Virus record (IMG/VR): IMGVR_UViG_3300024328_000027
Span: 1-34,527 of that record
Strand: one strand, 5' to 3'
Source: a virus
DNA: 34,527 nucleotides
Shown here: positions 1-34,527 of the stretch, one piece after another
Layout: the number at the start of each line of letters is the position of its first letter
How positions within the stretch are numbered: position 1 is the stretch's first letter
Notes under the pieces: model-generated
The model's input: the letters and a program-made list of their open reading frames with translations, nothing else
Told to the model about the DNA's origin: nothing
The model's database searches: none
Translations under genes and position numbers: made by a program

Positions 1-178
1 ATCTATGAAAGTTTTGCCAGTTATTACCAAACCTACCACCAGCACCAGAACCACGGTCACCACGAAACCATTCATTTTCTATAGCTCTACCTACTTCATA
101 ACCATATTCTAGAGTTTGCTTTTCTGCATCAGGTACTACCTGACTAGGGAAAGAACTATTTACACTTTTATAAATCAT
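1..178 (-). CDS. N-terminal fragment of a late gene, candidate portal protein
   Basis: The reading frame starts with ATG at 178 and runs off the left edge, giving 59 residues that begin MIYKSVNSSF and contain a glycine-rich stretch (RGDRGSGAGGRFGNNW). It starts four bases after the terminase stop codon, so it is the next gene of the same leftward operon. In tailed phages the gene after the large terminase is often the portal, which is the only basis for that suggestion. Too little sequence is present to recognise a portal fold. It could be another head protein. Confidence 0.6.
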   Translation of the reverse strand, partial: MIYKSVNSSFPSQVVPDAEKQTLEYGYEVGRAIENEWFRGDRGSGAGGRFGNNWQNFHR

Positions 179-181
179 TTA

Positions 182-2404
182 TTATATTATTTTTGAAGTA
201 TATCCTTTGTTGTCGTATTTCTTAAAATTTAAAACAGGTTTACTTTTGTTTTGTTTGTACACCGGTGTGTATTTATTTTTATTACAAGCCATTATAGCTA
301 AACCAGAACTTATAGTTGCATCAAACTTTGTTCTATTATTTATATCAAACCTCGACCAATCTTCTAATGTTCTTTGAAAATACATTTGACCGTAACCTCT
401 TTCAGTTGCACCTATAAAATCATTTATATAAGATTCTATAGCTGCAGCGTGAGCTTGTTTAATATCTTCGCTAGAGTTAGGTATTCCACCTATTTCTTTT
501 TCTGTAACAGATAGCTTTGAATATATTTTATCTGGTCTATTTATTGAAAATCCTCTGTAACCTCTTCTTTTAAAATAATACAAAAGTCTAGGTTTGTTAT
601 TTTCAGCTAGTATTGGCATTCCATAAAAAACACAAGCCATTAATATATCTTCAAAAAATATCTCAGCAGTTTGAGGTCTAGCTATGTACTCTAAAAAAAA
701 CATATTAGCAGGAGCATCTTCCATACTAAACTTAGTTAAACCGTGTAAAGAACCTTTAGAACCTCTACTATCTACAGTACCTGATATATCGTAACTATCA
801 CAACCAAAAGCGCCAACATGCTCGTTACCAGGGTATTTTACGCCATTTTTAATTATAACTTTATTCTGTAATTCAGCTTTAGGGATCCAAGTAACTAAAA
901 ATCTACCATCTTTGTTAGGTATAAACTGTACTTTAGTATCTTTAACTCCATTAACCCATTGAAAACTACCTGCAGTAACTTGTTTACTATTGTTTAAGTC
1001 TTCATTATAATCTATCTGTTCGTATATTTTAGTTAAATTAAACAAAGATAGTTTAGCCTCATCTCTAAAAGCGTGTTTTTCCGTTCTTGGAAACTGACGA
1101 TAGTATTCGTTTAATCCGTCTTGATCATTTTTTAATCCTTCAACTTCGTTTTCCCAATGTTCTATAACTCCTTGAGATATAGTATCACCGTTAGAATCTA
1201 AAACCTCCCCTTTTGGTTTATTGAAGACTGGTACGCCATAAGCATCAATGAATCCTTCGTAGTTCCATTCCATAGGTATGAACAAACTATATAATCCTGA
1301 GCTAGTCTGGCCATTGCGGTTTCTACTTGTGACGTCTGATGCATAATATAATTTTTTAAAATTCTTACCTCCTTTATCTAAAGCGTTTGATGTTGAACCC
1401 ATCATACACTTACCAACAATTCTACTACCTAATCGCAAACAAGTTTTTGTAACTCGCCAGTTATTTAATATGTTATCAGGTCTCTCCCATTTACCACTTT
1501 CATCATGAACTAGTAATCTTAGTTTTTCACCATCATAAGAGTTATCACCTGTGTTTTTCCAGTCAATTGTTGTATCTAATCCGTCTAACTCTATTTCTTC
1601 AACACCTTCGTTTAGTTTTCTTCTAGTTAATTTAGAAGCTGGAACTCTATAAGCTAATTCAGTTTTAGGTCGATCCATACCGTCTTGTATCGGTTTAAAA
1701 AAGAATGGATAGTTTATACTAATAGGTACAACCTTATCTGTAAACATTTTCTTTGCATCAGCACCAGATTTAGATAATATACCGAATCTAGCATCTGAAG
1801 ACATTGTGGCTTGATTAACTGATTCTGACGAAGACATAAAACTAAATCCAGAACGTCTGTTCTTCAAATAGCACATACCATAACATCTAATATCAGCTTT
1901 ACAAGCTTCCCAAAATATAAAAAACAATCTATTTGATTCTCTAAAGTCAGCATAACCAACATCTATTTTGGACCATTGTAAGTACATATAGTGTGTACCA
2001 GTTAGGTATGTTGATTTTCCGTTGTTCTTAAACCAAAAACCTTGTTCACGTCTATTGAACTCTGTATCTATATAATCATACCAACTTTCTTTGAAATCAT
2101 CACTTCGCTTCTCCCAATCGAAAACGCTTTTAATTCTAGAAAGTTCCTTAGGGTATTCTAACCTCTTCCACATCTGTTCTTTTTTAATATCAGAACAGCT
2201 GTAAACTTCTTTAGGTGCTTTAGGTAGAGCTATTTTTAGATTTTGTATTTCTATAACTTCACCTACAGTTCCGTCTTTACTTATTATAACAACGTCGTGT
2301 TCAGCATCATAACCATACTTCCACTTCTTATATCTGTTGTTTCTTTTTAATATAGAAGGCTTTATGTGTTCTTTTAATGTCTTTACAAGAGTTTGTTCGT
2401 ACAT
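182..2404 (-). CDS. terL: Terminase large subunit (DNA packaging ATPase-nuclease)
   Basis: This is the motor that pumps phage DNA into the prohead through the portal and cuts it with a C-terminal nuclease. At 740 aa it is long for the family. An N-terminal region of about 170 residues precedes the ATPase. The Walker A position is at about 181-190 (KNRRSGFSFM), where the usual GK(S/T) reads GFS. Walker B is LLVHDE at 297-302 with the catalytic Glu, and a coupling-type GST lies near 337. Candidate nuclease acids are D536/D539 (CDSYDISG), E601 and the Asp in DATISSG near 700. Its ATG overlaps the stop of the upstream 91-aa gene by one base (TAATG), and the probable portal gene follows. The Lys-to-Phe change in Walker A is seen in other phage terminases, so I take it as a family trait and not as inactivation. 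Confidence 0.9.
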   Translation of the reverse strand: MYEQTLVKTLKEHIKPSILKRNNRYKKWKYGYDAEHDVVIISKDGTVGEVIEIQNLKIALPKAPKEVYSCSDIKKEQMWKRLEYPKELSRIKSVFDWEKRSDDFKESWYDYIDTEFNRREQGFWFKNNGKSTYLTGTHYMYLQWSKIDVGYADFRESNRLFFIFWEACKADIRCYGMCYLKNRRSGFSFMSSSESVNQATMSSDARFGILSKSGADAKKMFTDKVVPISINYPFFFKPIQDGMDRPKTELAYRVPASKLTRRKLNEGVEEIELDGLDTTIDWKNTGDNSYDGEKLRLLVHDESGKWERPDNILNNWRVTKTCLRLGSRIVGKCMMGSTSNALDKGGKNFKKLYYASDVTSRNRNGQTSSGLYSLFIPMEWNYEGFIDAYGVPVFNKPKGEVLDSNGDTISQGVIEHWENEVEGLKNDQDGLNEYYRQFPRTEKHAFRDEAKLSLFNLTKIYEQIDYNEDLNNSKQVTAGSFQWVNGVKDTKVQFIPNKDGRFLVTWIPKAELQNKVIIKNGVKYPGNEHVGAFGCDSYDISGTVDSRGSKGSLHGLTKFSMEDAPANMFFLEYIARPQTAEIFFEDILMACVFYGMPILAENNKPRLLYYFKRRGYRGFSINRPDKIYSKLSVTEKEIGGIPNSSEDIKQAHAAAIESYINDFIGATERGYGQMYFQRTLEDWSRFDINNRTKFDATISSGLAIMACNKNKYTPVYKQNKSKPVLNFKKYDNKGYTSKII

Positions 2405-2679
2405 TACTTAGATCTTCCTTCTGCAAAACCTCTAAACACTTTTTTGTTCTCAGTATCTTTAGGTTTTTCTTTTAGTAAATTCTCTTCCTCTTCTATACGG
2501 CTCAATATTTCAAAAGCATCGAATATAGCTAGTTTTTTAGTAGCGGCTGCGTTTTTTAATCTATCAGCACTTATGTCGTCATCAGAATCTACAATAGCTT
2601 CTTTAGCTACTTTTATAAGTTCCTCAACTGCTTTTTGCCCAGCTTGGATTATATTCTTCTTCGTCTCCTTTGTATTCAT
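2404..2679 (-). CDS. Small helical protein before terL, possible terminase small subunit
   Basis: This 91-residue protein is predicted to be almost all helical, with an Ala/Lys/Glu-rich first half and a charged tail (KPKDTENKK). No definite helix-turn-helix is visible. It sits directly upstream of terL with a one-base stop/start overlap, and its first 56 bases overlap the preceding 201-aa gene. Position, size and helical character fit a terminase small subunit, which recognises DNA ends and loads TerL. That role is inferred from context only and the sequence itself is not diagnostic. Confidence 0.7.
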   Translation of the reverse strand: MNTKETKKNIIQAGQKAVEELIKVAKEAIVDSDDDISADRLKNAAATKKLAIFDAFEILSRIEEEENLLKEKPKDTENKKVFRGFAEGRSK

Positions 2680-3229
2680 GCTTTAATAAAATATCATTTG
2701 ATTCCATACAGTAAACTCTCATGCCATCTATAACAAACTCAAACTCTCTATTTTGTTTATAGCTGACTAAGTCTCCCTCGGTTATTTCTAGATCTTCTAG
2801 CGAACTATTACCGATTTTTAATATACCAATACATTTTTGCTCTTTATCTAGAGAGAATGGATCAGTATTTTTTATAGGCATTACAAAACACCTATTACCT
2901 ACAGCTTTCCATTTATCTTTACTTTTGTATAGATAAATTTGATCTGGTTGACAGAAGTATGTATTATCTTTGAATAGCTTACTACTGTCTACAGCTTTAC
3001 CCTTTTGATTGTAATATCTTCTGAATACGTTATGATGTATTACTATTATATCACCTTTTTTTATAGGTGATTTAAAAGCTGTTGGTGTAGATATTACTAT
3101 AGCTTCTCTGCTAATGAATTTAAAGTTTTCTATGTTAGAGTTTGTAATTAGTTTTTTATCACCAATTTTAACTTCATTATCGTATCTACCATTAACTGGT
3201 TCTACTATAAAATCAAAAACACTTCTCAT
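2624..3229 (-). CDS. Protein with two tandem GroES (Cpn10)-like halves
   Basis: The 201-aa protein shows the Cpn10 strand pattern twice. Half 1 (about 3-100) reads FDFIVEP, then REAIVIST, IKKGDIIVIHHNVF and DQIYLYK. Half 2 (about 105-185) reads GNRCFVMPI, GILKIGNSS, ITEGDLVSYKQ, VIDGMRVYCMESNDIL, which is very close to the GroES core and its C-terminal 'SESDIL' strand. The usual mobile loop that docks on GroEL, a GG(I/L)(V/L)L turn, is not seen in either half. A conventional GroES and GroEL lie 2.5-4 kb upstream in the same operon, and the packaging genes follow. It could be an adaptor co-chaperonin or a virion protein that reuses the fold. The fold call is from motif reading by eye. The start codon overlaps the previous stop by one base. 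Confidence 0.7.
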   Translation of the reverse strand: MRSVFDFIVEPVNGRYDNEVKIGDKKLITNSNIENFKFISREAIVISTPTAFKSPIKKGDIIVIHHNVFRRYYNQKGKAVDSSKLFKDNTYFCQPDQIYLYKSKDKWKAVGNRCFVMPIKNTDPFSLDKEQKCIGILKIGNSSLEDLEITEGDLVSYKQNREFEFVIDGMRVYCMESNDILLKHEYKGDEEEYNPSWAKSS

Positions 3230-3456
3230 TAATACTCTAAATCATACTCAACAGATATTGCCATGTTAGAATTAAATTTCTTCCATGGCATTACCTCGTT
3301 GTTTTTCTTAATGTATATGTTATAAGAGCAATCAGATTCGTCATAAAGTATACTGCATATTTCGTGTCCACCATAAACATTTTGGTTAACTGAATAATGC
3401 ATAGCTTCGTTCTTATAATCCGCGCCTATGCTTATTTTTCTTATAACAGTAGACAT
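3229..3456 (-). CDS. Conserved-type small phage protein, unknown function
   Basis: The product has 75 aa and begins MSTVIRKISIG. It has alternating hydrophobic and aromatic strands (YNIYIKK, MPWKKF, ISVEYDLEY), suggesting a small beta-rich fold. It has no membrane segment or catalytic motif. It is translationally coupled to the downstream tandem Cpn10-like gene through a TAATG overlap, and it sits between the coiled-coil/holin pair and the packaging genes. I recognise the style from marine phage genomes but cannot assign a function. Confidence 0.75.
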   Translation of the reverse strand: MSTVIRKISIGADYKNEAMHYSVNQNVYGGHEICSILYDESDCSYNIYIKKNNEVMPWKKFNSNMAISVEYDLEY

Positions 3457-3461
3457 TTTTA

Positions 3462-3737
3462 CTAATCTTTAACTTCTTCAGCTTCTTCAACGATTTCCTC
3501 GTAAGTACCATCTTGTAGATTAATACTGACTTTACCGTATTTGTTTTCTAAAGCTTTTTTATTTTCTTCAATTTCTTGATCAACTCCAGCTAAAGCGTGT
3601 AATACTTGATGTTTTTGAGATTCTAACACCCCAACTTGAAACACAGCTTGATCTTGTTTACTTTTTAAACTTACTAACTGTTTTAACTCTTCTTCTGTAA
3701 TCTTGTTTTCCATTTGATTTAATTTAATTGTTTTCAT
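3462..3737 (-). CDS. Short coiled-coil protein downstream of the holin
   Basis: The 91-aa product is rich in Glu, Lys and Gln. A central segment of about 55 residues, from ITEEELKQLV to KALENKYG, has heptad spacing typical of a coiled coil, and the acidic tail is EEAEEVKD. It starts on the base next to the holin stop, which supports ATG at 3737; a second in-frame ATG at 3713 (MENKITEEE) is possible. The place after the holin would suit a lysis accessory such as a spanin-like partner, but no signal peptide or lipobox is present, so no role is assigned. Confidence 0.75.
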   Translation of the reverse strand: MKTIKLNQMENKITEEELKQLVSLKSKQDQAVFQVGVLESQKHQVLHALAGVDQEIEENKKALENKYGKVSINLQDGTYEEIVEEAEEVKD

Positions 3738-4136
3738 TTATTTATTATTACCTGATTTTTTATTCTTTTCCCAAGTCCTACCTACAAAGTATGCTCCATA
3801 TACGGTTATTAATAAAGATTGAAATATAGGCACATATTGCTCTGCTACTTGGAATCCTCCAATATTCCCGTCAAAGAAAGCTAAAATAGTAAAAACAAAC
3901 GTTAAAAACACTAAAACCAAAGGTCTAATGTTTTTAGACAAGAAACTATCACTAGCCATATCAGCTTTCCAACGTTCGGTGACTTGCTCTTGAGCATCAC
4001 TATCAGCTTTTTCTAGTATTTCTTGTATTTGTTTTTTAATTAAAAGTTTTTCTTCTTCTGTAGTAGTAAGCTTATCAATAACGCCACCAATATCTTTAAT
4101 GACACCACCGGTAAGCCATTGAAATATTTTTTTCAT
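3738..4136 (-). CDS. Holin-like membrane protein (GTA/3TM holin type)
   Basis: The 132-aa product has a charged helical N-terminal half (TTEEEKLLIKKQIQEILEK), then RWKADMASDSFLSKNIRPL, a first membrane segment at about 71-88 (LVLVFLTFVFTILAFF) and a second at about 102-120 (PIFQSLLITVYGAYFVGR), ending in a basic tail. The RW..D...D..LSK..RP signature before the membrane hairpin is typical of the holin family found in gene transfer agents and marine phages. Holins collect in the inner membrane and open it at the timed end of infection. No classical endolysin is seen next to it; the nearest peptidase candidate is the HExxH gene just upstream. Confidence 0.8.
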   Translation of the reverse strand: MKKIFQWLTGGVIKDIGGVIDKLTTTEEEKLLIKKQIQEILEKADSDAQEQVTERWKADMASDSFLSKNIRPLVLVFLTFVFTILAFFDGNIGGFQVAEQYVPIFQSLLITVYGAYFVGRTWEKNKKSGNNK

Positions 4137-4304
4137 TTACTTTTTATTAAGTTTTTTACCAGGTATATCACCCATTTTTGTTGGATCTTTTTTATCGCTA
4201 GGACCATCTGTCATATACGCTGGAGACTTCATATTTAAAGGTATATCTTTACCTGTTTTAGGCATATTACCTCTACCTGGTTTCATTTTAAAAGGACTTT
4301 TCAT
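4137..4304 (-). CDS. Very small basic protein (55 aa), unknown
   Basis: ATG at 4304 to TAA at 4137 gives 55 residues, beginning MKSPFKMKPGRGNMPKTG and rich in Lys, Pro, Met and Gly. It has no hydrophobic core and is probably disordered. Its stop codon ends next to the holin start, so it is part of the same transcript. The internal repeat of MKSP (residues 1-4 and 25-28) suggests a low-complexity peptide. Similar Lys/Met/Pro-rich peptides with unknown roles occur in late operons of marine phages. Confidence 0.6.
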   Translation of the reverse strand: MKSPFKMKPGRGNMPKTGKDIPLNMKSPAYMTDGPSDKKDPTKMGDIPGKKLNKK

Positions 4305-4326
4305 TTCTTTGTTTATTTATTTATAG

Positions 4327-4638
4327 TTATTTACTCTTAGCGTATGCTTCTTTTTCCCACGGAAGTCTTCTGTTACCTTCGTCCATGCTTTTTCTAGAAT
4401 ACTTTTTACCTTTCCAGTAAACGTTTTTATCATCATAAGTTAAATCTCCTCTATTGATTTGATCTACGTGGATTTTTTCGTGATCAATTACTTTTTTCTC
4501 TTGTAAAGGTGAAAGATTTTTATTTATAAGTATAGAACCATTTTTGTTGGCCATACCTAAAACACCATCTTCCATATCAACTCTATATATAGGCGTGTTA
4601 TCTATTTTCTTATCTGAACTCCTTAGTTTAAAAGCCAT
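4327..4638 (-). CDS. Small HExxH zinc metallopeptidase-like protein
   Basis: The start is placed at ATG 4638 (MAFKLRSSDK), one base after the preceding stop. A longer in-frame version from 4785 would run far into the upstream gene. The 103-aa product carries a zincin motif HEKIH (H53-E54-x-x-H57) in a helix (KKVIDHEKIHVDQ), and a later PWEKEAY where E96 could be the third zinc ligand, as in HExxH...ExxA zincins. The order suits a minimal zinc peptidase fold. Being in the lysis/late cassette, it may cleave cell-wall peptide or a virion protein. Neither substrate is shown. Confidence 0.65.
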   Translation of the reverse strand: MAFKLRSSDKKIDNTPIYRVDMEDGVLGMANKNGSILINKNLSPLQEKKVIDHEKIHVDQINRGDLTYDDKNVYWKGKKYSRKSMDEGNRRLPWEKEAYAKSK

Positions 4639-4639
4639 A

Positions 4640-4930
4640 TTACCATTTAACTTTGTTAGCCCAATACGCTGCAGACATTTTACCTTTCTTAATGTTTTTA
4701 GCGTGTCTAGCTTGAAATGATTTTCTTCTAGCATTAGATTTAGCATCTTTCTTTTTTCCAGCACCACTAACTCCTGCTTGACCAAATCTAATTATTTTCT
4801 CCTTACCGTTTTCACAAGCTTTTACCACATGCGACTTACCACCACTTACTTGAGCTTTTGGCTTGTTACAAGGCATTTTAGACTTGTCTACTTTTAACAA
4901 AGGACTTTTACTTGACTGAATGTAAGGCAT
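4640..4930 (-). CDS. Small basic late protein, unknown
   Basis: The 96-aa product is strongly basic, with a cluster KKKDAKSNARRKSFQARHAKN in the second half, two Cys (CNKP, ACENGK) and a C-terminal aromatic end (AAYWANKVKW). Its stop is one base from the start of the HExxH gene. Such a protein could bind nucleic acid or be packaged, but no motif decides this. Confidence 0.7.
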   Translation of the reverse strand: MPYIQSSKSPLLKVDKSKMPCNKPKAQVSGGKSHVVKACENGKEKIIRFGQAGVSGAGKKKDAKSNARRKSFQARHAKNIKKGKMSAAYWANKVKW

Positions 4931-4934
4931 AACT

Positions 4935-5144
4935 CTATCCTTTAGCTCTACCAGTTATAGGACCGTTCAATTGCCCACAACCACAATCACCAACGCATCC
5001 ACAAGGTTGCATTACTTTTAATTTCATACCTTTTGCTCCAGAGCTAGATCCTTTTGCGTGAGGTCTACCCGCTTGACTTAAAGGTCCGTCCCATAAAGTA
5101 TTTTCACCTACTTGTCCTTGTGCTTTTTGTTTCATATTTTCCAT
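4935..5144 (-). CDS. Small Gly/Cys-rich late protein, unknown
   Basis: The 69-aa product is rich in Gly, Lys and Ser. A cysteine knot-like stretch CGCVGDCGCG lies near residues 48-57. Four Cys in ten residues could bind a metal or form disulphides. It lies five bases upstream of the 96-aa gene in the same leftward run of very small genes. I do not recognise a family with a known function. Confidence 0.65.
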   Translation of the reverse strand: MENMKQKAQGQVGENTLWDGPLSQAGRPHAKGSSSGAKGMKLKVMQPCGCVGDCGCGQLNGPITGRAKG

Positions 5145-5148
5145 ATTT

Positions 5149-5358
5149 TTATTTTTTATAGCTTCCGCAACTCTTTTTAAAAAAAGGCGTATTTTTACCT
5201 AGAGATTGTTGTCTTTGTTCAATTGTACCCATAACCGCATTACCAATACCTATACTTTTATCTCCAAAAGGAGATACTAAACTAGAAGGCTGTGGTGGTG
5301 TTACAGTATACTCTACTGGATTACCAGTTAATGGATCAATTTTATATTGTTCATTCAT
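5149..5358 (-). CDS. Small late protein, unknown
   Basis: The 69-aa product begins MNEQYKIDPLTGNPVEYTVT, then has a Pro/Ser-rich linker and a basic tail (FFKKSCGSYKK). It probably lacks a compact fold. It sits in the tightly spaced chain of small late genes, two bases after the winged-helix gene and four bases before the Cys-rich gene, which supports co-translation. No function is assigned. Confidence 0.65.
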   Translation of the reverse strand: MNEQYKIDPLTGNPVEYTVTPPQPSSLVSPFGDKSIGIGNAVMGTIEQRQQSLGKNTPFFKKSCGSYKK

Positions 5359-5360
5359 AA

Positions 5361-5804
5361 TTATCTATTTTTATCCCTGTTAACGTTTTTTATTGATTTT
5401 ATTAATACTTTATCTGTGTATGTCAAGCCTTTCATAATACTATTTCTTTTAGTACTTGTAGGAATATCTTCATGTCCTAGCATTATTCTGTATATTCTAC
5501 TTATTAATTGTTTACCTTTAAAAGAAACTTTATATATATGGTACTTTTGCGTAGTTCTATTTCTTTTACGCCAAACCGTTATCCAACCTTCTTTCAACAA
5601 CCTATTCCATCTCCTATTATCCCAACTATAAGAATACGTACCTGTTTTAAAATCTTCTTTAGTAAACATATCTGTACAATCAAGATATATTAAAAGCTCT
5701 ATATCAGCATCACTTAAGTTATTATTTCTACAAGCCCATTTACGTATTATTCTATAATGTTTTAAAAGATTAATATCTCTTATGTCACTAGCTTCTAACC
5801 TCAT
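5361..5804 (-). CDS. Winged helix-turn-helix protein, probable DNA-binding regulator
   Basis: In the 147-aa product, residues about 50-115 read as a winged helix: MFTKEDF, then SYSWDNRRWNRLLKEGWI as helix plus recognition helix, a basic wing (RKRNRTTQKYHIYKVS) and a closing KGKQLISRIYRIML helix, the general pattern of MarR/PadR-like domains. The C-terminal tail is basic. It is joined to groES by an ATGA overlap and follows the chaperonin pair, so it is made late and may control late genes or act in packaging. A regulatory role is inferred from the fold only. Confidence 0.7.
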   Translation of the reverse strand: MRLEASDIRDINLLKHYRIIRKWACRNNNLSDADIELLIYLDCTDMFTKEDFKTGTYSYSWDNRRWNRLLKEGWITVWRKRNRTTQKYHIYKVSFKGKQLISRIYRIMLGHEDIPTSTKRNSIMKGLTYTDKVLIKSIKNVNRDKNR

Positions 5805-6064
5805 AAAACGACAACAACATCTCTAAGCGTAATCACATAAAAAACTTTTTTATCAATTTCTATTCTATGACCTGCATGCATATCGTAATAAATAGAATCA
5901 CCACTTTTAACACCTTTAACCAAGTCACCACAGTTTACAACTGTAGCTTGTTTATACCTAACATCTTGCTTTTGACTATTAGCAAGTAGTAAGCCACCCT
6001 TAGTTTTTGATATAGCCTCTTCTTTAATCTTCTCGATTAATATATTATTACCTACCGCTTTCAT
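5801..6064 (-). CDS. groES: Phage co-chaperonin GroES
   Basis: The 87-aa product is a single Cpn10 domain: MKAVGNNILIEKI, a mobile loop with the GroEL-docking turn KGGLLL, KQATVVNCG, VKSGDSIYYDMHAG and a closing strand KVFYVITLRDVVVVL. It would cap the GroEL ring during folding of phage or host proteins. The start is set at ATG 6064, 16-17 bases inside the end of groEL; TTG 6070 and GTG 6067 are in frame, but an AAGAG lies about 6 bases before the ATG. The gene order groEL-groES is the reverse of the usual bacterial groES-groEL. The roof loop is plain and no extension is present. Confidence 0.92.
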   Translation of the reverse strand: MKAVGNNILIEKIKEEAISKTKGGLLLANSQKQDVRYKQATVVNCGDLVKGVKSGDSIYYDMHAGHRIEIDKKVFYVITLRDVVVVL

Positions 6065-7604
6065 CACCAACTCTTAAGTTATTAATAACACAATCTGTAG
6101 ATAATATAGTTGTTGCTACAGAAGCAGCGTTTTTTAAAGCGCTTTTAGTAACAAGTAAAGGATCTATAATACCGTTTTCTACCATATTAACCATTTCACC
6201 AGTCATTACGTCAATCCCTAAGCCATTATATTTTGAAATAGACATATCAACACCAGCGTTTGATAAAATCTTCTTAAAAGGCGCTAAAATAGCTTCTAAC
6301 AACACTTCTTCACCTATGTTATTAGGTTTAACATTTGACCAAGCATCTAAAAGAGCAATACCACCACCAGCTACAATACCTTCTTTTACCGCTGCTTTTG
6401 TTGCGCATATAGCGTCTTCAACTCTATCGGATTTTTCTTTTAACTCTATTTCAGAGTTTGCACCTACTTTTACTACAGCAACTTTACCTGATAGTCTTGA
6501 TAATCTTTTTTCTAATCTAACAACTTCACCAGGTGCTTTAGCTTCTTTTAATTGTTTTTTAACTTCTTCTATAAGCTTTAATACTTCATCTGTTTCAGTG
6601 TTAACTTGTAGTATTGTTTCGTAATCACTAGTTATACTTTTAGCGCATCTACCAAGTAAGTCTGGATTTATTATTTCTAGATCATCACCAAGGTCTTCAT
6701 TTATTATTGTTGCACCAGTTAAAACAGATAAATCAGATAAAGTATCTTTTTTGTTAACTCCATATGTTGGAGCATCGATAACGTTTACCTTGATATTTCC
6801 TTTAACTTTATTCATAGCTAAAGTCGCTGTTATCTTAGGATCTAGGTCACCTATTATTAAAAGAGATTTGTTATTTGATATAACATACTCTAAAACAGAT
6901 TGTATTTGTCTAATAGACTCAACAGGTGATTCAACTAGTAATACTAATGGATTCTCTAATTCAGCAACTCTTTTTTCATTGCTAGTAACGAAATGAGAAT
7001 TTGTAATACCTTTTTCATATTGAACACCATCAACAAGTTCAAATGTTGTATCCTCAGTGTCAGTAGGTTCCATTACTACAACCCCATTATCGCCGGCAGC
7101 TTTAAAAGCTTCACCTATTACTTTTCCAAGTTCTTTGTCATTGTTACAACTTATAGCGGCTACATCCATTAACATGTCTCCACTAACTTCTATACTTTGA
7201 TTTTCTAAGTATTTTATTACTTTTTCTACGGCTGAATCAATACCGTTTTTTATTAGCCTTATGTTGTTCTTTTTAGAAGCTTCATAAGCCGTGCTTAATA
7301 TTGAGTGTGCCAGTACTGTAGCTGTTGTTGTTCCGTCTCCAGCTTCTTTCACAGTTTTTCTAGCAGCTTCTTTTAGAAGCGTAGCACCCATATTTTCAAC
7401 AGGATCTAATAAGATTACAGAATCAGCAACAGTTACACCGTCTTTTGTTATAACAGGTTTACCGTTTCCGTCTTCTAAGATCACACATTGACCACCAGCT
7501 CCTAAAGTGGAGCTGACGGCTTTTGTTAATTTATCTATACCTTTAAATATTTTAACCTTGGCATCATCACCAAAGTTAAGATTTTTAACAATCTTATCTG
7601 ACAT
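6048..7604 (-). CDS. groEL: Phage chaperonin GroEL (Hsp60)
   Basis: The 518-aa product is a complete group I chaperonin subunit. ATPase signatures are ITKDGVTVA (about 52-60), AGDGTTTATVLAH (about 88-100) and, in the C-terminal equatorial part, RVEDAICATKAAVKEG followed by IVAGGGIALL. The apical domain (about 185-370) is intact, with SLLIIGDLDPKITATLAMNK and APTYGVNKK in place of APGFGDRRK. The usual Gly-Gly-Met tail is missing; the protein ends RVGDESGR. With GroES encoded immediately after and overlapping, it likely builds a phage-specific folding chamber for late proteins such as head or fibre subunits. Codon and base use match the neighbours, so transfer is not recent. Confidence 0.95.
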   Translation of the reverse strand: MSDKIVKNLNFGDDAKVKIFKGIDKLTKAVSSTLGAGGQCVILEDGNGKPVITKDGVTVADSVILLDPVENMGATLLKEAARKTVKEAGDGTTTATVLAHSILSTAYEASKKNNIRLIKNGIDSAVEKVIKYLENQSIEVSGDMLMDVAAISCNNDKELGKVIGEAFKAAGDNGVVVMEPTDTEDTTFELVDGVQYEKGITNSHFVTSNEKRVAELENPLVLLVESPVESIRQIQSVLEYVISNNKSLLIIGDLDPKITATLAMNKVKGNIKVNVIDAPTYGVNKKDTLSDLSVLTGATIINEDLGDDLEIINPDLLGRCAKSITSDYETILQVNTETDEVLKLIEEVKKQLKEAKAPGEVVRLEKRLSRLSGKVAVVKVGANSEIELKEKSDRVEDAICATKAAVKEGIVAGGGIALLDAWSNVKPNNIGEEVLLEAILAPFKKILSNAGVDMSISKYNGLGIDVMTGEMVNMVENGIIDPLLVTKSALKNAASVATTILSTDCVINNLRVGDESGR

Positions 7605-7628
7605 ATTTTATTTAATTTAATTTTATTT

Positions 7629-7651
7629 CGTGTATTTTTTATTATTACACG
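7629..7651 (-). promoter_or_regulatory. Short hairpin in the groEL leader
   Basis: In the gap before groEL the minus strand carries CGTGTA and TACACG as a 6-bp inverted repeat with an A/T-only loop. It is followed by an A-rich stretch up to the groEL ATG and not by a U tract, so it does not look like a terminator for leftward transcription. It may be a leader structure or an operator. The evidence is only the inverted repeat. Confidence 0.3.
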
Positions 7652-7664
7652 GTTTGTGTCAAAA

Positions 7665-8045
7665 TTACTCTTGTTCTACAGGAGCTTCTTGCTCAGGAGC
7701 AGGATCATCACCTATTGTTAATGTAACTGAAGAAGGTGTTATTAAGTTGTTTATCTGTGACTCAATGCTAGACTCAATAGATAAAACTTGTTCTTCACCC
7801 ATAGCTGACTTTGTCCATTCAACAACTTGTTCATTTGTAAGTTGGTCAAAAGGTATAAAATCAGTTATATCCTCAGTGTTTAGTGTTTGTGTACCAATAT
7901 TAGTACTTGAGTAAGGATTACCTTGAGGATCAACTTGATCCGAAGTACCTGTTACTCTCCAGTGTACGTTGTACACTACATCTGCTTCATCTCCTACTAT
8001 AGGGTAAGCGTCTACTGTTTTGCAATTCCATGCGTAATTAATCAT
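7665..8045 (-). CDS. Small phage virion-type protein, unknown
   Basis: The 126-aa product begins MINYAWNCKTVDAYP and contains VVYNVHWRVTGTSD, a beta-strand segment often seen in short proteins encoded near phage tail genes. A helix (LTNEQVVEWTKSAMG) follows, then an acidic Pro/Glu tail (DDPAPEQEAPVEQE). It lies between the fibre genes and groEL in the leftward operon. A tail or fibre-associated role is likely from context; no enzymatic motif is visible. Confidence 0.75.
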   Translation of the reverse strand: MINYAWNCKTVDAYPIVGDEADVVYNVHWRVTGTSDQVDPQGNPYSSTNIGTQTLNTEDITDFIPFDQLTNEQVVEWTKSAMGEEQVLSIESSIESQINNLITPSSVTLTIGDDPAPEQEAPVEQE

Positions 8046-8120
8046 AATTTTCTGTTTTTACTTATTAATATTTATTTATTTATGTTATTTTTGTTACAAG
8101 TTGCTCCACAACTTTTTGAA

Positions 8121-8576
8121 TTAGAATGCACATCCAGCATCTGTACCTGTAACTACTCCATTTGAACTCACAGCTACAGCGCTTCTTGACGACGCAAGCA
8201 ACCTCCACCCATTACTACCAAAAAATAATCCATTATGCGGTGTTTGGCCTAAACTGTCTTCGTAAATAGTATCACCCAAATCAGGTTCGAGACCAATTCC
8301 ATCATGATAGTAAGTTGTATATGTAGTATCTGAACAATTAATGTTTGATACTTGGAAATATTTTTGAGTAGTCATTTGAAAAGCAGTAAAAGTAGGTCCA
8401 GCTCCGTAGTTTCTAAAATTAAGCAAGCTGTTCTTACTACCTTCATAATTAGGATCCCACTCGCTAGGACTTTGCGCATTAGCAATAAGAATAAGAGTGT
8501 CTAAATCGTTTTTAGAAGGATCAACCTCAAGCCTAACATCCTCAAGTGTAAACGTTGTTGTATTAGGTACTGCCAT
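8121..8576 (-). CDS. Fibre-associated small virion protein
   Basis: The 151-aa product has an N-terminal part (MAVPNTTTFTLEDVRLEV through NSLLNFRNYGAG) that looks like a short attachment domain used by several phage fibre or receptor proteins. A Ser/Thr/Tyr/Gly-rich beta region follows with two Cys (C81, near NCSDTTYTTYY, and the terminal GCAF). Its ATG overlaps the stop of the S74-containing fibre by one base. It probably attaches to, or decorates, the fibre. A 75-bp A/T-rich gap separates it from the next gene and shows no clear signal. Confidence 0.7.
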   Translation of the reverse strand: MAVPNTTTFTLEDVRLEVDPSKNDLDTLILIANAQSPSEWDPNYEGSKNSLLNFRNYGAGPTFTAFQMTTQKYFQVSNINCSDTTYTTYYHDGIGLEPDLGDTIYEDSLGQTPHNGLFFGSNGWRLLASSRSAVAVSSNGVVTGTDAGCAF

Positions 8577-10570
8577 TATAATCCTGCTTTTTCTAACCTA
8601 GCTTCTAACTCAGCTATTTTAGCAATTAATAAATCAATATACTTTACAGATTTTAAACCTTCTTCATCTGTTTTTACTAACTCAGGGTTTGTTTCTTCTA
8701 ACTCTTGAGCTATAACACCATAACGTGTCTCTTTACTATCCTTGAACTTATAAGACCTCCATTTAGCATCTACCTTTACATTTAAATCTTTTATATCTTC
8801 CTTTAAAGACGCGTCAGAACTTAATATAAAATTTGTTGCTTTAACATTTCCAGATACTTCTAACTTTTCACCAGGACTACCTGTCCCAATCCCAACGCGG
8901 CCACTGCTGCTATTTATAATTACATTATTTCCAAGCTGGTTTATATATAAAGGCTTAGAGCTATGGCTTTGTATAAAACTATAATTTGTGTTTCCCCCTA
9001 TTTTAAGGTTTGTTCCGCCAGTTGTTCTTAATTCTAAAACACCCGTAGAAGAATTATCATCACCTCCTTCAATAGTTAATTTAGCTCCAGGACTAGTCGT
9101 CCCGATACCGACGCGGCCTGAGGTATCCATAACTAGTTTTGTACCAGTTGTTAAAGAGTCACCATCATAGTCAAAAGCAATCTTAAACTTTTCATCACTA
9201 GAGTCTATCCCAACTGAATAAGCTCCACCACCGCCTTCGTCATAAAACCTCATGAAAGCATCGTTAGGTGTTCCACTGTCAGATATTAAAGATAATAAAG
9301 CGCTAGAGCCGCTATCTCCTCTAACTTCTAATTTAGAACCAGGACTAGTTGTTCCGATTCCGACGTTGCCGTTAGAATCAATACGCATTCTTTCAGCAGA
9401 AGATGTATGTACCGCTACCACAGTAGGAACAGAACTTGAAGTTGTTCCTATGTTTAGTTGATTAGAACTGGTAAGTTGTACAATTGGTATGTCAGCATTG
9501 TTGGCTGCATTCCTCCACATTAACTGACTGTTATTTGACAGCTTTATATTTCCGTTTACATCTAGCTTTTGTGTAGGGACTGTGTTGGATAGACCAAAAC
9601 GCCCGGTGTTTGTCATGGTGAATCCATAGCCAGATACACCTGGATTGAATATCCTAAACGAGCCGTCGTTTAATACTATCAAACCATACTCGTCACCGTT
9701 TCCGCCCTTTAAGTTGTATGATGCGTTTGTACCGTCTACAAGAATCCCATCAAATCCTGAGTTTAAATTGTTTAATTGAAACTTAACCTGAACGTCACTT
9801 AGATCTACATGTAATGGGGCGGCTGGACTCGTCGTTCCAATACCAACTCTTCCTGTATCAGTCAATGACATCATAGTACCAACTCCTGTAGTGGTTTTAC
9901 CCATATAGAAGTCAAGTCTTGCTGAGTCTGTTCTTACTACTGAATGCGTAGAGTAGCCTTCAAATAGAGTACCTTGAATACCAGTGCTAAAATTACCAAA
10001 ACTTAAAGTTGAAGTAAAAATACCGTGATTTAATCTAGATGTTCCATCTAAGTCTAAATAATATGCAGTATTTGATGCGTTTATAACGTTCCCTGATAGT
10101 CGTATGTTACCGGCAACATCTAACTTTTCACCAGGACTCGTTCCGATACCGACGTTACCTGAGGAGTCAATCTTCATCACCGTAGATGACCCAATTAAGA
10201 ATGAACCGTTATCACCAAGGCCAATTTGCGTAGCCGCACTAGTGTAGGCGTAAGCACCTAATTTAATAACGTTGCCGCTAGTTATAGTTAATAGCCCATA
10301 ACTAGAACCGCTGGTGTTTTTACCAAAGATGGTTTTATTATTATTTAGATATATATTACCTGAAGTTAATAAATCACCCGTCAAAGGATAACTTGCTCCA
10401 GCTGAAAGTGGTAAGTAAGGACCACCTATAATACTTGATCCCGAGCCATCAACCCAGTCAATACCTGTTCCTGTAGAGATTAATATTTGGTTAGAATTAC
10501 CTGAATTACCATCACCGTCAAGTAATCCCGCTTCTATTTGTAAATCTGTATTTATTTTTTTAATTGCCAT
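8576..10570 (-). CDS. Tail fibre with GIGTTSP repeats and S74-type C-terminal chaperone
   Basis: The 664-aa product starts MAIKKINTDLQIEAGLL, followed by a collar-type segment and about six beta modules, each closed by a GNVGIGTTSPGxKLEV-like repeat. The last about 70 residues (SSDASLKEDI ... RYGVIAQELEE ... VKYIDLLIAKIAELEARL) match the intramolecular chaperone of the peptidase S74 family. This domain trimerises the fibre and then cuts itself off at the Ser before LKEDI. The protein probably binds the host surface as a trimer. It lies four bases downstream of the 1139-aa fibre gene and is part of the same unit. The receptor is unknown. Confidence 0.88.
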   Translation of the reverse strand: MAIKKINTDLQIEAGLLDGDGNSGNSNQILISTGTGIDWVDGSGSSIIGGPYLPLSAGASYPLTGDLLTSGNIYLNNNKTIFGKNTSGSSYGLLTITSGNVIKLGAYAYTSAATQIGLGDNGSFLIGSSTVMKIDSSGNVGIGTSPGEKLDVAGNIRLSGNVINASNTAYYLDLDGTSRLNHGIFTSTLSFGNFSTGIQGTLFEGYSTHSVVRTDSARLDFYMGKTTTGVGTMMSLTDTGRVGIGTTSPAAPLHVDLSDVQVKFQLNNLNSGFDGILVDGTNASYNLKGGNGDEYGLIVLNDGSFRIFNPGVSGYGFTMTNTGRFGLSNTVPTQKLDVNGNIKLSNNSQLMWRNAANNADIPIVQLTSSNQLNIGTTSSSVPTVVAVHTSSAERMRIDSNGNVGIGTTSPGSKLEVRGDSGSSALLSLISDSGTPNDAFMRFYDEGGGGAYSVGIDSSDEKFKIAFDYDGDSLTTGTKLVMDTSGRVGIGTTSPGAKLTIEGGDDNSSTGVLELRTTGGTNLKIGGNTNYSFIQSHSSKPLYINQLGNNVIINSSSGRVGIGTGSPGEKLEVSGNVKATNFILSSDASLKEDIKDLNVKVDAKWRSYKFKDSKETRYGVIAQELEETNPELVKTDEEGLKSVKYIDLLIAKIAELEARLEKAGL

Positions 10571-10573
10571 ATA

Positions 10574-13500
10574 TTATGCGTATGTTGAATTAATTGCTGC
10601 ACCAGATGCTTCTACAGTTACTCTTGGAGTATACGATTTAGTTCCACTAGTTGATTTAAATGTAAATGTTATAGTTGACCCGTTAGCTGATGCTACTACA
10701 TCAAAGTCATTTGTTCCCTCATCTATTACTTTATTTGTAATCCACGTACCCGCTGCATTATGACAACTGTAAACTATTCTTTGATACTTTCCTGTGTGCC
10801 CAAAGCATGTGAAAGTAAACCCAGCTGATGCGCCGTTAAACCCTGTTGTAAGTCCTGCCACAGCATACCCTGTTGTACTTAAACTGCCAGCTGATTTACT
10901 ATAAGTTACTTTTCCTCCTGCATTTATACCTCCTGATACATCTAACTTATACCCAGGACTAGTCGTTCCGATACCTACGTTACCTGTAAAAGTTGCTTCT
11001 CCAGTATAAGCATTAAATGTCGTGGGATTAGAACCATTAGCGCCTATTTTTACTGTAGTTGACGCATTTGTTGGAGTAAATTGCAATTCTATTGCTGCGC
11101 CATATCTATTTAATTGTGCTGCATTCCAAATAATATAGCCATCTGTAAAACCACCACTATTCACGTAAGTTGTATTTATAGAACCTGCAAAAGTTGCGTT
11201 ACCGCCTGAAGCTATACTGAGTCTATGAGAGTTATTTGTTACATCATAAATGCTAAAAGATCCATCGTTATTTATTATAGAATAATCTGAATCATTATTT
11301 GTGTCGTATAGGTTTATTCTTGGGTAAGCATAACTTAAAGTTAAATTGCCAGTTACTGTTCCACCTGAAAGTAATAAATACCCACTTAAGTCTTGATCCC
11401 CCGTGTTAGTTCCTGAAAGGTTACTACCAAGTATTGTTCCTGTAGCTAATATGTTACCATTAACGTTAAGTTTTTCTGAAGGACTAGTCGTCCCGATCCC
11501 GACGTTGCCGTCGTTGCTAAACCTAGTGTGGAATGCTCCGTTAATGTAATAGTCTAGAGGAAAATTTCCTAGTACCTGTATTTGGTGTTGGTTAGAACTA
11601 CCAACATATAACTTAATTCCATTGGTAGTAGTTCGACCTATTAATACCTCAGCAGCATTTCCTAGTATTTTAGAGTAATTGGAAGATGCTCCAGCATCGG
11701 CTAAAACATTACCTACTACATGAAGTTTAGCCTCAGGACTAGTCGTCCCAATACCAACGTTGCTTCCTGATAAAACTAGTATATTACTATCAGTAATACC
11801 CCCTGAAACAAGCGACTCTACTATTAACTTATCAGCTGAATTTTTAAATCTATATTCTTTTGTAGTCGCGTCTGCTGTTGATGTAGAAAAAACAGCTACG
11901 TTTTCAAAATACATAGCTCTACCTAAAATATGAGCATTTCCTGCTCCATAGCTATGGGAGTAAGTACTAGTTGACCCATCTTTAATTCCTCTTTCCGTGA
12001 ATAGACCCCAGCCACTAGTGGATGAAACCTCTAACTTAGCGCTAGGACTAGTCGTACCAATACCAACTTTACCATCTGAGGTGATACGCATTTTTTCTGA
12101 GCCAGACTGTTTGAATATAACATTACCTTGTGTTCCTTGTATTTCAGTCCCCGTAGATAAGTTGTCATCAAAAATTATAGATCCACCAGTATTGTTAGAA
12201 CTATTTATATATATTTTAGGTATAACTCCAGCAACTTCAAGCTTATGAGCAGGACTAGTCGTTCCGATACCAACGTTGCCGCCGTTAAAATGAGTTATTC
12301 CCAAAGATCTAATTGCAATAGTTGTTGAGCCAGCGGCTGTACTTGCAAATAATGCCGCGTCAATACCGCTAGCATCATATGCGTGTATATTACCAGCTGC
12401 GTGTAGTTTTTCATTAGGATTAGTCGTGCCAATACCTACGTTACCTGAAGAGGTAATACGCATTCTTTCGTTCTTGCTATTAGCTCCAGTAGAAAAAGAA
12501 ACACCATCATATCCACTAATACAAATACCATCAGCCGAACCACCGTTATGATCCTCAGCGGTTATGGATGCATTGTACGTAAAACCGTCTCTAAAGAAAA
12601 TACCATTTCCACCGCCACCATCAAATGAATTTAGATAAATATTTCTTCTTGTAGAATCTACAAAAGTTCCTCCAGATACCTGAATGTTTCCTTGAAAATT
12701 AGATGTACCAACCACGTGTAGCTTAGCTCCAGGATCAGTCGTTCCGATACCTACGTTGCCTGCCCTTGTCATTGACATAACATCAACAGCAGTTGTTAAA
12801 GCGTCATTAAATGCTCTAAACTTTAAAATTGATGTTTCAGATTGAATACCCCATCTTTTTGCATCAGCAATTTGGTCAATTTCTTCTAATAGTAGAATAG
12901 GATTAGCGTGAGTTAAATGCAATAGTGTTTGTGGTTCTGTAGTACCAATCCCTAGCCCATTTACCGTGGATGTCATTAGATTCGCTCCCCCATTATCTGT
13001 TCTAAAATAAACAGTATCAGAGTCAAAATAAACATCAGAACTTCCGCCATATCCAAATCGGTATGATCCACCGTCTGGATTAACTATATGTAATTTTGAG
13101 TCAGGATCAGTCGTTCCGATACCGACGTTGCCATAGGCATCAATGCGCATTGCTTCACTACTGTTAGGTGAAAATGTTATGGGCTGTGCAGTTAGGGTTG
13201 CTACATTTAAAGAATAGCTCCCCATTATACTATTGTATCCAAGTGAAGTACTTTGACTTTGACTTAAAGAATATGCGCTTATAATTTTTGTAGTACCTAT
13301 ATTATCACTACTTATAACTCCTAGCTTCTCACTAGGACTATCCGTTCCGATACCCATCCTACCGTTAGTCTCATCTAAGTGAACAACTGTAGATTCTGTT
13401 GTATTACCATCACCAACCCATATTTTACCAGTTGTAAGATTAGGCACATCGTTTGTTCTAAGTATAGAAGAAACAATAAGTGAACCTGAATTACCACCAG

Positions 13501-13993
13501 ATACTTTACCAACCTTAGCAACGTTCTGTATAAGTCCAGTTGGACCTGTTGGTTTTGTTAACGTAAGTCCTCCACCTGCTTTAACGTAAACTGTATCATT
13601 TGAATTAGGCGTCACACCATCAATTGGGTCGGTTGTTATGTTATCCATAAAACCACCGGTGATAACGTAACCAAAAGCATTTACAGCTAACGTTTCATCA
13701 AGTAATCCAACTGCTGGCATCTTAGCTGAATCGCTAGCATCAGCTGGAGCAATCTGAACAGTATCTGTAGCACCTACAGTTCCAGTTATATAAACAGGTG
13801 TTCCTTTAGCTATCGAAGCTGTGTGTGTGTTTTTTACATATATAACAACATGCTCAGCGTTATTCGCGCTTATAGTGTTTTGATCTATCCAAGCGACACC
13901 AGAACCTGTAGATGATAAAACTTGTCCATTAGAACCTGTACTACCACCTGCTTCTACGCCAGCCTGTATTTCTATGTCACTTTTAAATTTCAT
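10574..13993 (-). CDS. Large repeat-rich tail fibre protein
   Basis: The 1139-aa product has an N-terminal anchor MKFKSDIEIQAGV like its neighbour. A globular region (about 45-185, VVIYVKNTHTASIAKGTPVYITG) follows, as in phage 'capsid decoration/fibre' modules, then about ten GIGTxxPxxKLxV repeats with variable beta segments between them. No S74 chaperone is present. The C-terminal about 120 residues (from STTGYAVAGLTTG to AAINSTYA) form a different beta-rich tip. It is probably a second host-binding fibre that shares repeat units with the 664-aa protein. The DNA of the repeats is unusually alike, see findings. Confidence 0.85.
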   Translation of the reverse strand: MKFKSDIEIQAGVEAGGSTGSNGQVLSSTGSGVAWIDQNTISANNAEHVVIYVKNTHTASIAKGTPVYITGTVGATDTVQIAPADASDSAKMPAVGLLDETLAVNAFGYVITGGFMDNITTDPIDGVTPNSNDTVYVKAGGGLTLTKPTGPTGLIQNVAKVGKVSGGNSGSLIVSSILRTNDVPNLTTGKIWVGDGNTTESTVVHLDETNGRMGIGTDSPSEKLGVISSDNIGTTKIISAYSLSQSQSTSLGYNSIMGSYSLNVATLTAQPITFSPNSSEAMRIDAYGNVGIGTTDPDSKLHIVNPDGGSYRFGYGGSSDVYFDSDTVYFRTDNGGANLMTSTVNGLGIGTTEPQTLLHLTHANPILLLEEIDQIADAKRWGIQSETSILKFRAFNDALTTAVDVMSMTRAGNVGIGTTDPGAKLHVVGTSNFQGNIQVSGGTFVDSTRRNIYLNSFDGGGGNGIFFRDGFTYNASITAEDHNGGSADGICISGYDGVSFSTGANSKNERMRITSSGNVGIGTTNPNEKLHAAGNIHAYDASGIDAALFASTAAGSTTIAIRSLGITHFNGGNVGIGTTSPAHKLEVAGVIPKIYINSSNNTGGSIIFDDNLSTGTEIQGTQGNVIFKQSGSEKMRITSDGKVGIGTTSPSAKLEVSSTSGWGLFTERGIKDGSTSTYSHSYGAGNAHILGRAMYFENVAVFSTSTADATTKEYRFKNSADKLIVESLVSGGITDSNILVLSGSNVGIGTTSPEAKLHVVGNVLADAGASSNYSKILGNAAEVLIGRTTTNGIKLYVGSSNQHQIQVLGNFPLDYYINGAFHTRFSNDGNVGIGTTSPSEKLNVNGNILATGTILGSNLSGTNTGDQDLSGYLLLSGGTVTGNLTLSYAYPRINLYDTNNDSDYSIINNDGSFSIYDVTNNSHRLSIASGGNATFAGSINTTYVNSGGFTDGYIIWNAAQLNRYGAAIELQFTPTNASTTVKIGANGSNPTTFNAYTGEATFTGNVGIGTTSPGYKLDVSGGINAGGKVTYSKSAGSLSTTGYAVAGLTTGFNGASAGFTFTCFGHTGKYQRIVYSCHNAAGTWITNKVIDEGTNDFDVVASANGSTITFTFKSTSGTKSYTPRVTVEASGAAINSTYA

Positions 13994-14009
13994 GTATTGT
14001 ATTTAATTA

Positions 14010-15380
14010 TTAACCTATTTTCTGCACTAATACTCTAACTGAATTTACAGGAGTTGAAGCAAATGTAACACCAATCCTAGAGTTGCTAATTCTTTCTACG
14101 TCAGCATATACGGTCTCGTCTGTGGTTATGTCGTACAACTGTACAATAACATCTTTAGTACCTAAGTTATGGTCAATTGTTAAATCTGTATCCGTGATTG
14201 TTTCAGCATAAGTATTGCTAGAGTTTGTGTTTGTGTTTGTTACTGTTGCTGTACCACTTGAATAAGCGACTGATATACCAGTTCCTCCAGCTACTATTAC
14301 AGCACCTTTGTTACTTGCTGTAGAATCTTCAACACTAACCGTAGCTGTACCTGAAGCATATGAAACATCTATTGCTTCACCAGCATTTACATTACCAATA
14401 CCTACTGTAGTTAGATCAGCTAGATCAACATTGTTTTGAACTGTTGTCCAAGCGTTTAAATCTGTTGGATTATCTATTTCAGCAATTAATACATCACCAA
14501 CTCTTAATTGCTCACCAAAGAAAGTACCATCTGCAGTAACTGTATATGTCCAACCTTTTTTAATACTGTTTGGTGAAGTAGTTAAGTCAGGTACATTTGT
14601 CGATGCGTTATACGCTCCTTGATAACTTAACGCTCCGGTTACAGCTTGATCAACATATTGTTTTGTAGCTGCGTCTTGTTGACTTGTAGGATCAGCTAGA
14701 TTCTCTATCTTGTTACCACCTGCATCTATAGTATTATTAGCACTTACTTCAAGACCACCATTAAAAGTAGCATAAGCTTGTACGGTAAGATCATTGCCAA
14801 CTGTTAAATCGTTATTAATAGTAACATCGTCTGGTAAACCAACTCTTAACTCTGTAGCGCTCTGTCTACTTACTGTAATTTCATTCGTAGTACCAGAAAT
14901 AGTTACGTCATCAGTGGTAGAATCACTACCTGTTAATCTAATAGCTGTACCTGTTGAAGCGGTAGATAAGTCATATTTGGTATCGTCAGAAGCTGGTATT
15001 GTTACGGTAGATACGTCAATAGCTGTTACGTGACCCGTAGCGTTTGTAGTTACACTGGTTACAGCTTCAAAAGTACCACCATACGTAGGTGCATCTGTAG
15101 AGGTTGTATCTGTTCTTGAAGTATTATCGTGGTTTATGATAGGATCTTCAGCAGTACCTGTATCTGTTAAGTAGGTACCAGCAGTTAGAGTAATAACTCC
15201 ACCACCTACTTCTACCCAAGCACCGTCTGCCCATACTTTAAGTACGTCTTCTGTAGTGTTGTAGTATATTTGTCCTTCGACACCTGTTCCAGCTAAAGCA
15301 TCACTAGCTTGGTTTTCTATTCTACCTTTTATCAGCTCGTTCTGATTGAGGTTAATACTATTTAAATAATTTATAGCCAT
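14010..15380 (-). CDS. Tail fibre / appendage structural protein
   Basis: The 456-aa product is very rich in Thr, Ser, Asp and Gly. The N-terminus (MAINYLNSINLNQNELIKG ... AGTGVEGQIYYNTTEDVLK) is a typical fibre-anchor pattern. It is followed by Thr-rich beta repeats, the linker DPTSQQDAATKQYVDQAV found in many T4-like fibres, and a C-terminal small beta domain (AETITDTDLTIDHNLGTKDV...VRVLVQKIG). The protein is likely a baseplate-proximal fibre segment joined to the two downstream repeat fibres. The function is structural; the binding partner is inferred from order. Confidence 0.82.
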   Translation of the reverse strand: MAINYLNSINLNQNELIKGRIENQASDALAGTGVEGQIYYNTTEDVLKVWADGAWVEVGGGVITLTAGTYLTDTGTAEDPIINHDNTSRTDTTSTDAPTYGGTFEAVTSVTTNATGHVTAIDVSTVTIPASDDTKYDLSTASTGTAIRLTGSDSTTDDVTISGTTNEITVSRQSATELRVGLPDDVTINNDLTVGNDLTVQAYATFNGGLEVSANNTIDAGGNKIENLADPTSQQDAATKQYVDQAVTGALSYQGAYNASTNVPDLTTSPNSIKKGWTYTVTADGTFFGEQLRVGDVLIAEIDNPTDLNAWTTVQNNVDLADLTTVGIGNVNAGEAIDVSYASGTATVSVEDSTASNKGAVIVAGGTGISVAYSSGTATVTNTNTNSSNTYAETITDTDLTIDHNLGTKDVIVQLYDITTDETVYADVERISNSRIGVTFASTPVNSVRVLVQKIG

Positions 15381-15387
15381 GTTTTTT

Positions 15388-16080
15388 TTAGTTTAGATAA
15401 GCTTTGCCGGAAAAACCAGCAGAAAATGTTATTGTTAAGTTGTTTAGATCTGTATATTCAATTTCACCTTTAACTTCTATATTATTTATGTTAACAGATG
15501 TAACTGAGGGGAATTTATTTAAGTTATGTTGTATATTCCAAACAGCAGAAGGCGACGATTGGTTATATACGAAGTTTTTATCAGCATTAGTATCAGTGTC
15601 AAAAGCTATACCATAGTAGTGTAAGTTATGTATAGAGCTATTACCTTCTACAAACGTTAAACTCATTTCGTAAACATTACCACTAACTAAAGTAAGTGAG
15701 TTAAGTCTATAGACACCATACCTGTCTAAGTCTCTTCTATCACTTATTACAATATTTGCACCAATTAATCTAGTTAAATAAGCTATAGAATAAGTACCAT
15801 TAAGCATTATAGTGTTTACATATAGACTAGTAATACTAGAAAACTGTGTATTATCGCCCTCGTAGTTTTCAAATGATATACTAGCCTCAGGTCTATTACC
15901 ACTTTCATTGGGATCTATTACAAATTGAAAGCTATTAGAACCTAAATAAACATTTACAGCAGCTATAGATAGAGCATTGACAGAAAAGTTTTTAGTCTGC
16001 CCAGTGTCTACCGATGTTCCGATCATTATATCAGAACCAACCGGTTTATTCTTCCTCTTATAAGAAGATATACCACTCAT
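15388..16080 (-). CDS. Tail appendage structural protein
   Basis: The 230-aa product has beta-rich character throughout. The middle (SISFENYEG ... IVISDRRDLDRYGVYRLNSL) resembles virion hinge or spike domains. The last about 60 residues (VWNIQHNLNKFPSVTSVN ... GFSGKAYLN) are a small C-terminal module also common on phage fibres. It overlaps the 79-aa gene by one base and precedes the 456-aa fibre by seven bases. The family is recognised only at the level of virion structural protein. Confidence 0.75.
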   Translation of the reverse strand: MSGISSYKRKNKPVGSDIMIGTSVDTGQTKNFSVNALSIAAVNVYLGSNSFQFVIDPNESGNRPEASISFENYEGDNTQFSSITSLYVNTIMLNGTYSIAYLTRLIGANIVISDRRDLDRYGVYRLNSLTLVSGNVYEMSLTFVEGNSSIHNLHYYGIAFDTDTNADKNFVYNQSSPSAVWNIQHNLNKFPSVTSVNINNIEVKGEIEYTDLNNLTITFSAGFSGKAYLN

Positions 16081-16319
16081 TATGCTAATCTAATTTTAAC
16101 AACTCCATCAGTATGGTATAAACCTCCTACAGCTACACCACCTGTTGCAGCAGCACTGTCATTTGCAAAGTTATCTGCTACTTTAACGATGTTATCACTA
16201 GCAAATTCAATTAATGTCTCTACTTTCGCTTGCTTAGTCACACCACCACTGTTTGATACTACTACTAAATCACTATTTGATAAAGCTAGTGTCTCTTGAT
16301 AACTGTTTATTAATGCCAT
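16080..16319 (-). CDS. Small virion-type protein
   Basis: The 79-aa product begins MALINSYQETLALSNSDLVVV, a pattern used at the start of several phage fibre or neck proteins, and ends GGVAVGGLYHTDGVVKIRLA, which is typical of short phage structural proteins. It is coupled to the 230-aa appendage gene through a one-base overlap. It probably helps assemble or attach fibres. No enzymatic features are present. Confidence 0.75.
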   Translation of the reverse strand: MALINSYQETLALSNSDLVVVSNSGGVTKQAKVETLIEFASDNIVKVADNFANDSAAATGGVAVGGLYHTDGVVKIRLA

Positions 16320-16325
16320 GTTTTG

Positions 16326-16595
16326 TTATTTTTTATCTTTTTTCCTCTTTCTATCACCGTTTTTAAACGTATCTCTATTTGACGATGTTGAAACTCTTTT
16401 AGTATTCCCTAATTCACCGTTTACATGGTGTATATCTGAGTCAGATCTTTGACCTATTCTTTGATTTTCCGCTTTTTTCTCTTTTCTCTTGAATTTAGCA
16501 GTTGATTTGCCTTCCCAAGGTATACCTTTAGCATACGCTAAGTCTCTTGCTGCTTTTCTTTTTCTAGCGCCTGGAGATAATTTTTGTTTACCCAT
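16326..16595 (-). CDS. Small highly basic protein, first gene of the leftward operon
   Basis: The 89-aa product carries about one third Lys/Arg, with runs such as GARKRKAARD, KFKRKEKKAE and DRKRKKDKK, and a single DIHHVNGELGN segment. The HH-N pattern recalls part of an HNH nuclease core, but the CxxC or second metal site is not there, so an active nuclease is unlikely. It is the first leftward gene after the divergent control region. It could bind DNA or RNA; no role is shown. Confidence 0.65.
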   Translation of the reverse strand: MGKQKLSPGARKRKAARDLAYAKGIPWEGKSTAKFKRKEKKAENQRIGQRSDSDIHHVNGELGNTKRVSTSSNRDTFKNGDRKRKKDKK

Positions 16596-16664
16596 GAAAA
16601 CTTTGATTTTATACTCTATATACTTACATAAGAAGCATCGATTTTACAATTTATAGCTAAAGTA

Positions 16665-16707
16665 TGACATTAGCCTCTTACTATTAATATATAATAGCCT
16701 ATTGTCA
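16665..16707. repeat. 43-bp near-palindrome, copy 1
   Basis: TGACA at the left edge and TGTCA at the right edge enclose 33 bases. The inner arms read TTAGCCTCTTACTA on the left and TAATAGCCTA before TGTCA on the right, followed by CCCC. The same layout recurs at 17631 and, inverted, at 25408. Each arm could also act as a TGACA-type -35 box. It is probably an operator or a divergent promoter-operator. Confidence 0.75.
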
Positions 16708-16820
16708 CCCCTTTTGTTTTAAAATTTTGTTAGATATATAGGGTTTTGGGGCTGCCCCTACCGTAGAGCGTTTGACTTCTTTTTCCAAAATGGTTTCAAT
16801 TTGCCGGGCCCCCTGTCTTT

Positions 16821-16853
16821 TTTTTGGTTTTCCGAGAATTTTTTGGGTTTTCC
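16821..16853. repeat. Two direct repeats TTTTTGG(G)TTTTCC
   Basis: Two near-identical 13-14 base units lie at 16821-16833 and 16840-16853, about 20 bases apart, between GC-rich blocks of the control region. The spacing of about two helical turns would place them on one face of the DNA, as for iterons. Only two copies are visible, so chance cannot be excluded. Confidence 0.35.
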
Positions 16854-16914
16854 TATGATTTTACGGAAATATTCGATCTTTTTCTACGGGAGTAACTAAT
16901 TTATAACAGCTACG

Positions 16915-16924
16915 CTGTATAGCA
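16915..16924. repeat. TGTATAGCA element (one of four)
   Basis: The base string CTGTATAGCAT occurs here, and close variants lie at 17703, 17716 and 17781. All four lie between a 43-bp palindrome and a TACGAT/GATAATAT motif, once in the first control unit and three times in the duplicated one. This is consistent with a regulator binding site. Confidence 0.45.
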
Positions 16925-16938
16925 TAGTACAAACTCTC

Positions 16939-16960
16939 TACCGTTTAACTTCGATAATAT
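16939..16960 (+). promoter_or_regulatory. TACGAT-N8-GATAATAT motif, copy 1
   Basis: The copy reads TACCGT, eight bases, GATAATAT, then TACTGTAATT, with GTACAAAC upstream. It precedes the first 76-aa gene by 115 bases, the longest leader in the set. Confidence 0.6.
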
Positions 16961-17075
16961 TACTGTAATTAAAATTAAAATATAATAATTAAAAAACTCA
17001 AAATAACTACTATTATATCTTGATAATAATTATAAATAAAAATAAAATAATAATAATAACTAAAATTAAATCAAA

Positions 17076-17306
17076 ATGGAAATTTTAAAATCAAAAAGAT
17101 TCGTAGTGCGTAAAAGTTTAATCGGTAAAAATCAAATTATTGAAGTCACATTTAAAAATGGAAAAGTCGCTAAATATAATCATGACGATGCATATAAACA
17201 AATGGAAGCTAAATTAACCAAAATGAATTGTTGGGCGAAATATAAATCATATACTTCTTCTTCAAATATACCAATGAGTGTTAGATCTGTATTAATTACA
17301 GACTAA
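17076..17306 (+). CDS. Early 76-aa protein, copy A of a duplicated gene
   Basis: The product begins MEILKSKRFVVRKSLIG, then VTFKNGKVAKYNHDDAY, a helix (KQMEAKLTKMNCWAKY) and a Ser/Thr-rich end. It is small and basic with a probable beta-alpha fold; no known motif is seen. Copy B at 17890 is about two thirds identical by eye, and the DNA upstream is related too. Being first on the rightward transcript, it is probably made at once on infection, where host-takeover proteins are often found. That role is inferred from position. Confidence 0.8.
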   Translation: MEILKSKRFVVRKSLIGKNQIIEVTFKNGKVAKYNHDDAYKQMEAKLTKMNCWAKYKSYTSSSNIPMSVRSVLITD

Positions 17307-17344
17307 TGCTCGCAGAGTAAAACAATAACTTAAAACAAATAAAT

Positions 17345-17452
17345 ATGCCTTACGAATACAAAATAGAATTAGCTTTAGCTAACACAGATATGGATCTTGC
17401 AGATATTATCGAACTAAGTATCGACGAACTAGACGAGATCATCGGCTTCTAA
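17345..17452 (+). CDS. Acidic 35-aa micro-protein
   Basis: ATG 17345 to TAA 17452 encodes 35 residues starting MPYEYKIELALANTD and ending DELDEIIGF. It is acidic, with a helical hydrophobic face (LADIIELSIDELDEII). It follows copy A by 38 bases and is preceded by an A-rich stretch, like the other genes here. Similar short acidic peptides are found in marine phages; no function is known to me. Confidence 0.6.
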   Translation: MPYEYKIELALANTDMDLADIIELSIDELDEIIGF

Positions 17453-17479
17453 AAACTATAAACCTTTAAAATATACAAT

Positions 17480-17626
17480 ATGGATTTTTACGACAAAGAA
17501 ATAGAGAAATTATACTACACGCTAAGATCAATGATCAATGCAGAATATGATAGTATCTTATACGATCTTGCTCAAAGAGCAGATGACTTAAAGTTTGAAA
17601 ATGTAAACTTAAAACATAAATTGTAG
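17480..17626 (+). CDS. 48-aa micro-protein, helical
   Basis: ATG 17480 to TAG 17624-17626 gives MDFYDKEIEKLYYTLRSM followed by a Leu/Asp/Asn-rich helix ending NVNLKHKL. It is likely a short coiled coil. Its stop codon lies five bases before the second 43-bp palindrome, so this gene closes the first small operon. The function is unknown. An overlapping minus-strand frame covers the same DNA but has no start context. Confidence 0.55.
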   Translation: MDFYDKEIEKLYYTLRSMINAEYDSILYDLAQRADDLKFENVNLKHKL

Positions 17627-17630
17627 GGGG

Positions 17631-17673
17631 TGACAATAGCCTGTTACTAGTCTTATATAATAGCCTAATGTCA
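17631..17673. repeat. 43-bp near-palindrome, copy 2
   Basis: TGACA-N33-TGTCA has exactly the same 43-bp length as copy 1. The left arm is AATAGCCTGTTACTAG, the right arm TAATAGCCTA before TGTCA, and outer GGGGG and GCCC extend the dyad. It begins the duplicated control unit that ends in the second 76-aa gene. A terminator hairpin for the small operon upstream is another reading of this copy, but no U tract follows. Confidence 0.75.
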
Positions 17674-17702
17674 GCCCTATTCTCTGCACAGTAATAGCCG
17701 CT

Positions 17703-17791
17703 GTGTATAGCATAGCTGTATAGCACTTTCAAGAATTCTACTTCGCTCGCAAGATAACTATATTTTATATAACACTTTGTGTGTATAGCAC
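17703..17791. repeat. Three TGTATAGCA elements
   Basis: Units lie at 17703-17713, 17716-17726 and 17781-17791, each (C/G)TGTATAGCA(C/T). They share their sequence with the element at 16915 and occupy the same place, between palindrome and promoter-like motif. The first two are 13 bases apart. Confidence 0.45.
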
Positions 17792-17812
17792 TCTCACTTC
17801 GTACAAACTTTC

Positions 17813-17834
17813 GACGATCGGTTTCAGATAATAT
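17813..17834 (+). promoter_or_regulatory. TACGAT-N8-GATAATAT motif, copy 2
   Basis: The copy reads GACGAT, eight bases, GATAATAT, then AACTGAAATT, with GTACAAAC upstream as in copy 1. It stands 55 bases before the second 76-aa gene. Confidence 0.6.
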
Positions 17835-17889
17835 AACTGAAATTAAAATTAATAATAACTTAAAAATATTAACTTAAAAATAAATAATT

Positions 17890-18120
17890 ATGAGCAACTT
17901 AAAAGCTAAAAGATTCTTCGTTAGAAAATCACTTATCGGAAGTAACACTATTATTGAAGTAACCTTTAAAAATGGTAAAACAGCAAAATATAACCATGAT
18001 GACGCCTTCAACGCCATGAAGGAATCACTTGAAAAAATGGCTTGTTGGGAGAAATATAAAAGCTATACCTCGTCTACTTCAATACCTTTAAAAGTAAGAC
18101 CTTTCTTGATCGAGAAGTAG
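17890..18120 (+). CDS. Early 76-aa protein, copy B of a duplicated gene
   Basis: The product begins MSNLKAKRFFVRKSLIG and keeps VTFKNGKTAKYNHDDAF and CWEKYKSYTSS of copy A, with most changes in the middle helix. The copies differ at about 24 of 76 positions by eye count, so the duplication is old or fast-evolving. The upstream regulatory layout is duplicated as well. Two diverged copies could serve different targets or different timing. The function is unknown. Confidence 0.8.
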   Translation: MSNLKAKRFFVRKSLIGSNTIIEVTFKNGKTAKYNHDDAFNAMKESLEKMACWEKYKSYTSSTSIPLKVRPFLIEK

Positions 18121-18132
18121 CAATAGGTGGTC

Positions 18133-18156
18133 AGAGAGGTGGTTTTACATCTCTCT
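18133..18156 (+). terminator. Stem-loop after the second 76-aa gene, possible terminator
   Basis: AGAGAGGTG pairs with CATCTCTCT (one G-T pair) around a six-base loop, starting 13 bases after the stop codon. A short TTTT lies a few bases downstream. The stem is good but the T tract is weak, so it may be an attenuator or an RNA-protecting structure instead. Confidence 0.4.
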
Positions 18157-18288
18157 TGACTTTTCCTCAAGTAAATATTTTTACACCTCTTAGAAACCAT
18201 TATATAAAGTATTATACGCCTATGTATATATAAGTATATAGAGAAATATTACGAGTAAATAAATAATAATTATAGTGTCCAACACTAA

Positions 18289-18310
18289 TACGGTCACTTT
18301 TAGATAATAA
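18289..18310 (+). promoter_or_regulatory. TACGAT-N8-GATAATAT motif, copy 3
   Basis: The copy reads TACGGT, eight bases, GATAATAA, then AAATGTAAAAT. It stands 26 bases before a 22-codon frame and would also serve the 76-aa gene at 18459. Confidence 0.6.
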
Positions 18311-18336
18311 AAATGTAAAATAATAATAATAATAGT

Positions 18337-18405
18337 ATGAAAACAGTATTAATAATATTAATCGTGCTATTTATTATAGCGTACTTAAAAACAAGAAAAA
18401 TATGA
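18337..18405 (+). CDS. 22-aa membrane micro-peptide
   Basis: The frame MKTVLIILIVLFIIAYLKTRKI is one hydrophobic helix with a basic end, long enough to cross a membrane once. It has the same A/T-rich leader and promoter-like motif at the same distance as larger genes, which is the main reason to believe it. It could insert in the host inner membrane. A chance frame remains possible at this length. Confidence 0.45.
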   Translation: MKTVLIILIVLFIIAYLKTRKI

Positions 18406-18458
18406 CAACTTATAGGGTTAAGGTTAGTTGCGTGAATTAAAAACTAAAGTAAATAAAT

Positions 18459-18689
18459 ATGGAAGATTATACTTGGAATACAAAGGAAGCTATGGCTACA
18501 AATACTGATACTATGAATGACTTTATAGATAATCATATGGCAGAATATTGTGGAGTGGATTATGAAGTAGTACACGAAGATGGTGCTTATGTAGAAATAC
18601 AAAACGACAAGCATATACTTTATGGAGTACACGCAAGTGGAAATGGAGACTTTTGTAGCCATAGAGTTAAATTTGAAGAACTAAAGTAG
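18459..18689 (+). CDS. Small acidic protein, unknown
   Basis: The 76-aa product begins MEDYTWNTKEAMATNTDTM, with a helix followed by beta-like segments (VDYEVVHEDGAYVEIQND, HILYGVHASGN) and two Cys. It is acidic. The start follows an A-rich AAATAAAT stretch. It has no promoter-like motif of its own and probably depends on the one at 18289. I do not recognise a family. Confidence 0.7.
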   Translation: MEDYTWNTKEAMATNTDTMNDFIDNHMAEYCGVDYEVVHEDGAYVEIQNDKHILYGVHASGNGDFCSHRVKFEELK

Positions 18690-18732
18690 CATTAAATATA
18701 ACGGAAAAGTATAACAGTAGTAACGTGAAATT

Positions 18733-18897
18733 ATGAATGAATTACAAATATTAGGAATAGTGATTGTTGGCGGTGTTTTTGGAATAGGTTTTTTAGCCTT
18801 AGCTATTTATGCGACTTTTGATAAAACTCCAAGAACATATATAAGAAAACCGCCTTTAACCTTAAAACGCAAAAAAAATACGGACACTCGTAGATAA
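18733..18897 (+). CDS. 54-aa single-pass membrane protein
   Basis: ATG 18733 to TAA 18897 gives MNELQI, one strong membrane helix (LGIVIVGGVFGIGFLALAIY) and a basic tail (RKPPLTLKRKK). Positive residues after the helix suggest the tail stays in the cytoplasm. The stop codon falls inside the next promoter-like motif. Early phage membrane peptides often act on the host envelope or block superinfection; that is only a suggestion here. Confidence 0.6.
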   Translation: MNELQILGIVIVGGVFGIGFLALAIYATFDKTPRTYIRKPPLTLKRKKNTDTRR

Positions 18898-18900
18898 TAT
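18879..18900 (+). promoter_or_regulatory. TACGAT-N8-GATAATAT motif, copy 4
   Basis: The copy reads TACGGA, eight bases, GATAATAT, then AACTGTAATTAAAATTAAT, the same downstream string as copies 1 and 2. It stands 38 bases before the gene at 18939 and overlaps the end of the 54-aa gene. Confidence 0.6.
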
Positions 18901-18938
18901 AACTGTAATTAAAATTAATAACTTAAAATAAAATAACC

Positions 18939-19124
18939 ATGACTATCCTTAGAATTAGATTTCCAAAAAATTTCGGTAAAGAAGTAAGACAAGCAATGTT
19001 CAAGTCTAAACGAGTAAAAAATACCTTCGAAGTGCACAACAGTGTGCTATACATCAACTCTGAAGACTTTGAAGAAACTGAGAAAATATTTAACAGAATA
19101 GTACTTAACTTTAAATTATTATAA
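18939..19124 (+). CDS. Small basic protein, unknown
   Basis: The 61-aa product, MTILRIRFPKNFGKEVRQAMF to IVLNFKLL, has a beta-alpha-beta-like pattern and net positive charge in the first half. It heads a run of small genes (18939-20091) spaced by only a few bases, which indicates one transcript from the motif at 18879. No family is recognised. Confidence 0.7.
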   Translation: MTILRIRFPKNFGKEVRQAMFKSKRVKNTFEVHNSVLYINSEDFEETEKIFNRIVLNFKLL

Positions 19125-19126
19125 CT

Positions 19127-19330
19127 ATGAAAGAATTTTTAAAAGAACAACTAAACATGCTCGATCGAGGCATAGTGGTAACACCAAACGAAGAATATTT
19201 AAACGACTTTGCTAAAGCTAATGGTGGAACTAATGACTTTTTACTAATGCAACTTGGCAAGAACTATGGTTATAAGCTAGCTTTAGAATTAGTAGCAGAA
19301 AAATTAAATATTAACTTAAACGAACTATAA
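19127..19330 (+). CDS. Small helical protein, unknown
   Basis: The 67-aa product begins MKEFLKEQLNMLDRGIVV and ends LVAEKLNINLNEL. It is mostly helical with mixed charge. It starts two bases after the previous stop, which argues for coupled translation. No motif is seen. Confidence 0.7.
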   Translation: MKEFLKEQLNMLDRGIVVTPNEEYLNDFAKANGGTNDFLLMQLGKNYGYKLALELVAEKLNINLNEL

Positions 19331-19334
19331 AACT

Positions 19335-19583
19335 ATGACTGGAGAATATAATAACTGGAGTTCTTTCCCAACTTGGAGAGTATGGAACGATATACTGGGT
19401 GATATAGAGTTTGAAGAGCCTGTTACTGCCGACGACTTATTAAAAATAGTATACGACGTGGTAATATCTAACCTTGAAATGACTTCTGGTAGTCACCTAG
19501 TAGAAGAATATGCGAGAATATTCATAGCGCTACCTAACTACGAAGAAATAGCTAATGCAATTAACTTTGACTTAAAACACTAA
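19335..19583 (+). CDS. Small acidic protein with NNWSSFPTW motif
   Basis: The 82-aa product, MTGEYNNWSSFPTWRVWNDI onward, is acidic and helical (PVTADDLLKIVYDVVI). The conserved-looking start N(N)W(S)S(F)PTW recalls short phage and plasmid proteins that begin with 'N-x-x-TW' repeats, some of which are found next to anti-restriction genes. The similarity is in the motif only and I do not assign a function. It is a possible host-defence antagonist by context. Confidence 0.7.
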   Translation: MTGEYNNWSSFPTWRVWNDILGDIEFEEPVTADDLLKIVYDVVISNLEMTSGSHLVEEYARIFIALPNYEEIANAINFDLKH

Positions 19584-19588
19584 ATATT

Positions 19589-19762
19589 ATGAAATTAAAT
19601 AAAGAAGAAATAGATGACATCGCTTATTATTTAGACGATGTGTTAGATAAAAGATTCCACGACGCTTGCTTCTGGGCTTTAAGCGATAAATATGGGTATG
19701 ACTTTGACGTAAGTGACGAAGATGTAGCAAAAATTAAAGAAAAACTTAAAAAGATAATATAA
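19589..19762 (+). CDS. 57-aa acidic helical protein, unknown
   Basis: ATG 19589 to TAA 19762 gives MKLNKEEIDDIAYYLDDVL through VAKIKEKLKKII. It is rich in Asp/Glu in the first half and Lys at the end. Its stop codon shares one base with the next start (TAATG), so both are translated together. It opens with an MKL start like the 109-aa and 190-aa genes downstream, which may reflect a common start context. Confidence 0.65.
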   Translation: MKLNKEEIDDIAYYLDDVLDKRFHDACFWALSDKYGYDFDVSDEDVAKIKEKLKKII

Positions 19763-20091
19763 TGAAATTAAAAGAGGTAAATAACGAGTTCCAAGCTTCA
19801 TCATTCCACGGAGTAACCGTCGACTTAATTCCTTCAGACCTTATAGAATTATGTGTAGAGAATAATATACCATATCACGAGAATAATACGGGTGAAGATA
19901 AATGCAATTTTGACTTTGAATTTTATATACCTGATGAAGATATATACTTTACAGTTTATGACTGGAAAGAGTACGAACCGCTTAGAGCAGACTACTGCTA
20001 TATATTTCACATTGGCGCAAAAAATGAATATGCCTCAATAATAGCTAGAGACTATTTACTAAGTGAAATACAAAACGCTGTAACAAAATAA
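19762..20091 (+). CDS. Acidic 109-aa protein, unknown
   Basis: The product begins MKLKEVNNEFQASSFHGVTV. Aromatic and acidic beta-like segments follow (CNFDFEFYIPDEDIYFTVYDW), then a C-terminal helix (ARDYLLSEIQNAVTK). Net charge is strongly negative, as is common in phage inhibitors that mimic DNA or bind host enzymes, but no specific mimicry motif can be seen. It is coupled to the gene before it by a one-base overlap and is the last gene of its cluster. Confidence 0.7.
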   Translation: MKLKEVNNEFQASSFHGVTVDLIPSDLIELCVENNIPYHENNTGEDKCNFDFEFYIPDEDIYFTVYDWKEYEPLRADYCYIFHIGAKNEYASIIARDYLLSEIQNAVTK

Positions 20092-20092
20092 A

Positions 20093-20114
20093 TACAATCA
20101 GCGATCGATAATAT
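20093..20114 (+). promoter_or_regulatory. TACGAT-N8-GATAATAT motif, copy 5
   Basis: The copy reads TACAAT, eight bases, GATAATAT, then TAATGTAATT, with GTAACAAAATAAA upstream. It stands 24 bases before the 190-aa gene. Confidence 0.65.
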
Positions 20115-20138
20115 TAATGTAATTAAAAAATAATAAAG

Positions 20139-20711
20139 ATGAAATTAAAAGAATTTACACATAACGAAGACTACGTAAGATTTAACAGGGAGTTAATTAT
20201 CGAAGTAAACTCTATTATAACTGCAAATGTTGAAGTATGTGGTGGAGTAACAAGTATTAAAAGTGAAAAATATGGTGACGTTATAATATTTGAAGACGCT
20301 GAACCTTACGCTACTTACTCTGTTAATGGTAAGAAATTAAAAGGTAATGGTTTTAGAGAATTTTATAATAAATTATTTTATGGTTCTTTCGAAGAATTTG
20401 ATAAAGAGGTATGTGATTTCGCAGTACTTCAAACTGCTAAAAACTACGATAACCACTTACTATCTCTTAGTAGAAAACAAAAAATTAACTTACTTAAAGA
20501 GGTAATTGACGAAGCTCCTACATTTATATCGGATCAAGGTGAAACTATATTACACCGCCACTGGGCTTGTAACGCAGTGTTAGAAGCATTAGGTGTAAAG
20601 TTTTTACCTTGTAAAAAATACACTATTAAAGACTCTGACGGAAAAACAAGATGGGGCGTTTTAAAAGAAAATTATTTAAACTTATATAAAAGCCTTAAAA
20701 ATGGAGAATAG
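20139..20711 (+). CDS. 190-aa phage protein, unknown
   Basis: The N-terminal part (MKLKEFTHNEDYVRFNREL ... GDVIIFEDAEPYATYSVNG) is beta-rich. The C-terminal half has helices and a His/Cys-containing stretch (ETILHRHWACNAVLEALGVKF) that could bind a metal. The last 11 bases overlap the next gene. It is one of the larger proteins of the early cluster. I recognise no domain, so it is a candidate for host takeover or DNA metabolism by position only. Confidence 0.7.
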   Translation: MKLKEFTHNEDYVRFNRELIIEVNSIITANVEVCGGVTSIKSEKYGDVIIFEDAEPYATYSVNGKKLKGNGFREFYNKLFYGSFEEFDKEVCDFAVLQTAKNYDNHLLSLSRKQKINLLKEVIDEAPTFISDQGETILHRHWACNAVLEALGVKFLPCKKYTIKDSDGKTRWGVLKENYLNLYKSLKNGE

Positions 20712-20967
20712 ATATCACAGAGGTGTGCTATACACACCGATCGAATGGCGTACCTGGAACGGTCACCTTTGTAAAGGCTACGAATGTAGCGATGAGAAAT
20801 TACTTGACGGTTTATTCACAGTATCTTTTCAAGCATACAGTGAAGATGAAATGAAAAGAGAGATCGATCACTATATCGACAACAGAGAAGAGTTGTTAAA
20901 TAAAAAAAGATTAATAGATCGAGCTACAGTATATACATACGAAGAATTAGATTATCCACTAGATTAA
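20701..20967 (+). CDS. 88-aa protein, unknown
   Basis: The product begins MENRYHRGVLYTPIEWRTW, followed by an acidic helix (EDEMKREIDHYIDNREELLNKK) and an acidic end. The start lies inside the end of the 190-aa gene (11-base overlap), so the two are likely co-translated. No family is recognised. Confidence 0.68.
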   Translation: MENRYHRGVLYTPIEWRTWNGHLCKGYECSDEKLLDGLFTVSFQAYSEDEMKREIDHYIDNREELLNKKRLIDRATVYTYEELDYPLD

Positions 20968-20977
20968 AACACATATT

Positions 20978-21172
20978 ATGGAAATAGATTTTACAAAAAT
21001 AGCAAACGTTGAGGTCGATGGTATTGACTTCAACGACTACCCTGACTTCGTAGATGCTTTTATTGCATCAGCAGAGTATGATGGTAGAGAAATGACGGAA
21101 GAAGAGATCGATTATATTAACGACGTACACCTTGACTTTGTCAGTGAGTGTGTTTATAACCACTTATTTTAA
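20978..21172 (+). CDS. Acidic 64-aa conserved-type phage protein
   Basis: The product, MEIDFTKIANVEVDGIDFNDYP through FVDAFIASAEYDGREMTEEE, is strongly acidic. The pattern 'VEVDGID..DYPDFVDAFI.SAEYDG' is familiar from small conserved proteins of marine myoviruses and podoviruses whose function is unknown to me. The next gene begins one base after its stop. Confidence 0.75.
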   Translation: MEIDFTKIANVEVDGIDFNDYPDFVDAFIASAEYDGREMTEEEIDYINDVHLDFVSECVYNHLF

Positions 21173-21173
21173 C

Positions 21174-21470
21174 ATGGGAGCAATAACACCTAGATTTATA
21201 AGAGATGTTATCAATGAAATACTAAACATTGATATAAGTGAAAAAACCAGATTACGTGGTTACTCTGACGCTAGGGCTATATACTATGTACTATGTAGGA
21301 AATACACAACTTATTCATTAGAAGAAATTGGTAAACAAGTAAATAGACATCACGCAAGTGTGCTACACGGTATAAATAATGTATTCCCAGTGATAAACAA
21401 GTCACTATATACAGTATTAAACTCGAGATTTAGAGAAATAATTAAAGAAGAATATACTATAACAAACTAA
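21174..21470 (+). CDS. Stand-alone DnaA domain IV-like DNA-binding protein
   Basis: The start is taken at ATG 21174 (MGAITPRFIRDV), right after the previous stop, and not at an upstream in-frame ATG inside that gene. The 98-aa product matches the C-terminal DNA-binding domain of the replication initiator DnaA: an R(G)YSDARAIYYVLCRKY helix, then YSLEEIGKQVNRHHASVLHGINNV, the helix-turn-helix with the DnaA signature's H-(A/T)-(S/T)-V-L-H core. The AAA+ ATPase domain is absent. It may bind DnaA boxes to redirect or block host initiation, or mark the phage origin. No perfect TTATCCACA box was noticed in the window. Confidence 0.75.
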   Translation: MGAITPRFIRDVINEILNIDISEKTRLRGYSDARAIYYVLCRKYTTYSLEEIGKQVNRHHASVLHGINNVFPVINKSLYTVLNSRFREIIKEEYTITN

Positions 21471-21471
21471 A

Positions 21472-21493
21472 TACGATCACTGATCGATAATAT
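21472..21493 (+). promoter_or_regulatory. TACGAT-N8-GATAATAT motif, copy 6
   Basis: This is the best match: TACGAT, CACTGATC, GATAATAT, then TAATGTAACA. ATAACAAACTAAA lies upstream, and the gene start is 26 bases downstream. Confidence 0.68.
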
Positions 21494-21519
21494 TAATGTA
21501 ACAAATAAAATATAATAGA

Positions 21520-21879
21520 ATGACACGAGAAGACTTAATAACTAAAACAGCAGAATTACAAGCAACATTAGAAGCTAATAAAGCTGCACAAACTCAAATA
21601 AATTTAGAATTAAATGAAATCACAAAAAAATTAGTAAATATGAACAAACCTGTAATATCTCAAGAGCAATTCGATTTAATATATGAAGCGATTGAAGCAG
21701 CTATTGATAACCTTGATTTTAGTGACACTGAAAACTACGAATATGATTTTGGTATGGACTACGACGGTAGAGTATATATAGAGAATATAGATTTTGAGAA
21801 TCGTACAGATTTAGTATCAACTATAGTTTACGAAGTTGAAAGTTTATTTAACATTACAAAACCTGTTAGCAATGAATAA
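21520..21879 (+). CDS. Coiled-coil plus acidic domain protein, unknown
   Basis: In the 119-aa product, residues 1-40 form a heptad-like coiled coil (EDLITKTAELQATLEANK). The rest is acidic with aromatic residues (YEYDFGMDYDGRVYIENIDFE). Dimerisation through the helix is likely. The last eight bases overlap the next gene. No function is recognised. Confidence 0.7.
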   Translation: MTREDLITKTAELQATLEANKAAQTQINLELNEITKKLVNMNKPVISQEQFDLIYEAIEAAIDNLDFSDTENYEYDFGMDYDGRVYIENIDFENRTDLVSTIVYEVESLFNITKPVSNE

Positions 21880-22099
21880 TGAGTTTGATTTACAAGAGAT
21901 AAAAGAAAGAGCTCACGACAAAGCTTTTGCTAAAATAACAATGTTAGGTATTGAGAAGAGCGACTTACTTGACGACATAAAAAATAATAATACAAGTGTT
22001 GTACCTATAGAGACATTAGAAAATATGCTTGAGTCTTGTAAGAAAGAGCTAAAGGTTTGGAATTACATTGCATCATTAATAGAAAAAGATAACATATAA
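21872..22099 (+). CDS. 75-aa helical protein, unknown
   Basis: The start is taken at ATG 21872 (MNNEFDLQEIKERAHDK), which overlaps the previous stop by eight bases. A longer version from 21836 would be hidden deep in that gene. The product is helical and charged, with a single Cys. No motif is seen. Confidence 0.65.
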   Translation: MNNEFDLQEIKERAHDKAFAKITMLGIEKSDLLDDIKNNNTSVVPIETLENMLESCKKELKVWNYIASLIEKDNI

Positions 22100-22109
22100 A
22101 CAAATACAA

Positions 22110-22131
22110 TACGATCACTGATCGATAATAA
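22110..22131 (+). promoter_or_regulatory. TACGAT-N8-GATAATAT motif, copy 7
   Basis: The copy reads TACGAT, CACTGATC, GATAATAA, sharing the whole left part with copy 6. It stands 20 bases before the gene at 22152. Confidence 0.65.
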
Positions 22132-22151
22132 TATAAAATAAATATATAAAC

Positions 22152-22544
22152 ATGGAAAATTTAGAAGACAGATTTTTAACACAACTAAGAAGACGAGATA
22201 TGCTAGTAGATATGTATACTCAGCGTATGTTTGTTGAGTATGACATCAAAGAAATAACAACCCCAAAGCAAAAAGCTAACGGTACTAAAATGTTCAAATT
22301 ACCTGACGGTACACAAATAGCGTCTTATAAAACAGGTTATGTTAGAAAAGTATCTCGCGGTAGAGTTTATCAGTTAAATAAAAAATACTTACAAAATCAA
22401 AGATATACTGTGCTTACAGACAAAGGTTTACAAACTTTTCGCACTACCTGCTGGGCTAGAGAATTAATACATAACCCAATGGCGCGTCTGCTATACATCG
22501 TCGAGTTTGCTAAACGTAATCATAACTTATATAAATTAGTATAA
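22152..22544 (+). CDS. Basic 130-aa protein, unknown
   Basis: The product begins MENLEDRFLTQLRRRDML and has many Arg/Lys (GYVRKVSRGRVYQLNKKYL), with a beta-like centre and a C-terminal helix (MARLLYIVEFAKRNHNLYKL). The positive charge would suit nucleic-acid binding. It is not similar to any family I recognise. It directly precedes the 64-aa gene without spacing. Confidence 0.7.
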   Translation: MENLEDRFLTQLRRRDMLVDMYTQRMFVEYDIKEITTPKQKANGTKMFKLPDGTQIASYKTGYVRKVSRGRVYQLNKKYLQNQRYTVLTDKGLQTFRTTCWARELIHNPMARLLYIVEFAKRNHNLYKLV

Positions 22545-22739
22545 ATGAGTAATTCAGAGGAAATCAAAGATCAAATTGCTAAGAGAGTTGCAGATGCAGT
22601 AGAGGATTATATCCTTGAAGAATCAGAACACTACATGTATTTACTCGGTAATTATGAAGAGTCTAATAACGATTTTATAGCAGATCAAGTAGATATTATA
22701 TATAAAGTATGTAAACTTATGACCAATGAAAATAAATAA
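22545..22739 (+). CDS. Acidic 64-aa protein, unknown
   Basis: The product begins MSNSEEIKDQIAKRVADAV and is mostly helical and acidic, with an ILEESEHYMYLL segment. The start follows the preceding stop immediately. The last bases overlap the next 44-aa gene. No motif is recognised. Confidence 0.65.
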   Translation: MSNSEEIKDQIAKRVADAVEDYILEESEHYMYLLGNYEESNNDFIADQVDIIYKVCKLMTNENK

Positions 22740-22860
22740 ACAAAGAAAATTAACATTAACAGAGTGGATGATTAAACACCAAGTGTCTACATACCACACT
22801 AATATAAATTTAGCTATAGCTCAAGCTATAAACAGTCAAGATAGAAAACAATTAACATAA
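22726..22860 (+). CDS. Basic 44-aa micro-protein
   Basis: ATG 22726 to TAA 22860 encodes MKINKQRKLTLTEWMIKHQ through INSQDRKQLT. It overlaps the preceding gene by 14 bases. The pattern is a short basic helix with a Thr/Trp turn that resembles part of a helix-turn-helix, but it is too short to decide. Marked as likely and not certain because of its length. Confidence 0.5.
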   Translation: MKINKQRKLTLTEWMIKHQVSTYHTNINLAIAQAINSQDRKQLT

Positions 22861-22881
22861 ATGATATAAAAACAAGTAAAA

Positions 22882-23139
22882 ATGGAAACAAAAGAACAAA
22901 AATTACCTAAATGGTTTACCGGACAACTATATGAAGAGGGTTCAACAGTACAAAACCCTTTCAGTGGAGCAGAATATGAGTTAAATAATGTAGAGTTATC
23001 TATGTATGACTTCATATTAGGTGCTAATTTCTTATACGAAAGAGGCGCTGCATCTAGTAAAACAGTTAATGATCTTCGTAAAGGTTTATCTTGGTTTAGA
23101 AAAAACAACGGTGATGCTTATATGGTTCTATTAGATTAG
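22882..23139 (+). CDS. Conserved-type phage protein (FSGAEYELNNVELSMYDF)
   Basis: The 85-aa product begins METKEQKLPKWFTGQLYEEG and continues through FSGAEYELNNVELSMYDFILG and LRKGLSWFRKNNGDAYMVLLD. This pattern is close to a small conserved protein I associate with marine T4-like phages, where its function is unknown. It is acidic to neutral and compact. It lies in the middle-gene region before a promoter-like motif. Confidence 0.78.
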   Translation: METKEQKLPKWFTGQLYEEGSTVQNPFSGAEYELNNVELSMYDFILGANFLYERGAASSKTVNDLRKGLSWFRKNNGDAYMVLLD

Positions 23140-23152
23140 TCTGCAAACATAA

Positions 23153-23174
23153 TACGATTACTATACGATAATAT
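23153..23174 (+). promoter_or_regulatory. TACGAT-N8-GATAATAT motif, copy 8
   Basis: The copy reads TACGAT, TACTATAC, GATAATAT, with TCTGCAAACATAA upstream. It stands 21 bases before the GP88-like gene. Confidence 0.65.
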
Positions 23175-23195
23175 ATTAAAATAAATAATTAAATT

Positions 23196-23807
23196 ATGAG
23201 CGTTTCACTTTTAACCCAAAACTCAAAACTTAAAAAAACATCTAAAGAATTAGGTGTACGTGTATTCAACTTTGGCATACCCGCATACAAATCTGCATCA
23301 GGTAAACTAACTTGCCCCATGGCTGATGGTTGTGTAAAGTTTTGTTATGCAAAAAAAGGTGCCTATATATGGTCTAACGTAAAACCAGCATTCGAAAAAC
23401 GTTATGAGCTAAGTAAGACTGATGAATTTGTTGATAAAATGTATGACGAAATAGTTAAAAAGAAACCAGATTATGTAAGGGTTCACGACAGTGGTGACTA
23501 TTATTCTAAAAAATATCTAAATAAATGGATCGATATTGCTTTATTGTTTCCTGAAGTTAGGTTTTATAGTTATACTAATATGGTTCAGATGTTTTTAGAT
23601 ACTAAATTACCTAGTAATTTCGATGTTATATTCAGTGACTCAGGTAAACAAAAGCATTTAATTGACCCTATTAAGCATAGACATACTAAAATCTTTGCTA
23701 TACACAGTGACCTTAAAGCTGCAGGCTACACTGATGCATCAAAAGTAGATCTTTACGCAACAAAATGGTTTAATAAAACAAATAAAGTAGGATTAATATT
23801 TCACTAA
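23196..23807 (+). CDS. GP88-family phage protein
   Basis: The 203-aa product has an N-terminal LLTQNSKLKKTSKELGVR, then the cysteine cluster C40...C46...C50 in LTCPMADGCVKFCYAKKGAY. This is the signature of the phage 'gene product 88' family first named in mycobacteriophages. Later segments include RVHDSGDYYSKKYL and FYSYTNM, typical of that family. The three cysteines may hold a metal or iron-sulphur centre. The reaction is unknown. It has its own promoter-like motif 21 bases upstream and is followed by two small genes. Confidence 0.8.
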   Translation: MSVSLLTQNSKLKKTSKELGVRVFNFGIPAYKSASGKLTCPMADGCVKFCYAKKGAYIWSNVKPAFEKRYELSKTDEFVDKMYDEIVKKKPDYVRVHDSGDYYSKKYLNKWIDIALLFPEVRFYSYTNMVQMFLDTKLPSNFDVIFSDSGKQKHLIDPIKHRHTKIFAIHSDLKAAGYTDASKVDLYATKWFNKTNKVGLIFH

Positions 23808-23810
23808 AAT

Positions 23811-23912
23811 ATGAGTGACCCAAGAAAAGATTTTATGCAAACATTAATTTACTGTTTTGGCGGTATGGCTTTATTATGGGCTGTTCTATCAATCATATTT
23901 TATTGTTTATAA
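23811..23912 (+). CDS. 33-aa single-pass membrane peptide
   Basis: ATG 23811 to TAA 23912 gives MSDPRKDFMQTLI followed by a hydrophobic helix (YCFGGMALLWAVLSIIFYCL). It begins three bases after the GP88-like stop, which supports translation. Membrane insertion is likely; the role is unknown. Confidence 0.55.
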   Translation: MSDPRKDFMQTLIYCFGGMALLWAVLSIIFYCL

Positions 23913-23949
23913 CACCAAGATAACAAAGTATTTTAATAAATTTTATATA

Positions 23950-24144
23950 ATGAATAGAGATAAACATATATGGGAAGGCTGGACAGTAGGTGACTTCATT
24001 GATGATATAGAACCTATATTTGATATGTGCGCTCCTTTCCTCGATAAACAAAGTCTTAAACGTTGGGTTGCACAAGAACAGCCTTATTACAAAGAACATA
24101 TACCAGAAGTATACAATTACTTCTTAAAAAAATCAGGATTATAA
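23950..24144 (+). CDS. Conserved-type small phage protein (64 aa)
   Basis: The start is taken at ATG 23950 (MNRDKHIWEGWTVGDFIDD), because the longer frame covers the membrane peptide gene. The pattern FIDDIEPIFDM ... LKRWVAQEQPYYKEHIPEVYNYF is familiar from small conserved proteins of T4-like and other marine phages of unknown function. It is acidic and helical. Confidence 0.72.
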   Translation: MNRDKHIWEGWTVGDFIDDIEPIFDMCAPFLDKQSLKRWVAQEQPYYKEHIPEVYNYFLKKSGL

Positions 24145-24165
24145 AACAAATAGAAACAAAAAAAA

Positions 24166-24187
24166 TACGATAAGAAATCGATAATAT
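24166..24187 (+). promoter_or_regulatory. TACGAT-N8-GATAATAT motif, copy 9
   Basis: The copy reads TACGAT, AAGAAATC, GATAATAT, then TAATAATT, with GAAACAAAAAAAA upstream. It stands 21 bases before the KTSC gene. Confidence 0.65.
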
Positions 24188-24208
24188 TAATAATTAAAAT
24201 CAAATAAA

Positions 24209-24433
24209 ATGGAAAACAATTTAACAGAATTTATCACAGTAAAATCTTCAGCAGTAGTTTCTGCATGGTATAAACCTAGTGTACCTACTTTAGTAGTAGA
24301 TTATGTAAACGGATCATCTTATGAGTACTTAGACGTACCTTATTTTGTGTTTGAAGGTTTTAGATCTGCTGAATCTAAAGGTGCATTCATCAACAAGCAC
24401 ATTAAACCTAATTATCAATCTAAAAAATGGTAA
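24209..24433 (+). CDS. KTSC-domain protein
   Basis: The 74-aa product consists of one KTSC domain: VKSSAVVSAWYKPSVPTLVV, then SSYEYLDVPYFVFEGFRSAESKGAFINKHIKPNY. This matches the family pattern 'SS-x-x-Y ... L-x-V-x-(F/Y)-x-x-G-x-x-Y-x-Y-x-x-V-P ... S-x-G-x-(F/Y)-x-N-x-x-I'. KTSC domains occur alone or fused to nucleic-acid enzymes such as lysyl-tRNA synthetases and are thought to bind RNA or DNA. The cellular role in phages is unknown. Confidence 0.85.
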   Translation: MENNLTEFITVKSSAVVSAWYKPSVPTLVVDYVNGSSYEYLDVPYFVFEGFRSAESKGAFINKHIKPNYQSKKW

Positions 24434-24437
24434 ACGT

Positions 24438-24923
24438 ATGAATATATTTTATTTACATTCTGATCCAGTTAAGGCTGCAAATGTACAATATAACAAGCAT
24501 GTTGTTAAAATGATCTTAGAATCAGCCCAGATGCTTTGTACAGCCCATTATGTATATGGTTCTGATGAACAAAAAGCTAATGTTCCATACAGAAAAGCTC
24601 ATTTGAATCACCCATCAACTATATGGGCTAGACAATCTAGATCTAATTACATGTGGTTATACGAACATATGATAGCTCTTGGTAAAGAATATACTAGACG
24701 ATATGGTAAAGAGCATTTGACAATAACGAAATGTAGAGAGTTTTTATCAATACCTCCACAAGAGTTATATGACGAAGCATTTTCTGAACCGCCACAGTGT
24801 ATGCCTGATAAGTATAAGGTTGATAATGATGCTATTACTGCGTATTGGAATTATTATGAAAACGAAAAACACACTGTAAGAAACTCAGATGAACAATTAA
24901 TAACAAGACCTATAACAAACTAA
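24438..24923 (+). CDS. Conserved-type phage protein (161 aa), probable DNA-related
   Basis: The start is taken at ATG 24438 (MNIFYLHSDPVKAANVQYN), four bases after the KTSC stop. The product contains KHVVKMILESAQMLCTAHYV, HLNHPSTIWARQSRSNYMWL and YTRRYGKEHLTITKCREFL. This layout is widespread in phages of many hosts, mostly listed as hypothetical. Conserved His, Lys, Trp and Arg residues suggest an enzyme or nucleotide binder. I do not assign an activity. Confidence 0.78.
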   Translation: MNIFYLHSDPVKAANVQYNKHVVKMILESAQMLCTAHYVYGSDEQKANVPYRKAHLNHPSTIWARQSRSNYMWLYEHMIALGKEYTRRYGKEHLTITKCREFLSIPPQELYDEAFSEPPQCMPDKYKVDNDAITAYWNYYENEKHTVRNSDEQLITRPITN

Positions 24924-24924
24924 A

Positions 24925-24946
24925 TACGATACAGTATTGATAATTA
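24925..24946 (+). promoter_or_regulatory. TACGAT-N8-GATAATAT motif, copy 10
   Basis: The copy reads TACGAT, ACAGTATT, GATAATTA, with ATAACAAACTAAA upstream as in copy 6. It stands 19 bases before the coiled-coil gene. Confidence 0.6.
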
Positions 24947-24965
24947 TTATATAAATAACACAAAT

Positions 24966-25265
24966 ATGACAGATAAAGAATTAAATGATTTAGCAGATTT
25001 AATAGCTAACAAAGTTGTAAAACAGCTAGAGGAAAAACAACTAGAATGGGATCAAAATTTTATTCAAGATGTTGAGGGTTTTGTATCAGACTCAACAATG
25101 AATATTAAATATACCTTTACTGATGAAATAGCGTTATTACAAGAAGAATTAGATATTGTAACAAAAAAACACGATAAAGCTATTGAAAATGAAAATTATT
25201 TAGAAGCTAAAAAGTATTTCCAAAAAATGATAACATTAACAGATAGAATAAAAAAACTTAAATAG
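24966..25265 (+). CDS. Coiled-coil 99-aa protein, unknown
   Basis: The product begins MTDKELNDLADLIANKVVKQL and is almost wholly helical, with heptad repeats (EIALLQEELDIVTKKHDKAI) and a Lys-rich end (DRIKKLK). It is probably a dimeric coiled coil. It shows no catalytic motif. Together with the next 49-aa gene it sits just before the third palindrome. Confidence 0.7.
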   Translation: MTDKELNDLADLIANKVVKQLEEKQLEWDQNFIQDVEGFVSDSTMNIKYTFTDEIALLQEELDIVTKKHDKAIENENYLEAKKYFQKMITLTDRIKKLK

Positions 25266-25274
25266 ACGTAAGAT

Positions 25275-25424
25275 ATGGGAAGATCTAAAGAATTATTTCA
25301 TCATATGAGGGAGAAACAAATGAATAATGATTATCTAGATTATTATTTTTTTTATAAAAAAAAATCTAATTTAAAGAATAAAGAAAATCATTCAGTCCAA
25401 AAAGGGCTGACAATAGGCTATTAA
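25275..25424 (+). CDS. 49-aa micro-protein running into palindrome 3
   Basis: ATG 25275 to TAA 25424 gives MGRSKELFHHMREKQMNND, then YLDYYFFYKKKSNL and a basic Asn/Lys tail. The beginning resembles short 'SKELF..MRE' proteins that I have seen in marine phages. Its final codons overlap the left arm of the third 43-bp palindrome (25408-25450), so the coding sequence shares DNA with a control element. Confidence 0.6.
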   Translation: MGRSKELFHHMREKQMNNDYLDYYFFYKKKSNLKNKENHSVQKGLTIGY

Positions 25425-25450
25425 TATAATATAGTAGGGGGCTAATGTCA
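25408..25450. repeat. 43-bp near-palindrome, copy 3 (inverted), at the start of the HTH gene
   Basis: TGACA-N33-TGTCA again spans exactly 43 bp. In the opposite orientation it aligns with copy 1: TTAGCCCCCTACTA in one arm and TTAATAGCCTA before TGTCA in the other. The right arm covers the ATG of the HTH gene (25445). Read rightward, CTGACA (25407-25412), a 17-base gap and TATAGT (25430-25435) look like a promoter whose start would leave almost no leader. Confidence 0.75.
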
Positions 25451-26089
25451 TACCAAAGAAATTTAAAATACTTAAACAAGCATCGTATAATATATCGTAG
25501 AGATCCTATCAATGATAAACCAACTGAGGTTTATTCTTGGGGTAGCTATTACGAAAATGGTACTCACGAATGCTATACATTGTTTAATAGTAAGGCTAAA
25601 ATAAACACTTATAAGTCTTTAAAATGGCATTTACTAGTTCTTTGGTATTTAAACCCTCAGATGAAACAAAATTTTTTTGAAAATTTATCACATTTTATAG
25701 TGGATATGTCAAATGGATTTGTTACTTTTAATGTGTCTGATCATTCTATTAAATCTATCATATATGAAGTTAGTATGTCTGATCTAGATAAACCTCCTAG
25801 AAATAGAGCTAGGAAAATAATTTTTAAAGAGTTCTCTGGTTTAACAACTGAACAAAAAATGTCTATAGTTGGACAGATGGTTGGTAGAAGCAAAAAAATA
25901 ACTGAAGATGATATTTATCAAGCTATGTTAGATATAAACGAAAGCGGTAAAAAAATAACTAATAAGTCTTTGTCTGATCTACTAAGGTGTTCTACTAGAA
26001 CAATACAGAGAAACACGAGTAACACTTTAAAAAAAGAAAAAGAATTATTAAATGATACATTAATTACTAATGAAAAAATACAACATTAA
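25445..26089 (+). CDS. HTH DNA-binding protein, probable phage transcription regulator
   Basis: The 214-aa product starts with an unknown N-terminal domain (about 1-115, with NGFVTFNVSDHSIKSIIYEV). The C-terminal half ends in a helix-turn-helix (about 165-195: KITNKSLSDLLRCSTRTIQR) followed by a charged helix. The start lies inside the third palindrome, which suggests self-control. The last 20 bases overlap the sigma factor gene. It might act with that sigma factor as activator or repressor of phage promoters, or as a replication initiator. The DNA-binding call is firm and the target is inferred. Confidence 0.72.
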   Translation: MSYQRNLKYLNKHRIIYRRDPINDKPTEVYSWGSYYENGTHECYTLFNSKAKINTYKSLKWHLLVLWYLNPQMKQNFFENLSHFIVDMSNGFVTFNVSDHSIKSIIYEVSMSDLDKPPRNRARKIIFKEFSGLTTEQKMSIVGQMVGRSKKITEDDIYQAMLDINESGKKITNKSLSDLLRCSTRTIQRNTSNTLKKEKELLNDTLITNEKIQH

Positions 26090-26831
26090 AAATTATCTTA
26101 GGTATAAAGATGATGTAAAAAAATCCATTTCGAGAATAGATGGTAAAATGTGGGACGAATATTCAAGAGATGAATTAATTATAAAGTTTTTACCTTTAGT
26201 TGAGAATATTGCTAGAAAATTTTCAACATCACAACAAGCATCGGGAGTATTAACTATAAACGATTTAATTCAAATAGGTTCTGAAGGTTTAGTAAGAGCT
26301 GTTGATAAATTAGACTTTGAAAAATTAAATGAGTCAGATGACATCGAAAAAACATTAAAATCATTCTTTTCAAAACGAATAAAAGGATTGATTAGACGAC
26401 GTATAGACATCAATAGGGGAGACATTAGGATCCCTGAACATAAAATAAACGAAATCAGAAAAAATCCTAAAGATAAAAAAATGGTTGAAATGTTTTTTAA
26501 CTCTATATTTTTATCTATAGATAATAACATCTCAAATGATGACGAAGAAAATATGTTATATCAAATACCAGATAACTCTGAACCTTACAATATGGATTTA
26601 TTAAATATGTATCTTAAAGGTTTAATGAAGAAATATCTAGATCATAACGAATATGAAGTGTTAAGATTATCTTATGGTTTAGATTGTGATAGAGTTCAAG
26701 CAAAAGAAATAGCTTTGCAATTAGGTATTAACGGAATTAGCTCTTATGTTAGAGTTTCTGAGTTGAAAAAACAAGCTGTTCAAAAATTAATAGATAATGT
26801 AGATCACTCACAAGTGCTTGATTATCTGTAA
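26070..26831 (+). CDS. Phage-encoded sigma-70-family RNA polymerase sigma factor
   Basis: In the 253-aa product, region 2 (about 35-112) reads LIIKFLPLVENIARKF ... LTINDLIQIGSEGLVRAVDK ... FFSKRIKGLIRRRI, with the core-binding DLIQIG(S)EGL. A short region 3-like stretch is IRIPEHKINEI. Region 4 (about 190-245) reads LDHNEYEVLRLSYGLD and EIALQLGIN...VRVSELKKQAVQKL, a recognition helix-turn-helix. It would bind host core polymerase and direct it to phage promoters. It overlaps the HTH regulator gene by 20 bases. The TACGAT/GATAATAT motifs are attractive targets. Confidence 0.88.
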   Translation: MKKYNIKNYLRYKDDVKKSISRIDGKMWDEYSRDELIIKFLPLVENIARKFSTSQQASGVLTINDLIQIGSEGLVRAVDKLDFEKLNESDDIEKTLKSFFSKRIKGLIRRRIDINRGDIRIPEHKINEIRKNPKDKKMVEMFFNSIFLSIDNNISNDDEENMLYQIPDNSEPYNMDLLNMYLKGLMKKYLDHNEYEVLRLSYGLDCDRVQAKEIALQLGINGISSYVRVSELKKQAVQKLIDNVDHSQVLDYL

Positions 26832-26872
26832 GATAAATGTAATTTAAACAAATAAAATGTAATTATAATAGT

Positions 26873-27400
26873 ATGAAATTAAATGAAAAACTAAGTAAAA
26901 TTCAAGTTGAATTAAAAGCAAAAAAAAGTAAATTTAACTCTTTTGGTAGATACAACTATCGTTCTGCAGAAGATATATTAGAGGCTTTAAAACCTTTTCT
27001 AAAAGAACATAAGCTTACTGTTAGAATTGAGGAAACAATCCAAGAATTAGCAGGTAACTATATTCTTTATTCTACATCAATATTATCTGATGGTGAAGAT
27101 GAAATACAGACTTCAGCTATTGTTGGAATTGATATGGATCAAAAAGGTATGAACTTACCTCAGAAATTTGGTAGTGCATCTAGTTACGGTAAAAAATATT
27201 CTTTAGGTAACTTATTTTTAATAGATGATACTGCTGATAGTGATGCTACTAACACTCACGGTAAAGCAAAACTTGATTTAACAGGTACAGCTTTAGATAA
27301 AGCTAAAGAATTTGTTAAAAACGGTGGTGATATAAACACTATTAAAAAGAAATACAATGTCACTAAAGAGTTAGAACAAAGTTTAATTAAATTAAAATAA
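26873..27400 (+). CDS. erf: ERF-family single-strand annealing recombinase
   Basis: The 175-aa product begins MKLNEKLSKIQVEL, then FGRYNYRSAEDILEALKPFL, LTVRIEET and the family core MNLPQKFGSASSYGKKYSLGNLFLIDDTADSDA, close to ERF 'QxxGSAxTYxxRYAL'. ERF proteins coat and anneal single-stranded DNA in phage recombination and genome circularisation. The exonuclease gene starts on the last base of its stop codon, and the SSB gene follows. This is a complete phage recombination unit of the Red/RecET type. Confidence 0.9.
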   Translation: MKLNEKLSKIQVELKAKKSKFNSFGRYNYRSAEDILEALKPFLKEHKLTVRIEETIQELAGNYILYSTSILSDGEDEIQTSAIVGIDMDQKGMNLPQKFGSASSYGKKYSLGNLFLIDDTADSDATNTHGKAKLDLTGTALDKAKEFVKNGGDINTIKKKYNVTKELEQSLIKLK

Positions 27401-28134
27401 TGAATAAAGATGAAATATTAAAGAATCTAGAAGACGACGAGAAATACTATGGTGACTATGGTAAACAGTTTTTATCTAACTCAGATATTAGAGCTTTACT
27501 AAATGATCCATTGAATTTTAAAAAACCAATAGTTGGTAATCCAAATTTAATAAAAGGTGGATACTTTCATACATTAGTTCTAGAACCTGGTAAGTTAGAA
27601 AGATATAAAATTATAGATGCTGGTAGTAGAAATACTAAAGCGTATAAAGATTTATCAGGTGGAGAACTATGTTTATTACAAAAAGAAGCCGATGAATTAC
27701 AGTTGTTAAGAGATAAATTAATGGCTAACAATGTTTGTAAAAGTTTAATACAAGACATTGATGTAGAATATGAAGTACCTGGTATAATAAATCTAGAAGA
27801 TGAATGGTGGAAACTAAAAGCAGATATTGTTAACAACACAGAGCAATATGTTATTGATCTTAAAACAACATCTAATTTAGATAAGTTTCAGTATTCAGCT
27901 AGAGATTATAACTATGATAGTCAAGCATACATATATTCATCATACTTTAAAAAAGATATGATATTTATTGCTGTAGATAAACAAAGTCATAAAATAGGTA
28001 TATTTGATTGCTCTCCTGAGTTTTTAGAGAGAGGTAAACAAAAAGTAGAAAAAGCTGTTGAACAGTATAGACTGTTTTATAAGAATCAAGATTTTGATCC
28101 TGCACAGTATTTAGTAACAAAGACGTTATCGTAA
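27400..28134 (+). CDS. PD-(D/E)XK exonuclease (RecE/Exo VIII-like)
   Basis: The 244-aa product begins MNKDEILKNLEDDEKYY, then FLSNSDIRALLNDPLNF and KGGYFHTLVLEPGKLERY, the opening pattern of PDDEXK exodeoxyribonucleases. Catalytic residues likely include D142 (WKLKAD), D153-x-K155 (VIDLKTT) and Q175 (NYDSQAYIYS). It would chew one strand from double-strand ends so that the ERF protein can anneal the other. The start overlaps the ERF stop by one base. Confidence 0.88.
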   Translation: MNKDEILKNLEDDEKYYGDYGKQFLSNSDIRALLNDPLNFKKPIVGNPNLIKGGYFHTLVLEPGKLERYKIIDAGSRNTKAYKDLSGGELCLLQKEADELQLLRDKLMANNVCKSLIQDIDVEYEVPGIINLEDEWWKLKADIVNNTEQYVIDLKTTSNLDKFQYSARDYNYDSQAYIYSSYFKKDMIFIAVDKQSHKIGIFDCSPEFLERGKQKVEKAVEQYRLFYKNQDFDPAQYLVTKTLS

Positions 28135-28143
28135 CAAAAAAAA

Positions 28144-28165
28144 TACGATTTCTAAAAGATAATAA
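28144..28165 (+). promoter_or_regulatory. TACGAT-N8-GATAATAT motif, copy 11
   Basis: The copy reads TACGAT, TTCTAAAA, GATAATAA, with GTAACAAAAAAAA upstream. It stands 29 bases before the SSB gene and is the last copy seen in the window. Confidence 0.65.
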
Positions 28166-28194
28166 AATTATAAATTTTTAAACACAGATAAACT

Positions 28195-28512
28195 ATGGCA
28201 AGTATTATTAACGCAAGTATCAATTTAAATAATATTGATAAAACAAAGATCATTGACGGTAAAAAAGGTAAGTATTTACCTATTACAATTGTCTTAAATG
28301 ATGAACCAGATCAATTTGGTAACCAAGGTCCAATCACAATTGCACAATCTAAAGATGAACGTACAGCTAAAGCTGCAAAAACCTATTTAGGTAACGTTAA
28401 AGTTATTTGGACTAATGGTGATAATGTCGCAGCTGCTCCAAGAGATGATCAACAATCTCAACAAGCTCCAGCTCAATCGTTATCTCCTCAAGAAGATGAC
28501 TTACCGTTCTAA
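28195..28512 (+). CDS. ssb: Phage single-stranded DNA-binding protein
   Basis: The 105-aa product has a beta-rich core (MASIINASINLNNIDKTKII ... GKYLPITIVLND ... YLGNVKVIWTNG), a Gln/Ala-rich linker and an acidic tip ending DDLPF. The tip, like the DDxPF end of bacterial SSB, binds partner enzymes. It would cover single strands during replication with the primase-helicase downstream and help the ERF/exonuclease pair upstream. The product is smaller than E. coli SSB but normal for phages. Confidence 0.85.
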   Translation: MASIINASINLNNIDKTKIIDGKKGKYLPITIVLNDEPDQFGNQGPITIAQSKDERTAKAAKTYLGNVKVIWTNGDNVAAAPRDDQQSQQAPAQSLSPQEDDLPF

Positions 28513-28598
28513 TGAACTGTGAGATGTGTGATCAGGCTATGTCGCAGGAAGAATATGATTTCTGCGATATCTGCCCTGACTGTAGAGACGGAGAATAA
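28512..28598 (+). CDS. 28-aa zinc-ribbon micro-protein
   Basis: ATG 28512 to TAA 28598 encodes MNCEMCDQAMSQEEYDFCDI followed by CPDCRDGE. It contains five Cys arranged C-x2-C ... C-x2-C-x2-C, enough for a zinc knuckle. The start overlaps the SSB stop by one base (TAATG) and it is followed by the primase-helicase. Location and Cys pattern make a real gene likely. It may bind single-stranded nucleic acid or a replication partner. Confidence 0.6.
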   Translation: MNCEMCDQAMSQEEYDFCDICPDCRDGE

Positions 28599-28624
28599 TA
28601 ATTAAATTAAATAATAAATAACCT

Positions 28625-30325
28625 ATGCAAATAGAGACTACGGAAATCAATGGTTTCCTGATTGATGAATTTAATATTCACAAATTAGAAGAGGGGAAAA
28701 AACAAGGCGTTTGTCCCCTTTGTTCTCATAATAGAAAGCCTAAAAACCAAAAAGCTAAATGTGCTTCTTACGATTGGCAAAGAGGTTTAGGTACATGTCA
28801 CAACTGTAATAGCACTTTTCAATTACACAGTTATAAACGTAAAGGTGAATCTGAAAAAGTATATGTAAAACCAGAGCCAATAGAAATTGTACAGCCTGGA
28901 ACAAGGGTTGAAAAATGGTTTGAGTCTAGAGGTATATCAAAACAAACTTTAACGGATCTTAAAATAACTGAAGGTCCAGAGTGGATGCCACAAACACAGA
29001 AAACTGAAAATGTAATTAAGTTTAATTATTTTGTAGGTGGACAATTAACTAATGTAAAATATAGAGACGGTAGGAAAAACTTTAAACTTTATAAAGGTGC
29101 TGAAAAAGTATTTTATAATATTGATAGCATTGTAGGTTATGAATACTGCGTTATAGTTGAAGGTGAAATGGATGTATTAGCTTTACACGAATCAGGTATA
29201 ACAAACGTAATATCTGTACCTAATGGAGCTACATTAAACTCTAATAACTTAGATTATTTAGACAACTGTATTGATTATTTTGAAGACAAAGAAAAAATAA
29301 TATTAGCAGTTGATTCTGATGAAGCTGGTCAAGCTTTACAAACTGAATTAATTAGAAGATTAGGATCTGAAGTTTGTTACATTACAACATTTGATGACTG
29401 TAAAGATGCTAATGAATATTTATTAAAACACGGTAAAGAAAAATTAACAAATAGAATAACTAGCGCAAAGCCTGTTCCTTTAGAGAATGTAACAACATTT
29501 AGAGATATTGAAGATGAAATTACTGACTTTGTAAGAAATGGTTTTAAACCTGGTTTTCAAGTTGGTTTACCAAACTTTGATGAAATATTTTCAACGTACA
29601 CAGGTCAATTTATAACTGTAACAGGTATACCTTCAAGTGGTAAATCAGATTTTGTAGATCAAATGATTGTTGGTTATAATCAAAACTATGGTTGGAAAAC
29701 AGCTTTTGCATCTCCTGAAAATGTGCCTACTTATTTACATGCTCATAAACTAATGCGTAAGGTTTGGCAAGGTATGCCAAGTAAAGATGATATTGGTAAA
29801 GACAGATGGAATCAAGTAGCAGAACACTGTAACTCTAATTTCTTTCATATAGATATGGAGCGTTATACTTTAGAGTCTGTACTACGTAAAGCTGCAGAGC
29901 TAGTTAAACGTAAAGGTATTAAATGTTTAGTTATAGATCCTTTTAATAAAGTTAGAGATGTAGATTCAAAAACTGAAGATGTTAATAGGTATACTATGGA
30001 ATACCTACAAAAGATTGAAATATTTGCAAAAAAGTATGATGTCTTAGTATTCATAGTAGCTCACCCAACTAAAATGTATAAAGACAAAGATGGTAAAATC
30101 GAAGAACCAACTATGTACAACATTAAAGGTGGTGGTGAGTGGTATGATGCGTCTTATCACGGTTTATTAGTTCATAGAGATTATGAAGCTAAAACAGTTA
30201 AAGCTAAGGTTTTAAACTTAGGAGAAAATGGCGCTGAAGCTCATTTTAAATGGGAACCTAAATCAGGTTGTTTTATTCCTCATGAAGAAATAAATATAGG
30301 TAACGAAAAAATGCCTTGGGAATAA
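28625..30325 (+). CDS. DNA primase-helicase (T7 gp4 type)
   Basis: The 566-aa product has a zinc-binding primase domain (C30-C33 in CPLC, C58-C61 in CHNC). A TOPRIM domain follows, with VIVEGEMDVLAL (E179 and D183) and ILAVDSDEAG (D230, D232). After it comes a linker and a RecA-like helicase core with Walker A GIPSSGKSD (about 334-342), Walker B KCLVIDPFNK and the sensor-like VAHPTKMYK. It unwinds the replication fork and lays down primers in one chain. No DNA polymerase gene is seen in the window, so that lies outside it. Confidence 0.93.
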   Translation: MQIETTEINGFLIDEFNIHKLEEGKKQGVCPLCSHNRKPKNQKAKCASYDWQRGLGTCHNCNSTFQLHSYKRKGESEKVYVKPEPIEIVQPGTRVEKWFESRGISKQTLTDLKITEGPEWMPQTQKTENVIKFNYFVGGQLTNVKYRDGRKNFKLYKGAEKVFYNIDSIVGYEYCVIVEGEMDVLALHESGITNVISVPNGATLNSNNLDYLDNCIDYFEDKEKIILAVDSDEAGQALQTELIRRLGSEVCYITTFDDCKDANEYLLKHGKEKLTNRITSAKPVPLENVTTFRDIEDEITDFVRNGFKPGFQVGLPNFDEIFSTYTGQFITVTGIPSSGKSDFVDQMIVGYNQNYGWKTAFASPENVPTYLHAHKLMRKVWQGMPSKDDIGKDRWNQVAEHCNSNFFHIDMERYTLESVLRKAAELVKRKGIKCLVIDPFNKVRDVDSKTEDVNRYTMEYLQKIEIFAKKYDVLVFIVAHPTKMYKDKDGKIEEPTMYNIKGGGEWYDASYHGLLVHRDYEAKTVKAKVLNLGENGAEAHFKWEPKSGCFIPHEEINIGNEKMPWE

Positions 30326-30326
30326 T

Positions 30327-30578
30327 ATGGCTAAAAGTAATCCATTTGATATGGGTAATTATTTACCAGATGAACAAGAAGAAAAAGCTAGATTTTGGTG
30401 CTTAAAAAATAATATATATATATCACCAATAGCTATAAAAGAAGCCACGTGGACAATTGTTATAGAAAATAAAGGTAATAAAAATACAGATCCTAAAACA
30501 TATAACAAAAATCATATATGGCAGAAAGTTTATGAATACTACAAATACTATTATAACAAATATGAGAACAAAATTTAA
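30327..30578 (+). CDS. Conserved-type small phage protein, unknown
   Basis: The 83-aa product begins MAKSNPFDMGNYLPDEQEEK, then ARFWCLKNNIYISPIAI, WTIVIENKGN and a Tyr/Lys-rich helix (EYYKYYYNKYENK). I associate this arrangement with marine phages, beside primase or nucleotide genes. The function is unknown. It begins two bases after the primase-helicase stop and its end overlaps the thymidylate-synthase-like gene. Confidence 0.75.
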   Translation: MAKSNPFDMGNYLPDEQEEKARFWCLKNNIYISPIAIKEATWTIVIENKGNKNTDPKTYNKNHIWQKVYEYYKYYYNKYENKI

Positions 30579-31206
30579 AAACGCTGACGAAGCATACAAC
30601 TATTTCTTTAATGAAATAATATTGAACGGTGTAGATTTCGGTGACACTAAAGCTTTATTTAATGTAGGTTTTACATTAGAAGATCCTTTAGATAATGCTA
30701 TACACAATGTTGAACGTAATTTCAATATAGATTATGCTGAAGCTGAATGGCAATGGTACTTATCTGGTGACCCTAGAATATCAAAGTTAGGTGAGATATA
30801 CGGTAAAGTTCCGGCTATATGGAAACGTATGGCAGATGAAAATGGTGAAGTTAATTCAAACTACGGGTATCAGTGGAAAAGACATAATCAACTTGATAAT
30901 ATCGTTAAACTATTAAAAGAAAAACCTGACACTAGACAAGCTGCTATAAGTATATATGATGGAAAAGAAATTAACAATTATGCAACAGATACACCTTGTA
31001 CATATGCTATTCAGTTTACAGTATTAAATAATAAGCTTAATATGTCTGTCTATATGAGTTCTAATGATCTCTGGTTTGGCTTTTGTATTGATCAGTATTG
31101 TTTTTCAAAGCTTCAGCAAATAGTCTCAGAGATGACAGGTTTTGAAATTGGAACATATTATCATCATGCACATAATTTACATCTTTATAACAATAAAATC
31201 AAATAA
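30562..31206 (+). CDS. Thymidylate synthase-fold enzyme, probable pyrimidine (dCMP?) hydroxymethylase or methylase
   Basis: The start is taken at ATG 30562 (MRTKFKNADEAYNYFF); ATG 30532 would overlap the previous gene by 47 bases. The 214-aa product aligns with E. coli ThyA without offset in its middle and C-terminal part: WKRMADENGEVNSNYGYQW, then nucleophile C146 (TDTPCTYAI), S167, D169, H207 and Y209 (NLHLYN). It differs at Q165 to M, R166 to S, H147 to T and, notably, N177 to D (FCIDQY). In T4 dCMP hydroxymethylase an Asp at this site favours dCMP over dUMP. It ends 50 residues early for ThyA. Target base and cofactor are inferred. MazG and RNR genes nearby fit a role in dNTP supply. Confidence 0.75.
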   Translation: MRTKFKNADEAYNYFFNEIILNGVDFGDTKALFNVGFTLEDPLDNAIHNVERNFNIDYAEAEWQWYLSGDPRISKLGEIYGKVPAIWKRMADENGEVNSNYGYQWKRHNQLDNIVKLLKEKPDTRQAAISIYDGKEINNYATDTPCTYAIQFTVLNNKLNMSVYMSSNDLWFGFCIDQYCFSKLQQIVSEMTGFEIGTYYHHAHNLHLYNNKIK

Positions 31207-31989
31207 ATGTATTATCTTTATCACATACCAGGAAAAAAAATAGGTTTAACAAAAAACCTAAATGAAAGAGTAACTAAACAACAAGGTTACAAACTTGGAG
31301 AATACGAGTTATTAGAAGCTACAGAAGATATATCTTACGCGTCTAAAAAAGAATTAGAATTACAAAAACTTTATGGATATAAAGTAGATAATCAATTATA
31401 TGAAAATTTAATCAATAAAAACAAGAGAGAAATGAAAATTAACGTAACAGAACAAACAACAACTTTTCCATGCCCAATAAATAAATTAAAAGGCAATTTG
31501 CTAGATAACATAGGTCTTAAATGGGCTACTGAGCACGGAGTATTTGGTTTAGATGATCAAACAATAGACTGGATAATTCAAAACGCTAGAGTATCAATGT
31601 TTAATATAAACAGATGCTATATTTATAATAAAGCATACGCTGCTGAGTTTTTAGAATATCCAAAAACAATAGAAACTATAGAAAAACAAACTCCTAGTGT
31701 ATTTGATAACATTAGATCTTGGGCTAAAGAAAGAGGTATATATGATGCTGGAGACTCTAAAACTCAATATGTAAAACTTATGGAGGAAGCTGGTGAATTA
31801 GCAAAAGCATTACTTGATGAAGATGAACCAGAAATTATAGATGCGATTGGTGATATGGTTGTTGTATTAACAAACTTAGCAAAGTTAGAAGGACTTGAGA
31901 TAGAGGAATGTATTGATTCAGCATATCATGAAATAGCTAATCGCAAAGGTAAAATGATTAATGGAACATTTGTAAAACAAACATTATAA
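31207..31989 (+). CDS. GIY-YIG-like domain fused to a MazG-like NTP pyrophosphohydrolase
   Basis: In the 260-aa product, residues about 1-62 resemble a GIY-YIG nuclease core (MYYLYHIPGKKIGLTKNLN, R21, then ASKKELELQKLYG with a candidate catalytic Glu). A middle part follows (FPCPINKLKGNLLDNIGLKW). Residues about 163-260 are an all-alpha NTP pyrophosphatase of the MazG type: LMEEAGELAKALL (E194, E197), then EIIDAIGDMVVVLTNLAKL with D212 and D216 as metal ligands. MazG enzymes remove unwanted dNTPs or lower ppGpp. The start follows the previous stop directly. Whether the GIY-YIG half still cuts DNA is unclear. Confidence 0.82.
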   Translation: MYYLYHIPGKKIGLTKNLNERVTKQQGYKLGEYELLEATEDISYASKKELELQKLYGYKVDNQLYENLINKNKREMKINVTEQTTTFPCPINKLKGNLLDNIGLKWATEHGVFGLDDQTIDWIIQNARVSMFNINRCYIYNKAYAAEFLEYPKTIETIEKQTPSVFDNIRSWAKERGIYDAGDSKTQYVKLMEEAGELAKALLDEDEPEIIDAIGDMVVVLTNLAKLEGLEIEECIDSAYHEIANRKGKMINGTFVKQTL

Positions 31990-32282
31990 TGGAGATAAAA
32001 ACAAAAGATCAAATAGTATTATCTGTATTAAAAAAAATGGATCAACGTAGTTTAGTAGGTCAAGAGAAATACGGAGCAACAATGATGCAAGAAATTGAAG
32101 GTCAAGAAAAAGACTTAAATAGGTTTTTAATTGATGTTCAAGAAGAATTAATGGATGCATTACTTTACATTGAAGCTGCGAAACGTTGCTTAGCTGATGA
32201 AATTGAAGAATCAATGTTAAATAGAATTAAGATCATTGCACAAAACGGTAATGATGGTAATCATTATGAAGAAAGTTTTTAA
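31989..32282 (+). CDS. MazG-like all-alpha NTP pyrophosphatase candidate
   Basis: The 97-aa helical product contains RSLVGQEKYGATMMQ and VQEELMDALLYIEAAKR, where E52/E53 and D56 form an E-E-x-x-D metal site like that of small phage dNTP pyrophosphohydrolases. It overlaps the upstream MazG fusion by one base. Two MazG-like proteins in a row suggest work on different nucleotides. The family call is by motif and moderate. Confidence 0.65.
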   Translation: MEIKTKDQIVLSVLKKMDQRSLVGQEKYGATMMQEIEGQEKDLNRFLIDVQEELMDALLYIEAAKRCLADEIEESMLNRIKIIAQNGNDGNHYEESF

Positions 32283-32733
32283 AAAAAGATCAAGAAAAAA
32301 AGGTCCTGTGAGGTCAAATAAAGTGGTGCACGATGGCATCACTTTTGCCTCCGGGTTAGAGAAATATATGTATATAGCTTTAAAGAAAAATAAGATCAAA
32401 GCTAAATACGAAGGAGAGACATTTGTCTTATCTAGTGGTTTTTATTTTGCGAACGAAGTATATGAAAGACAATCAAACGGTAAGGGTGAATTTGTTAATA
32501 GAGGTTGTAAAAGAATTTTACCAATCAAGTATACTCCTGATTTTATAGGTGATGATTTTATAATAGAAACTAAAGGTAGAGCAAACGAGTCATTTCCTAT
32601 GAGATGGAAATTATTTAAGAGATTAATAGTAGAACAATTCCCTAATACAACATTATATAAACCACAGTGTCAAAAAGAATGCGACGAGACAATAAACTTA
32701 ATACTAGAAAAGCGAAGATCAACGCAAAAATAA
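32266..32733 (+). CDS. PD-(D/E)XK endonuclease
   Basis: The start is taken at ATG 32266 (MKKVFKKRSRKKG), overlapping the previous gene by 17 bases; an upstream in-frame ATG lies deeper in it. The 155-aa product has GLEKYMYIAL (E32), then YTPDFIGDDFIIETKGR with P91-D92 and E101-x-K103, the full PD-(D/E)XK site as in the DUF1064-type and T7 endonuclease I-like phage enzymes. It may resolve branched DNA or cut host DNA. The N-terminus is highly basic for DNA contact. Confidence 0.8.
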   Translation: MKKVFKKRSRKKGPVRSNKVVHDGITFASGLEKYMYIALKKNKIKAKYEGETFVLSSGFYFANEVYERQSNGKGEFVNRGCKRILPIKYTPDFIGDDFIIETKGRANESFPMRWKLFKRLIVEQFPNTTLYKPQCQKECDETINLILEKRRSTQK

Positions 32734-32864
32734 AATATGCGGAACGTCAGCTACAAAAATGGATTAAATGGAGCATAGATGTTAAAGGTGGAATTAAATA
32801 TAAACAATTAAAACAAAAACAAGATGAGTTCAAAATCGAATGCTCCGCGTGGAGAAGAAAATGA
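32679..32864 (+). CDS. Basic 61-aa protein, unknown
   Basis: The likely start is ATG 32679 (MRRDNKLNTRKAKINAKIK), 55 bases inside the end of the endonuclease gene. A slightly longer version from 32667 is possible. The product is a highly basic helix (AERQLQKWIKWSIDVKGGIK) with a short tail. The start of the next gene lies 41 bases before its end. It is one of several overlapping small genes here, and could bind nucleic acid. Confidence 0.62.
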   Translation: MRRDNKLNTRKAKINAKIKYAERQLQKWIKWSIDVKGGIKYKQLKQKQDEFKIECSAWRRK

Positions 32865-32997
32865 AAAAGGTTGGTCTATTGAATTAGGTCTTTATCCAGG
32901 TGTACTATTTGGAATTAGATCTTATGAAATGGAAAATGCGAAAATACATGTTTTTTATTTACCTTTTGTAGATATAGCTTTTTACAATGAGCGATAA
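32824..32997 (+). CDS. 57-aa small protein, unknown
   Basis: ATG 32824 to TAA 32997 gives MSSKSNAPRGEENEKGWSIE, followed by LGLYPGVLFGIRSYEMEN and VFYLPFVDIAFYNER. The pattern 'WSIELGLYPGVLFG(I/V)R.YE....FYLPFVDI' is one I associate with marine phages and is well kept, so the gene is probably real. It overlaps the genes on both sides. It is amphipathic and may contact a membrane. The function is unknown. Confidence 0.65.
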   Translation: MSSKSNAPRGEENEKGWSIELGLYPGVLFGIRSYEMENAKIHVFYLPFVDIAFYNER

Positions 32998-33157
32998 CAA
33001 GGAATTACAAGACAAACTTGAAACTGTAAACTTTTTTATAGAAGAAGTTGTACATGAGATGAAGCAAGTAAAAGCTTCAGTAAATAAAAAAGATATGATA
33101 GCTTATATAGCTGCGTGGCAAAACACATTACAAACTATAAAATTTATGATAAACTAA
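32987..33157 (+). CDS. 56-aa helical protein before RNR beta
   Basis: ATG 32987 to TAA 33157 encodes MSDNKELQDKLETVNFFIE followed by EVVHEMKQVKASVNKKDMI and a Trp-containing helix. It is fully helical. The stop codon shares a base with the RNR beta start (TAATG), and its own start overlaps the previous gene. The tight coupling argues for a common role with nucleotide supply, but no motif is seen. Confidence 0.62.
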   Translation: MSDNKELQDKLETVNFFIEEVVHEMKQVKASVNKKDMIAYIAAWQNTLQTIKFMIN

Positions 33158-34125
33158 TGGGATTATTTGACGAAAGAATAGCTTACAAACCTTTTGAGTA
33201 CCCTGAATATTATACTGAGGGTTGGTTAAAACAAGCTCAAGCGTTTTGGTTACACACAGAAATATCAATGCAAAGTGATATTAAGGATTGGAACGAAAAA
33301 TTAAATGAAAAAGAAAAAAACTTAGTAGGTAATATATTACTAGGTTTTGCACAAACAGAATGTGCTGTTTCAGATTACTGGACACAAAAAGTAGTTGGTT
33401 GGTTTCCTAAACACGAAATACAACAAATGGCTATGATGTTTGGATCGCAAGAAACAGTTCACGCTGTAGCTTACAGTTATTTAAACGAAACATTAGGGTT
33501 AGAAGATTATGAAGCATTTCTACACGAACCTGCGACGTCTAAGAGATTTGATAACCTTGTGGCCTATAAAGGAAATGATCAAATTGGTATTGCTAAGTCT
33601 CTTGCTGTATTTTCTGCTTTCGCTGAAGGGGTTAGTCTTTATTCTGCTTTTGCTGTACTATATTCTTTTCAATTAAGAAACTTATTAAAAGGTATTGGTC
33701 AGCAGATGAAGTGGAGTGTTAGAGATGAATCTTTACATAGCAAAATGGGGTGTAAATTATTCCGTGATATGTGTAGTGAGAACGATCAATTACTGCATTT
33801 ATGTAGAGAAGAGATTATAAGTGCGGCAGAAACAATGGTTAAACTTGAAACAGAATATATTAACAAGATGTTTGAGATGGGTGACATAGAAGGTATATCA
33901 GCTAATGATCTTAAACACTTTATAAAAAAGAGAGCAAATGAAAAACTTGTGGAACTTGGTTATGTTGACTTGGGATCGTATTTCGCATATGACGAGAAAG
34001 CAGCAGCTAATCTTGATTGGTTCTATCATCTTACCGGCGGGGTCACTCATACTGATTTTTTCGCGATTAGGCCCACTGATTATTCAAAAGCTAACGAAGG
34101 TGAAGACTTCGAAGATATATGGTAA
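33157..34125 (+). CDS. nrdB: Ribonucleotide reductase, class Ia beta subunit
   Basis: The start is taken at ATG 33157 (MGLFDERIAYKPFEYPEYY), which overlaps the previous stop by one base. The longer frame from GTG 33115 lacks support. The 322-aa product keeps the di-iron ligands with class Ia spacing: E68, E99 and H102 (SQETVH), E157 (AFAEGV), E191 and H194 (RDESLH), and the radical tyrosine Y106. It supplies the radical for reduction of ribonucleotides to dNTPs in the cytoplasm during phage replication. The alpha subunit gene is not next to it in the window and is probably elsewhere in the genome or supplied by the host. Confidence 0.93.
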   Translation: MGLFDERIAYKPFEYPEYYTEGWLKQAQAFWLHTEISMQSDIKDWNEKLNEKEKNLVGNILLGFAQTECAVSDYWTQKVVGWFPKHEIQQMAMMFGSQETVHAVAYSYLNETLGLEDYEAFLHEPATSKRFDNLVAYKGNDQIGIAKSLAVFSAFAEGVSLYSAFAVLYSFQLRNLLKGIGQQMKWSVRDESLHSKMGCKLFRDMCSENDQLLHLCREEIISAAETMVKLETEYINKMFEMGDIEGISANDLKHFIKKRANEKLVELGYVDLGSYFAYDEKAAANLDWFYHLTGGVTHTDFFAIRPTDYSKANEGEDFEDIW

Positions 34126-34144
34126 TAAAATTAAATATAAATAA

Positions 34145-34366
34145 ATGACTAAACAAAAACAAAGTAGAGTCGATCTTTTAGAGAAAAAGATTGAAGCATT
34201 AATAAGAGTAGTGCAACAAATACTAGATGAAAACGCTTATCTTAAAGACTTATCAATAGGTACGCTAGAAACAATTAAACAATTTAAAGAATATGATGCA
34301 GCAATTGAAAAGCTTAAAGAAGAAGTGGTTAAAAAAGCTAGTAAGATCGAAGAAACTGAAACCTGA
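34145..34366 (+). CDS. Coiled-coil 73-aa protein, unknown
   Basis: The product begins MTKQKQSRVDLLEKKIEAL, continuing as a helical heptad pattern with a central IGTLETIKQFKEYDAAI and a charged end. It follows nrdB by 19 bases. Its end overlaps the start of the last gene by 74 bases. It is probably a real but small phage protein of unknown function. Confidence 0.68.
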   Translation: MTKQKQSRVDLLEKKIEALIRVVQQILDENAYLKDLSIGTLETIKQFKEYDAAIEKLKEEVVKKASKIEETET

Positions 34367-34527
34367 AGAAAGATTAGCAATTAGAATAGGTTACATGGGT
34401 AGTGGTTTTTTAATCGCTGCTCAATGGACTATAGATCCAAAACTTTACATGGTAGGATTTATACTAGTAATAATACAAACAAGCTCTAGGAAACAATGGA
34501 ACTTAGTAGCTTTAAATATAAATGGGT
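34293..34527 (+). CDS. N-terminal part of a membrane protein, cut by the window edge
   Basis: The frame starts at the ATG pair 34293/34296 (MMQQLKSLKKKWLKKLVR). A helix-forming basic region follows (SKKLKPEERLAIRIGYMGSG), then membrane-like segments FLIAAQWTI and LYMVGFILVIIQT, and it is open at the right edge. The order 'PEERLAIRIGY.GSGFLIAAQWT' reads as a conserved small membrane protein of marine phages. The long overlap with the gene before it makes the exact start uncertain. Confidence 0.65.
   Translation, partial: MMQQLKSLKKKWLKKLVRSKKLKPEERLAIRIGYMGSGFLIAAQWTIDPKLYMVGFILVIIQTSSRKQWNLVALNING

Follow-up and report, generated by a model that had tools for sequence, protein, structure and literature searches.

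Three-block promoter-like elements in the early arm of a Bacteroidota phage clade co-occur with a phage sigma factor gene

We found twelve copies of a conserved three-block element, all on the + strand, in a 34 527-nt genome fragment of an uncultured marine phage (IMG/VR record IMGVR_UViG_3300024328_000027, positions 1 to 34 527; hereafter the window), and sequence analysis strongly supports the view that these sites are the phage's own promoters. Direct observations are the element itself and its conservation, a signature at the start site, the restriction of the sites to the early arm and their linkage to the gene of a phage sigma factor. We consider it fairly probable that the sites would act as early or middle promoters read by host core polymerase with the phage sigma factor, where recognition by this sigma factor is suggested by the analyses below and the early or middle timing by the order of the genes. 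New here are the presence of a third block and an upstream half that is re-coded from one phage to the next. Very little is known about how Bacteroidota phages, whose hosts have unusual promoters, take over transcription, and no description of promoters of this phage clade was found in the literature searched; the present analysis yields a promoter class that spans the family, together with a predicted start base and a candidate sigma factor.

Twelve sites in the window

The preliminary description of this DNA had listed eleven 22-base sites, and all of them are found where it placed them, with GATAAT kept in 11/11, TAC in 10/11 (the exception, at 17813, begins with GAC) and an invariant spacing. 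It had also proposed a shuffled-sequence scan and a weight matrix as checks. In the window the pattern TAC-N11-GATAAT has 12 matches on the + strand and 0 on the − strand, whereas shuffles do not return similar numbers (0.36 expected by chance, with a maximum of 2, in 300 order-2 Markov shuffles). Between TAC and GATAAT, any other spacing in the range 4–19 gives 0–3 matches in the window. The 12 matches comprise ten of the eleven listed sites, a site at 17008 and a match at 6485, the last of which we reject as a chance match (it is inside groEL, on the wrong strand).

The weight matrix has 44 columns and was built from 370 sites of other phages, with the window left out. Scanning the window with this matrix recovered the same eleven sites and added 17008: the twelve sites have scores of 14.8–41.8, the next best match scores −0.6 with none between, nothing on the − strand is above −6.5, and shuffles give 0.01 matches above 10. 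All twelve matrix sites are on the + strand and none on the minus strand. Judged by its sequence, 17008 is a genuine site, the twelfth, and had been overlooked. The leader lengths given earlier are correct, and the 115-base leader of the site at 16939 had looked odd because of this additional site. The sites occupy the leading part of the early arm, where the genes are small and without known function, ahead of the sigma and replication genes.

Architecture of the element

In the relatives the element has three conserved blocks followed by a purine at a fixed position: TTACAAAC at about −38 to −31 (the −35-type block), AATACGA at about −28 to −22 (an auxiliary block that is often degenerate) and GATAATAT at −12 to −5 (the −10-type box), with +1 assigned to the purine, 26 bases downstream of the T in TAC. 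A purine is found at this implied start in 12/12 window sites and in 432/441 sites (98%) of the relatives, where this position was not used in calling the sites. We also made a selection-free alignment of every GATAATA upstream of the sigma gene, with no demand for TAC (608 on the sense strand vs 104 on the other strand). The three blocks reappear in it. Conservation is higher for the C of TACAAAC (76%) than for that of TACGA (66%), and the purine is found in 92% vs 46% on the reverse strand.

According to the preliminary description the spacing cannot fit −35/−10 boxes. This does not hold: TTACAAAC ends 18 bases before GATAATAT, a sigma-type distance that was missed because the middle block had been paired with the −10 box; given the three-block layout, the N8 is therefore mostly spacer. 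The ACAAA-type string reported upstream is present, but it is not accessory, being the best-conserved upstream block. The TGTAATT reported downstream is present as well, and its G is the predicted start.

Site 1 (16927..16965, + strand as for all the others) has GTACAAAC / TACCG / GATAATAT as its −35-type, middle and −10-type blocks, an implied +1 G at 16965 and a matrix score of 14.8. It is followed by the new site 12 (16996..17034; ACTCAAAA / TACTA / GATAATAA; score 17.0), whose implied +1, an A at 17034, is 42 nt from the ATG at 17076. Site 2 (17801..17839) has GTACAAAC / GACGA / GATAATAT and an implied +1 G at 17839. TACGG is the middle block of both site 3 (18277..18315; GTCCAACA / TACGG / GATAATAA; G at 18315) and site 4 (18867..18905; ACGCAAAA / TACGG / GATAATAT; G at 18905), and TACAA that of site 5 (20081..20119; TAACAAAA / TACAA / GATAATAT; G at 20119). 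The other sites have TACGA: site 6 (21460..21498; TAACAAAC / TACGA / GATAATAT; G at 21498), which is the best match with a score of 41.8; site 7 (22098..22136; AAACAAAT / TACGA / GATAATAA; A at 22136); site 8 (23141..23179; CTGCAAAC / TACGA / GATAATAT; A at 23179); site 9 (24154..24192; AAACAAAA / TACGA / GATAATAT; A at 24192); site 10 (24913..24951; TAACAAAC / TACGA / GATAATTA; A at 24951), the closest site upstream of gene 25445 and the sigma gene; and site 11 (28132..28170; TAACAAAA / TACGA / GATAATAA; A at 28170), which precedes the ssb-position gene at 28195.

Repeated elements before genes could in principle be operators or RNA leader elements (e.g. a translation or decay signal) instead of promoters, and the closeness of the sites to start codons (a median of 12 nt from the implied start to an ATG) would agree with this. 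We regard this explanation as extremely unlikely: the three blocks are at fixed spacing, there is a sharp purine at one position with A-rich leaders beyond it, and some sites are >100 nt from a gene. Other candidates were tried as well. A T7-like or N4-hairpin promoter (a dyad, CGATC-ACT-GATCG, is seen at 21472) was rejected, as the dyad is absent by eye at the other sites and the N8 is variable; a TACRA direct repeat with 11-bp spacing, acting as a dimer operator, is weakened, as its copies vary independently and the second one is lost in several phages.

Distribution in relatives and comparison with host promoters

The window is a 34.5-kb fragment with parts of both arms of the phage, and the related phages are about 60–70 kb. 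Its terminase relates the window phage to Elemovirus, Callevirus and Baltivirus. The layout of a late arm and an opposed arm is found in three out of five relatives (whole contigs, annotated gene by gene), and the order of the opposed arm in these three is small early genes, gene 25445, sigma, Erf, exonuclease, ssb, primase-helicase, ThyA, MazG and NrdB.

TAC-N11-GATAAT is found 428 times in the relatives vs 25 times on the opposite strand, and other spacings give 10–61 matches on either strand. The sites are 2–10 kb upstream of sigma, with none 5–14 kb downstream; they grow sparse towards the replication genes and are absent beyond them. Each of the 74 distinct sigma-bearing relatives for which at least 6 kb upstream of sigma are available carries a site, and 71 carry at least three (median 6); in all 131 distinct relatives there are 493 sites on the sense strand vs 5 on the opposite strand. 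The matrix can serve as an annotation tool that picks out these promoters in the majority of members and gives hardly any false matches. The exceptions to at least three sites are L129, L130 and L179. In L129 and L130, CACGGACTTA replaces TTACAAAC and there is no TACGA block, but the place and GATAATAT are the same; the −35-type block is also altered in L216 and L246 (TTGCAGAC) and in L136 and L145 (TCGAAT). A de novo motif search in low-count loci gave no result, because most of these loci are without the upstream stretch.

The bipartite pattern is not enriched in 150 Flavobacteriaceae genomes (33 vs 37 control matches), and host-type TTG/TAnnTTTG promoters are at chance level in the window. 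The flavobacterial sigma-A box is TAnnTTTG at −12 to −5 (PMC9723704). The phage element shares with flavobacterial sigma-A promoters the register of the downstream box, the A at −11 and the T at −7, but has GATAATAT for TAnnTTTG and TTACAAAC for the TTTG-type block. The earlier proposal of phage-specific promoters unlike the Bacteroidota TTTG/TAnnTTTG type is strongly supported.

A Saprospiraceae MAG contig (L405, 1311-8440) encodes a sigma factor that is 57% identical and has elements of the form TTGCAGAT / AACGA / TATAATAA, in which the layout is kept and the letters differ, −10 box included. Close sigma homologues are also found in MAGs labelled Aliivibrio, Halieaceae and Ilumatobacteraceae (L399–L404); these are probably mis-binned phage contigs.

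A phage sigma factor as candidate reader

The gene at 26070..26831 (+) encodes a 253-aa protein of the sigma-70 family, the candidate reader of the −10 box. This protein is assigned to PHROG 351 (E 1.7e-20) and matches Pfam Sigma70_r2 (5e-5; 23.4 bits vs a cut-off of 24). Its sequence matches in the PDB are SigA and FliA, and Foldseek matches SigA in initiation complexes. Regions 2 and 4 are found, plus region 3 in the predicted model, which is only moderately confident (pLDDT 76).

Among 41 contigs sampled on the motif alone, 29 encode sigma (this count leaves out one weak sigma match at 29% identity). Of the 12 motif contigs without sigma, 11 break off within the motif cluster, at the end where sigma would follow, and the twelfth (G029) starts at ThyA, beyond the sigma position; every sampled motif contig that covers the sigma stretch encodes sigma. 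Five sequenced isolate relatives without sigma likewise lack the motif cluster: Elemovirus, Callevirus (phi38:1), Baltivirus (phi19:3), Maribacter phage Panino and MW202828 have related terminases of 37–64% identity, GroEL/GroES and arms of similar layout, and scanning of these genomes gave no sigma homologue and no motif cluster. Co-occurrence of motif and sigma within one clade could be shared descent.

The preliminary description had named a phage sigma factor or an activator as the reader. The phage sigma is the best-supported candidate reader because of its strict co-occurrence with the motif, and an activator is suggested for the upstream block. The twelve sites would drive rightward early or middle genes, and host core RNA polymerase with the phage sigma (26070-26831) is the most likely candidate to recognise the −10 box. 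The upstream blocks would be read by region 4 of the phage sigma or, alternatively, by a further phage-encoded DNA-binding factor, which would fit their fast change better. The sites are upstream of the sigma gene; therefore, if they depend on sigma, its first expression would come from elsewhere.

This position of the sites before the sigma gene in the arm would also be expected if host polymerase with its own primary sigma were recruited by a phage activator on the upstream blocks, with the phage sigma serving late genes. MotA of T4 is an activator that acts in this way at T4 middle promoters. Such recruitment, which we consider unlikely, would agree with the lack of any site of this class (class A) in 824 kb of the late arm around terL, with the phage-specific upstream block and −13 base next to a constant GATAATAT, and with the fact that sigma region 4 does not track the upstream block. 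However, GATAATAT does not fit the host TAnnTTTG in the same −12 to −5 register, motif and sigma are always together in contigs covering the sigma place, and no second, late motif was found for sigma to serve (a separate late-arm promoter motif was searched for around terL). A general Pfam/PHROG scan of the early proteins gave no match to MotA or AsiA.

The sites head the first-expressed arm, and giant virion-type proteins are present in relatives, as would suit early promoters used by an RNA polymerase that is packaged in the virion and enters with the DNA (a giant protein of 2200–3070 aa is encoded at the far genome end). This we hold to be very unlikely, since the giant proteins examined have no Pfam or PHROG polymerase match, no metal-binding motif of a polymerase could be recognised, the −10/+1 geometry matches a sigma-dependent bacterial polymerase and the part that stays constant is a −10 box of sigma type. 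The giant proteins (L265:4566-13769 and equivalents in other relatives) are encoded outside the window and have no Pfam or PHROG match.

Variation between phages

Sites of one phage are more alike than sites of different phages. The base before GATAAT (−13) carries 1.52 bits about phage identity vs 0.42 in shuffles; in the window phage this base is mixed, mostly C or A. Differences between phages are seen in the upstream block too. Sigma region 2.4 and the −10 box are both nearly constant across relatives, and the recognition helix of sigma region 4 is nearly constant while the −35-type block changes. Since the upstream block changes while the DNA-reading helix of sigma hardly does, a second phage factor may read the upstream block.

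We tentatively suggest a split, re-codable promoter, which we regard as possible rather than probable: a −10 box fixed throughout the clade would be read by the conserved sigma, and the upstream block and the −13 base would be re-coded jointly, at every site of a given phage lineage, with a separate fast-evolving phage factor as reader. If this is true, each phage holds a private early-gene code that is insulated from co-infecting relatives. One promoter half that changes jointly at all sites of a genome provides a natural series for the co-change of code and reader.

Covariation tests single out none of the tested proteins (sigma, gene 25445 and others) for the variable positions: both distance (Mantel) and per-column covariation are weak, and unrelated proteins scored equally high. 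Sigma or gene 25445 as proven reader was rejected on account of this weak and non-specific covariation; the −13 base has a slight excess of covarying sigma columns, insufficient as proof. The top partial correlations with the upstream block (0.23–0.27) are those of the 17076/17890 family and of a family of 63-aa early proteins, which we take as a lead only. The genes at 17076-17306 and 17890-18120, close to the head of the arm, are early paralogues that each encode a 76-aa protein; homologues occur in 57 loci, and there is no family match.

Comparison with known phage promoters

T4 middle promoters have a MotA box at about −30 and a constant −10. The element described here is similar in having a constant −10 box and a separate upstream block, but the phage has its own sigma and the −10 is not the host consensus.

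The closest known case in mode of action is that of phiEco32 and 7-11, with a phage sigma and phage-private promoters that differ between relatives. These podoviruses have two opposed arms and a phage sigma (gp36 in phiEco32, gp47 in 7-11) that works on host core (PMC8948821). Their promoters, tAATGTAtA or GTAAtg-16-aCTA, are found before middle/late genes; between the two phages the promoter sequence has changed with positions kept, and the start is 6–9 bp from the element (PMC8948821). Our phages are like them in being podoviruses with two opposed arms and in having a sigma-70-family gene, a motif before several genes, no enrichment in the host and co-occurrence of motif and sigma, and unlike them in the early-arm position, the three blocks, the constant −10 with a variable upstream block and the Bacteroidota host.

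A palindrome and neighbouring genes

A 42-bp palindrome (TGACAATAG...GGCTAATGTC) at 25408..25449 (+) contains the start codon of gene 25445. The window has two further copies of this palindrome: one at 16666..16707 (−), some 70 nt ahead of the gene that opens the leftward late arm, and one at 17631..17672 (+), in the interval separating the early paralogues 17076 and 17890. Its arms are TGACAATAGGC-n-GGCTAATGTCA (also written TGACAATAG...AGTAAnAGGCTAATGTCA). It is on the start codon of gene 25445 in most relatives, the right arm holding the ATG in 73/74 distinct copies, and as RNA it is predicted to form a hairpin (z −2.7 to −3.2). This palindrome may be a second regulatory element; it resembles an operator, and the regulator that it serves could be gene 25445 itself.

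Gene 25445 (25445..26089, +) overlaps the sigma gene and encodes a 214-aa protein with an HTH-like C-terminal end; a homologue is found in 142 out of 150 sigma loci. The protein has a weak HTH_11 match and a confident AF2 model (pLDDT 88.8) with no fold match in the PDB, and is a candidate for an undescribed conserved regulator.

At 21132-21470 the C-terminal domain of DnaA (domain IV; Pfam Bac_DnaA_C, 7e-13) is encoded as a protein of its own that lacks the ATPase part; dnaA-annotated genes are also found in MW202828 and phi19:3.
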